A DNA stretch of 64,000 nucleotides from Watersipora subatra. Lineage: Eukaryota; Bryozoa; Gymnolaemata; Cheilostomatida; Watersiporidae. A program made the translations under genes and the position numbers. A model generated the notes under the pieces. It searched no databases and had not been told where the DNA came from. It saw only the letters and a list, made by a program, of their open reading frames with translations. The stretch spans positions 19,863,452 through 19,927,451 of the forward strand of contig NC_088712.1 in the NCBI RefSeq assembly GCF_963576615.1, read 5' to 3'. Below are positions 1-64,000 of the stretch, one piece after another; within the stretch, counting starts at the first letter, position 1; every line of letters begins with the position of its first letter.

Positions 1-2499
1 ACACCTGCGAATATTCACAACCTGGAGTTATGCTCTTTATGTTTCTTTAGAATTATATGTGACTGATACAGTAAATATTTTACTGATAAATTAAATAAAC
101 ATTTTTAGTGTCCATTGAACGCCTTTATTATGAAAGAAAAAACTCAGCTAAAATAGCCTGAAATGTTAAAATTTTTGTAAAAGTTTTGGGCTAAGGCTAT
201 TAGTAATGCATTTTCAAGCAAGCGCTTATCGGCTGTTTAGTGGAAATATCTGATTCAGTTATTGCAGACCCTCAAGTATGTCAAACAAGGCGTGATCTAA
301 TGCAATTCTCTTGATGTTGGCACTCGGTAGAAATTCAAAATATAGCGAGTAAACCAGTAGTAGATATATGCATAAGGAGTCGGAAAGAACCTTTAACAAA
401 AACTGAAATTTCATTCGGCCACTTTCATGTACAATACTGACAGCTAAACATTGCTGTTTCTAGGTATGCTTCGCACTGTTTCCATTGTGAGATAGATTTG
501 GAATTGTGCTCTCTTCGAGTTAACGTGTGATGTGTTTCAATTGACATTTGCATTTCACGGATTAATGTCGACTCTTTATTACAAAAGTTAAAGATTTCTA
601 TGCCAGAAGTCATAGCGGAGTGCTCGAAACTGCTCAAATCAAAGTAGGAACAGTTTGAAATATGAAAAATGTTTAAAATGGAATAGCTTGTGTGACATGT
701 TCTAGTACATCGTTTGCAAGTGCTGTATCCATCTTTTGCAAAAATGAAACATTCGATAAAATCTTGCTAGATAGAAGTTTATTTTTAACTAATTTGCTAA
801 AATTCGCTAAAAAGTAGCATAACTCGCTTCACCTGCTGGTTTTGGTTGTTTTTATCTCGCGGATTATGCAAACTTGCGAATTAATTGCGTCACGAAAACA
901 TGTTTTTCCTAATTAGTTGATTCTATGAACAAACCCAATTTAAGCAAGATTTTAAAAGTTGTGAACCACTAATAAACTTTATGTGAGCCATGAGAACAGT
1001 ATTGAGCAATTCTGATTATAATAGTAGACAATTTAAGGCAGCATAACCTAACGAGTTTTCTGGCATAATAATATAACATCATAGCTTTTGCTATTTTTTT
1101 CTATTGTGAAAAACCAATATTTCAACCCTGATTACAGGAAAGCCAAATGCTTTCTTATAAAATAACAACACTTTTTTCACAGAGCATGCTCATTGGCTCT
1201 AGCCAATTCTGACTCATCCATGAGATAAAATGTAATAATGTATTTGGAAAGACTTACCAATATCAATCAGGTACATTGAAAATTCAAATAGTTTTAGGAT
1301 TGCTTTAAAGAGGCATTTGCTTGACTCATTGGGATAGCTTTAGGTATTAATATGTGAACATTTTTACATTAAGACAATTGTCAACTCGGGCCCTGCACTT
1401 TGATTAGCCCTGCTAGTGTGCACGTGGGCCTTCATCACTCCCTATTGTATTGTGATTGCTCATTCATATATGTATATTTATTTAGTTTATGTCTCTTTGT
1501 GCATCTGTTTTTATGAGGAAAATAAACTAACACAACACATAACAATGATACCTGCTACTTTAGTGATTGACCAATGGGGTTCAATTGTAGCACAATCAAT
1601 GCTAATACCCAACTATTTTATTTATAATATATTATAATATACTTAGTATAATTACTTCCTTATCCAATTATTTTTTATCGTATGTTTTTTTAATTAAAAA
1701 ACCCAAAAAATAATTGACATTATCCAGCGATATAAGTAACAAATTGTCAGACATTGTCAAAAAGCTTGCTAACGCGATTTGTATTATTTGCTGCTAACCT
1801 TACATTTGACAAACCTCTAGCTTTTGTTTTGTTGAACTGACAGGAAGTCCGTCAACGCTTACAGATTTTAAAAATATTTAATCAGAGAGCTCGCAAATCT
1901 TCTAAAAGAAATGGATTATTAGAAACCAGGTAGAACTTTGAAACAAAGTATTTTTACTTACATGAAGGCACGGAGTGTATGCACGTGACCTTGGGCAGAT
2001 CTATAGCATTTACATAGACTTAGAGACAGACATGATAGCAAACGGCAGTTTATTAATATGAATTTTCAATATCTCAGAGGAAAAATTGTAAAAAAAGTTG
2101 AAAACTTTTACCTTTCGTCGTATAAGAAAAACAACCCTTATTGCTCGCCATGTTGTACATCTTTCTCTTTTTATTCCATTCAATTTGGTTTGCTGTTGGT
2201 TGAAGAATCTGGAGGAAATTTAATATACACTATTTTGCTTCAAATTATTTGCAGCTGTTTTATATAATTTATATATTTATATAATATTTATTTTTATATA
2301 ATAAGTTCAATTAACTATTGTGCTATTTGTATGTTTTGAAACACAATGAAAAAATGGAAGTTATGAAGACATACATACAGTATTGGCACCAAAGTTTGCA
2401 AAATTTTGATGTGCGAAGCAAATATTGAAACAGATTACGTTAGTCTGTCAAAGTTTGACTGTGATCATTATTGAAGGACCAGGTTTCTAGCTAAATTAC
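1..2499. other. AT-rich stretch, no gene recognised
   Basis: No open frame here has recognisable domains or convincing splice borders. The short frames are what chance gives in AT-rich DNA. I see no strong tandem or inverted repeat either. Confidence 0.5.
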
Positions 2500-2970
2500 A
2501 AAGACTATTTCTTTGCAATAAAATGCAAGCAAATCTGTATCTACCAAAATGACAAGAATAGCCCTATAAACGACTGACTGTTCATGATACAAACTGGGTG
2601 ACAACAAGTCGATACATCTGAAAATTTATAAAAATAAAACCATTTGCCAAAATTGATTGCTATTAAAATGCTCAGATCAAGCAAAAGTATGATTATAATG
2701 TCTATCGCTGCAAAAAGATCGACAGAACAGAGACACGTAACAAACAAATACTGCTACTTGAAAGTAATAGCCGATATCAACTAGTGATGTCATTTCGGCA
2801 CATATTTTTCTTTTGAGCATTGTAACCACGACCATGTTTTGTTGATTTAATCTTGAAACATCCTGACAGCCGGATCACTTCAAACAACGAAAACATCGCA
2901 AATGATAGAAAAATACCGACATTTTCTAATGAAATCTACTGAAACTTTGTGTGACCTCCTCATTAAGTAA
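2500..2970. repeat. Dispersed repeat copy (family shared with 8810-9260 and about 17200-17500)
   Basis: Several blocks are shared with 8900-9260: a stretch like AAAGTATGATTAT followed by a TCTAT block, then TGATGTCATTTC, then a GAGCATT..GATCAAG-like block, then TTTAATCTTGAAACATC and a tail like ACTTTGTGTGACCTC. The blocks keep their order, so this is an old copy of a dispersed non-coding element, not a chance match. No termini or target duplication could be assigned. Confidence 0.45.
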
Positions 2971-3689
2971 TTGCGCCAAAGCAAACGCGCCTTTTACACT
3001 GACTATTTTAAGTTGCTGCATTCCTTAAAATCAGTGCACTATATTGCAGCCATATTGGCAGCATAAATGCAAGTTCATTATAATTGAAATGCCTGCGTCT
3101 TCTATATATAGTGTATTACATAATAACAGCGTATGTATATGAGTCGTGTCATCTATGCTCAAGTATAATTACCAAATATTGACCTCAGAAAATGTCAATA
3201 AAATAATAAACATTTCCCATTGAAAGGTGGCATTCGGACAAAAGCCAGAGGTCAGCTGTCGAGATACTCAGTGAGAGGATGGAATGCTATATATAGCTAT
3301 TATTTTCATTTCGTGCTGTTTGCGGTATGATAGTAACGAGCAGTGAGAATCCTAGCATCGTTATACGGCTATTCCTTGGTAAACTAGCAAAAAGCATTCT
3401 GAGACTAAGCTCTTTTGTATCTCAAATCAAACGCGCTTACATAAAATAACTAAATACAAATTAATTCGTTCCCACTCTCTGAAAAAAAAGGGATGTTACA
3501 ATCGAAATATTTTTTTGTTTTTCTAATTTACCCCCTACACTCACAAAATTACAAATACCTATCTAGTAGTTATGATCTGCAATAAGGTGTGACATTACTA
3601 TGTATATTACTGTCGAGTTCTTAACTCCAAGACAGACAGTAGCTGCTACATGTAATAGCGGTGTTAGAGACTAGACAGCAACTCGTTAG

Positions 3690-4135
3690 GTATGCTATAT
3701 TACCTAGGATACTTATATTTCGCTAGTATTTAGTTTCGTGAGCAGCATGCAGAGTAAAATTTCGCTGCAACTTAATTTCGCAGCTCTGATGAGTGCGAAA
3801 ATATAGTGATGTGAAAATAAATGCAGTGGAAAAAACATAATTAGATTCCTCAGGTTCAGTTCACCGATAAGAAAAAAATTTCAATTTGGTACTAGTTTGT
3901 AATTGTGAGCCGCAGGTAGAATGGTGTGGGCGAGATCGATAATTCAATTTGATCACTTGCTGCCATTTGTTTCTTGGACTATCAATGAACAAAGCTATTT
4001 AATTTCGCGTTTTCGTTCGTTCGTTATGATAGTTTAATTTCGCACATGAAATTTTCGTGAGAGGATGACTCCGCGAAAACGTGAAAGTTTGATGAGGCGA
4101 ATACATAAGTGTCCTAGGGTATTGTACTGCTACAT
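3690..4135. mobile_element. Degenerate MITE-like element with imperfect terminal inverted repeats
   Basis: Around 3695-3717 the sequence ACCTAGGATACTTATATTTCGC is matched in inverted orientation near 4097-4123 with about 80 percent identity. The inside repeats TTTCGC/GCGAAA motifs (near 3717, 3760, 3775, 4005 and 4038). There is no coding capacity. The ends are approximate and no target-site duplication was found. Confidence 0.4.
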
Positions 4136-4953
4136 AACATAACCTGAAGTTTAAATTTAACTTACAGCTGTAAACTAATTTAGCTTTATATTTTCTCACT
4201 TAAAATGAGTATTATTCTTACAATAAACTTGATTATAATTTTGTTTTCAACTTGATTTTTAATTTATTTTAACTTTTTTTGGACTCACTCTTATTGCCTC
4301 AAGCTTTGACTCACTTTCATCAGTACTTTTAGGCAACTTTTTAAAATTCTTTTTAATCTGACAAAAAAGACAGTTATTATGTTCCTATAAATAGCCCGCA
4401 TGCTCAGCCACCTAGCGTCGCATTAAGAACTATCTCACATGCTCATTTCTCAAATGTTTTTCGCATTTCAAGCCAAAAATTTGCTAGAAATTTTTACGTA
4501 TTTCTATTACGTATTACATATTTTAAACTTCTTATATGTTGAGACCCTCGTATGTCAAAGTATGGCTGTAGCACCAATATAGTTAATATTGCCCAAATAG
4601 AAACACTAATAGTATTATTAAAATCTTTCATGCACTTTGCAATTCATAATAGTTTTTTTTCAGCATAGGTTTGGTGGCACTCTCAGGTCAAAAACCGATA
4701 GTTTGTGAACCTTTTCTTGTCATACCTGATAGTGCAGTAAAAATTCTACTTGCAAAATTATTTTGTTATGAGCAATACTTTGTATGATAAAGCAGTTGTA
4801 AGTTGGAGCAAACATACATTTAAGAATAGATTGTAATTCGTTAATTCGTTTTACAGCTTAAATACCTACAATAAATCCCTACTAACCCATGCAAGTAATA
4901 CCGACAGCATTAAAATTTGTTACATAGTAAAAAGCTAAATTATTTATCTTTTA

Positions 4954-5334
4954 TCTATATATATATTTCTCAAAGTCCGTCTGTTGGAAATCCGGCTATA
5001 GCTATTATTAGAACAGCTGAGCTGGACAACAATACAGACTCAAAGTCATGGCTTACCGTCATTGGAAGCCTAACCTTATTAACTAGCTTAGTGGAGTTTT
5101 CCATTGGCAATATGCCAGGCTACTAGCTTGAAAGGTACAGTTGTTTGACAAAGTTTTAAAACCTTTATGGTTGTTTTTATTTTTCTCTTAATTTATTTCA
5201 ACTACACGACACACTTCTCTCATGATACGTACTTTGAAAGTTATAATGGCAGATGTTGTTATATGTTAAATACAAATCAATTTTCTGTCTAATGACTTTT
5301 CTATTAAACGGGCAACGCCGGGTTGCACAGCTAG
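4954..5334 (+). mobile_element. Short non-autonomous Helitron-like element, copy 1
   Basis: The 5' end begins TCTATATATATA after an A. The 3' end is CTAG followed by T, which fits Helitron insertion between A and T. About ten bases before CTAG is a GC-rich hairpin with arms CGGG..CCGGGT around GCAACG. The terminal part is shared with 5625-6078 and 20309-21435 (block GTTATATGTTAAATACAAAT and the hairpin). No Rep/helicase is encoded. Confidence 0.55.
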
Positions 5335-5624
5335 TAGAATACTATAGCAGCGAAGAAATAAGCAGAATGTATACTACTGTTACTTTACAGGCCATTGGAA
5401 GTGAAGTATCAAAAGTAGAAATGATAGGAAATGCTTGTTGCATAGCTTACACTAACTTAGACGAGATGTTCCTACTAACTTGACCAACATCTTTTTATGT
5501 TAATAATAATTTTACGTTTTTGTAGTATTATGTTTTCTTTATCCTTTATACATTTTCTTATAAAACTGCGGTGTTTCAAAAATCTCCAAATTTTGTTTAC
5601 ATTTTATTTGCCTAAAAATCCAAA

Positions 5625-6078
5625 TCCATATATATCTCAAAGTATGTGTGTACGCGTTCCAGCTATAGATCTTAAAATCTTGGGATAAAGATTTCATACC
5701 GAAGAAGATTTGATCTCAGAACCTGCCGTTCATCAAACTGATGCACTATCCACCAGACCACAGAAATTGAATTGCTACCTTGCCAATATAAGTCAGTACA
5801 TGAGAGCAATTACCCAACAGCTTTGCCGTACGAAGCTTTTCATAGCATAACGTCACAAGAAGCTGTTCACTCACATTATTAAACATACTGGCTGATAGCG
5901 CGCAGATTAATAGCCAGCAACTCTCACTATTTCTCCATGTTTATAAGACAAAACACTATTCTCATGATATGTAGTTTGAAAGTTAGAATGGCAAATGTTG
6001 TTTTATGTTAAATACAAATCAATTTTCTGTCCAAAAAGACTTTTTTATTATCCGGGCAACATCGGGTAGCACAGCTAG
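5625..6078 (+). mobile_element. Short non-autonomous Helitron-like element, copy 2
   Basis: This copy lies 290 bases after copy 1 in the same orientation. It has the same 5' block (ATATATATCTCAAAGT), the same internal GTTATATGTTAAATACAAAT block and the same end CTAG|T. The 3' hairpin is partly decayed. The middle holds a segment reading like the reverse complement of a tRNA-type sequence (5707-5765), which the third copy has in another version. Confidence 0.5.
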
Positions 6079-6209
6079 TAATAGTATAATTGTAAGTTTG
6101 TTTCGTTTATTATGCTTCCTAAGTTGGTCAACTAACAAATAGAAATACACTGATTAACCACATTTCTTTGAAGAATGTGGAAATTAATAAACGATTATAA
6201 ATTGATATG

Positions 6210-6407
6210 AACGATCATATGTTGAGGAATGATCGTATGTCGATGAATAGTCATATGGCGAAGAACGACCATATGTGGAGGAATTATGGTGTGTCGAGGA
6301 ATGATCATATGTTGAGGAATGATTGTATGCCAATGAATTATCAAATTTCGATGAAGGATCGTACGTTCAGGAGCGATCATATGTCGAGGAATGATCATAT
6401 GCAAAAG
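6210..6407. repeat. 18-bp minisatellite, 11 units
   Basis: Eleven degenerate units of the form AATGATCATATGTCGAGG follow one another without a break. Because 18 is a multiple of three, the array stays open on both strands: a 76-codon plus frame (6207-6437) repeats Asn-Asp-His-Met-x-Arg, and a minus frame (6195-6473) repeats His-Met-Ile-Ile-Pro. There is no sign that either is a gene. A downstream unique stretch (6408-6570) shows nothing recognisable. Confidence 0.8.
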
Positions 6408-6570
6408 GAAACATTCTTTGGTGGGCTGACTCATTAAAATTGACCAAACAAATCGATGATGACCCACTATCATCTTGCGTTAACAAGAAGAGATGGAAGA
6501 TCGGCTCTAAAATTGTTTTGAAACTCCAGAATAAAAATGATTTTAATGGAGTCAAAACAACCTCATCGAA

Positions 6571-7187
6571 GACATAACTCAGTGAAAGGTAGTAATCTTG
6601 ACAACAGCCTCATTCAAAGCTTTCATAGCTTTCTGTTGCGGTTGTCTGATTGTTAGTATTTGCTGCAGATTATCAGTCGAACAATATTAAGGTTAGTATT
6701 TCTGTGTACTAGCCAAGGTTAGAATGTTTAATAACAGTTTATGAAAGGCCTATTAAGAATTGTTCATTAACGTACAGGGGTGATCATAATAATGGGACAG
6801 CCTTGTAATTTCACACTAATCTTTTTTCATTCATGGCATAAACTCTCTTTCCCTATAATCTCAGACCATACATATTTGAAAAGCAAATTTTCTAGACATT
6901 CTGTCTACTACCAAAGGTGCATTCTAGTAACAAAATCTGTTTAACGGGCACCCATTGTATCCTATCGGGCCGGCCTTATGATGTCATACTAAATACTACG
7001 ATGCTAGAAATACTCTAAAGGAACTTAAAAACGCCACCAATTAACTTTTATAGAGCTATGTTTTAAGATTATGTCAAATTATGTTGCGTTTTCCACTGAT
7101 TAAAAAAAATTTTGTTTTGGATTTTTGTACTGACTTATGTAAAAAATGGCGTATTGTACCAAAATCAAACTAATAAAGCAAATATCA
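6571..7187. other. No gene recognised
   Basis: AT-rich sequence without a convincing exon, repeat array or inverted repeat. Confidence 0.4.
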
Positions 7188-7189
7188 GT

Positions 7190-7702
7190 TACCGTAAAAC
7201 CTCTAATTGAACAAGTTAAACAAGGATTTACTATTAGCCCAAGACAGTTAGTAGTTATTTCTATGACGTTGCTTTCAAAGATCAATCTACCATCGTAAAT
7301 TTAAACCGTTTTTTTCTATGTAGGCTTCTTCGAAGTAGAAAGACAACAGAAAACTACTGCTAGCCTGGAACCGTTATTGGTTATTTCTATGGTGTCGCTT
7401 TCAAAGTTTTAATGAAAAACCGAAAAGGTTTGGAATTGGATAACGAGATAATTAATTGTTATCGATATAAATGATTAATTATTAATACGATTTGGTGGAC
7501 ACTTTTCTACTGAACAGTTGATATTATGGGCTCGTAAAGATCAAATAATGTCAAAATGATTTTCAAATGGAGGTGGCGTTCAATTGGAGAGTGGTGGTTT
7601 ATTTTTTAACCCTTTTCTCAGGGTGGCGGTCAATTTGGAGGTGGCGTTCAAATAGAGGTGGCCTTCAAATAGAGGCGGCCTTCAATTAGAGGTTTTACGG
7701 TA
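7190..7702. mobile_element. TIR element with repeated subterminal motifs
   Basis: The ends form a perfect 22-bp inverted repeat: 7190-7211 begins TACCGTAAAACCTC and 7681-7702 ends GAGGTTTTACGGTA. If the outer TA is the target duplication, the element proper is 7192-7700. Near the right end a motif of about 18 bp, GGTGGCGTTCAAATAGA and variants, recurs about five times (7569-7690). These could be transposase-binding iterons. No transposase is encoded, so the element is non-autonomous. Confidence 0.7.
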
Positions 7703-8455
7703 GTTTTACATAGTATTCTTATTCAGTACATTCTGAGCTTTTCATCGATGTGCATATTGTCATAATTCACATAATACCTACGGAGCAATATATGAACTAA
7801 CAACCAACAAATGTGTTTATTTTAATAAACACATTTTGTGTTTATTAAAATAATTGTAAGCTCACCACTGTAAGCTACACTTTCTAGTTTCATGAAATTA
7901 GTATCAGCATGCTTGCTTTAACTAAAATAATTTTTTTGAACAAATTTCTCAAAGGATGTCAAACTTTAAAAAGTTTATTTAGCCATGGAAAACAAGGAGT
8001 TACCTTCACTTCTCTGTTCCTGTCACTTATAGTAGTGACTGACGTGATGCCAGAGTACCAAGCAGGATCCTTGTTAGATGATTTTTCAAATTAATTTTTA
8101 TATTATTATTATATTTATATTTTAACTTTATATGGTGTCGAACATCTATTTTTGTGTACAAGGTCAAAACCTGTCCAAATGATTTTGCCAGCCTTTACTC
8201 AGGCACGATCGAGATTGCGATAAATGTTGCATAAATGTAAGAGAAATGAGTGTGGGTTTTCATTCGTTTAACGCAGAAGGAAATTCCGTTAGTCGTGGAG
8301 CTGCGACTAATCTGCTCTCCTAGCGAGAGCGCTCCCTATATATACATATATTTTCCCTGGACTGTACAATAGGACCGGATAGAAAACCATACAAGAATAA
8401 TGATTAAAAGAGTCGCTAACGCGTTGGCTTAATTACTACCAAACTAACAAAGTAT
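7703..8455. other. Non-coding stretch with small hairpins
   Basis: No gene seen. A near-palindrome TGTGTTTATT..AATAAACACA lies at about 7811-7832. Two adjacent perfect hairpins lie at 8289-8310 (arms TTAGTCG/CGACTAA, loop 8) and 8314-8330 (arms GCTCTC/GAGAGC, loop 5). The CG-containing hairpin pair stands out from the AT-rich surroundings, but there is no promoter or conserved RNA signature to name it. Confidence 0.4.
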
Positions 8456-8461
8456 GAGGGA

Positions 8462-8585
8462 TAAGACACATAATAAAGACAGACACAATATGCAGAATAT
8501 ATATCAAATTAATTATATGCGAGTAAGACACATAATAAAGACAGACACAGTATGCAAAATATATATTAGAGTAATTATATGCGAC
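8462..8585. repeat. 62-bp direct repeat, two units
   Basis: The block TAAGACACATAATAAAGACA starts at 8462 and again at 8524, followed in both by a matching AT-rich half ending in TAATTATATGCGA. It is a simple tandem duplication without coding content. Confidence 0.7.
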
Positions 8586-8631
8586 TATATAAAACATCAG
8601 AAATAAACTCGTGGCTCGGCGTTCGCCACAA

Positions 8632-8661
8632 TTCAATTCAATTGAAGTCAATTGAATTGAA
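8632..8661. repeat. Perfect palindrome, 14-bp arms
   Basis: TTCAATTCAATTGA (8632-8645) is followed after two bases by its exact reverse complement (8648-8661). Function unknown. Confidence 0.75.
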
Positions 8662-8809
8662 CTGAGTCAGTTCAATTCCTTGCTTTCAATTGATAGACGG
8701 TGGTGAACAACAACCAATTTGAAACTGTCAAGTCTCTCTGATGATAAATGACATATAGAGCTTGGTGTGATACCACCACTGACGGTGTTTAAAAATGAAC
8801 TGACCCAAA

Positions 8810-9260
8810 ATTTTATTCGATTTTATCAGAGAGTATCGGTACTTTTCTATCATTTGCGATTGCTTTTGATATTTGAGGTGATCTGACAGCCAGGATGTTT
8901 CTAGATGAAAATTGACCAACTTGATCATGGTTAACATGCTCAAATTCAAACGAAAGTATGATTATGGTTTCTATAGTTGCACTTCCGCATAGAGACTGAC
9001 GGATTAGAGATGTATAACGCTGCAACTCTAATGCATTTGCCAATATCAATAACAAGCGAGACAGGCAGCCGAGCAACTAATAATGTCATTTCAGCCTATA
9101 TCCTTTTCTGAGCATTTCAACAAGGATCAAGTTTTGTCAATTTTAATCTTGAAACATCTTAACAGTCAAACCATCTCAAACATCAAAGAAAAAATTTCAA
9201 ATAATGGAAAAAATTGATCCTTTCTGATACAATCGACTAAGATTTTGTGTAACCTCATTT
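8810..9260. repeat. Dispersed repeat with inverted halves
   Basis: The left half (8820-8945) contains, in inverted orientation, the blocks found in the right half (9100-9200). For example ATCATTTGCGATT with AGGTGATCTGACAGCCAGGATGTTTC on the left corresponds to the GAAACATC..ACAGTC..ACCATCTCAAA series on the right. The right half and the 8930-9120 segment match 2640-2970. This looks like a foldback-type non-coding element. Its ends are not defined. Confidence 0.45.
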
Positions 9261-10429
9261 TTAACCTGTCAGTTTGGGCTTTAATTTAATCTGAGAAAAT
9301 TAAGCTTCAAGCATGTTGACTTGAAACCAAAATATGTTTTTGGACATTCTCAATTTTTTTGCTACAATCAAGAGGTAGCACAAATTCTGACATGCGTTTG
9401 CTTTTCTCTATTTTTTGTTGAACAAAGAAATCTCTAAGTTCATTTTGACCAGAAAAAAATTAGCAAATTGTTTCATTTCAACAAAGCTATAAAAAATTTT
9501 CAATAAACTTTTGAAATCAAATTGAAAAAGTCAGTGCTTGTTGTCTTAAAAATGGACTATTTGAAACAGTTTGTGAGAAAATAAGACGTTTTTCAAACTG
9601 AAGCAGCAAAACCTATATAAGCTGAAATATTTCAATAAAACGGTATAGAGGCTGTAAAAATTATTTTATTTGCATTCTCATTTGGTCAAAAATAAACAAT
9701 TTTTTATGGTATTTTAGGCCAATTCATTCTACAAATGCCGAAGCAGCTTCGAAAGCTAAGTCAGAAACTTATATTATCAACTACACGAGTGCAACATAAA
9801 CCCACTTTAGCTAGTACAAGCTGTCAGTGTGCCAGCGTAGATTAAACAATGACAATAGCATACAGGTACTCCGCACCTGCTACGCCTGACTTCCAATTAA
9901 GCATTTAGCGCTTACTATTCATAGCACATGTTTCCTCTTGTCAACTCACGAGGGAGGCATGACCTAGGTAACACCAACTTGCTTATTGGTAACCTAGGAT
10001 ACAGCGCTAAACTAATGACGCTAAGCATGATTACGCATTGCTTAAGAAAGGGAAAGCCTGTGGACCGTTACTATTGGCGTTTTAATAGTAAAATTAATAT
10101 TTAATGAAGGCTCATGTTGGCATTTTAGATAGCAGGAAAAAGATTTTTCCTTGCAGCCAAAACTTTATGATAAGTTACTTGCTTTGCTAGAACATTGTAC
10201 AAATTGAGGAATCAAACCCTACAGCGTACATGATATAAACAGTGTACTCAATGTGTATAGTGTATACTGTGTACCCCGTGTGCACTGTGTAGGCAGTGTG
10301 TATCTACTCTGCTAGAATATAATTAGTGGGTTTACTACACCAAGTAACCACAAAATCATCCAATTGGAAAAAAAAACAAAAATGTGTTGTCTATGTACAG
10401 CTATCACATTATATCTTACATGATGTGCA
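9261..10429. other. No gene recognised
   Basis: AT-rich DNA. I looked here on the minus strand for later exons of the channel-like gene at 12651-12798 (pore motif such as Gly-Tyr-Gly) and found none. An imperfect inverted repeat around CCTAGG lies near 9963-9998. Confidence 0.4.
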
Positions 10430-12366
10430 TACTATTAATGATAAGTAGAGTATAGTTTAGATGATATACATTTTAATAATCATAGATAGAGTATCATGTT
10501 ATAGATTAGATTATATACATGCTAGTAATCATAGGTAGAGTATCATGCTATAGATTAGATGATATACATACTAGCATTCATAGGTACAGTATCATGTTAT
10601 ACCTTAGATGATATACATGCTAGTAATCATAGGTAGAGTATCATGCTATAGTTTAGACGATATACATACTAGTGATCATAGGTAGAGTATCATACTATAA
10701 CTTAGATGATATACATACTAGTAATCATAGGTAGAGTATCATGTTATAGCTTAGATGATATACATACTAGTAATCATAGATAGAGTATCATACTATAGAT
10801 TAGATGGTATACATACTAGTTATCATAGGTAGAGTATCATGTTATACCTTAGATTATATACATGCTAGTAATCATAGGTAGAGTATCATACTATAACTTA
10901 GATGATATACATACTAGTAATCATAGGTAGAGTATCATGTGATAACTTAGATGATATACATACTAGTAATCATAGGTAGAGTATCATGTGATAACTTAGA
11001 TGATATACATACTAGTAATCATAGATAGAGTATCATGTTATAGATTAGATTATATACATGCTAGTAATCATAGGTAGAGTATCATGCTATAGATTAGATG
11101 ATATACATACTAGCATTCATAGGTACAGTATCATGTTATACCTTAGATGATATACATGCTAGTAATCATAGGTAGAGTATCATGCTATAGTTTAGACGAT
11201 ATACATACTAGTGATCATAGGTAGAGTATCATACTATAACTTAGATGATATACATACTAGTAATCATAGGTAGAGTATCATGTGATAATTTAGTTGATAT
11301 ACATACTAGTAATCATAGGTAGAGTATCATGTTATACCTTAGATAATATACATGCTAGTAATCATAGGTAGAGTATCATATTATACCTTAGATTATATAC
11401 ATGCTAGTAATCATAGATAGAGTATCATACTATAACTTAGATGATATACATACTAGTAACCATAGGTAGCGTATCATACTATAACTTAGATGATATACAT
11501 ACTAGTAATCATAGGTAGAGTATCATGTGATAACTTAGATGATATACATACTAGTAATCATAGGTAGAGTATCATGTGATAATTTAGTTGATATACATAC
11601 TAGTAATCATAGGTAGAGTATCATGTTATACCTTAGATAATATACATGCTAGTAATCATAGGTAGAGTATCATATTATACCTTAGATTATATACATGCTA
11701 GTAATCATAGATAGAGTATCATACTATAACTTAGATGATATACATACTAGTAACCATAGGTAGCGTATCATACTATAACTTAGATGATATACATACTAGT
11801 AATCATAGGTAGAGTATCATGTGATAACTTAGATGATATACATACTAGTAATCATAGGTAGAGTATCATGTGATAATTTAGTTGATATACATACTAGTAA
11901 TCATAGGTAGAGTATCATGTTATACCTTAGATAATATACATGCTAGTAATCATAGGTAGAGTATCATATTATACCTTAGATTATATACATGCTAGTAATC
12001 ATAGATAGAGTATCATACTATAACTTAGATGATATACATACTAGTAATCATAGGTAGCGTATCATACTATAACTTAGATGATATACATACTAGTAATCAT
12101 AGGTAGAGTATCATGTGATAACTTAGATGATATACATACTAGTAATCATAGGTAGAGTATCATGTGATAACTTAGTTGATATACATACTAGTAATCATAG
12201 GTAGAGTATCATGTTATACCTTAAATAATATACATGCTAGTAATCATAGGTAGAGTATCATGTTATACCTTAGATGATATACATACTAGTAATCATATAT
12301 AGAGTATCATGTTGTACCTTAGATGATATACATACTATAGTAATCATAGGTAGAGTATCATGCTAT
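10430..12366. repeat. 49-bp minisatellite array (about 39 units) with higher-order repeats
   Basis: The monomer is 49 bp, reading AGTAATCATAGGTAGAG then a TATCATG(T/C)(T/G)ATA block, CTTAGATGATATACAT and ACT. Variant monomers recur at fixed distances. The variant TGTGATAATTTAGTTGAT occurs at 11281, 11575 and 11869 and slightly changed at 12163, a spacing of 294 bp = 6 x 49. The variant CTAGCATTCATAGGTACAG occurs at 10571 and 11110, a spacing of 539 bp = 11 x 49. Both show multi-monomer block duplication inside the array. It lies just 3' of the channel-like exon, probably in an intron or flank of that gene. It is not a CRISPR array: there are no unique spacers. Confidence 0.9.
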
Positions 12367-12650
12367 ATTTTTAATGTACAGATAATCAACTATTCATGGG
12401 CGAAAATGAATGAAGCAGACTAATAATCAACATTTTCAAAGATCGTTCCTCTCAAGTACCAGCCTTACCACCTTCAAGTTACGAGCTCAATAATAGAAGA
12501 CATATTTAGTGACTTATATGCGTGGATATCTTGAAAGTAAAAAAAAAACAACGTGTATAAAGATTAGCCAAATATTTTTTCTAACCATTAGATATTTTCC
12601 TGCGTGAACTGACTCTGCCCTAAAATATGAATAAAATAAAGTTTACATAC

Positions 12651-12798
12651 TGAAATACTGCTGCCCCGATAAGTGTGTAAATTAGCATGACCAGGGAGAC
12701 AACCACAACTCGGAAGTTTCCTTCTCCTAATTTGTACATAATATAACATCCCCCATGCTCAGTCATTTCTCTGCCCTCCACTCTGTCTGTACAGCAAC
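12651..12798 (-). CDS. Exon resembling the first coding exon of a two-pore-domain K+ channel
   Basis: Read on the minus strand, the exon starts after the acceptor TATTTGTAG (base 12798) and ends at the donor CA|GTATGT (base 12651). The first ATG is at 12766-12764. From it come about 19 polar residues, then GNFRVVVVSLVMLIYTLIG and AAVFQ, a hydrophobic helix closing in a Gly-Ala-Ala-Val-Phe turn. In two-pore (KCNK-type) potassium channels the first transmembrane helix typically ends in such a GAAVF motif, usually followed by Glu in the next exon. The frame is also open upstream of the ATG to the acceptor, so the start is not certain. Later exons with pore signatures should lie at lower coordinates; none was found in the window, so they may lie beyond the left edge or the copy may be broken. 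The family call rests on one helix. Confidence 0.45.
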
Positions 12799-13529
12799 CT
12801 ACAAATATAAACAGTGTTATGAATAGTAACTAGGGTAACTACTCAAAGTAAACAAAACATATTTTTAGGCTCGGCTTTCATTATTTTCTTTTCAAATAGC
12901 CTCAGTTCTAGTATGAAAGAGTATGGTGTACTTCTTAAGTGTACTTGCTAAGGAACAATTTTAGACTTTACTGGCAGCTAACATGTCAAAGAATTTTGAG
13001 CTAAGTTTGTTTTGTGTGAAGAGTTTTAGTAATACATTGATCTTGGAGCAACTAAAACACATTTGTGTAAAATTTAGTCAATCTTCAACTTAAAAATTAT
13101 AACCAAATTTTTTAATGAATATGAAAATGTTTATTTTACTTCAAAAAATCTGCTACTGTTATAATACGAATGTATATCAAATTTTATATGATCATAAATA
13201 ACCAATTTAATTTTTTTTATACCCTATACTGTAGCTATGCTAGTACTTGCATGAGTATGGACTGTTTTCTGCTTGCAGGTTAATACATACAGTACACTCT
13301 AAACTTGTCTTTTTTTAGAAAATGGTTTCTGATGCACAATTTTGTCTTAATTCTTTGTGAGGTACAACAAAATGTTCAGTATTGGATGCAACAAGGTGTA
13401 TACTGCTTTGAACAGATACAAGACTAGATTATAAAATACCCAATTGCTGTCTTTGCTGCCTTGTGGTATAACAGACAGGTTACGGTTGTAAAATCGTCTA
13501 GACTTCTCACCAATGCATATGTCTGAAAT
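12799..13529. other. No gene recognised
   Basis: Would be upstream (5') sequence or first intron of the channel-like gene on the minus strand. No clear promoter or exon was seen. Confidence 0.35.
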
Positions 13530-13890
13530 TGGCAATTAGCACAGGGTTGAGGTTGGTGCTATTATTAGCACCAACCTCAACCATGAGGTTGGTGGTTCGA
13601 GCCCTGCTTAATGCCGATCTGCCAAAAAGCTCTCAGCAAGCTTTCAATCCTAAAATTGCTAGGCATTTCGGATCTAGACCATAACTTGGAGGCCCCGTGT
13701 ACCATACTAACAATGTGGGAATGTTAAAGATCCACCTCTGTCCTTTGAAAAGCTCTGTCAGACTGGACTGTGTTGCACAAGCATCCCTTCAGGTTAATCT
13801 GACAGTTCCAGAAGTAGTAGATACAGAGAACTGGGTCACCTCTTCTCTACTAATACTCCTCAGCCCAAGCATGCATTGCTAAGATGCAAG
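13530..13890 (+). mobile_element. tRNA-derived SINE-like element
   Basis: An A-box-like TTAGCACAGGGTTG lies at 13536-13549 and a good B box GGTTCGAGCCC at 13594-13604, the spacing of an RNA polymerase III type-2 promoter with an enlarged middle. Between them is a perfect hairpin: arms GGTTGAGGTTGGTGCTA (13545-13561) and its complement (13566-13582), loop TTAT. The 3' body contains GTGTACC and GTTAAAGATCC, reminiscent of conserved body domains of some invertebrate SINEs. Outer ends and target duplications were not resolved. Confidence 0.5.
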
Positions 13891-15389
13891 TCATTGTCAA
13901 TTTCCAACAATATTGATAAATGGTAATAATATTATGTTATTATTCATCACTTTTTCTATTTTTATGATTACAAAACTAATATATGTCAACTGTTACCAAT
14001 TTGACATCTGAACCCAATCAAACAAAGAGAACAAAAGCCATACCTGAATGACAGCAAATCATATTGAAGTTCTATTAGTGACGTAAAACTTTCCTGCAAC
14101 ATTTCCAGCCACAACTCTTGATACTCGAATAGGTTTAACCAAAACATCTATTTCTCCCCCTCTCCTTTGATATGCCTGTCTAATCCCATTCCCTTTGCAA
14201 GGGTCATACGGGCACTTACCTTAAATTCGCCTAATTATTCTCGTAATCCATTTGAGCAGACGAGAAAGAGCTATCCTGCCTACTGGCGGCATGGAGCAGA
14301 TTTTAAGTTGTGAATAAGTTGAATAGAATTAGATTTAATTGAACAGGCAAGCCACAAATAATGAGATATTGACAGCAATCGTAGTGACAGCGCTGCCAGG
14401 TCTCTCGAGTGAGCAGCAACTATTTCATCAATATTTAAGGGTCATTAACTCCGCTTTGCCTCTGAACAACATGAAGTTAATATGGACATTTTTTTCAGTA
14501 TGTTTTAGTGTAAGACTGAAGACAGAAATTTTTGTCCAACAGGCTTTATTCTATGAAATGATGCCAGCAAATGTAAGCAACACTTTGAGATGCAGTTTTT
14601 ACAAAACAAGCATAACATCAAAATTACAAAATATTATGATAAATTATTAAGAAAAATGTTAACATGCCTCATTCATGTGGATCAATGTTATATGTGCAAG
14701 TACACAGGCTAGCATGTTATACTGAAGCTTTAACAACACTATACGTTCCATGTTTTTTGAAATAATATTATTTTTCATGGTATTTTTCATACACTTTGTT
14801 GTAAAAACGCACTTAAATATGTAATAGTTTTATTACTAATGAATATAAATATTACAAAAATTCCATTTACCGATTAATTGCTAAAAACTTATTACTAGGT
14901 ATCATTGCTGACACAATTAAATACTTTAAAAACTGTAGACTCGGTAGCTAAATGAAAGCTATGCTTTCTTTACAGTACGAAACTTTTTTTGCTGGCTTAC
15001 ATAGTTTTGGTTATAAACATTGCTACATATAACTCACATTTGGGAAAAATCTATTCATATAGAAGTTGCCTTCTCAATAATACAAAGGAGCTAACTCCCT
15101 ATTTCTTTCCAAATTTTCAATCGTTAATGAAATATTGCCTGCTTGATATAGATTGCAATTTGCAAGTTGGTAAGCTTCAAATAATATAGACCAGAAAAGC
15201 AACTACCCATAAAAACTGCTAACAAGCTATTAACTGTCAAAAAAGTGTGCGTTAAAGCTATATCATTATTTGTATTATTTTGTTTGCAGCTAAAGCTATG
15301 TATATTGAATGTCTTTGACTCAGATACTAAACTTTTTAACTACTACTCTAGAGTATCCCTTTCTCTCCATTTCCTTCTCCCTCTTCCCC
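13891..15389. other. No gene recognised
   Basis: Several frames of 60-103 codons are open here (for example 14339-14650, plus), but they have no domain, no repeated codon pattern and no partner exons. A possible donor CATTCAG|GTATGG on the minus strand near 14043-14050 could end a 5' exon of the channel-like gene; I could not link it by phase. Confidence 0.35.
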
Positions 15390-15745
15390 TTACACTCATG
15401 CACACACAGACAAACAGACTCGAACACACACAAATGGACTCACAGACACACACCAGATGCACAGACCCTACTCAGACTAAAAATAGACATACACCCACAC
15501 ATAGACACTCAGACACAAGCACACACATACGCTCGCATGCATGCACACACATGCTTGCACACACCACACATGCGCGAGCCCACGCACAAGCCCACATTAG
15601 CATACACATGCACAGACGTGGACACACACACTCACATGCGTATGCATTCAAACAGACTCACACACATATGCACTCCCATTGTACGCACTCACACACATAC
15701 GCACGCACTCACACACATACGCACTCACACACACGCATAGATTTC
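15390..15745. repeat. CA-rich microsatellite-like tract
   Basis: About 350 bases dominated by ACACAC/CACACA with ACG, ATGC and CAGA interruptions. Two overlapping plus frames are open across it (15245-15829 and 15309-15740) and read His/Thr-rich low-complexity peptide. These are by-products of the repeat, not genes. Confidence 0.85.
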
Positions 15746-15849
15746 AGGTCAGGACGAAATACCTATTCTCTGCCAACTCACCACCCAAAAATACTTCCTA
15801 CTGGGATTAGTAGAAACGCTGCCAGATGAATCAGATGAATTGCTGTTAG

Positions 15850-16060
15850 CAAGCAGCCTGAACCAGCTGAGACTGAAAGGGCAGGTGCTTTTAAGGTGCC
15901 TCCAATTGACAATTCATTTCCTGACACTGACATCTGGTGGTGCGATCAGCACATATATAGATGCGTAGAATCAGCGTCAGAACTTCATTCTGTATCTATC
16001 CAAAGGAAAGCCTGTGGTCTCAGTAGCATGATGGCATCAAAAATGAGGGGGGGGGTCTGA
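15850..16060 (+). CDS. Possible terminal exon of an unknown protein
   Basis: After a plausible acceptor TGCTGTTAG (15841-15849) there is a 70-codon frame to the TGA at 16058. It is of mixed composition, not AT-driven, and contains DTDIWWCDQHIYRCV near its middle. It ends through a run of nine G. Nothing in it is recognised, no upstream exon was found, and the CA-rich tract lies directly before it. It may be an exon, an exon remnant or chance. Confidence 0.2.
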
Positions 16061-16900
16061 AACACCCCCTAGTTGACTTGTTTTAAGTGGAGCAACTCAA
16101 AACTGAACTGCCTAGCGGTTGATCAGGCAGGTAGACTGGTGAAGCTGTTGTCTTGGTACAGCACCAACAACATTTTTTCAAGCTTGAAAATTAGTTGTCT
16201 CTTTGCAACTAATGTAAATGATTTCAATTCGTTACCAAATCAAAACAGGAATGATTAAGTCTTTTCATATTGCTTTGTGTCATAAACTGTTAAGAAGGCA
16301 TATGAATATATGGAGTAGACTAAATATATCATAAGTATTTTGTTAGCAGGCTGGCTTTGCAAAATTATATATTGCTGGAAGGTATTCAGGTATTAAATAA
16401 TTGAAGAACAGAACAAACTTGTGATTTTATTATAATAAAAAGTAAACTAAAATAGCAAAAATGTGCTATATAAAATAAAAACAAAAATACATTTAAAATT
16501 TCATTACCAAAAACAACCATCACATATAACATTTGAATCCCAAATGTTATACGTGTTGTACAAAACGACGATAATACTGGTTTGAAACGGAATGTATCTT
16601 GGAGTTGGACTGTCAAACTTTTGTTTGGTAACAAATTGAAAATCTTAATAGTTTTGTTATTGAGTCATTTATTAATTTGAAAATTTAATTGTTTCACCTC
16701 TGACACGTTAAAAACTGAGCGTCTTGTGTAGTTACAATTAATCGTCCAAACTTGAAAAAATTAAATTTTCCATTTGATTAGTTAGCATTTTTTTGTAGTT
16801 ATCTTCAGCATCTGTCGCAGAAATATCCAAAAGACATACAGAAACAGCAGACAACTGATAACTCCAAATTAAATAGAAATTTGACATTATCTTTAGCATA
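16061..16900. other. No gene recognised
   Basis: AT-rich flank between the possible exon and the TIR element. Open frames here lack features. Confidence 0.35.
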
Positions 16901-16902
16901 TA

Positions 16903-17658
16903 CAGTCAAACATGGATAACTCGCCCACGGATAGCTCGAACACTTGGTTAACTCGAACGGTTTCTTTGGTCCGTTCCCACACAATAATAAATTGCTATAG
17001 ATAACTCTACCTCAACTCTGTTAACTCGAACAGTTTTTTGCATAACGGCTACCGAGACGGTTGTTATCGCTTTAGAAAATCACTTTGTTCCAAGTCATAG
17101 AGGTAAAACTCAACTTTTCGTAATTCATAGGCGTCGTTATTACCACCATCGGCAAAATATTTTTGTCAACGACTTTTCTAAAGGTTTGGTGAATTTTGAT
17201 TTTTTCAAACATCCGCTTAGCGATCGCCTTTTGGAAGCATGGAAAAGTGAGGTGACCTTCGCATAAACTTCAAGAAAAATCGGCAAAATTGATCTCGGTT
17301 AAAACGCTCAAAAGAAAAAGATGTCTTTTCTTCTGAGCATTTCAACAACGATCAAGTTTTGCCAATTTTAATCTAAAAAGCGTCCTGGCAATAACATCAC
17401 CTCAAAAAACAAAACAATCTCAAGTGATAAAAAAATCTCCTATACTTTTTGATAAAAAAGTTTTAAACTTTACATTAGAAGCATTTAATTTGAAACAAGC
17501 CATTTATGCTTTTGATTTCTATTATAGTTTGTATATGTGCATGTATCTACTAATAAATAAATAAATGGGCTTGTGACATTGCTCTGATAACTTGAACGCT
17601 CTGATAATTCGAACACTTTTACTCGAACAGTGAAGTTCGAGTTATCCATGTTTGACTG
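16903..17658. mobile_element. pogo/Tigger-like non-autonomous TIR element
   Basis: The ends form a perfect inverted repeat beginning CAGTCAAACATGGATAACTCG, with a flanking TA on each side (16901-16902 and 17659-17660), the target duplication of the Tc1/mariner-pogo group. Subterminal TAACTCGAAC motifs recur at both ends. The middle (about 17200-17500) contains the dispersed repeat also seen at 2500-2970 and 8810-9260. There is no transposase. Confidence 0.7.
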
Positions 17659-17660
17659 TA

Positions 17661-18374
17661 TTTTGTGTTAACAACAGTAAACATTGAATAAATGTCATCA
17701 TTGATTTAATAGTTGCCTTCTTTTTTTATTTTGGAAAGACAACTTCTAGTCGATTCATTGGTCCCTTTACTCAGGATACTAAAGAGCAAAATAAATATAA
17801 TTATTTGATAATGTTAACAAGCCAAAGTGATTACATACAGTTGTTAGACAAATATTGTCTGTTGAATTTAGATTTAAAGATTTATATTTACTTTAATAAA
17901 TTCTGCACTATGCAATCCTGTAAAATAGAAAGCAATATAGTTTAAAACTCTGCAAGTAACAACAATAATTAAGTGCAGCTTTAATAATACCACAAACAAA
18001 CCTGTTTTATGCAATGAGACATAAATTAATATGTAAAAATGCAGCATTGAGCAAAATGAAACTCGGTGATAAAACATGCAAAAATTTTTTGTAAGTTGAA
18101 TAAATAAAAACATTAAAAAGCTGTTTGGAACCCAAAAGGGAAGTATCAGATTAAAAAGCACTATCAGTTAGTATAAATTTTGATACCAATGTCGGTGTGT
18201 TGTCATCGAGTTTGCGGGTAAAGCATGATTGATGTCAACAAATTTATCAGCGCTAACCTGACATACATAATAGAATAACAAAAATTGCAGAAAAATTGTT
18301 AGTATATTTCTCGATGTAAAGTTTAGAGCTGTAGTTGGTGATTGTAACACGATTCTCACAAAATGCTTAAGTTT
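17661..18374 (-). other. 3' flank and probable 3' UTR of gene A
   Basis: On the minus strand, AATAAA occurs at 17730-17725, about 645 bases after the stop of gene A. It lies next to a weak inverted repeat (GTTGCCTT..AAGACAAC) that is perfect in the two other units (40251-40288 and 52739-52776). A fair poly(A)-signal candidate. Sequence homologous to the array starts here, so this is the left border of the gene array. Confidence 0.45.
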
Positions 18375-21300
18375 TTACTTTGATTCCATGACTTTTTTAT
18401 AATCTGGTGGTGGCTCATTTGGGTCTTCTTCAGGCACTATGTTAGTCACTTCTATCTGTCTCATTACAACTGATGGCAGTTCTGGTCGGGCTGCTTCAAG
18501 GCCCCGTCTAAAAATATTAAAGAAGTTACCATAGCATTGTAGAAGCATCTCTAGTTGATTATCTGTCAAAATTAAGTGTAATCAATGAAATTAATAGTTA
18601 TCTTTCTTACAGAAAATGCCAGCCTAATAAAACATTAAAAACAAAATTAAAATAGACAGATGCGTGGTTGGTTCTAGTGAATACCTTTAACAACCACCAC
18701 AAATACTTGAAAAAACCTGTTTTAAGGTTACATCTGCAATTGAAAAGTGTTTAGTTTTTCAAAAAAGTTTAGCATTTCAGCGACTAGTTGAAAGATTTTG
18801 TGATGTGGAAGATTTTATGAAGTAATTCAATCCTTAGAAAAAGCCAAAAAATAAGCACATCTTAAAGAAGCAGCTCTGTTAAATTGGTCTTTTAAAAACA
18901 AATTAAACAAAAACAAATTTGATAAAATAATGTGCACGACTTTACCTTTGATTTGTTTTTATAAAATTTCTCCAGATGATATACAAAACGACAGCGATGA
19001 CTCCAAGAAACAGCACCCCGACCACTACTCCAACAATCAGCGCTGTCAAAATTAAAAATGATTGTGATATTGCAGATATACCCAAACATTATCTATATGT
19101 ATTCATGTAAAACTACGATTGCCTTGTAATCTTGTTAAATAGCATTGCACTGAAAGTAATTAAAACATTTTATAAAAGGTTGCAATGTCTGAACCTTAAG
19201 ATGCTGATATTTAGTATACAATACTGACAGTCAACCAACTACACTAATTTAGCTACCATCTTTGTTTACAGAATAATTTTTACTATAATGAGTTCAGTGT
19301 TTCGTGATTTTAGGAAAAACTCACATGAGGAAAGTTTTATAAAAGTGGACTTTCAGAGCTCCATCTACAGCTTATATAATGTGCAAAAAACCGGTCCACT
19401 CCAAAGCAATGTCGGGCTTTATTGACAATATTAAACTTTCAGTTTCCATAAAAATGCGCTATGATGTAATTTGATTACAAACTCGACAACAATGCCTTCG
19501 ATGAACCTGTTAAAGGACTTTTCTCGAAAAAAACAGTGCTATGTTTAAATGACCGAAAGGATAAAAAAGCAAACTCTAACAATCACCCGAAATCTATTAA
19601 CCCAGAACACGTGTTTGTATTGGTTGGGCATTAGCACGATCCCCGGGCATTGTTGATTATCTAGAATCTTAGTTTATTATTAGCGATCTCTGGGTTTAGG
19701 AGCACCGATTGTCACAGAAAAGCGCAGTCTCAATGGCAGCGAAAGGGATCGAAAGCGAAATGAAGTCATTCTCTTTAATGAGAAGAGATACTTTTCAAGT
19801 TATGTTTTCTTCAACAGCTTTTAGTGTAACTAAAAATGTTTGCGGGATTTACACACATCATAAACACAATTATTTTTTGTGTGAAAAAAACAAAATGATG
19901 ATATAAAATAAATGTTTTTATTTTCTACTTTATCCAAGAGACTTGTAAGGCTATGGAAGCTCAAGAATGTGCTAGCTCAAAAGTAGGTGGGTAACAAACA
20001 TTTGTGACGTAAATTGCTGTAACTCACACTAAATATGGACTCTTATAATGTCCACTTTTACTAGCTTCACTTTTTATTTTTTATTCCAAGTCAACTTTTC
20101 TTATACTAAAAATACTATGTCTAAAGAATTCCAGTGTCGTATTTTGCAAATTATTTTGTATTTTAACACAAATTCTTGCTAGATTAACAGTAGAGAAGAT
20201 AGTTGAAAATTAAGCTTTCACTCAAGTTGATACAAAAATATTTTGTTGGCAGACTATAGATAGTAAAAAGTATATAAATATATTTGGTTATGAAACTAGG
20301 TAAGCTAGTCTATATATATATTTCTCAGAGTATGTCTTCTGTTTTCTGTGTTCGGTATGTCCAGTTATAGCCATTAAAATTTCGGAATTTAATTTCCACA
20401 TTTTGCTGGACTTGAACTCACGAAGATCGCGGATGCAGATAGTTAATTCAACACTTTAACCACGAGACCACGGAAGCTCATACAATATGATCACTCTTTA
20501 CACAAAACATATACATCGATTTCCGTTTTCACACCAAAATGATGTAATAATTACAACTCTATTAACTATCAGTTCTATGAAATGCGATGCTTTTTTGTCC
20601 TCGCCGTATTAGGGCTAATTTGTTTTTGGCAAAATGATATCAACAATAGACTTTCTCGATATTATAATTTGGCGATTAAATTCTATTAACTCTATAAAAC
20701 ATGATGCCTTTTTTCATTTTTGTGAACTTTTATTTCTGGCTTTTCGTAAGGTTCAATTGCTAAATCGCTGTAAAGGTCAAGCTGTAAAGTTTAATACTTT
20801 TCATGCGGACAATTGTATTATCTCGAGTAGGAAGGCCTCCAGATTCTCTCACCTTCGATCAAACAAAGACACTGCAATATCTCATTTTTACATATTGTCG
20901 TACCCGTATCGTCGTATTCAGAGTTTTGATGGATAGCTGCTGATGGAATAGTAACTTTTTTATACGCACACTTCTCTGCAAGAATTGTTATTATTTAATC
21001 AACATATTCAGAATTTTTATTTGTTTTCTCAGTTCATATTAATTGTATCATTACCAAATCATCTCTTATTGTAATCGTAACAAAACAGATTCAATTTAGC
21101 TATTACTTGCTAATTATTTTACTTTTACATCTAAACCCTTTTATGGTCATTTTATTGATTTAATTTATTTGACCTGCACGAAACATTCTCCTCATGATAT
21201 GAAGTTTAAAAGTTGTTTGACAAAGTTTGAAAACCTTTACAGTTGTTTTTATTTTCTCTCAAACTATTTCAGCTACACAAAACACTGTTCTCATGATATG

Positions 21301-24300
21301 TGGTTTGAAATTTAGATTTAGAATGGAATTTAGAATGGCAATTGCTGTTATATGTTAAATACAAATAAATTTTCTGTGCAAATACTTTTTTATTACTAGC
21401 TGTATTACCCGGGCAACGCCAGGTAGTACAGCTAATAGTCATATATGTATAATAATGACAAGATCAAGTTACTCACCTGCGGTAGGACCTGTATAATTTG
21501 GGTTCCTCTCAGCTAAAACATTAAACAAAAATTTAATAACAAATTATAATTAAATTTAATCATAATTTATTTATAATGATAAACTTATAATGATGATTTA
21601 TTCATAAATGATTTCAACTGTAAAAAATATTAAGATATCAGCTAGTGCTGAATGAGTTTCTAAGTGGATTAACTTCTAGCAAAATCATTTTCTTAACCTA
21701 AAATGAGGCTGAGAATTTTAACAGCGGTAATTGCAGTTTGTTTAAAAAAACCAAATATATGTCTAACGCAACTTGAAGGTGTTGGAATAACCATTCAACC
21801 GAGCATAAGGTGACCTGTTTAACGAACTTTTTACAAACACTTCTAACAAAAATTTAACTTTTGTAGTTATACTGATTCCAAAAGTTGTTTTTAGTTTTTC
21901 TAAGTTTGATTCAAAACTTATTTTCCGAATTTACCAAGTTAAGCTGATATTTGGAGAACAATTTTCAAAATACTCTGAACAATATTTGTGGTTGTTTCTG
22001 TGCAGATATACAAACTGTAGGCAATCTGAAGTAACTACAATTGTCTTTAGAGAAAATTGTTAATAATTTAATAATTTCAACTAAATCTTAATATTTATAA
22101 ATTATTAACATATTTATAAAATATATTTACTATAATTAAATCCAATAATTTGTTTACAAACCGAATTTAAAAGCATATATTATTGAACAAACTTTTTATA
22201 AAAATTTATTTTTTGTAAGATTTCTTATTTTTTAAATTATTTGGGAAGCAAGTCATTATTTATTAATGAATATCAGAGGCTTTTGAGGACTATAATCTAA
22301 CGGAAATGGAGTTGTAAGTGTAGTTAGGTTATTTAGAGCAGAGAGATCATTGTCAATGATGAGAGTAGACTACTTCGAAAAATTGAAGAATACTTTTTAG
22401 ATTACCTAAGCCTAGGTTAATCTAACAGCTAAACCTGCACAAGTATGTGTATGAGTCAGTAATGGTAACATACAAAAGATTTTTACTTACACACAGTATA
22501 CTTACTATAAATTGGAGCCATAGAAGTAACCCTTATCGCATCTGCAATAAGACAAAATAATGTTTATATTACACACCCAATGTAAGCCTAGCCTTGAAAA
22601 ATCAAGTGAGCACAAAAATTGTCAATTAAAATCAACCATTTTTAAATTTGCTCGTTAACCATAATTCCATCAATCAACACAAGAGTCAATCAAATGTTAA
22701 CTAGTTAACATGTGAGGGCATTACTTATTAAACAAAGAACTTACGCTTAGTGCAGTTACCATAAGCTATTTCATCATAGCTTGAGTTCGTCTTTTCCCAC
22801 AAGAACTCACAAATATTATCTGTATCGCTGTATCGTATAGCATCGCCATCATTCACATACATGTTGTACACCATCCACCAAGAGGGATTTAAGTTTTTAT
22901 TATGTTCAAAACTTGCAGAAAAGGCAACCTCTGTAAAATAAAGACATGTGATTTACTCAACTTTATGACCTGTACTTGTTTGAAAAACAAAATCTTGATA
23001 ACACAAATCATATTGCTGTAGCAAACTAATTGTTCATTCGTAGTCAGACCATCAACCAATCAAGACAGGTAAGTAAGCTTTTCCGATGTGGTAAAAAGGT
23101 TGTGGTACAATGTGCTGATGTGATTGGTTCCGAGGTGTAAAAAAGTTATACTCATTGAATTGCTCAATTGTTCTTATTTGTGAAATAATTTAGAAAATGC
23201 GAATCAACTGTCAAAAATAGTTCTGTTTTTTGTAGGTACTAGCTCAAAAACAAAAGTGTGTTTATGAAATTGCTATTATATATGTTATATTGTATTTTTA
23301 TGCATTACGGTAGCTTTGTCTTAATGCCAAAGTCGAGTTCTCTGTAAACACTGGTTCCCACTAGATCATTAAATCTCGATGTTGGTGCCACAAAACTTCG
23401 ATGATCATTGCTGATAACAATATTCACACTACCACAAATCATCCCCGCTCACACTAGCAAATACTCCGTGACATAGTGTTCTCATTTTTCTTTTCAATTG
23501 ATCTCGGAGGACCTCTTTGTTTCGGCATCATCAAACCAAGTACTAGTTTCGTAGCAACTAGCAAAAACGAAAACAAATTTATAACGATATCAGCGACAGC
23601 GAATATCATCGTTGAAATGGTGCACATTGTACAAGCAGTCATTGATGCTCAGCAAACTATAGGGAAAGTTTGACAGTTGAAAACTTTTTGACATATCCTC
23701 TTTGCTTCATCAATGCTATCAGTTTAAGACGCACAGAGTTGACAATGAATGCTGAAAGCTCAACGCTGACAAACAGTGTAAAGCAGCATTAAGCAGCACT
23801 TATAAAGCAGTACTTATGTAAACTACTAGTTCCATAATAAACTTTTAAAAATGATTAAAATATAATTGAACAAAAAATAAATAATATGATAACATAACAC
23901 ATAATACAGTAAATGAACATAGCGATAACAACCTCAACGAAGGCAGAACGCAACTATACAGGGTACCTGATTGTCAAGAAAATGTGCAATCAATGTGTTT
24001 AATGAGAAACTCCAATAAAGTACAATATTGTACTAGAAGCAATTCGCCACATGAAACAGAAGAAATGTATATATCTAAAACGACCACAGCTTTTAAATCA
24101 AGCTTGGGCAGAAGATATGAAATCTATAACAATCTTACGCTTTGCTACTAATCTCTGTTTAGCAAAGTTTAAAATTTATGAACTTAAAAATAATAAATAC
24201 TATTGTATTGCAGCCTGAAACCTGACACAAAAAACAACAAAGGTTCAGAACAAAGTTCAAGAATGGTGGAGTTTATAAGAATGCTGACTACTGCATCAGA

Positions 24301-27300
24301 GCAGTTTTTATGAAAACTTCAGCAAATTATGAATGCAATCCCACAATTTTTTAGAAATGTAAGGGTATTTTTAGTTTCTCTAACCATGATGGGTATTACG
24401 TACAATGCTATTAAGTACAATTAAAGAGATCAGATTTCTAATGGGTCCCTTGGAGAGTTTCAGGTGTTGGGATTAGAATACTGTCAAAAAAATTGGACTT
24501 AGCGGTACATGTTTGGTATGTGTCTGCTTTTGTTATTACTATTGTTCACTTTTGCTTTTGTTTCCAATATCTTTGTTGTGTATGACTGGCACTTGATGTT
24601 GTTTGTGAAAATATAGCATGTTTTGCTGGGACTACTGCATAATTTACTTGAGCTCTGTGCATGACCACTTTATGACCCATCATGCATTGCCTTATTGCGC
24701 AATTGATGTAAATTCCATATATGGTCATTCAGGAGTTTTCTAGAAGTTTTGTTTCTGTTTACAAGCATTCGGTACTGCTCAGTAAAAATCAATAACATGT
24801 TAGGAGTTATTCAATCAGGTTAGAAAAATTTGGGGTGACATCCGAAATTATACTTAGTTATGTTCTAAAAATAGATCGATGTTGCTCATTGATCTGGGGA
24901 CAACTGCGCATAAGTGAACAAGTGACTTGGCTATGATTACTAGTCAATAGATAGGCTAACATATGATCTTCCATCAGCAAAAACAAAAAGACTTTATAAA
25001 CATATAAATGTTTTTTAGGTTAAAATAACCAAACATACTCGAGGTACATAAAATGCTATCTTAGATTCATTTTCAGGTTTTCTAATAAATTTAATTACCA
25101 TAAATTAAATACCACTTTGGCCAAACATCGTTCAAAGCTGCATGCAGACAGAAATAACAATTCTATGTTTATATGTGCACTTAGGAGTACATTGATATTT
25201 TGTGAGTACATAATTTAATTCTATAATAATTTTTTTTGCAATATTTCTCCATTTATTTTTCTAAAGAACGTATAGAAATTCTAAAATTCCTAAAAAAATG
25301 AATGTAAGAGTTTTATCACAATTATGGCAAGACCTTTTAGCAATAAATTAAAAGACATAATGTGACTAGCTGTGAAGGACTTAATTGAAAAACATAAAGT
25401 ACTAGAATATTTGATAGTGACAACCACTGTTATATTTAACAAGATACACTATCTGCTTTTTAGTTACAACAAATATTGGATGAAAAATGTTAAAATTTAA
25501 TTTTACCCCTGCACTTGATGATAATAAAAACAAGTTTACAAAACTTATTAAAATTTAAATGAGAACATGTGGCAACTTTAGTGCTAATTTTCTAAAAAAG
25601 CTTTAGAAATTTTCCAGTCGCTAAGAGCATGGTTATTGTTTATAATTTCTCAATCGAATATTACTAAATTTTTGACAAAAATTAACACAGTTTCTGTTAA
25701 ATAAAATAATTATCAGCTTTGTTTATATTTCTCTTGAACACGTGACACCATGTAGTAAATCCCACTTATAAGAAACAAAACTGCTAAAAATTATTAAAGG
25801 TTAGTTATATCGATTGTATAAAACTTCCATTATTTCAGTCTCTTGCTTTAACCTAATGCCTTTTACAAAAAAAAAATTAAACACATTTGCTTGTACTATT
25901 TTATAATAGAACAAACTATTATAAAATAATGGCACATTATGTAATAGTCTATAGAAAGAAAATATATATTTAAATAACACAACATACCATATAACTACTG
26001 GAACAGCTGGGGTCCAGTAGTGAGTACACCGAATTAGGACCACTACTCAGAATGGTGGTGGTTAAAGTCACACAAGGAAAATTGGTTAAAAAACGCATTC
26101 AATCACAATTATTCCGGTACTTACCCTGGCTATCATGCCAGTATCAACACCAGATAAACACGAAATCTAGAACAACCGGCTGGCAGCAGCAACCTCACTG
26201 TAAGTGGAAAAGCTATCAGATCTATCCAATATGGTAGTAAAAAGCTATCAGATCTGGTAGCAGATCTACCAGACCTACTGAGGTGATACATCGGTAGGTC
26301 TGGTAGATCAACTTAAATCTGGTAAATCAATGTAGCATTAGATTTTTTATGTGTACATTAGATGGATACATGCGGAAAACTATTGTAAAATATTAATCAT
26401 AGAATGATGCATTCAAAAAGTATTCATGTAGTTTTAAGTGCATATATAAACTTAGAATTATTATTTCTGTCTATATGCACCTTTGAGCGATGTTTGGCCA
26501 AAAATAATTATTTCATCTGAAATCTGTGAATGAATCGTAGGTAGCAATTTATGGGAATGCTATTTAAAAACTCATTAGTGGAACATGGCATGGAACAGTT
26601 TTTCGAGACAGGGAACTATCTGTACCTACAGAATTGTGAGCCAGACTATCTCTGTGAGCTTCAGATAATATACAAAGCAAATAATTTCAATCTAACTAGA
26701 TGGTTGTTTTGTGGAGTTACTGAATTCTCTTAGGTTAAACACTTTCCAAACAACAAAGATTCTAATCAATTTTACTTTGGTGACAGTAATGTAGAGCATT
26801 GCTTTTACTTACGATTTCCTTCTTTACCATTCCAGTTCATAGTAATATCTCTGTAAGGATAATCTACATTCCGTCCAAGTAAGCGATATGCCTCAGATTC
26901 AGTAGGGGTTTCATAAAAGAGCATTACTGCTTCCATTTCTTCATCAACTAAAAGCAATTAGCATCAAAACTTGAATAATTAAAGTTGCCTATTGTTAAAC
27001 AATAATAGTATAAACCAAAAAATAATAAAATACAACTTATTAGAACTTCTTGACAAACTATATAATATATATATATCAGTTTGCGCAACTCCATTGACAG
27101 AGTAAAATTTACATGTTAAATAAGAACATTGGATTTATGTTTACTCATAGCATACTTTAAAAGGATTATTTTTTATTATCATCGATGTGTAGTACAAACA
27201 GTAGTGCATGCAATGAAAGACATGACTGTGTAATAAAATGGAAAATTGATGCAATTGATCAACATCCTTTTCTATATCTGAGCCATTGCAGACTGTTGTT

Positions 27301-30300
27301 TTATATGTCAAAATATTGAAATACAAGTTTTACCATGGATATAATTAAAAATACATATTTAATAAACCTAAATGATAAAAGCAAATGTTGATAAACTCAA
27401 ACCTTTTATATGTGGATATCTATTATTAATAATATGAGGTTTTCTTTAATATCATGACAACAATATCAGAAAGAATTTTTTTATCAAAAGTAAAACACTC
27501 CTTTCCATGAATCAGCAATTATGAATAACATTGAAAAAATAAAAACAAAAATACGTGTATGCATTCAGCAGCATTTTAGTAATCTACCACTCAAAGCCCA
27601 TGGCAACAGCAGAACACCAAAGAATAATTATAACAAGTCAAATTATTCAATAGTTTTTCAGGTAATAAGTTTTTTTGTGTAACAAGCCAGAAATAATAAA
27701 AAAACTAAACAATGTGTACTAGAGAGATGGTGAGAGCACCAAAAGATTAAGAGATAAAATGAAATTAAGTTCAGAATAAATTTTTGTGTTTGTACTGAAG
27801 TTGTCACACAGATTTCTGTTCGAAGGTCAATGTTCACGATTAGGCAATGTAAATTTTTCTGCTTGGCTTATGAACCAACAAAATGAGCAAAAAATGTCAA
27901 TATAGTCTTAGTTTCAACCCGTAGTTATTAAACAATCGCCAGCTGTTTTAAAGTGCTGAACTGTAAACAAAGAAAGCAAAAGGGTTAATAAAATGTCTAT
28001 TGAAAAGTTTAGGCCAAAAATTCAAATTCTCTAACTGTTCACTAATGGAAAAACACTAAATTTAGAAACAACCTAAAACTATTAAGAGTTCATGAATGCT
28101 CCTTTATGACCTTGGCCTGTTCCCAATAGCTATTGCTGCCATTAGTATTCCGCTTCCATACTACTATACTGTTGATAATAACAAGACAATAACAACAGCA
28201 ACGATATCACAGCAAAACTATTACTGCTACTACCACTACTAATACTACTATAATTACCACTACTACTGCTACTATTACTTCTACTACGTAGCCTACTGTT
28301 ACTACTACTACTATTACTACTATTACTACTACTACTTTTACTACTATTATTACTACTACTATTATTACTACTACTATTACTGCTACTATTACTACTACTA
28401 TTGTTATATCTCGTTTTGTCAGTTTCTGCTTACCGAAAAAGAGTTGTCTCCTCATTGCTGGGAAATTCGACCTTTGCATTATCTAAGTCGGAACTGCGTA
28501 GGAAATTGCATTATGGTTTGGATCCGCCATCTTGTAATCCACGTTGGCATTCGCTATAGTGTATTTGGCACGATTAGTACGACCAATAATATTGCGTAGC
28601 TGGCCTACGTCACATTGGTATAGCGTGAGTTATTTCTCTTAATAGGGGCAGTGCTGATAAACTCCCCCTGTCACAGTTCTTGCACTCGTTGGTCTTCAGA
28701 TACAACATCTAACCGGGAGATTCAAACTATCCTTCTTTCCTTTTTGGGATGGACTCTCGACCGGTGAAGGCCTCTTCCACGAGACGGTGATCGTCCTACA
28801 CCTTTACTATCAAAATCCGTGCCTGGTCACGGCAGGCTGTGTACATCCAAGAAGGAGTGACCAGTCTGCAGTGGGCGATCACTGATAAAACGGTAAATTA
28901 CTGTTATAACATATTTTCATAATTAATTAGTCGTATTTCTATTAATTCACGCGTCCATAATGTAATAACTATAAGGTTCACACCGTAATATTATTAAGCT
29001 CTGCTTAATAATATTATGTGATAATAATAACAGCCCACGGCTTTCTTTCTCTCGCATGCTCAGCGAGCTGTTAAATATTGTGGTATGAAAAGAATTTAAA
29101 CAACCTACAATTTCAGTTATGAGTAACTGATTTATCCCGATTTCTTTCATATCATTTTGGTGGAGATGCCTGTTCCTTCAACGCGGTACAGGTTATAATA
29201 TATATAAAAGGCTGTTAGAAAAATAAGTTTCATAATGAGTATAAATAAAGAAATAATTTACTAATAGGAATAATTCACTAATTTTCTTTCTGTGCCATTC
29301 CTGGTCTACTACACGAAGGCTTTCGTATCTTCGCTGACCTTACTGGCTTTAGTCTTCATTGTCTCAAACTTGTCGTGAAGTTCTTTTACAGCTAACCGCT
29401 GTTTGGTTTGTTTTACGAAGTATGTGTTTTCGAATCAGATATTAAACATAATTTTGCCCCGTTCTTTAGTGGGTTTATTGGAATTTTTTTTCTTTTCACT
29501 TATTATAATATTGTTCCTTGTTCTTTCACTTTCTTACACGCGGTGTTTCCTCCCTGTAATCAGTGCCGGTTCACTGATTGTTTGCTCGCTTGTCAGCTTG
29601 CATGTTCTCGAACTGATTGTTATCGGTCTCGTTAGTGGCAGTCTTGCCGTAAACCCTACTTTCTTACCCACACCTGCAATCGCGTGGCTGATCACCTCGC
29701 GTTGGTGTTGTGCGTATCGGAGCTCCCCCTTTGCTGGCGTCGTCCCAGCTGTGTTTGTAGTGCCGCTTATTGCGTTGCGCTGTTTTCATTAGGGTTTGTT
29801 AGTGTTGCCTGGTGTTCGTGGGCTCACTGTTTAAAAATTTTGGGAGAAGTATTATAGTGAAATAAAAACTATTACACCGTATTAAAAGCATTATATTGTT
29901 AGAACTATTATAGTGAAGTAATCACTATTACACAGTATTAAAAGCATTATATTGTTATAGTAATACATTAATACGTTCTTTTCATTGAGATAATAATTTT
30001 AATTCTTGCATTATGGCAGAAAGGTTTGATGATGACTTTGACCCCATGGCAGATACAAATCAACTAAACTCACGAAGTAGATTAAATGTTCAAGATAAAT
30101 CAAGTACACATAAGCAGGATACAAGAGCTGATATGAAAAAGGAGATGCTCGAGTTCTGGAAAACTCTTCCCGAGGATTTAAAATTAGAGGTGATGAACCA
30201 TGAACTAGGGTCGGATGCACCAAATCTAAGCGCAGCATCTGCATTTAGAACACCCAGAATGCCAACCCTTTCGCCAACATCGAGCAATCCGTTTATAACC

Positions 30301-33300
30301 CGCAGTAGAGCAAGTATTTCTTCTGCTCCTCCTACGGCCAGTACACGGTTGCCAACCAGGGCACTTCCTACACAACCACCTTCAGTACTCGCTACACAAC
30401 CGCCTTCAGTACTCGCTACACAACCACCTTCAGTATTCGCTACACAACCGCCTTCAGTACTCACTACACAACCACCTCCAGTATTCGCTACACAGCCACC
30501 CTCAGTATTCTCTACACATCCATCTTCAGTAGTCCCTGTACAGCCACCTTTGGCACCAATAGTACTCCCTAACTTCCATGATATGGACAATTTTTCCAAT
30601 GGTCCAGGAGAAAGTTGGGATAGTTTTATTGAAAGGTGGGAGATTAAGATTAGACCATATCGCTTCTCGAGCGAGCAACTGGCACTTACTCTGCCAGATA
30701 GATTTACTGGTGCGGCTTATGCTAAATATAAACGGGTCGTTAGGGCCAACCCTTCACTAATGATTGACTACGTACAGCTTAGAGCTGAATTAAACAAACT
30801 TTTCACTGTCCATACTAATCTTCAGGGGCGTGGTTTATACTCTATCCAACAAGGTCGCCGAACTGTCGGTGAATATTATGCCGAACTCTCCTCGCTTGCC
30901 GACACAGCGTATGGCAACGTACCAGAGGCATATCGTGACACTTTCGTTGTAGACATTTTTATTCAAGGACTTAGAGAATCTATTAAGAAAGGACTTATGT
31001 TTAAAGGTAAAATGACCCTTTCTCAAGCGCTGCATGAAGCTGAAGTTGTCGAGCTTGCAGAATTACAAAATAAAACCCCAGCTAAAATAATGTCTGTAAA
31101 CGAAGTTAACTCAGTCGAACCTCTTCTCGCTCCCTTATGTAATCAAATCAAGGATTTGAAGCTCTTGGTGGAAAAACAGGCAGGTAACCCAGTAGCTCAA
31201 CGTAATCACCAGCCTCAACCACCATATCGGTCTAGTTATGGTAGTAATCACCGTAGACCACAGGATAATAATAAACCTCGACAGTTCTCAAACAACTTTC
31301 AACCACGACCACGTACCCAAAGTTACAACTCGCAGAGTCAATCGCAATCTTTCAGAAATATATCTAATCGTGGTCGCTCGCAAAGACCTTCTTATGGTCG
31401 TCCACAACAACCGCAATCGGCGGAAAGACTTAGATCTAAAAACAATCAATCTAACAATGGCTGCTGGACATGTGGTTCACGGAATCATTGGTCGAGAGAG
31501 TGTCCTAAGAAACATGTAAACGCTGTCACTGCTACTGCTGATGGACTCGAACCACAACAGTATGCGGAGTTTCTTCTTACTCAACCTCAAGAAATGGATG
31601 ATTTGAAAGTCAACGCTGTTGAGGTCGTTTCAAATCCACCTTTGAGGAAACCATCTTCACGTGGTACTGGTTCGAAACTATCACCTAAGAATAGTTTCAT
31701 GCTCACCCTTCTTACAGTCTGTGCTCTGTTTTCTGGTACTGAATCCGCACGGATCATCCTTCCTGATAACCCGATGATTTGCGGTTCTACTCCAAAAGCT
31801 GCTCACATTTACAACATAACTCATGAATACCCTTGCACATCCAATGCAACGAGCAATAATCATACAGTCCCTCAAAACATGAACATACAAGTATATCAAA
31901 AGAACATAGTAGAGTGGCAATCAGAAGCCTATCAGTGTGCAAAGTTTAAGGACAAAATAGCTACCCAAATTTCTTTCTTTACAGATATAAAATCCCGTAC
32001 TGCTACAACTGAACGCATACCTGTAAGCAGAGAGGAATGTGAAAGGATGATAACACACAAAACTTGTTCTGCTGGTTCTTTAATTGGTTCTAATGGTGTA
32101 TATGTTACTCAAAATTCTGCCAATGCATCCTACCAATACTGTTGTAAAGAACATACTTTTGAAGCTGATCAATGTAGTGTCATTGTAACTTCTGTCTTTA
32201 AGAAACACAATGTAGAAGTCTTTGAGTCACCCGCAGGTGATGTTTCGCATTGTCGTTATGAACATGGTAGCTGTTTACTTTCAGATCAATCGATACTTGT
32301 ATGGGAAACTAATAAGGAAAGTTATTGTGAATACGAAAAATGGTACACGATAAAAGGGAAATTGTATGAAGACCATTTTGTCAGTAATGATCGCAACTTG
32401 GCTCTAACTTTCCACACATACGGGTTTCTGTCATTCATTAACTGTAAAGGAAACAAAACTAGTCTCTCTGATCAAGGGGTCATGATATCTTTTCTTGATA
32501 CTGTCAATTTTACTACGATAGCTCAGAAAATTAAGGCTGATTACACTGCTTGGGGTGATGATGTAGTACTTTTGAATGCCATGTTGCAAGGATTAGCAGG
32601 AGAAATGCATAATAACCTGATAGAGCAGTTCTGGAACAGTTACTATTATACATGCCACCTTCTTTCACAAACTTTAAAAATAATCACTTTGCTTATGGAG
32701 AAACATCCTACAGTCAGTGCTAGGTACATGCTACAAAACCCATACATAATAGCTTCAAGTGGGCCTGGTATTCTAGAAATTTATCCTTGTACCGAATTAC
32801 CTCCTGATCTTTACCGCATTCTTCCAATGTCGGAAAACAATTGTACGCAATTTATTCCCATCGAAGTAAGCATGGGCGGTTCAAAGAGAATTGGATATCT
32901 AGATCCTATAGAAAACGTTGTCCACAAAGATACCCACACTGTTGACTGTTCCTACATAGACAGAGTGATCCTTAGACTAAATGGTAGTACGTTACGTTAT
33001 TCACGAACTGGTGACTTTTCTGCTTTGACTAATGTTTCTAGACTTCGTCTCCCTGACATTCAATTAGGCATACAGCCTATTAAAATCCATGAAACTGTTT
33101 ATAGCACTGCTCATCGTTTAAACTGGCATGAATTAAGTAACCACCAAAGTCTAAATACCTTGTTAGCAACTTTAGACCGCCAAAGACAAGTTCTGGAAGC
33201 TATGGGCGTACAAAGTTCACCACATCATACTTTAGAACATAATGTTATAGAGTCAAAGGAATCGCTGCTTGGTAATTCCTTATTTGCCTTCCTGTTTGGT

Positions 33301-36300
33301 GGACACGTTGCTTCCGGTTATGAATTATGGTCTTTCTTCTGTAATATCATTGTTTCGATAGTGGCCATAGGTTTTATACTGTACACATTGAGAAAACATT
33401 GTTGTCCGAACTTTCGAGTCACTATACCTCGTCTTGGTAATGGACAGCTTGTAGCTAATGTAGACGTTGAGCGTAATGATGCAGATTGTTCCACTGATTC
33501 TGAGGATGAAGTCGCAGAGACGACTGTCTCTCCTTTAACCCCTCAACAAATAGTGCCAATGGAACCCAATTGTCCAGCCCCTACTGGTCAATCTTACCTT
33601 CCCCCTTTAACATCAACATCTGAGACATGTCATCTCAGGACTCTTCCAACTACTTCAACGGCTACGTACATCCGTCCTCCTGCGTACCAACCTATCTACC
33701 CCAACCTTGCCGAAGCTGAATTGGAACGATGTGATGAGCCGACCAATGATGCTCCTTGGCGCCCATTCAATTGGCCTTCTTTCTACAGGAAGAGTACCAA
33801 ATGACAATTCGGTCAGTCACCTAATCCCTTATCAAAGATCAATATGATTGGCAATCATCAGAAATCTACCCAATGTCAAGCCCTCATATCAGTTATCATC
33901 AATGGTCGAGAATGCATCTCCCTTGCTGATGCTGGTGCTTCTGTGTCTTTACTTCACAGTGATATCGCTAAAGCGCTTCGTTTGAAACTTACTGCTTCTA
34001 AATTGAATGCCACTAGCGTCACCAGTGAATCCTTAAAAATTCTCGGTGAAACCACTGTGAAGGTCTCTGTTGGTTCACAATCTTACAATCAAAGATTGTT
34101 CGTGACTTCTAATATCACCCAAGAAGTGATATTGGGTACTGATTTCTTAAAAAGATTAGGTGATGTGACCTATAACTTCAACAATTGCACTTTCAAATTC
34201 AATAGTACCGTCCTGCCTATGGGCACTCGCAATCAATCTGATTCTGTTTCAGTTCTTAACGCGCTTCAGATCCCTCCTTTATCTGAAGTCGCAGTTGTGG
34301 CTAACGTTTCAACCCCATTTCTTGACGGTCATCAATGCCTTTTTGAAGGTGACAATCGTCATGTTTCTAAGCATTTGTTGGTTGGAAAATGTGTAGATCG
34401 TGTTTCTGGTACTAAAGTTCGTATACCCATTATAAATGTAAGTAAAGAAATACAAGAAATTAGTGTGAATTCGATTGTTGGCACTATCGAACCTCTAGAT
34501 GAGGATGACAATCTTATGACCACTAAGATCAAGATTCATACAAAGGGGAATACAGTAAATGTGAAGAGTATTAAACCTAGTGAGCGTGTGGATCTACGTA
34601 ATACGATGCTGACTGACAACCAAAAAGCTAAACTTTCTGATCTGCTTGATGAATTCAAAGATATTGTCGGTGAAAATATATCTGAATTGGGCAGAACAAA
34701 AATAGTACAGCATGTCATTGAGACCGTACCTGGAACTGTCCCAGTAAGGAGTAGACCTTACAACATCCCTGTTGGTCTCCGTGCTGAGGTCAAAGCCCAG
34801 CTTGATGAAATGCAAAGGCAAGGGTTAATCACTGTCGGTACTGGGGAATGGTCTTCTCCCATTGTTCTGGTGAAAAAGAAAGATAACACCTGGCGTTTCT
34901 GCGTCGATTATCGCAAACTGAACGCTGTAACTGTAAAACACTCTATGGCCCTTTCTTCTATCGATAATGCTGCTGAAATCATGCATGGTAAAAAATATTT
35001 CAGTACTATCGATCTTTGCTCCGGTTTCTTTCAGGTAGCTCTACATGAGTCTTCCCAGGAGAAATCTGGTTTTATAACCCCTTGGGGTCCTTACAAATGG
35101 AAAGTCATGCCGCAAGGTGCTTCGGGTTCTCCTTCCACATTTGCCCGCCTGTCTCTTGCAATTATGGCCGACCTCATCAGTAATGGTAGTAGCTGTGTAT
35201 ATCTTGACGACTGGTTGATGACGTCAAAGGACTTTCCGTCACACCTTCAATTATTGAGAACTGTTTTTACTCGTTTGAGGTTTGCAGGATTGAAATATCG
35301 TCTTTCCAAGAGCTTCTTCTGTCAGAAAGAGGTTTTGTATCTTGGACATGTAATCTCCCAAGACGGTATGGCCGTAGCTCCACATAATGTCAAAAAAATT
35401 GTGGACTTCCCTGCTCCTAAGGACAAGACTGGTGTTCGCAGACTCTTGGGTCTGTTCGGATTTTATAGGAGTTTCATCAAAGGATTTAGCAAAATTGCTG
35501 CCCCTTTGATCAAACTTACTAATAAAGACATTGTTTTCCATTGGGACGAAGAGTGCCAACGCGCCACTGCTGAATTGAAGTCCCACATAACCTCTGCTCC
35601 TGTCCTAGTCTTTCCTGATTTCTCTCGTCAGTTCATCCTTACTACTGATGCGTCAGCTATTGCCGTCGGTGGTGTTCTATCTCAAATAAGAGAAGATGGC
35701 AAAGACCATCCAATCGCCTTCTTTTCAAAAGCTTTAAACAAAGCCGAAAGGAAATGGGACTCTTGTGAACAAGAATTATTCGCTATCCTTTCTGGTGTAA
35801 GGCATTTCAGACATTATTTGCTAAACACAATGTTCCTAATTAGAACTGACAACAAAGCGTGTACGTATGTTCTAAGAAAATCAGAGCTGTCTCCACGGCT
35901 AGCTCGTTGGGCCGTACAACTTGCAGACTATGACTACGAGATTATACACACCCCTGGAAGACATAACCATGTTGCTGACGCTCTTTCCAGAGCTGAAATG
36001 GTTGCTACTATTCACTCTGATTCTCCAGACCCTGTTGAGAGCGAGATGAGTGTAGCTCAAAGTCGAGATTACTACCTAGGTCCGATAAAGTTATTCCTAG
36101 AGAAAGGAAAGTTTCCAGCAGATATGTCTAAACGCAACCAAAGTCAAGTGCGAAAAGACAGCGAAAACTTTCGAATTGTTAACGGTGTTCTGTATAGAGA
36201 TCAAAACTCAAAGTTACTTCTTGCCATCCCAAGTAGCCAGAGAAAAGCTCTGCTATATTCTGCTCATGAATCTCTCATGTCATTACACCCTGGTGTTACG

Positions 36301-39300
36301 AAAACCTTGTTGAAACTAAAAGATCAATACTGGTTTCCTCATATGACTAAAGAAGTCACCGAACATATTGCACAATGTGGGTCTTGTCAACGTCGTAAGA
36401 ACCCTAAAACTCCAATGAGAGTTCCCTTGAAAAATCAAATGGCTACCTATCCTTTCCAAGTTCTCTCTTTGGATTTTCAAGGCCCATATGTCGAGTCTGA
36501 ATCGGGTATGAAACATATCCTGATGTTCACGGATCATTTCACAAAGTGGTGCGAGATGATCCCCACTAAAGATCAAACGGCTGCTACGGTTGCACAATGT
36601 TATATAGACAAAATCTTTTGTCGTTACGGGTGTAGTGAAACCCTCATCAGTGATCGTGCTAAGAACTTTCTTAGTGATGTAGTTAAACAAATCAACGATT
36701 TGTTGAACGTTGATCACCGATTTACGTCACCTTATCACCCTCAAACTAATGGGCAAGTCGAGGTTTACAACCGTAGTATAGCCAATATGTTATCCCATGT
36801 TGTAGCCGATAACCATCGTGATTGGGATAAGTTTGTTCCTTTTTGTCAGCTAGCTCACAATAGCTCCCGACACACTGTTATCAACGCATCTCCAAGCCTT
36901 CTCCTGATGTGCAGAGAACTGCGTTTACCTTTCGACCTCACTAAACCTCGCATACAAAAGGAACAAACTGAAGGTTCATATGCTGAAGAGCTACACAATC
37001 GAATGAACCAAGTATGGGATCTGGCTAGAGAACACATCAGCCAGGGAAAACATAAACAGAAAAAGTACTATGACCGAAATACCCACCCATCTAACCTGAA
37101 AGTAGGCGATGCCGTCCTATACTACAATAGACGCGGATACAAAAACCGAACGTCTAAGCTAATCCAGAGATGGACTGGCGTCTATATCATCAAATGGGTT
37201 TCAGATACAAATGCAGACATCCAACTATTCGACGATCCAGATCACTCTCCCATGCGGGTACACATAAATAATCTCAAACTTTATCGTGGACCTCTTGTGC
37301 GTGGTGATAGCAGTGATATAAACGTTGAATTTGATGTACAAGATACTTCTGAAGATGAGAGTGAGGTTTCTTTTCATAAATCCCCATCTGTAAGTGGTCG
37401 TTATGACACAAATCACTCCAATCTCGATGATAGCTCATCGGACGACCAACCTTCATATCACAGTACTTTACAGGCACAATCAAGTGACCATACAAAACGG
37501 AGTGACCACAATGCTTCGGATCACTTTGCTACTGTCGCAAAATCAAATAAAGCGAACAGTCCACATAGTTCCTCTTCTACAGCGTCGAGAGACGATAATA
37601 GGTATACCCTACGTCGCCGCCCTAACAAGAAGAGGGACCCAAACTTTGTATATACTTCTTAGTCTTGTTATATATTCTTCCTGTCGACTGCGGACAGTCG
37701 ATTATATTGTCCGGTCGATGTCAGTAGTTTACTCATACATATATGTATATCATAGAGATGCTTACATTCGTTCAGTTATAACCAAAAATACCAAAAATCC
37801 AAAAAAATCTTATTTAGCGTTATAAACTTTTATTAACGTTGAACTATTACGTTCAAATATTCTCTTTATGGCTTACGTGCTTACGTTGTAAACTTTTTAT
37901 TAACATTGAACTATTACGTTCAAATATTCTCTTTATGGCTTACGTGCTGATCTGCATGTTCCTATTATCTAATCCATGGGTATTAACTGTATACCTACAA
38001 ACTGAATGAGACACTGCTATAATCTCCTTGTTATGCTGCGAGTGTACTCGCATTGTGATGTCTCCTATACGTAACATTTGCGGTGTTCACAATTATTTAC
38101 ATGTATACTACTGTATGTCATAATAATCAGTGTATGTGTCACGTATATCACATACGAACCTAAGAGCACACTTAATCATCTGCTACTTTCTATCAGCAGG
38201 TATAGTTAGGCCAAAGAGAGAAGTCGAAGATAGAGAACTCTAGTCATTGGTGTATATACTTCTATCTCACGACTGGAGTTGCCCCTTTTAAACCTAAAGA
38301 CAATAGGTGGTATAATTTTTCTTTAACCACCCATTGGTAAGTTTTCATTTTTCATCTATAGACATTATCCATCGTGTCTTAGAATAACTTGTGTGGTCTA
38401 TTAACATCTAACCATATTTCCATCATGGGTCACCACTTGAATAAAGGGAGATGCTATTTTTCCTCCCACTGTTCTGTGAATCTTCACAGAGGACTGTGAA
38501 TTCTTAATATCAGGGAGAATGTTATATCTCGTTTTGTCAGTTTCTGCTTACCGAAAAAGAGTTGTCTCCTCATTGCTGGGAAATTCGACCTTTGCATTAT
38601 CTAAGTCGGAACTGCGTAGGAAATTGCATTATGGTTTGGATCCGCCATCTTGTAATCCACGTTGGCATTCGCTATAGTGTATTTGGCACGATTAGTACGA
38701 CCAATAATATTGCGTAGCTGGCCTACGTCACATTGGTATAGCGTGAGTTATTTCTCTTAATAGGGGCAGTGCTGATAAACTCCCCCTGTCACAGTTCTTG
38801 CACTCGTTGGTCTTCAGATACAACATCTAACCGGGAGATTCAAACTATCCTTCTTTCCTTTTTGGGATGGACTCTCGACCGGTGAAGGCCTCTTCCACGA
38901 GACGGTGATCGTCCTACACCTTTACTATCAAAATCCGTGCCTGGTCACGGCAGGCTGTGTACATCCAAGAAGGAGTGACCAGTCTGCAGTGGGCGATCAC
39001 TGATAAAACGGTAAATTACTGTTATAACATATTTTCATAATTAATTAGTCGTATTTCTATTAATTCACGCGTCCATAATGTAATAACTATAAGGTTCACA
39101 CCGTAATATTATTAAGCTCTGCTTAATAATATTATGTGATAATAATAACAGCCCACGGCTTTCTTTCTCTCGCATGCTCAGCGAGCTGTTAAATATTGTG
39201 GTATGAAAAGAATTTAAACAACCTACAATTTCAGTTATGAGTAACTGATTTATCCCGATTTCTTTCATATCACTATTACTACCACTACTATTACTACTGC

Positions 39301-39720
39301 TACTATTACTTCTGCTACGTAACCTACTATTACTACTACTACTTTTACTACTACTATTATTACTACTACTATAATTATTATTACTACTATTACTAAACGA
39401 ACAATAACTACGTAAGTTGTGCCTAATGTAATGCATAGCTTTCAGTCTGATCGTGTATTATGAAAACGCAAGAAACAACAAGTGTCCCATATACAATTGT
39501 GAAAAGGCCTTCATTTGTGCAATAGAAAATATTCCAAAGAAGTAAAATTGAAAGGCAGACAAGAATACTTACAATTGACCTTTTCCATAATATCAGGTAC
39601 ATATTTTATAGTAGGCCTAATCATTGTTGTGTTTTGGTAGATGATCAGAGTAGAAGCCTCAGCATTTTGATATACACAAAGAAGCAGAAAATTGAAGATC
39701 AGCTCATTGAAGAGAAACAT
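18375..39720 (-). CDS. Gene A: single-pass membrane protein, array member 1 (7 exons, 256 aa)
   Basis: Exons in transcript order: 39720-39573, 26947-26813, 22930-22745, 22541-22506, 21512-21477, 19042-18946, 18507-18375. All borders are AG/GT, and the total is 771 nt, an unbroken 256-codon frame plus TAA. Exons 1-5 all end in phase 1; the transmembrane exon ends in phase 2. Residues 1 to about 22 form a signal peptide. The ectodomain (to about residue 180) has sites such as Asn-Thr-Thr, Asn-Ser-Ser and Asn-Cys-Thr and a WWMVYNMYVNDG stretch, with two cysteines in exon 3 that could pair. Exons 4-5 are a short Pro/Thr stalk. Exon 6 is the helix ALIVGVVVGVLFLGVIAVV. The tail carries PPPDY, a WW-domain-binding PPxY motif. 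No family was recognised; a cell-surface receptor or adhesion role is inference. Intron 1 holds the LTR retrotransposon (antisense), intron 5 a Helitron. Confidence 0.8.
18508..18562 (-). other. Conserved alternative 5' extension of the last exon (gene A)
   Basis: A second acceptor TTTTGACAG lies 55 nt upstream of the acceptor that fits the transmembrane exon. The extension starts AT-AAT-CAA and is open in the tail frame (17 codons, NQLEMLLQCYGNFFNIF). Its entry phase matches exons 1-5, so skipping exon 6 would give a product without a membrane helix but with the tail. If exon 6 is joined here instead, the frame hits TAA at once, giving a tail-less membrane form. The extension is almost unchanged in genes B and C (41042-41096, 53530-53584), while nearby intron sequence has diverged. 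Confidence 0.55.
20309..21435 (+). mobile_element. Helitron-like element, copy 3, in intron 5 of gene A
   Basis: It starts TCTATATATATA, as at 4954. It ends CTAA|T (21432-21435) after a hairpin ACCCGG-GCAACG-CCAGGT with one mismatch. The terminal 250 bases match copies 1 and 2. The inside is longer and includes a tRNA-like segment in reverse orientation (20408-20475) and a stretch with no coding content. It stops 41 bases from the splice donor of exon 5 (21477). It is absent at the matching place of genes B and C, so it inserted after they split from A. Confidence 0.6.
25135..26505. repeat. Large imperfect inverted repeat in intron 2 of gene A
   Basis: A block starting TTTGGCCAAACATCG (about 25138) and running about 95 bases (to about 25230) returns inverted at about 26405-26505, with about 80 percent match. 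The middle is about 1.2 kb. Gene B has the same structure (about 48450-49835). Gene C has the same two arms (about 61880-61970 and 62040-62135) but only a short middle, so A and B carry extra sequence between the arms. The arms could be termini of an old foldback or MITE element, with the extra 1.1 kb a later insertion. Confidence 0.5.
26263..26309. repeat. Perfect hairpin in intron 2 of gene A
   Basis: GATCTACCAGACCTAC (26263-26278) pairs exactly with 26294-26309, loop 15. It lies in a cluster of further GATCTGGTAG half-repeats (26249-26330). The gene B copy is at about 49596-49642. No function is assigned. Confidence 0.6.
28201..28401. repeat. CTA/TTA trinucleotide microsatellite, left part, interrupted by the retrotransposon
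   Basis: A run of (CTA)n and (TTA)n units with ACT and TAC variants. It continues at 39273-39400 after the inserted element. The unbroken homologue in gene B is 51540-51890. On the minus strand it reads as poly-Val or Ser/Asn peptide, which is a repeat artefact. Confidence 0.9.
28402..29154 (+). repeat. 5' LTR
   Basis: 753 bp, beginning TGTTATATCTCG and ending CTTTCATATCA. The right border is where it stops matching the 3' LTR (TTTTGGTGG here, CTATTACTACC there). Near 28985-29017 it has an inverted repeat around AATATTATTAAGC/GCTTAATAATATT, which could form a strong hairpin in the RNA. Confidence 0.95.
29158..29175 (+). other. Primer-binding-site candidate
   Basis: TGGTGGAGATGCC starts four bases after the LTR. 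TGG is the complement of the CCA end of a tRNA, and the place is right for a minus-strand primer site. I could not match it to a particular tRNA. Confidence 0.55.
29176..30012 (+). other. 5' leader of the retrotransposon with hydrophobic uORF and 56-bp tandem repeat
   Basis: An untranslated leader of about 0.85 kb. It contains an open frame of 129 codons (29403-29792) rich in Phe, Leu, Val and Ile; it is T-rich, so its hydrophobic character may only mirror base composition. Before the start codon a 56-bp block is repeated in tandem (29851-29906 and 29907-29962, starting ATTATAGTGA). The packaging signal would be expected in this leader, but nothing proves where. Confidence 0.5.
30013..33804 (+). 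CDS. gag-env: Gag-Env fusion ORF of the LTR retrotransposon (1263 codons)
   Basis: The start has A at -3 and G at +4. Residues about 117-178 are an eight-residue tandem repeat (ATQPPSVL). Residues about 195-350 are a retrotransposon Gag capsid-like region (ESWDSFIERW onward). A Gln/Arg/Ser-rich nucleocapsid follows, with one CCHC knuckle, C-x2-C-x4-H-x4-C, from Cys484. At Met563 the character changes: a hydrophobic signal-like segment (MLTLLTVCALFSGTESA), then a Cys-rich ectodomain of about 530 residues with about nine N-glycosylation sequons, a hydrophobic anchor at about 1105-1127 and a tail of about 135 residues with PPAY and YPNL. This is the layout of a type I viral envelope glycoprotein. 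I see no furin-type site; the Cys/Trp spacing recalls chuvirus/mononegavirus-like glycoproteins, but that is tentative. How Env is separated from Gag (signal peptidase cleavage, splicing, internal start) is not shown. Confidence 0.85.
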   Translation: MAERFDDDFDPMADTNQLNSRSRLNVQDKSSTHKQDTRADMKKEMLEFWKTLPEDLKLEVMNHELGSDAPNLSAASAFRTPRMPTLSPTSSNPFITRSRASISSAPPTASTRLPTRALPTQPPSVLATQPPSVLATQPPSVFATQPPSVLTTQPPPVFATQPPSVFSTHPSSVVPVQPPLAPIVLPNFHDMDNFSNGPGESWDSFIERWEIKIRPYRFSSEQLALTLPDRFTGAAYAKYKRVVRANPSLMIDYVQLRAELNKLFTVHTNLQGRGLYSIQQGRRTVGEYYAELSSLADTAYGNVPEAYRDTFVVDIFIQGLRESIKKGLMFKGKMTLSQALHEAEVVELAELQNKTPAKIMSVNEVNSVEPLLAPLCNQIKDLKLLVEKQAGNPVAQRNHQPQPPYRSSYGSNHRRPQDNNKPRQFSNNFQPRPRTQSYNSQSQSQSFRNISNRGRSQRPSYGRPQQPQSAERLRSKNNQSNNGCWTCGSRNHWSRECPKKHVNAVTATADGLEPQQYAEFLLTQPQEMDDLKVNAVEVVSNPPLRKPSSRGTGSKLSPKNSFMLTLLTVCALFSGTESARIILPDNPMICGSTPKAAHIYNITHEYPCTSNATSNNHTVPQNMNIQVYQKNIVEWQSEAYQCAKFKDKIATQISFFTDIKSRTATTERIPVSREECERMITHKTCSAGSLIGSNGVYVTQNSANASYQYCCKEHTFEADQCSVIVTSVFKKHNVEVFESPAGDVSHCRYEHGSCLLSDQSILVWETNKESYCEYEKWYTIKGKLYEDHFVSNDRNLALTFHTYGFLSFINCKGNKTSLSDQGVMISFLDTVNFTTIAQKIKADYTAWGDDVVLLNAMLQGLAGEMHNNLIEQFWNSYYYTCHLLSQTLKIITLLMEKHPTVSARYMLQNPYIIASSGPGILEIYPCTELPPDLYRILPMSENNCTQFIPIEVSMGGSKRIGYLDPIENVVHKDTHTVDCSYIDRVILRLNGSTLRYSRTGDFSALTNVSRLRLPDIQLGIQPIKIHETVYSTAHRLNWHELSNHQSLNTLLATLDRQRQVLEAMGVQSSPHHTLEHNVIESKESLLGNSLFAFLFGGHVASGYELWSFFCNIIVSIVAIGFILYTLRKHCCPNFRVTIPRLGNGQLVANVDVERNDADCSTDSEDEVAETTVSPLTPQQIVPMEPNCPAPTGQSYLPPLTSTSETCHLRTLPTTSTATYIRPPAYQPIYPNLAEAELERCDEPTNDAPWRPFNWPSFYRKSTK
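30370..30555 (+). repeat. 24-bp in-frame tandem repeat inside gag
   Basis: About seven to eight units of GCTACACAACCACCTTCAGT plus a four-base variable end, coding Ala-Thr-Gln-Pro-Pro-Ser-Val-(Leu/Phe). It forms a proline-rich linker before the capsid-like region and is likely variable in copy number between insertions. Confidence 0.85.
33802..33843 (+). promoter_or_regulatory. In-frame UGA junction between Gag-Env and Pol
   Basis: Both ORFs are in the same frame. Only the TGA at 33802-33804 separates them; the next 13 codons to ATG 33844 contain no stop. The context AAA-TGA-CAA-TTC resembles the CARYYA-type readthrough context in five of six positions. Pol could come from UGA readthrough, re-initiation at 33844, or splicing. 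A good acceptor TTCTTTCTACAG ends at 33788, but every frame from it meets a stop before pol. A weaker AG at 33816 (CGGTCAG) is in the Pol frame and lies after the UGA. Confidence 0.5.
33844..37662 (+). CDS. pol: Pol polyprotein, Ty3/gypsy type (1272 codons)
   Basis: Domain order is protease, reverse transcriptase, RNase H, integrase. The protease has its active-site loop at residues 29-31 as Asp-Ala-Gly, where Asp-Thr/Ser-Gly is usual, and the later ILGTDFL flap-end motif near residue 97. RT runs from about 300 to 500, with CVDYRKLN, MPQGASGSPSTFAR and YLDD at 453-456. RNase H has TTDAS, a Glu in the CEQELFAI helix, RTDNKA and HVADALSR. Integrase has a His-His-Cys-Cys finger (ending CGSC), then D877, D937 and E973, giving D,D(35)E, and the GPY-like RWTGVYIIKW. 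A Ser/Asp-rich tail of about 140 residues ends in an Arg-rich RYTLRRRPNKKRDP. No chromodomain was seen. All catalytic residues of RT, RNase H and IN are present. Confidence 0.95.
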   Translation: MIGNHQKSTQCQALISVIINGRECISLADAGASVSLLHSDIAKALRLKLTASKLNATSVTSESLKILGETTVKVSVGSQSYNQRLFVTSNITQEVILGTDFLKRLGDVTYNFNNCTFKFNSTVLPMGTRNQSDSVSVLNALQIPPLSEVAVVANVSTPFLDGHQCLFEGDNRHVSKHLLVGKCVDRVSGTKVRIPIINVSKEIQEISVNSIVGTIEPLDEDDNLMTTKIKIHTKGNTVNVKSIKPSERVDLRNTMLTDNQKAKLSDLLDEFKDIVGENISELGRTKIVQHVIETVPGTVPVRSRPYNIPVGLRAEVKAQLDEMQRQGLITVGTGEWSSPIVLVKKKDNTWRFCVDYRKLNAVTVKHSMALSSIDNAAEIMHGKKYFSTIDLCSGFFQVALHESSQEKSGFITPWGPYKWKVMPQGASGSPSTFARLSLAIMADLISNGSSCVYLDDWLMTSKDFPSHLQLLRTVFTRLRFAGLKYRLSKSFFCQKEVLYLGHVISQDGMAVAPHNVKKIVDFPAPKDKTGVRRLLGLFGFYRSFIKGFSKIAAPLIKLTNKDIVFHWDEECQRATAELKSHITSAPVLVFPDFSRQFILTTDASAIAVGGVLSQIREDGKDHPIAFFSKALNKAERKWDSCEQELFAILSGVRHFRHYLLNTMFLIRTDNKACTYVLRKSELSPRLARWAVQLADYDYEIIHTPGRHNHVADALSRAEMVATIHSDSPDPVESEMSVAQSRDYYLGPIKLFLEKGKFPADMSKRNQSQVRKDSENFRIVNGVLYRDQNSKLLLAIPSSQRKALLYSAHESLMSLHPGVTKTLLKLKDQYWFPHMTKEVTEHIAQCGSCQRRKNPKTPMRVPLKNQMATYPFQVLSLDFQGPYVESESGMKHILMFTDHFTKWCEMIPTKDQTAATVAQCYIDKIFCRYGCSETLISDRAKNFLSDVVKQINDLLNVDHRFTSPYHPQTNGQVEVYNRSIANMLSHVVADNHRDWDKFVPFCQLAHNSSRHTVINASPSLLLMCRELRLPFDLTKPRIQKEQTEGSYAEELHNRMNQVWDLAREHISQGKHKQKKYYDRNTHPSNLKVGDAVLYYNRRGYKNRTSKLIQRWTGVYIIKWVSDTNADIQLFDDPDHSPMRVHINNLKLYRGPLVRGDSSDINVEFDVQDTSEDESEVSFHKSPSVSGRYDTNHSNLDDSSSDDQPSYHSTLQAQSSDHTKRSDHNASDHFATVAKSNKANSPHSSSSTASRDDNRYTLRRRPNKKRDPNFVYTS
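37663..38511 (+). other. Retrotransposon 3' non-coding region with 66-bp tandem duplication
   Basis: No env is found after pol, unlike the usual retroviral order. The region holds a direct repeat of 66 bp (37823-37888, 37889-37953; TAAACTTTTATTAACGTTGA and a close variant) and otherwise no open frame of note. Confidence 0.75.
38512..38519 (+). other. Polypurine tract
   Basis: AGGGAGAA directly before the TG of the 3' LTR, the expected plus-strand primer position. Confidence 0.85.
38520..39272 (+). repeat. 3' LTR
   Basis: 753 bp, the same length as the 5' LTR, with no mismatch seen by eye. Confidence 0.95.
39273..39400. repeat. CTA/TTA trinucleotide microsatellite, right part
   Basis: The continuation of 28201-28401 beyond the inserted element. 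Its sequence matches 51758-51885 in gene B closely. Confidence 0.85.
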
Positions 39721-40914
39721 TTTACTAGTTACGGCTTGCCTCTTTTGCTTTGTGAGCGGTTATGATTGTTTATTCCCCTTCCAATGTTGCTCGATCAATC
39801 ATGCCGTCTGTATGAATCATCGGAAAACCGTCGCACGTAGTTCCCTTTCAATAACTAGCGCAACAACTACTCGCTTGATCGGGTTGTGAATTCAGCGACG
39901 TCTCGGCTACCTTATCATAGGATGCTTACTCAAGCGGAAATACATGACTCTTCGCAAATGATAAACATGCCATTGTTATGCAAATAAAGAGAAACTAAAT
40001 CGCGTACTCCCGTGCGACAACATACGCGCCACACGCGCCACACGAGTTTAAGTACATGTACCCGTTAGCAAAATAATCAGCGTATTAGTTAACTGTGATG
40101 TAATCGTGTAGCGAATGGTTAAGCAATATCGCCAGCTTCCTCGTAAAATTTTGGACCCAGCTGTAACGTGTTTGCTCACGGCCAGTTTGTAACAGGTTTG
40201 TAACGGCAATGATATACAGACCCCATAAATAAATGCTATCAAAAGTTTAAAAGTTGCCTTGTTCCTTCTCATTTTGGGAAGGCAACTTTTATTGCTTCAT
40301 TGGTCGTTTTACTGAGAATACTAAAGTGCAAAAGGAATGCAATTATTTGATGATGTTAACAAGCTAAAGTAATTGCATACAGTTGTTAGACAGATCATCT
40401 TTGTTGAATTTAGATTTAAAGATTTATATTTGCTTTAAAAATTCTGCACTATGCCCTTTTGTGAAAGAAAAAGCAATATAGTTTGAAACACTGCAAGTAA
40501 CCACAATAATTATGTGCAGTTTTAATATTACCATATACAAACCTTTTTTATACAATGAAGAATACATGAATATGTACAAAATGCAGCATTGAGCAAAAAA
40601 AATCAGTAAAAAAACTTGCAAAATTTTATGTAGGTATTGAACAAAGGAAAGCATTAAAAATTGTTTGGAACCCAAAAGGGAAGTCACAGATTCAAAAGCA
40701 CTATTAGTTAGTATAAATTTTGATGCCAATGTCGGTGTGTTGTCATTGAGTTTGAGGGTAAAGCATGATTAATGTCAACAAATATATCAGAGCTAAACTG
40801 ACTTACATCCCAATAAAAAATTGCAGACTAACTGCTACTATATTTCTCTATGTAAAGTTTCAAACTGTAGTGGGTGATTATCACAAGATTCTCGCAAAAC
40901 GTTAGTTTTTACTT
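39721..40914. other. Intergenic region between gene A start and gene B stop
   Basis: 1.2 kb head-to-tail spacer. Next to gene A it contains a CG-rich run GCGCCACAC repeated twice (40025-40042); the gene B homologue at 52503-52531 has three copies. For gene B (minus), AATAAA lies at 40293-40288, about 620 nt after the stop. It overlaps a perfect hairpin with arms AAGTTGCCTT/AAGGCAACTT (40251-40260, 40279-40288). The promoter of gene A must lie in the right part of 39721-40250, but no TATA element is convincing. Confidence 0.5.
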
Positions 40915-43900
40915 TTATTCCATGACTTTTTTATAATCTGGTGGTGGCTCATTTGGGTCTTCTTCAGGCACTATGTTAGTCACTTCTATCTGTCTCATTA
41001 CAACTGATGGCAGTTCTGGTCGGGCTGCTTCAAGGCCCCATCTAAAAAAATTAAAGAAGTTACCATAGCATTGTAGAAGCATCTCTAGTTGATTATCTGT
41101 CAAATAATTTACTTGAAATTAAGTGTAATGAATGAAATTAATAGTTATCTGTTTTTACAGAAAATGCTTGCCTAGTAAAATATTGTTAAAACAAAATTAA
41201 AATGGACAGATGCATTGCTTGTTCTAGTTAATACCACAAATACTTGAAATATTTGTTCTATGGTTTTATCTGCAATTGAAAAGTGTTTAGCTTTTCAAAA
41301 ATGAATTTAGTATTTCAGCTCTAGTTGAAAAATTTTGTGTTGTGGAAGCTTTTACAAATTTATTTCAACATTTAACCAAGCCAAAACTTAGCCCATTGAC
41401 TGCGTGATAACATGACAAGCTCTTATAAAACAGCCTATAGAAACAACCCTACCAAATGGGTTTTTGAGCAAAAAAAAACCAAATTTGATAAAATTATGGG
41501 TAACAATTTACCTTCGATTTTCTTTTGTGAAATTCTTCCAGATGATATACACAATGATAGCGATAAGGACTCCAAGAAACAGCACCCCGACCAATACTCC
41601 AACAATTATTGCTGTCAAAATTAGAAATGGTTGTAAAATTGCAAACATATCAAAACAAATTTTATCTGTATTCTTGTAACACTACGATTGTCTGGTGATT
41701 TTTTCTAAATACTATTGCACTAAAGGTAATTAAAGCATTTCATAAAAGGTGGCAATGTCCGAATCTCAAACTTTTGACATTAAGTATGAAATACTGACAG
41801 CCAACCAACAATACCAATCCATCTACCGTCTTTGTTCAAAGCATAATCTTTACTATAATAAGTGCAATGTTCCATTACTTTGGGAAATATTCACGAGAGG
41901 AAAGTTTTATATGAGTAGGTTTTCAGAGCTCCACCTACAGCTTATTTAATTAATGTACAAAAACAGCCCACTCCAAGCAATTTCGGCCTTAATTAACAAT
42001 CTTAAACTTTCATTTTTCATAAACATGAGCTATCATGTATTGAATTACAAATTCAACAATGTGCGTTCACATACATTTATAACAATGCCTCTGATTAACC
42101 TGTTCAAGGACTTTTCTCAATAAAACCGTATGGCCTTTGAATGAGAAAATGAAAAAAATTCTGAACAATTTTTGGCTTACTCCTACTCATCGATAAAACT
42201 AAAGCAAACAATTTCCTAAAAAATAAACTTACCTTATGTTACTCTAATGAACTCAGGCATAACAAGCAAATATAGTTAAGGCTATAGAATTTTTAAACTA
42301 GTAACACAGATGTCTTACTTCCAAACTGAATTATTGCTAACGACAAGCTCCAAAACGCTTTTTTGATATAAGCTGTGGTGATAGAAAAACAAACAGAAGT
42401 ACCTTTAAGTACTTTAAGTACCTAGTTAAGTCATATTTTGTTACTGAACAGTATTCTGACTTAAATTTTAGTTATGACTTCATTCTCTTTAATGAGAAGA
42501 CTTACTTTTCAAGTTAGGTTCTCTTGAAAAATTTTAATGAGAAGACTTACTTTTCAAGTTATGTTCTCTTGAAATTTTTTTGGAGTAACTAAAATGTTTG
42601 TAGGATTTACACATATTATAAACACATTTACTTTTTTGTAAAAAAAAATTAAACGATGGTCTGAAAAAAATGTTTTTATTATCACTTTATATAAAAGACT
42701 TGTAGGGATGTGTTGAACTACTAGTTGCATAGTCTATGTTGTTAGTTTTTAGAGAGAAATTGAAGATTAATCAAAGATGTTATGACGAAGGATTTTATTT
42801 TGCTTTTAAATGGTGCGAATGCCAGAAACGGAAGAAGGAGCTAAACACAAAAAGATGTGTTTGTAATAATTAACACATAGACGTAAATAATATTTGTAAC
42901 ACACAAAGTGACATATACCAATGTCTATTAGCTACGGTTTTATGAAAGAATAGAATGGAGTATAGTTGCGGGCTAAACAAATACAAATGAGTGGGCACAC
43001 AACTTCAAAATCTATGGTTGTATATATCAGCAGGATGTGCCAGCTAAAGAATATACAAGATGAGGAATAGGTGAGTAATAAACATTTCCGAAGTAATTTG
43101 CTGTAACTTACACTAAATACTATATATTTTTTATTCAGAACCAACTTTTCTTACATAAAAAATCACAATTTCTTAGGAATTCCAGCTTGGTATTTGCAAA
43201 TTATTCCTATCTTAACATACAGTAAATGCCTGCCAGGGCAAAAGTACATTAGTTAATTGAGAACCAACATTTTACTCCAATTGATGCAAAAAATATTTCT
43301 TTGGTAGACTATAGATAATAAGAAGTATGTACATATATTTGGTCCAAAAACTAGGTAAGGTGGAAGTCCTATATTTTTAAGATGGACAAGATCAAGTTAC
43401 TCACCTGTAATAGCACCTGTAGAACTTGGGCTTCTCTCAGCTAAAACATTAAACAAAAATTGAATAATAAATTATAATTAAACATAATTATAATTTATTT
43501 AAAATTAAATGAACATTAACATTAAATAATTTCAGCTAAAAATATTAAGATAAAAACTATTGCTGTATGGACTTTTAAGCTGATTCACTTCTAGCAAAAC
43601 AATTTGTGTAACTTGAAGTGAGACTGAGAAATTTAGCATCAGTAATTGCAGTAAGCTTATAAAAACAACAAAAATATATGACTAAAGCAACTCGAAGGTG
43701 TTGAAATAACCATGCAACAGGAGCTCAAGGTGACCTGTTTAACAAACTTTTTACAAACACTTCTTCTAACAATAATTTAAATTTTGTAGTTCATACTGAT
43801 TCCAAACATTGTTTTTAGTTTTTCTAAGTTTGATTCAAAACTTATTTTTCAAATTTACCAAGTTAAGCTGATATTAGGAGAAAAATTGTCAAAATACTCT

Positions 43901-46900
43901 GAACAATATTTGTGATTGTTTCTGTGCAGATACACAAACTGTAGGCAGCCTAAAGTAACTACAATCGTCTTTAAAGAAAATTGTTAATAATTTCAACTAA
44001 ATCTTAATATTTATAAATTATTAACATATTTATAAAATATATTTAATTTAATTAAATCCAATAACTTGATTACAAACCAAATTTATAAGCATATATTATT
44101 GAACAAACTTTTTATAAAAATTTATTTTTTGTAAGATTTCTTATTTTTTAAATTATTCTGGAAGCGAGTCATTATTTATTAATGAATATCAGAGGCTTTT
44201 GAGGACTATATTCTAACGAAAATAGAGTTGTAAGTGTAGTTAGGCTATTTAGAGCAAAGAGATCATTGTCAACGAGGAGAGTAGACTACTTAGACCAATG
44301 ATATACAGCCCCCAAGGATAGCCGATGGCTCTCATATGGGCTGGGTTTAATGATGGAGCTCTATTGGGATGAACCCGAACACGGCACCCGAACAAACAAA
44401 TATACTGAATAAAGCCCCTTGTAAATTTACAAATATTATGAACTATAGTGGTTATTTTACTTATCTGGTGAATTCATTTTGTTTTCAAATAAATATAGTA
44501 TCCCAATATTGTCACCATTATGATCAGTCAGTTGCCATTCGCAAGCATTCGTGATATTAATAGTCACTATCGTAAAATAGCTCAAATTCGGTTTTGTATT
44601 TATATTTTGAGTATGAAAACTACACTGCACAGCTTTGCCTGCTGTCCCATCTTATTGGCCAGGTAAAACAATGTGAAAACGATGAAAGACTTTGTCATTT
44701 TATACTAGGGGTGGCAAAATATTAATCAAAAACTAGGAAAAAAAGCCGTTGTTCGGGTAAATTATATTTAATTTTAAGCATATACTACAACCTTTACAAA
44801 TTTTAAAATTACTAAAAGTAGGTAATTTGAAATGTCTTATTTTGTATGGATGTATTATTTTGGTTAGGTATCACCCCTATATTGTAGAAATTCAAGGTTT
44901 GCTATTGTGAACCGCGAGTCTACTGACTGAATGAGCTAATGAAACGATAACAGCGAGTCGTGTTTTTCAAAACCTAATAAGGCAATGCGATCGCCCCGCG
45001 AGAGTTGTGTTAGCTCCGAAACCCAGGCTAGCATAATCCTAACAGAGCTCCATCATTAAACCCCGGCCATATGACAGCCGTTGGCTATCCTTGGGGGCTG
45101 TATATCATTGCTTAGACTAAAAGTAGTAGTAGACTAAAACTATTTAGTAGACTAAAAGCACTCATCTACGGTATTTTACAAACACCTTATCAAACAAAAC
45201 TAACAATTTGTAGTTGATACTGATTCAAACTTTTTTCAAATGTAGTAAGTTAAAGAGATATTTGGACAACAATTTAAAAAATAATCTGAACAATATTCTT
45301 GATTGTTTTTGAGCTGATATACAAACTTAAAGCAGTCTAAAGTAAATACAATTGTCTTTAGAGAAAATTGGTAATGTGAATGTTTCTGACCACATAATCA
45401 GGATCTTTTGTGGATTTTTTCAAGATGGTTCAATTCTCTTTTTATGAGCCAACAATTTGTTTACAAACAAAACTTAGAATCGTATATTATTGAGCAAAAT
45501 TTTTAAAAGAATATATTAATTGTAAGATTTCACATTTTTAAAATTATTTTTGAAAAATATCATTTTTTTTATAGATGAGTATTAGAGGCTTTTTGGGAAC
45601 TACGGCCTAAAAATGAATTTATAAGTGTAGTTAAGTTATTTAAAGCAAACAGATCATTGTCAATGAGGAGAGTAGACTACTTCAAAAAATTGAAGATTGC
45701 TTTCTAGATAACTTAGGCCTAAGTTAATCTACCAGCTAAACCTGCACAAGTATGTGTAAAATTCAGTAATGATAGTATGCAAGAGTTTTTAACTTATAGA
45801 CAGTATACTTACATTGAATTGGACCCATGGAAGTAACTTCCCTTATGACATCTGCAAAAAGACAAAGTAATGTTTTATATTACACACCCAATGTTAGCCT
45901 AGCCATAAAAATCAGGCGCACAAAAATTGTCATTTAGAATCAGAAATTTTTAAATTTGCTTGTTAACTACATATAATTCTCATTCAATCTACACATGAAT
46001 CTATCAAATGGTTAACTAGTTAATAGGTGAGGTTAACAGTTAACATTGCTTAACAAATGAAAAACTTACGCTTAGTGCAGTTACCATAAGCTATTTGATC
46101 ATAGCTTGAGTTTGTCTTTTCCCACAGGAACTCACAAACATTATCTGTATCGCTGTATCGTATAGCCTTGCCATCATTAACGTACATGTTGTACACCATC
46201 CACCAAGAGGGATTTAAGTTTTTATTATGTTCAAAACTTGCAGAAAAGGCAACCTCTGTAAAATAAAGACATGTGATTTACTCAGTTGTTATGACCTGTA
46301 CTCGTTTCAAAAACGAAATTTTGATAACACAAATCATATTGCTGTAGCAAAACAACTGTTCATTCGTAGTCAGACCATCAACCAATCAAGACAGGTGAGT
46401 AAGCCTGTTCTGATGTATTAAAAAGGTTGCGGTACAATGTGATGATGTGATTGGTTCTGAGGTGTAAAAAGATTATACTCATTGAATTGCTAATCACTTC
46501 TCATTTATAAAATAATTTAGAAAATGCGACTCAACTGTAAAAAACAGTTCTATTTTTTCATAGACACTAGCTCAAAAACAAAAGTGTGTTCATGAAATTG
46601 CTATTATATATGTTATATTGTATTTTTATGCATTACGGTAGCTTTGTCTTAATGCCAAAGGCGAGTTCTCTGTAAACACTGGTTCCCACTAGATCATTAA
46701 ATCTCGATGTTGGTGCCACAAAACTTCGATGATCATTGCTGATAACAATATTCACACTACCACAAATCATCCCCGCTCACACTAGCAAATACTCCGTGAC
46801 ATAGTGTTCTCATTTTTCTTTTCAATTGATCTCGGAGGACCTCTTTGTTTTAGCATCCTCAAACCAAGTACTAGTTTCGTAGCAACTAGCAAAAACGAAA

Positions 46901-49900
46901 ACAAATTTATAACGATATCAGCGACAGCGAATATCATCGTTGAAATGGTGCACATTGTACAAGCAGTCATTGATGCTCAGCAAACTATAGGGAAAGTTTG
47001 ACAGTTGAAAACTTTTTGACATATCCTCTTTGCTTCATCAATGCTATCAGTTTAAGACGCACAGAGTTGACAATGAATGCTGAAAGCTCAACGCTGACAA
47101 ACAGTGTAAAGCAGCATTAAGCAGCACTTATAAAGCAGTACTTATGTAAACTACTAGTTCCATAATAAACTTTTAAAAATGATTAAAATATAATTGAACA
47201 AAAAATAAATAATATGATAACATAACACATAATACAGTAAATGAACATAGCGATAACAACCTCAACGAAGGCAGAACGCAACTATACAGGGTACCTGATT
47301 GTCAAGAAAATGTGCAATCAATGTGTTTAATGAGAAACTCCAATAAAGTACAATATTGTACTAGAAGCAATTCGCCACATGAAACAGAAGAAATGTATAT
47401 ATCTAAAACGACCACAGGTTTTAAATCAAGCTTGGGCAGAAGATATGAAATCTATAACAATCTTACGCTTTGCTACTAATCTCTGTTTAGCAAAGTTTAA
47501 AATTTATGAACTTAAAAATAATAAATACTATTGTATTGCAGCCTGAAACCTGACACAAAAAACAACAAAGGTTCAGAACAAAGCTCAAGAATGGTGGAGT
47601 TTATAAGAATGCTGACTACTGCATCAGAGCAGTTTTTATGAAAACTTCAGCAAATTATGAATGCAATCCCACAATTTTTTTTAGAAATGTAAGGGTATTT
47701 TTAGCTTCTCTAACCATGATGGGTATTACGTACAATGCTATTAAGTACAATTAAAGAGATCAGATTTCTAATGGGTCCCTTGGAGAGTTTCAGGTGTTGG
47801 GATTAGAATACTGTCAAAAAATTTGGACTTAGCTGTACATGTTTGGTATGTGTCTGCTTTTGTTATTACTATTGTTCACTTTTGCTTTTGTTTCCAATAT
47901 CTTTGTTGTGTATGACTGGCACTTGATGTTGTTTGTGAAAATATAGCATGTTTTGCTGGGACTACTGCATAATTTACTTGAGCTCTGTGCATGACCACTT
48001 TATGACTCATCATGCATTGCCTTATTGCGCAATTGATGTAAATTCCATATATCATTCAGGAGTTTTCTAGAAGTTTTGTTTCTGTTTACAAGCATTCAGT
48101 ACTGCTCAGTAAAAATCAATAATATGTTAGAAGTTAGATAATTAGGTTACTAAAAATTTGGGGTGACACCCGAAATTATACTTAGTTATGTTCTAAAAAT
48201 AGATCGATGTTGTTCATTGATCTGGGGACAAAAGTGCGCATAAGTGAACAACAAGTGACTTGGCTATGATTACTAGTCAATAGATAGGCTAACATATGAT
48301 CTTCCATCAGCAAAAACAAAAAGACTTTATAAACATATAAATGTTTTTTAGGTTAAAATAACCAAACATACTCGAGGTACATAAAATGCTATCTTAGATT
48401 CATTTTCAGGTTTTCTAATAAATTTAATTACCATTAATTAAATACCACTTTGGCCAAACATCGTTCAAAGCTGCATGCAGACAGAAATAACAATTCTATG
48501 TTTATATGTGCACTTAGGAGTACATTGATATTTTGTGAGTACATAATTTAATTCTATAATAATTTTTTTTGCAATATTTCTCCATTTATTTTTCTAAAGA
48601 ACGTATAGAAATTCTAAAATTCCTAGAAAAATGAATGTAAGAGTTTTATCACAATTATGGCAAGACCTTCTAGCAATAAATTAAAAGACATAATGTGACT
48701 AGCTGTGAAGGACTTAATTGAAAAACATAAAGTACTAGAATATTTGATAGTGACAACCACTGTTATATTTAACAAGATACACTATCTGCTTTTTAGTTAC
48801 AACAAATATTGGATGAAAAATGTAAAAATTTAATTTTACCCCTGCACTTGATGATAATAAAAACAAGTTTACAAAACTTATTAAAATTTAAATGAGAACA
48901 TGTGGCAACTTTAGTGCTAATTTTCTAAAAAAGCTTTAGAAATTTTCCAGTCGCTAAGAGCATGGTTATTGTTTATAATTTCTCAATCGAATATTACTAA
49001 ATAATTGACAAAAATTAACACAGTTTCTGTTAAATAAAATAATTATCAGCTTTGCTTATATTTCTCTTGAACACGTGACACCATGTAGTAAATCCCACTT
49101 ATAAGAAACAAAACTGCTAAAAATTATTAAAGGTTAGTTATATCGATTGTATAAAACTTCCATTATTTCAGTCTCTTGCTTTAACCTAATGCCTTTTACA
49201 AAAAAATAATTAAACACATTTGCTTGTACTATTTTATAATAGAACAAACTATTATAAAATAATGGCACATTATGTAATAGTCTATAGAAAGAAAATATAT
49301 ATTTAAATAACACAACATACCATATAACTACTGGAACAGCTGGGGTCCAGTAGTGAGTACACCGAATTAGGACCACTACTCAGAATGGTGGTGGTTAAAG
49401 TCACACAAGGAAAATTGGTTAAAAAACGCATTCAATCACAATTATTCCGGTACTTACCCTGGCTATCATGCCAGTATCAACACCAGATAAACACGAAATC
49501 TAGAACAACCGGCTGGCAGCAGCAACCTCACTGTAAGTGGAAAAGCTATCAGATCTATCCAATATGGTAGTAAAAAGCTATCAGATCTGGTAGCAGATCT
49601 ACCAGACCTACTGAGGTGATACATCGGTAGGTCTGGTAGATCTACTTAAATCTGGTAAATCAATGTAGCATTAGATTTTTTATGTGTACATTAGATGGAT
49701 ACATGCGGAAAACTATTGTAAAATATTAATCATAGAATGATGCATTCAAAAAGTATTCATGTAGTTTTAAGTGCATATATAAACTTAGAATTATTATTTC
49801 TGTCTATATGCACCTTTGAGCGATGTTTGGCCAAAAATAATTATTTTATCTGAAATCTGTGAATGAATCGTAGGTAGCAATTTATGGGAATGCTATTTAA

Positions 49901-52199
49901 AAACTCATTAGTGGAACATGGCATGGAACAGTTTTTCGAGACAGGGAACTATCTGTACCTACAGAATTGTGAGCCAGACTATCTCTGTGAGCTTCAGATA
50001 ATATACAAAGCAAATAATTTCAATCTAACTAGATGGTTGTTTTGTGGAGTTACTGAATTCTCTTAGGTTAAACACTTTCCAAACAACAAAGATTCTAATC
50101 AATTTTACTTTGGTGACAGTAATGTAGAGCATTGCTTTTACTTACGATTTCCTTCTTTACCATTCCAGTTCATAGTAATATCTCTGTAAGGATAATCTAC
50201 ATTCCGTCCAAGTAAGCGATATGCCTCAGATTCAGTAGGGGTTTCATAAAAGAGCATTACTGCTTCCATTTCTTCATCAACTAAAAGCAATTAGCATCAA
50301 AACTTGAATAATTAAAGTTGCCTATTGTTAAACAATAATAGTATAAACCAAAAAATAATAAAATACAACTTATTAGAACTTCTTGACAAACTATATAATA
50401 TATATATATCAGTTTGCGCAACTCCATTGACAGAGTAAAATTTACATGTTAAATAAGAACATTGGATTTATGTTTACTCATAGCATACTTTAAAAGGATT
50501 ATTTTTTATTATCATCGATGTGTAGTACAAACAGTAGTGCATGCAATGAAAGACATGACTGTGTAATAAAATGGAAAATTGATGCAATTGATCAACATCC
50601 TTTTCTATATCTGAGCCATTGCAGACTGTTGTTTTATATGTCAAAATATTGAAATACAAGTTTTACCATGGATATAATTAAAAATACATATTTAATAAAC
50701 CTAAATGATAAAAGCAAATGTTGATAAACTCAAACCTTTTATATGTGGATATCTATTATTAATAATATGAGGTTTTCTTTAATATCATGACAACAATATC
50801 AGAAAGAATTTTTTTATCAAAAGTAAAACACTCCTTTCCATGAATCAGCAATTATGAATAACATTGAAAAAATAAAAACAAAAATACGTGTATGCATTCA
50901 GCAGCATTTTAGTAATCTACCACTCAAAGCCCATGGCAACAGCAGAACACCAAAGAATAATTATAACAAGTCAAATTATTCAATAGTTTTTCAGGTAATA
51001 AGTTTTTTTGTGTAACAAGCCAGAAATAATAAAAAAACTAAACAATGTGTACTAGAGAAATGGTGAGAGCACCAAAAGATTAAGAGATAGAATGAAATTA
51101 AGTTCAGAATAAATTTTTGTGTTTGTACTGAAGTTGTCACACAGATTTCTGTTCGAAGGTCAATGTTCACGATTAGGCAATGTAAATTTTTCTGCTTGGC
51201 TTATGAACCAACAAAATGAGCAAAAAATGTCAATATAGTCTTAGTTTCAACCCGTAGTTATTAAACAATCGCCAGCTGTTTTAAAGTGCTGAACTGTAAG
51301 CAAAGAAAGCAAAAGGGTTAATAAAATGTCTATTGAAAAGTTTAGGCCAAAAATTCAAATTCTCTAACTGTTCACTAATGGAAAAACACTAAATTTAGAA
51401 ACAACCTAAAACTATTAAGAGTTCATGAATGCTCCTTTATGACCTTGGCCTGTTCCCAATAGCTATTGCTGCCATTAGTATTCCGCTTCCATACTACTAT
51501 ACTGTTGATAATAACAAGACAATAACAACAGCAACGATATCACAGCAAAACTATTACTGCTACTACCACTACTAATACTACTATAATTACCACTACTACT
51601 GCTACTATTACTTCTACTACGTAGCCTACTATTACTACTACTACTTTTACTACTATTATTACTACTACTATTATTACTACTATTATTACTACTACTATTA
51701 CTACTATTATTACTACTACTATTATTACTACTATTATTACTACTACTATTACTACTACTATTACTACCACTACTATTACTACTGCTACTATTACTTCTGC
51801 TACGTAACCTACTATTACTACTACTACTTTTACTACTACTATTATTACTACTACTATAATTATTATTACTACTATTACTAAACGAACAATAACTACGTAA
51901 GTTGTGCCTAATGTAATGCATAGCTTTCAGTCTGATCGTGTATTATGAAAACGCAAGAAACAACAAGTGTCCCATATACAATTGTGAAAAGGCCTTCATT
52001 TGTGCAATAGAAAATATTCCAAAGAAGTAAAATTGAAAGGCAGACAAGAATACTTACAATTGACCTTTTCCATAATATCAGGTACATATTTTATAGTAGG
52101 CCTAATCATTGTTGTGTTTTGGTAGATGATCAGAGTAGAAGCCTCAGCATTTTGATATACACAAAGAAGCAGAAAAAACAGCTCATTGAAGAGAAACAT
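40915..52199 (-). CDS. Gene B: single-pass membrane protein, array member 2 (7 exons, 254 aa)
   Basis: Exons in transcript order: 52199-52058, 50280-50146, 46255-46070, 45851-45813, 43440-43405, 41611-41512, 41041-40915; 765 nt, 254 codons plus stop. Splice borders and phases match gene A. Against A, exon 1 lacks two signal-peptide codons, exon 4 has one more codon, and the transmembrane exon has one more codon (helix IIVGVLVGVLFLGVLIAII). The tail stops two codons earlier, with PPPDY kept. The extra acceptor upstream of the last exon is at 41096. The 5' half (exons 1-2 and introns) is nearly identical to A and the 3' half to C, so the gene is a recent chimera; exon 3 itself changes from C-like to A-like in its middle. 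All length changes are multiples of three, which argues that the copy is functional. Confidence 0.8.
44296..45110. mobile_element. 815-bp TIR element in intron 4 of gene B
   Basis: The ends are inverted repeats of about 70 bp beginning CAATGATATACAGCCCCCAA, flanked by the 7-bp direct repeat CTTAGAC (44289-44295 and 45111-45117). No transposase is encoded; the open frame inside (44369-44554) has no features. The element is present at the same place in gene C and absent from gene A. Confidence 0.75.
46566..50145. other. Intron 2 of gene B, near-identical to gene A intron 2
   Basis: From about 46566 on, the sequence matches 23233 onward with only scattered differences. It contains the long inverted repeat (about 48450-49835) and the hairpin at about 49596-49642 but no recognised exon. 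Confidence 0.6.
51540..51890. repeat. CTA/TTA microsatellite in intron 1 of gene B (empty site of the retrotransposon)
   Basis: Continuous trinucleotide tract. The stretch CTAT at 51758-51761 corresponds to the duplicated target of the element in gene A. The minus-strand reading frames over it (Val-rich or Ser/Asn-rich) are repeat artefacts. Confidence 0.9.
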
Positions 52200-53402
52200 T
52201 TTACTAGTTACGGCTTGCCTCTTTTGCTTTGTGAGCAGTTATGATCGTTTATTCCCCTTCCAATGTTGCTCGATCAATCATGCCGTCTGTATGAATCATC
52301 GGAAAACCGTCGCACGTAGTTCCCTTTCAATAACTAGCGCAACAACTACTCGCTTGATCGGGTTGTGAATTCAGCGACGTCTCGGCTACCTTATCATAGG
52401 ATGCTTACTCAAGCGGAAATACATGACTCTTCGCAAATGATAAACATGCCATTGTTATGCAAATAAAGAGAAACTAAATCGCGTACTCCCGTGCGACAAC
52501 ATACGCGCCACACGCGCCACACGCGCCACACGAGTTTAAGTACATGTACCCGTTAGCAAAATAATCAGCGTATTAGTTAACTGTGATGTAATCGTGTAGC
52601 GAACGGTTAAGCAATATCGCCAGCTTCCTCGTAAAATTTTGGACCCAGCTGTAACGTGTTTGCTCACGGCCAGTTTGTAACAGGTTTGTAACGGCAATGA
52701 TATACAGACCCCATAAATAAATGCTATCAAAAGTTTAAAAGTTGCCTTGTTCCTTCTCATTTTGGGAAGGCAACTTTTATTGCTTCATTGGTCGTTTTAC
52801 TGAGAATACTAAAGTGCAAAATGAATGCAATTATTTGATGATGTTAACAAGCTAAAGTAATTGCATACAGTTGTTAGACAGATCATCTTTGTTGAATTTA
52901 GATTTAAAGATTTATATTTGCTTTAAAAATTCTGCACTATGCCCTTTTGTGAAAGAGAAAGCAATATAGTTTGAAACACTGCAAGTAACCACAATAATTA
53001 TGTGCAGTTTTAATATTACCATATACAAACCTTTTTTATACAATGAAGAATACATGAATATGTACAAAATGCAGCATTGAGCAAAAAAAATCAGTAAAAA
53101 AACTTGCAAAATTTTATGTAGGTATTGAACAAAGGAAAGCATTAAAAATTGTTTGGAACCCAAAAGGGAAGTCACAGATTCAAAAGCACTATTAGTTAGT
53201 ATAAATTTTGATGCCAATGTCGGTGTGTTGTCATTGAGTTTGAGGGTAAAGCATGATTAATGTCAACAAATATATCAGAGCTAAACTGACTTACATCCCA
53301 ATAAAAAATTGCAGACTAACTGCTACTATATTTCTCTATGTAAAGTTTCAAACTGTAGTGGGTGATTATCACAAGATTCTCGCAAAACGTTAGTTTTTAC
53401 TT
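52200..53402. other. Intergenic region between gene B start and gene C stop
   Basis: Homologous to 39721-40914. It contains three copies of GCGCCACAC (52503-52531). The perfect hairpin at 52739-52748/52767-52776 overlaps a minus-strand AATAAA (52781-52776), the poly(A)-signal candidate of gene C. Confidence 0.5.
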
Positions 53403-56400
53403 TTATTCCATGACTTTTTTATAATCTGGTGGTGGCTCATTTGGGTCTTCTTCAGGCACTATGTTAGTCACTTCTATCTGTCTCATTACAACTGATGGCA
53501 GTTCTGGTCGGGCTGCTTCAAGGCCCCATCTAAAAAAATTAAAGAAGTTACCATAGCATTGTAGAAGCATCTCTAGTTGATTATCTGTCAAATAATTTAC
53601 TTGAAATTAAGTGTAATGAATGAAATTAATAGTTATCTGTTTTTACAGAAAATGCTTGCCTAGTAAAATATTGTTAAAACAAAATTAAAATGGACAGATG
53701 CATTGCTTGTTCTAGTTAATACCACAAATACTTGAAATATTTGTTCTATGGTTTTATCTGCAATTGAAAAGTGTTTAGCTTTTCAAAAATGAATTTAGTA
53801 TTTCAGCTCTAGTTGAAAAATTTTGTGTTGTGGAAGCTTTTACAAATTTATTTCAACATTTAACCAAGCCAAAACTTAGCCCATTGACTGCGTGATAACA
53901 TGACAAGCTCTTATAAAACAGCCTATAGAAACAACCCTACCAAATGGGTTTTTGAGCAAAAAAAAACCAAATTTGATAAAATTATGGGTAACAATTTACC
54001 TTCGATTTTCTTTTGTGAAATTCTTCCAGATGATATACACAATGATAGCGATAAGGACTCCAAGAAACAGCACCCCGACCAATACTCCAACAATTATTGC
54101 TGTCAAAATTAGAAATGGTTGTAAAATTGCAAACATATCAAAACAAATTTTATCTGTATTCTTGTAACACTACGATTGTCTGGTGATTTTTTCTAAATAC
54201 TATTGCACTAAAGGTAATTAAAGCATTTCATAAAAGGTGGCAATGTCCGAATCTCAAACTTTTGACATTAAGTATGAAATACTGACAGCCAACCAACTAC
54301 ACTAATCCATCTACCGTCTTTGTTCAAAGCATAATCTTTACTATAATAAGTGCAATGTTCCATTACTTTGGGAAATATTCACGAGAGGAAAGTTTTATAT
54401 GAGTAGGTTTTTAGAGCTCCACCTACAGCTTATTTAATTAATGTACAAAAACAGCCCACTCCAAGCAATTTCGGCCTTAATTAACAATCTTAAACTTTCA
54501 TTTTTCATAAACATGAGCTATCATGTATTGAATTACAAATTCAACAATGTGCGTTCACATACATTTATAACAATGCCTCTGATTAACCTGTTCAAGGACT
54601 TTTTTCAATAAAACCGTATGGCCTTTGAATGAGAAAATGAAAAAAATTCTGAACAATTTTTGGCTTACTCCTATTCATCGATAAAACTAAAGCAAACAAT
54701 TTCCTAAAAAATAAACTTACCTTATGTTACTCTAATGAACCCAGGCATAACAAGCAAATATAGTTAAGGCTATAAAATTTTTAAACCAGTAACACAGATG
54801 TCTTACTTCCAAACTGAATTATTGCTAACGACAAACTCCAAAACGCTTTTTTGATATAAGCTGTGGTGATAGAAAAACAAACAGAAGTACCTTTAAGTAC
54901 TTTAAGTACCTAGTTAAGTCTTATTTTGTTACTGAACAGTATTCAGAACTTAAATTTTAGTTATGACTTCATTCTCTTTAATGAGAAGACTTACTTTTCA
55001 AGTTAGGTTCTCTTGAAAAATGTTTTGGAGTAACTAAAATGTTTGTAGGATTTACACATATTATAAACACATTTACTTTTTTGTAAAAAAAAATTAAACG
55101 ATGGTCGGAAAAAAATGTTTTTATTATCACTTTATATAAAAGACTTGTAGGGATGTGTTGAACTACTAGTTGCATAACCTATGTTGTTAGTTTTTAGAGA
55201 GAAATTGAAGATTAATCAAAGATATTATGTTGAAGGATTTTATTTTTGCTTCTAAATGGCACGAATGCCAGAAACGGAAGAAGGAGCTAAACACAAAAAG
55301 ATGTGTTTGTAATAATTAACACATAGACATAAATAATATCTGTAACACGCAAAGTGACATATACCAATGTCTATTAGCTACGGTTTTATGAAAGAATAGA
55401 ATGGAGTATATTTGCGGGCTAAACAAATACAAATGAGTGGGCACACAACTTCAAAATCTATGGTTGTATATATCAGCAGGATGTGCCAGCTAAAGAATAT
55501 ACAAGATGAGGAATAGGTGAGTAATAAACATTTCCGAAGTAATTTGCTGTAACATACACTAAATACTATATATTTTTTATTCAGAACCAACTTTTCTTAC
55601 ATAAAAAATCACAATTTCTTAGGAATTCCAGCTTGGTATTTGCAAATTATTCCTATCTTAACATAAATGCCTGCCAGGGCAAAAGTACAATAGTTAATTG
55701 AGAACCAACATTTTACTCCAATTGATGCAAAAATATTTCTTTGGTAGACTATAGATAATAAGAAGTATGTAAATATATTTGGTCCAAAAACTAGGTAAGA
55801 TGGAAGTCCTATATTTTTAAGATGGACAAGATCAAGTTACTCACCTGTAATAGCACCTGTAGAACTTGGGCTTCTCTCAGCTAAAACATTAAAAAAAAGT
55901 TGAATCATAAATTATAATTAAACATAATTATAATCTATTTAAAATTAAATGAACATTAACATTAAATAATTTCAGCTAAAAAATATTAAGATAAAAACTA
56001 TTGCTCTATGGACTTTTAAGCTGATTCACTTCTAGCAAAACAATTTGTGTAACATGAAGTGAGACTGAGCAATTTAGCATCAGTAATTGCAGTATGCTTA
56101 TAAAAACAACAAAAATATATGACTAAAGCAACTCGAAGGTGTTGAAATAACCATGCAACAAGAGCTCAAGGGGACCTGTTTCACAAACTTTTTACAAACA
56201 CCTCTTCTAACAATAATTTAAATTTTGTAGTTCATACTGATTCCAAACGTTGTTTTTAGTTTTTTCTAAGTTTGATTCTAAACTTATTTTCTGAATTTAC
56301 CAAGTTAAGCTGATATTTGGAGAAAAATTTTCAAAATACTCTGAGCAATATTTGCGGTTGTTTCTGTGCAGATATACAAACTGTAGTCTAAAGTAAATAC

Positions 56401-59400
56401 AATTGTCTTTAGAGAAAATTGTTAATAATTTCAACTAAATCTTAATATTTATAAATTATTAACATATTTATAAAATATATTTAATTTAATTAAATCCAAT
56501 AACTTGATTACAAACCAAATTTATAAGGATATATTATTGAACAAACTTTTTATAAAAATTTATTTTTTGTAAGATTTCTTATTTTTTAAATTATTTGGGA
56601 AGCAAGTCATTATTTATTAATGAATATCAGAGGCTTTTGAGGACTATATTCTAACGAAAATAGAGTTGTAAGTGTAGTTAGGTTATTTAGAGCAAAGAGA
56701 TCATTGTCAATGAGGAGAGTAGACTACTTAGACCAATGATATACAGCCCCCAAGGATAGCCGACGGCTCTCATATGGGCGAGGTTTAATGATGGAGCTCT
56801 ATTGGGATGAACCCGAACACGGCACCCGAACAAACAAATATACTGAATAAAGCCCCTTGTAAATTTACAAATATTATGAACTATAGTGGTTATTTTACTT
56901 ATCTGGTGAATTCACTTTGTTGTCAAATAAATATAGCATCCCAATATTGTCACCATTATGATCAGTCAGTTGCCATTCGCAAGCATTCGTGATATTAATA
57001 GTCACTATCGTAAAATAGCTCAAATTCGGTTTTGTATTTAGATTTTGAGTATGAAAACTACACTGCACAGCTTTGCCTGCTGTCCCATCTTATTAGCCAG
57101 GTAAAACAATGTGACAACAATGAAAGACTTTGTCATTTTATATCAGGAGTGGCAAAATATTAATCAAAAACTAGGGAAAAAAGCCGTTGTTCGGGTAAAT
57201 TATATTTAACTTTAAGCATATACTACAACCTTTACAAATTTTAAAATTACTAAAAGTAGGTAATTTGAAATGTCTGATTTTGTATAGATGTATGATTTTG
57301 GTTAGGTATCACCCCTATATTGTAGAAATTCAAGGTTTGCTATTGTGAACCGCGGGTCTACTGACTGAATGAGCTAATGAAACGATAACAGCGAGTCGTG
57401 TTTTTCAAAACCTAACAAGGCAATGCGATCACCCCGCGGGAGTTGTGTTAGCTCCGAAATCCAGGCTAGCATAATCCTAACAGAGCTCCATCATTAAACC
57501 CCGGCCATATGACAGCCGTCGGCTATCCTTGGGGGCTGTATATCATTGCTTAGACTAAAAGTAGTTAGTAGACTAAAAGCACTCATCTACGGTATTTTAC
57601 AAACACCTTATCAAACAAAGCTAACATTTTGTAGTTGATACTGATTCAAAACTTTTTTCGAATGTAGTAAGTTAAAGAGATATTTGGACAACAATTTAAA
57701 AAAGAATCTGAACAATATTCTTGATTGTTTTTGAGCTGATATACAAACTTAAAGCAGTCTAAAGTAAATACAATTGTCTTTAGAGAAAATTGGTAATGTG
57801 AATGTTTCTGACCAGATAATCAGGATCTTTTGTGAATTTTTTCAAGATGGTTCAATTCTCTTTTTATGAGCCAACAATTTGTTTACAAACAAAACTTAGA
57901 ATCGTATATTATTGAGCAAAATTTTTAAAAGAATATATTAATTGTAAGATTTCACATTTTTAAAATTATTTTTGAAAAATGTCATTTCTTTATAGATGAG
58001 TATTAGAGGCTTTTTGGGAATTACGGCCTAAAAAACGAAGTTATAAGTGTAGCTAAGTTATTTAAAGCAAACAGATCATTGTCAATGAGGGGAGTAGACT
58101 ACTTCAAAAAATTGAAGATTGCTTTCTAGATAACTTAAGCCTAAGTTAATCTACCAGCTAAACCTGCACAAGTATGTGTAAAATTCAGTAATGATAGTAT
58201 GCAAGAGTTTTTAACTTATAGACAGTATACTTACATTGAATTGGACCCATGGAAGTAACTTCCCTTATGACATCTGCAAAAAGACAAAGTAATGTTTTAT
58301 ATTACACACCCAATGTTAGCTTAGCCATAAAAATCAAGTGCACAAAAAATTGTCATTTAGAATCAGAAAATTTTAAATTTGCTTGTTAACTATAATCCTC
58401 ATTCAATCTACACAAGAATCTATCAAATAGTTAACTAGTTAACAGGTGAGGTTAACAGTTAAAATTGTTTAACAAATGAAAAACTTACGTTTAGTGCAGT
58501 TACCATAAGCTACTTGATCATAGCTTGAGTTTGTCTTTTCCCACAGGAACTCACAAACATTATCTGTATCGCCGTATCGTATAGCCTTGCCATCATTCAC
58601 GTATATGTTGTACACCATCCACCAAGAGGGAGTTAAGTATTTATTATGTTCAAAACTTGCAGAAAAGGCAACTTCTGTAAAATAAATACCTGTGATTTAC
58701 TCAGCTTTATGACCTGTACTTGTTTGAAAAACAAAATCTTGATAACACAAATCATATTGCTGTAGCAAACTAACTGTTCATTCGTAGTCAGACCATCAAC
58801 CAATCAAGACAGGTAAGTATGCTTTTCTGATGTGTTAAAAAGGTTGCGGTACAATGTGTTTATGTGATTGGTTCTGAGGTGTAAAAAAGTTATACTCATT
58901 GAATTGCTCAATTGTTCTTATTTGTGAAATAATTTAGAAAATGCGAATCAACTGTCAAAAATAGTTCTATTGTTTGTAGGTGCTAGCAAAAAACAAAAGT
59001 GTGTTCATGAAATTGCTATTATATATGTTATATTGTATTTTTGTGCATTACGGTAGCTTTGTCTTAATGCCATAGGCGAGTTCTCTTTAAAGACTGGTTC
59101 CCACTATATCACCGTATCTCGACACAGATGCCACGATATTTCGATAATCATTGCTGATAACAATGTTCACATTATCACCAACCCATCCCGCTTGCATCAG
59201 TGACATAGTGTTCTCATTTCTCTTGTTAATTTATTTTGAAAGACCTCTTTGTTTTGGGATCCTCAAACCAAAACCTAGTATCATAGCAACTAGCATAAAC
59301 AAAAACAAATTTATAACGATATTAGCGACAGCAAATTCTCATCATTGAAATGGTGCACGTTGACCAAGTTGTCATTGATGCTCAGCAAACTACAGGGAAA

Positions 59401-62400
59401 GTTTGAAAGCTGCAAACCTTTTCTGATATATACACGTTGCTTCACCAATGCCATCAGTTTCCAGGCGCATAGTTAACAGTGAATGCTGACAGCACGACGC
59501 TAACAACGGTGATATAATCACTATGTTTCCATGATGCGCAGTGCTTTGGAGTTGCGCTATCTCCGAATCATGGAAACGGCGTCTTCGCACTGAAATCACT
59601 GCGCACTGATCAGTGCGAAGCTAGTGCAAATTCGCAGCAAGGAAACAGCGACTGCGCAGTGGCTGTGCATAGCTCTCATGCCAACGAGACGGATTCTTCG
59701 AGGGCCATAAACTAGTACAAAGGTTGTCCTGCTAATCTTGTTTTTTTTACTATTCTTCCGATCTTCTTTCACCTGAATTTAATTATTGTCTGCATTCACG
59801 AGGATGATGAGGTTATTACTTTCCTGGACTTTGTTATCGATGCCAACACTTTTCGAAAAATAGGTGGCAAGTCCTAAATTAACGTTTAAATAATATATTA
59901 CTTAAAAATACTTATTAAAAATATAATACTATGTAAAAAGTGTGTTAAGGTTTGTAAAACCTTGTGAATGTGTATTGTAAATAAAAGTATAATGATGACA
60001 GAATCCTAAAAAGAGCGTTTATGACGTTCGCGGTATCCGTGATCGATTCTATTTCTCCATCAGGCGATTCGATTTATACAATTTCTCTTCTCTGGCTAAT
60101 TTGTGGCATTTGCTGAAAACCACTGCGCAGCATGGAAACGTACAATCCCCTCGACTTCGGAGGGGGCTGCTTCGCAGTACTGCGCACCATGGAAACATAG
60201 TGAATGTGGAGCAGCTCTAAAACACACTTATATGAACCACTAATACCAACAAACCACTTTTAAAATGATTAAAAGGTTGTTGAACAAAAATAAATAATAT
60301 TATGACATTGAATGCAACAGGGGAAATTAATATTGCAAAGACAACTACAAAGAATGCTTGACACAACACTACATGGTACTTAATAGTCAAGAAACAGTGC
60401 AGTCAAAGTTTTTAATAAGAAATCACACAAAAGTACAACATTCTACTAGAAGAAATAAGACACATGAAACAAAAGCAGTGTATATATCTAGAATAACCAC
60501 AGGTTCTACATGAGCTTGGGCAAAAGCAATCAAATCTATAACAATCTTAAATATTGCTACTAATTTCCATTTAGAGAAATTTAAAATTTATGTGTTAAGC
60601 TTTGTAAACACTATTGTACTTTGGGTTGAGACCTGACACAAGAAGCAACAAAAGTTCAGAACAAATTTCAAGGATGGTGGAGTTTATCAAGGATATGGTG
60701 GATGTTATACTGCTTCAGACCACAGTTATTAAGAGAACTTCAGTAAAGTATGGATGCATTCACACAATTTTTACAAGTGTGAGGGTACTTTTAGTTTCTC
60801 TATCCATGAGGGATATGCTATTGAGCGCATTTTAAGAGAGTAGATTTTAAACGCATACTCTAACAAATTATAGGTGTTGTTGTGATTGTAATGCTGTCAC
60901 AAACACAGGGCTCACTGAACTGGTTTGATATATAGACATTTGTCTGGTTTTATTATTATCCCCCTTTGCTTTTTGTTTCCAATAATTTTATTGTGTGTTG
61001 CTAGGACTTGGTGTTGTTAGTGGACATATAGCATGGTTTGCTGCGACTGCCACATAGTTTTCATATGTTTTGCGCATGACCACCTCATGACTCATCATGC
61101 ATTTCCTTATTGCGCAATAGATGTAGAATGGGAACGTTCATGAAGGAATGTTCTAGAAGTTTTGTTTTTGTTTACAAGCATGCAGTACAGCTCAGTAAGA
61201 ATCAATAATATGTTAGAAGTTATTCAATCAGGTTACAAAAAGTTTGCGGGGACATTACCCGTGAATATACTTAGTTACGTTCTAACAATTAGTGCTGCAC
61301 AATAAAACGATATAATTTGATGTGACGATATATTTTAGTGGATGATTTTATATTGGGTCAGTTTTCAAATCGATATGAATATCAAAGCCGATATTTTATC
61401 GAAATATTGGCTTAATTTATTTTGCAAAACTGGAGTTGTCCATTTTCTTTAAAGTAAAGAGAGGACAACTCCTGTTTTTGACAAATGTTAAATAATATCC
61501 TCTCATATCGTTCATGTTAAAGCCTAACACTATATACTGAAAGAAGACAACTCCAATGTTCGATATTTTTCAATACTCGATATATTTAGAGACCAAATAA
61601 TCGAATGTACATGCAAAGATATCGTGCAGCACTACTAAGAATAGATTGACGTTGTTTAGTGACCTGGTGACTAATACTAATTATTGAACCACAAGTAACT
61701 TGGCTATTATTACTAGTCGATAGATAAACTCACACATGACCATCAGCACAAATTTCCATCAGTACAAACAAAAACTTTCTAGAGATTTAAATGTTTTTCA
61801 TGTTATAACAACCAAACACATTCGGAGTACATAGAATGCTATATTCGATTCATTTTCAGGTTTTTAATAAATTAATTACCATTTTGGTCAAACATCGCTC
61901 AAAACTGTGTGTAAACAGAAACAACAATTTTAAGTTTATATGTGCACTTAAGAAGACATTGATACTTTTTGGAGTATATAATTCTATGTTAAATATTTTT
62001 CACAATATTTTTATGCATGTATATGTGTTCAATGATATGTGTGCAATGATGTGCTCAAAAAGTATTCGTGTATTTCTAAGCTCATATATAAGCTTAAAAT
62101 TGTTATTTATGTCTGACACACAACTTTGGGCAATGTTTGGCCAACATTATAATTACTTCATCGGAAAACTGATGAATGAAATCGCAAATGAATTCCTAGG
62201 TAACATTTTTATAAGCAATCTATTTAAATACTTGTTAGTCGCAATATCAATCTAAAAGGCATAGAACCATTTTTTGAGACAGGAAACTATCTGTACCTAA
62301 CGTTATTGTAAATCAGACTATCTCTGTGAGCTTCAGATAATATACAAAGCAAATAATTTCAATTTAGCGCGATGGTTTTTGTGGAGTTACTGAATTCTCT

Positions 62401-62617
62401 TAGGTTGAACACTTTCCAAACAACAAGGCTTCTAATCAGTTTTACTTTGGTGACAGTAATGTAGAGCATTGCTTTTACGCACCATTTCCTTCTTTTCCAT
62501 TCCAGTTCATAGTAACATCTCTGTAAGGATAGCTTACATTCCGTCCAAGTAAGCGATATGCCTCAGATTCAGTAGGGGTTTCATAAAAGAGCATTATTGC
62601 TTCAATTTCTTTATCAA
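53403..62617 (-). CDS. Gene C: single-pass membrane protein, array member 3 (exons 2-7, exon 1 outside the window)
   Basis: Exons in transcript order: 62617-62483, 58674-58489, 58273-58235, 55880-55845, 54099-54000, 53529-53403, with the same phases as genes A and B. The signal-peptide exon should lie beyond 64000, past the microsatellite that ends the window. Exons 4-7 equal those of B in length and nearly in sequence. Exons 2-3 differ more, for example DKEIEAIMLFYETP and YPYRDVTMNWNG. The donor of exon 2 is G|GTGCGT in place of C|GTAAGT, a weaker site that also changes the codon at the exon 2/3 border. The extra acceptor for the last exon is at 53584. No stop or frameshift was found in the visible exons. 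Confidence 0.75.
56734..57548. mobile_element. 815-bp TIR element in intron 4 of gene C
   Basis: Same element, length and CTTAGAC target duplication (56727-56733, 57549-57555) as at 44296-45110. It was inherited through the duplication and is not an independent insertion. Confidence 0.75.
59519..60202. mobile_element. TIR element with CACTATGTTTCCATG ends, intron 2 of gene C
   Basis: Left end CACTATGTTTCCATGATGCGCAGT; the right end is its complement with one mismatch. The 3-bp repeat AAT on both sides (59516-59518, 60203-60205) fits a PIF/Harbinger-like target duplication. Subterminal CTGCGCA and GCGAAG motifs recur. It is non-coding and absent from the matching places in genes A and B. Confidence 0.65.
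61290..61634. mobile_element. hAT-like MITE, intron 2 of gene C
   Basis: The ends are TAGTGCTGCAC and its exact complement. They are flanked by 8-bp repeats CTAACAAT (61282-61289) and CTAAGAAT (61635-61642), one mismatch, the size typical of hAT elements. The inside contains inverted GATAT/ATATC blocks and no coding sequence. Absent from A and B. Confidence 0.65.
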
Positions 62618-63759
62618 CTAAAAGCAATTAACATCAAAACTTGAATAATTAAAGGTGCCGTATATAAAACAAAAAGAATAATAACCAAAAAGTAATAAGA
62701 TGCATCGCAGTAGAACTTATTGATAAGCTATATAATAATTTATCAGTTTGTGCAACTCCATTGACAGGAAAATTTTCATGTTGAATAAGAGTATTGGATT
62801 TATGTTTACTCATAGCATAATTTTAAAATAAATATTTTTGATCATCATTAATGTTTACCAACAGTAGTGCATGTAGTGACAGACATGACTGGTAATAAAA
62901 TGGAAAATTGATGTAATTGGTCAACATCAATTTCTATATCTGAGCCTTTGCAGAGTGCTGTTTAATTTATAAAAAATATTAAAAAATGCAAGTTTTACCA
63001 AATATGTAATTAAAAATGCATATTTTTAAGCCTAAATGATAGAAGCAAACATTACAAATTCAAACCTTTTATTAGTAAAGATCTATTTATTATTATTAGA
63101 AAATTTACTTTAATATCATGACAACAAAGTAAGAAAGATTTTAGTATTTTTATTTGAAGTAAAACAAAATTCTTCGTGAATCATCCATTGTGACGAATAT
63201 TGAGAAAATAAAAACAAAAATGCATGCATGCAATCAGCAGCACTTTAGTGATATACCACTCAAAGCGCAGGGCAGCAACAGAAAACTAAAATATAATTAC
63301 AACAAGTTGAATTATGAAATAATTTTTCAGGTAACATGTTTGTAAAGTCTTTTGCGTATTAAAGCAGTTATATAAAAATACTAAATGAGGCATATCGGAG
63401 GCATAGTGAGAGTTTCAAAAAATTGAGAGATAAAATGAAACCAAGTTCAGAATAAATTTTAGTGTTAGAACCTAAGTTGTAACATCGACTATTGTTCAAA
63501 GGTCAAAGTATATGATTCGGCATTAGAAATTTTTCATCTTGGCTTATGAACCAGCAGAATGAGCAAAGAATGTCTAAAGGATGTCTAAATGTATAGGTTA
63601 AAAGTTCAAATTCGGTAACTTTGTGCTTATGAAAGAATACTTAAGGGACAACAACCTAAAACTATTTAGAGTTCGTAAATGCTTCCTTATGATATTGGGC
63701 TGCTCCCAATAGCTATTGTTGAAATTGGTATTCCTCTCTCAATATTCCTACTATTGATA

Positions 63760-64000
63760 CTAGCAGAAAGCAACAACAACAATGGGATTATAGCAAAACT
63801 ACTACTGCAGCTGTCACTACTACTACTACCTTTCCTTCCGTACTACTACTGTTACTTTTGCTACCACTACTTCTACCACCACTACTACTAAAACAAAAGT
63901 TACTACTTGTGTTACCGCTATTACGGCTACAACTATGGTCATTATTGTTACTTTTGGTACTATCATTACTACTACTGCTACTACTACTAGCACTACTACT
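63760..64000. repeat. CTA-type microsatellite in intron 1 of gene C, cut by the window edge
   Basis: The homologue of 28201-28401 and 51540-51890, more degenerate (ACTACTACT with CTTCC and TTTTGCTACC interruptions). It shows that the third unit continues past the right border. Confidence 0.8.

What the first reader, a model, noticed from the sequence alone, without database searches (positions are those of the whole stretch)
28402..39272. Intact LTR retroelement with gag-env-pol order and Env fused in frame to Gag
The envelope-like glycoprotein region (signal-like segment at Met563, glycosylated ectodomain, anchor at about 1105-1127) continues the Gag frame after the CCHC knuckle, and Pol follows as a second ORF. 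Known retroviruses and env-bearing Ty3/gypsy or BEL elements place env after pol. Both frames are intact, so this is not a decayed rearrangement; about 0.85 kb after pol is non-coding. It could be a distinct endogenous-retrovirus-like lineage with its own expression strategy.
Basis: partly seen in the sequence, partly recalled or inferred. Interest (0 to 1): 0.88.

Follow-up and report, generated by a model that had tools for sequence, protein, structure and literature searches.

The report
Retroelement with envelope inside Gag-Pol
A family of retrovirus-like mobile elements carries its predicted envelope (membrane-fusion) gene between its capsid and enzyme genes in one reading frame, so capsid, envelope and enzymes are likely made as one chain that threads the membrane; the papers our searches listed did not show this order.

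Summary
Confirmed, and not private to this copy. Window 28402-39272 is a young Ty3/gypsy-type LTR element (LTRs 753/753 identical, TSD CTAT, empty-site paralog next to it). Gag and a predicted class III (gB/rhabdo/chuvirus-like) envelope share one 1263-aa ORF; Pol follows. In the host genome 60 of 74 related RT places have this envelope upstream on the same strand, 0 downstream, 14 none; 0 of 34 places at 43-45% RT identity have it.

Pol is in frame with Gag-Env behind one stop: UGA-C in 20 of 21 copies whose frame reaches it, in five families. In another branch 6 of 20 junctions read have no stop, and one element lists an open frame of 2498 aa.

Best reading: Gag-Env is made and, by UGA readthrough or directly, Gag-Env-Pol; an internal signal peptide would put the envelope outside and leave Gag and Pol in the cytosol; the envelope tail carries late-domain-like motifs. 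Topology, readthrough and infectivity are untested. Envelope-bearing gypsy elements are known; env inside Gag-Pol was not seen in the papers listed. The closest paper (Chary & Hayashi 2025) was not held.

The parts
28398..28401 (+). Target-site duplication CTAT, 5' copy, in an ACT/CTA microsatellite
28402..29154 (+). 5' LTR, 753 bp, TG...CA
   Evidence: 753/753 identical to the 3' LTR
29158..29170 (+). Likely primer binding site TGGTGGAGATGCC (first 8 bases shared with two other families; tRNA-Ala type is recalled, not tested)
30013..33804 (+). Gag-Env ORF, 1263 aa plus UGA stop
30703..30978 (+). Gag capsid domain (Retrotrans_gag PF03732)
   Evidence: 27.7 bits against cut-off 24.1
31462..31503 (+). 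CCHC zinc knuckle (CWTCGSRNHWSREC)
31696..31749 (+). Predicted internal signal peptide of Env (residues 562-579)
   Evidence: basic run, hydrophobic core and A-x-A-like sites, judged by simple rules
31750..33324 (+). Env ectodomain, predicted class III fusion glycoprotein
33325..33393 (+). Env transmembrane anchor (about residues 1105-1127)
33394..33801 (+). Env cytoplasmic tail with PPAY (33676-33687) and YPNL (33697-33708) late-domain-like motifs
33802..33810 (+). UGA CAA UUC: in-frame stop and predicted readthrough context between Gag-Env and Pol
33844..37662 (+). Pol ORF from its first ATG, 1272 aa (open frame starts at 33805): PR, RT, RNase H, integrase
38512..38519 (+). Short polypurine tract AGGGAGAA next to the 3' LTR
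38520..39272 (+). 3' LTR, 753 bp
39273..39276 (+). Target-site duplication CTAT, 3' copy
50535..52964 (+). Empty-site paralog in the neighbouring tandem-duplicated unit

Best explanation
This is a young, intact Ty3/gypsy-type LTR element whose predicted class III envelope gene sits inside the Gag-Pol reading frame, between the zinc knuckle and the protease, so that Env is likely made as the middle of a Gag-Env-Pol polyprotein. Shown by sequence: gag-env-pol order in many copies, one shared frame, a single UGA-C before Pol in one branch and no stop there in another. Inferred: most ribosomes stop at UGA-C and make Gag-Env; a minority would read through and make Gag-Env-Pol; one-ORF families would make only the long chain. 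An internal signal peptide after the zinc knuckle would thread the chain into the ER, leaving Gag in the cytosol, the Env ectodomain in the lumen, and the Env tail and Pol in the cytosol. Signal peptidase would likely cut Gag from Env, as capsid is cut from the next protein in flaviviruses (recalled). The PPxY, PS/TAP and YPxL motifs in the Env tail would call the host budding machinery, a job usually given to Gag in retroviruses (recalled). The element protease would then free Pol.
For: Order: 60 of 74 env-clade RT places have env upstream on the same strand (1467-5287 nt from the end of the env match to the RT start), 0 downstream; 0 of 34 RT places at 43-45% identity have this env (from; places, not elements, as some are pieces of one element). 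RT-RNaseH was read at env+2.9 kb in 6 of 6 elements, in env phase and stop-free in 5; the sixth carries a frameshift. Fusion of Gag to Env: 31 of 142 env places list an open frame of 1000 aa or more, four of these with a stop counted inside; 10 of 11 public relatives of the first search have Gag upstream in the same protein. Stop: UGA-C in 20 of 21 copies that reach it, across five families with different flanking codons (L038, L044, L045 and L046 agree). One family has UGA CUA G and another UGA CAA UCA, which fit the published high-readthrough contexts UGA CUA G and CAR-YYA (passages of PMC4359377, and PMC2194720). No Met lies between the stop and the catalytic DAGA in L023 and L026; in L027 the only one is 4 residues before it, so an own AUG for Pol is unlikely there. 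One-ORF branch: 6 of 20 further junctions read have no stop from Env tail into PR (L032-L036, L043); C6:58.6M has gag, env, PR and RT pieces all open and a listed open frame of 2498 aa, found by both the env and the RT query. Env start: no Met in the 25 residues before the signal core or its first four in 7 of the 18 rows scored (P0005, P0007, P0009, P0010, P0012, P0015, P0017). Selection: Env dN/dS 0.08-0.17 in 8 of 8 pairs. Late domains: PPxY in 15, PS/TAP in 16 and YPxL in 17 of 28 tails, shuffled means 1.24, 0.42 and 1.82.
Against: No RNA, ribosome or protein data. RNA folding after the stop was not better than shuffled in the 5 families tested (z from -0.23 to +1.48). The window's own context UGA CAA UUC is one base off CAR-YYA; L018 has UGA-U and L031 UGA-G. 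In Tca2 a gag-UGA-pol junction did not direct readthrough in yeast (passages of PMC2194720). The window family has an acceptor-like sequence just before the stop and its own Pol ATG, so spliced Pol mRNA stays open for this family. Of the six stop-free junctions only C6:58.6M lists a whole open frame; others have lesions elsewhere. The structure models are middling (pLDDT 55.2 and 66.5; global TM 0.37 or less), the window Env itself hits no Pfam family, and the last part of the ectodomain was poorly modelled. Signal peptide cleavage was judged by simple rules. 14 of 74 RT places have no env place; 13 of these were not read.
Confidence: 0.72

Rival explanations
1. Env and Pol are each expressed from spliced subgenomic RNAs, as env is in Drosophila errantiviruses and Pol in foamy viruses (the latter recalled); the shared frame is a relic.
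For: Errantivirus env comes from spliced mRNA, in one subclade spliced from within gag (passages of PMC12992720). The window family has CCTTCTTTCTACAG|G 15 nt before the stop and an ATG for Pol, which L019 also has.
Against: No acceptor-like sequence by the rule used in L019, L023 and L027; L026 has a weaker one elsewhere. Pol's ATG and Env's Met are not conserved. UGA-C and the open linker are kept, and stop-free junctions exist. Deletion copies L010, L011 and L070 have 5-10 shared bases at the joints and do not look like GT-AG introns (bases read by eye).
Confidence: 0.2
2. A private rearrangement of an ordinary gag-pol-env element.
For: Only the general rule that env lies after pol.
Against: Same order in 60 of 60 paired places, with Env places at 38-100% identity; two other families with complete LTRs and no Gag-Env or Pol match in the 3' piece; related Gag-Env proteins in public data.
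Confidence: 0.01
3. The envelope region is a captured host glycoprotein that no longer works as a fusogen.
For: The window copy alone hits no Pfam family; three of 11 aligned relatives match a coilin Tudor model weakly (best E 0.005), taken as chance.
Against: The 50 BFVD rows shown are viral glycoproteins or unnamed or uncharacterised viral proteins, and the 50 PDB rows shown by Foldseek are herpesvirus gB; PF24664 passes its cut-off in P0009 and P0013; purifying selection. No library of cellular structure models was on hand.
Confidence: 0.05

Closest known systems
Errantiviruses / envelope-carrying Ty3/gypsy elements (Metaviridae)
   Same: LTRs, Ty3-type PR-RT-RH-IN Pol, an envelope gene; type III fusion glycoproteins are reported in mosquito gypsy elements (passage of PMC13172572)
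   Different: In Drosophila env is a third ORF downstream of gag and pol, made from spliced RNA, and F-type (passages of PMC12992720); here env lies between gag and pol in one frame
Anakin (BEL/Pao with a chuvirus glycoprotein, Dezordi et al. 2020)
   Same: LTR element with a chuvirus-type fusogen
   Different: Anakin is BEL/Pao (passages of PMC7642597); this Pol looks Ty3-type. The place of the glycoprotein in Anakin was not stated in the passages I saw. A later survey found no clear capture of such glycoproteins by Gypsy or Copia elements (passage of PMC10084718)
Gammaretrovirus MLV (recalled) and Candida Tca2
   Same: gag stop in frame with pol; for Tca2 a UGA
   Different: No env between gag and pol (recalled); Tca2 readthrough was not found in yeast (passages of PMC2194720)
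Flavivirus capsid-prM junction (recalled)
   Same: Cytosolic capsid followed in one chain by an internal signal peptide and a membrane glycoprotein
   Different: Positive-strand RNA virus; no shared ancestry claimed
Class III fusion glycoproteins (herpesvirus gB, rhabdo-, nyami- and chuvirus G)
   Same: Predicted fold over model residues about 20-450
   Different: 10-18% identity in the rows; here embedded in a retroelement polyprotein

Membership tests
Ty3/gypsy LTR retroelement (Metaviridae) | Two LTRs with TG...CA and a short TSD | tested here: met
   753/753, TSD CTAT; two further families with TSD ATTT and GCTC, read by eye
Ty3/gypsy LTR retroelement (Metaviridae) | Pol order PR-RT-RH-IN | tested here: met
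Ty3/gypsy LTR retroelement (Metaviridae) | Pol groups with known Ty3/gypsy reference clades | tested here: inconclusive
   Own clade of 23 of 51 sequences, support 1.0; mostly unnamed proteins, no named reference set
Errantivirus | env as third ORF downstream of pol | tested here: not met
Errantivirus | env from spliced subgenomic RNA | not testable with these tools
   no RNA data
Errantivirus | F-type (class I) envelope | tested here: inconclusive
   Matches are class III-like, but models are middling and an unlisted fold is not excluded; no RX[KR]R in the window Env
BEL/Pao Anakin | BEL/Pao Pol | tested here: inconclusive
   Pfam hits are RVT_1, RT_RNaseH, RT_RNaseH_2, gag-asp_proteas, H2C2 and rve, with no BEL-specific model at E up to 1; which models are BEL-specific is recalled, and no BEL reference was put in the tree
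Retroviridae | gag-pro-pol-env order | tested here: not met
Class III fusion glycoprotein | gB/G-like fold | tested here: met
Class III fusion glycoprotein | Pfam Monjiviricetes_fusion PF24664 | tested here: inconclusive
   Of 6 relatives scanned, P0009 (27.5) and P0013 (33.1) pass cut-off 27, P0011 (20.4) does not, three have no match; 2 of 11 members of A2 match, the window copy does not
Stop-codon readthrough gag-pol | pol in frame behind a stop in a known leaky context | tested here: met
   contexts from PMC4359377 and PMC2194720; exact published contexts in two of five families, UGA CUA U in a third; activity itself not tested

The most novel reading that the evidence does not exclude
A deep, separate lineage of retrovirus-like agents that makes capsid, class III fusogen and polymerase as one membrane-threading polyprotein, with late domains in the Env tail, so that Env and Pol are built into the budding particle by covalent linkage; it spread both as a UGA-readthrough branch and as a one-ORF branch and is still active in its host.
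Probability: 0.5. Interest if true: 0.92.

Novelty: new variant of a known kind. Interest (0 to 1): 0.8.

Why it matters
Retroviruses and env-bearing retrotransposons are usually described with env after pol and made apart from Gag-Pol. A conserved lineage with Env inside the Gag-Pol frame would show that an envelope can be gained as an internal domain, offer a second solution to packaging Env and Pol with Gag, and give a simple reporter test of how it is decoded. Screens that look for env only after pol would miss such elements.

Tried and rejected
Private rearrangement: rejected. Captured host protein: disfavoured. Independent AUG for Pol or Env: disfavoured. Deletion copies as reverse-transcribed spliced RNA: the joints of L010, L011, L016 and L070 lie at 5-10 shared bases; for L010/L011 and L070 I looked for GT-AG by eye and saw none, for L016 I did not look. 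RNA structure after the stop: none found. Rfam in the window: no match. Viral contigs (IMG/VR): 0 relatives in two scans. Troyka elements (PMC12440569, abstract and first of five parts read) were set aside: they have CG...CG ends and 3-bp TSDs. Whether the 34 RT places at 43-45% identity carry some other envelope was not tested. Host identity was not established: the assembly is unnamed (784 Mb, 239 contigs), and a family search meant for it did not complete; 'animal' is an assumption. The primer tRNA search did not complete, nor was the Gag query of the own genome. A weak shortage of synonymous changes in the Env tail (8 of 136 against 77 of 565 codons, p 0.012) may hint at an RNA element and was not followed. 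In one search the gag rows of L002, L008, L009, L012 and L013 look shifted by indels and are not used; the tail rows have very few changes. A furin-like RX[KR]R was found in 2 of 19 rows (L019, L053) and not followed. Literature: 10 paper searches (one search was rejected for its wording); in the capped listings shown I saw no gag-env-pol element, and the phrase 'gag-env-pol' with 'LTR' gave 0 papers. Chary & Hayashi (eLife 2025, RP108449) is known to me only from how others cite it; it is not held, so it may describe this order.
Full report
What is there. The window lies in an unnamed 784-Mb assembly (G000:C5:19863452-19927451). Between identical 753-bp LTRs are two long ORFs. ORF1 is Gag with one CCHC knuckle followed in frame by a signal-like core, a cysteine-rich ectodomain with 9 sequons, a membrane anchor and a tail of about 136 residues. 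ORF2 is a Ty3-type Pol. The insertion is young: LTRs 753/753, a clean 4-bp TSD, and a paralog of the site without the element in the next unit of a tandem duplication (50535-52964, 97.7%).

The order is a lineage trait. An Env query found 142 scored places (of 404 candidates) at 38-100% identity. An RT-RNaseH query found 108 places (106 of 8389 candidates scored, so counts are lower bounds). Pairing by coordinates: of 74 RT places at 54% identity or more, 60 have an Env place upstream on the same strand within 5.5 kb, 0 have one downstream within 9 kb and 14 have none; of 34 RT places at 43-45% identity, 0 have one. Places are not elements: two pairs among the 74 are pieces of one locus each. 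One of the 14, with a 99% identical RT, was read: it is a deletion from the primer site into mid-env, and env remains upstream of pol; the other 13 were not read. In six elements RT-RNaseH was read directly at env+2.9 kb. Two of these, C6:58.6M and C5:2.3M, have LTRs at 99.9% and 99.4% identity, TSDs ATTT and GCTC (read by eye), a primer site starting TGGTGGAG, and no Gag-Env or Pol match in the 3' piece from env+5.9 kb on.

Relatives elsewhere. Two protein searches gave 17 distinct relatives of Env. In the first, 10 of 11 carry Gag in the same protein; the eleventh (P0013) starts in the linker after the knuckle. Of the six new ones in the second, P0017 is Gag-Env; P0015 begins in the linker and P0014, P0016, P0018 and P0019 begin inside the signal peptide or Env, which reads as truncated records, though their DNA was not seen. 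A Pol search listed 120 of 1562 matches: 21 proteins at 51-100% identity and 99 at 46% or less. In an RT-RNaseH tree of 51 chosen sequences the window Pol sits in a clade of 23 with support 1.0; it includes P0042 and P0043 (52% in that region), whose env is unknown. P0017 (Gag-Env) and P0040 (Pol) list the same longest-contig length, 11752, and P0015 (Env) and P0031 (Pol) both list 7353, which suggests shared contigs (inference).

Expression. Gag-Env and Pol are in one frame. Of 30 loci re-oriented and read, 21 reach the Gag-Env stop in frame; 20 have TGA followed by C and one (L018) TGA-T; the other nine are frameshifted, deleted or stopped earlier. The flanking codons differ between the five families, while UGA-C stays. 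Two families have UGA CUA G and UGA CAA UCA, which fit published high-readthrough contexts (UGA CUA G, and CAR-YYA; passages of PMC4359377 and PMC2194720); a third has UGA CUA U, the window has UGA CAA UUC and L023 UGA CAU GAG. In L023 and L026 there is no Met between the stop and the protease active site. In a second branch there is no stop: 6 of 20 further junctions read are open from Env tail into protease; L031 has TGA-G where its relatives have TGG, which looks like decay; L038, L044, L045 and L046 have the UGA-C stop (L038 also a premature TAG); L039, L041 and L042 carry several stops; six show no protease motif by the pattern used. C6:58.6M is open in its gag, env, tail-PR and RT pieces with a listed open frame of 2498 aa; other members of that branch carry lesions elsewhere. 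Together these make Pol as a continuation of Gag-Env the simplest reading. No RNA fold after the stop stands out.

Topology and budding (inferred). Before the core there is a basic, G/K-rich run and after it small residues fitting signal peptidase. A Met near the core is not conserved. So Env likely enters the ER as part of the Gag-Env chain. Gag and Pol would then both be cytosolic, which is topologically consistent. Of 28 tails examined (one truncated to 5 residues; three sequences dropped for lack of the anchor motif), PPxY is in 15, PS/TAP in 16 and YPxL in 17, against shuffled means of 1.24, 0.42 and 1.82 (several tails are near-identical, so not independent). These are late-domain-type motifs (recalled) at a place where a budding signal would be useful.

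Known context. [quoted passage not shown] Gypsy elements with type III fusogens are reported in mosquitoes, and envelope-carrying gypsy elements are said to be widespread in metazoans. The gene content is therefore known in kind; the order and the polyprotein logic are what seem new, subject to the unread eLife paper.

Limits. No expression, topology or infectivity data; host unnamed; counts are lower bounds.

Noticed in passing
39273-64000 and 50535-52964: Tandem segmental duplication with a unit of about 12.4 kb (39273-42535 matches 51758-55025 at 99.0%, 42533-47100 matches 54977-59506 at 94.0%); the second unit holds the empty site of the element.
   Followed up: partly
10304 to about 12470: Satellite array with a 49-bp period: 39 overlapping 300-nt register copies, 61-97% to the reference in the 30 shown.
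   Followed up: no
28195-28440, 39250-39431, 51528-51913, 63844-63998: ACT/CTA-rich microsatellite at the insertion site, recurring about once per duplicated unit.
   Followed up: partly
L010, L011 (C3:46.06M, C5:24.16M): Two copies share an in-frame deletion of nearly all of pol, leaving an open Gag-Env frame that ends in the last residues of Pol: a Gag-Env-only derivative that may have multiplied using another copy's Pol.
   Followed up: partly
33394-33801: Among 11 close copies the Env tail has few synonymous-variable codons (8 of 136 against 77 of 565 in the rest of Env, Fisher p 0.012) and more amino-acid variation (26 of 136 against 61 of 565, p 0.013).
   Followed up: no
G000 C6:31.6-33.5M, C4:30.8-31.1M and many small contigs: A large decayed family at 38-41% Env identity, often listed as 448 aa with 3-4 TAA, clustered in a few chromosome regions, perhaps satellite-like or centromeric.
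   Followed up: no
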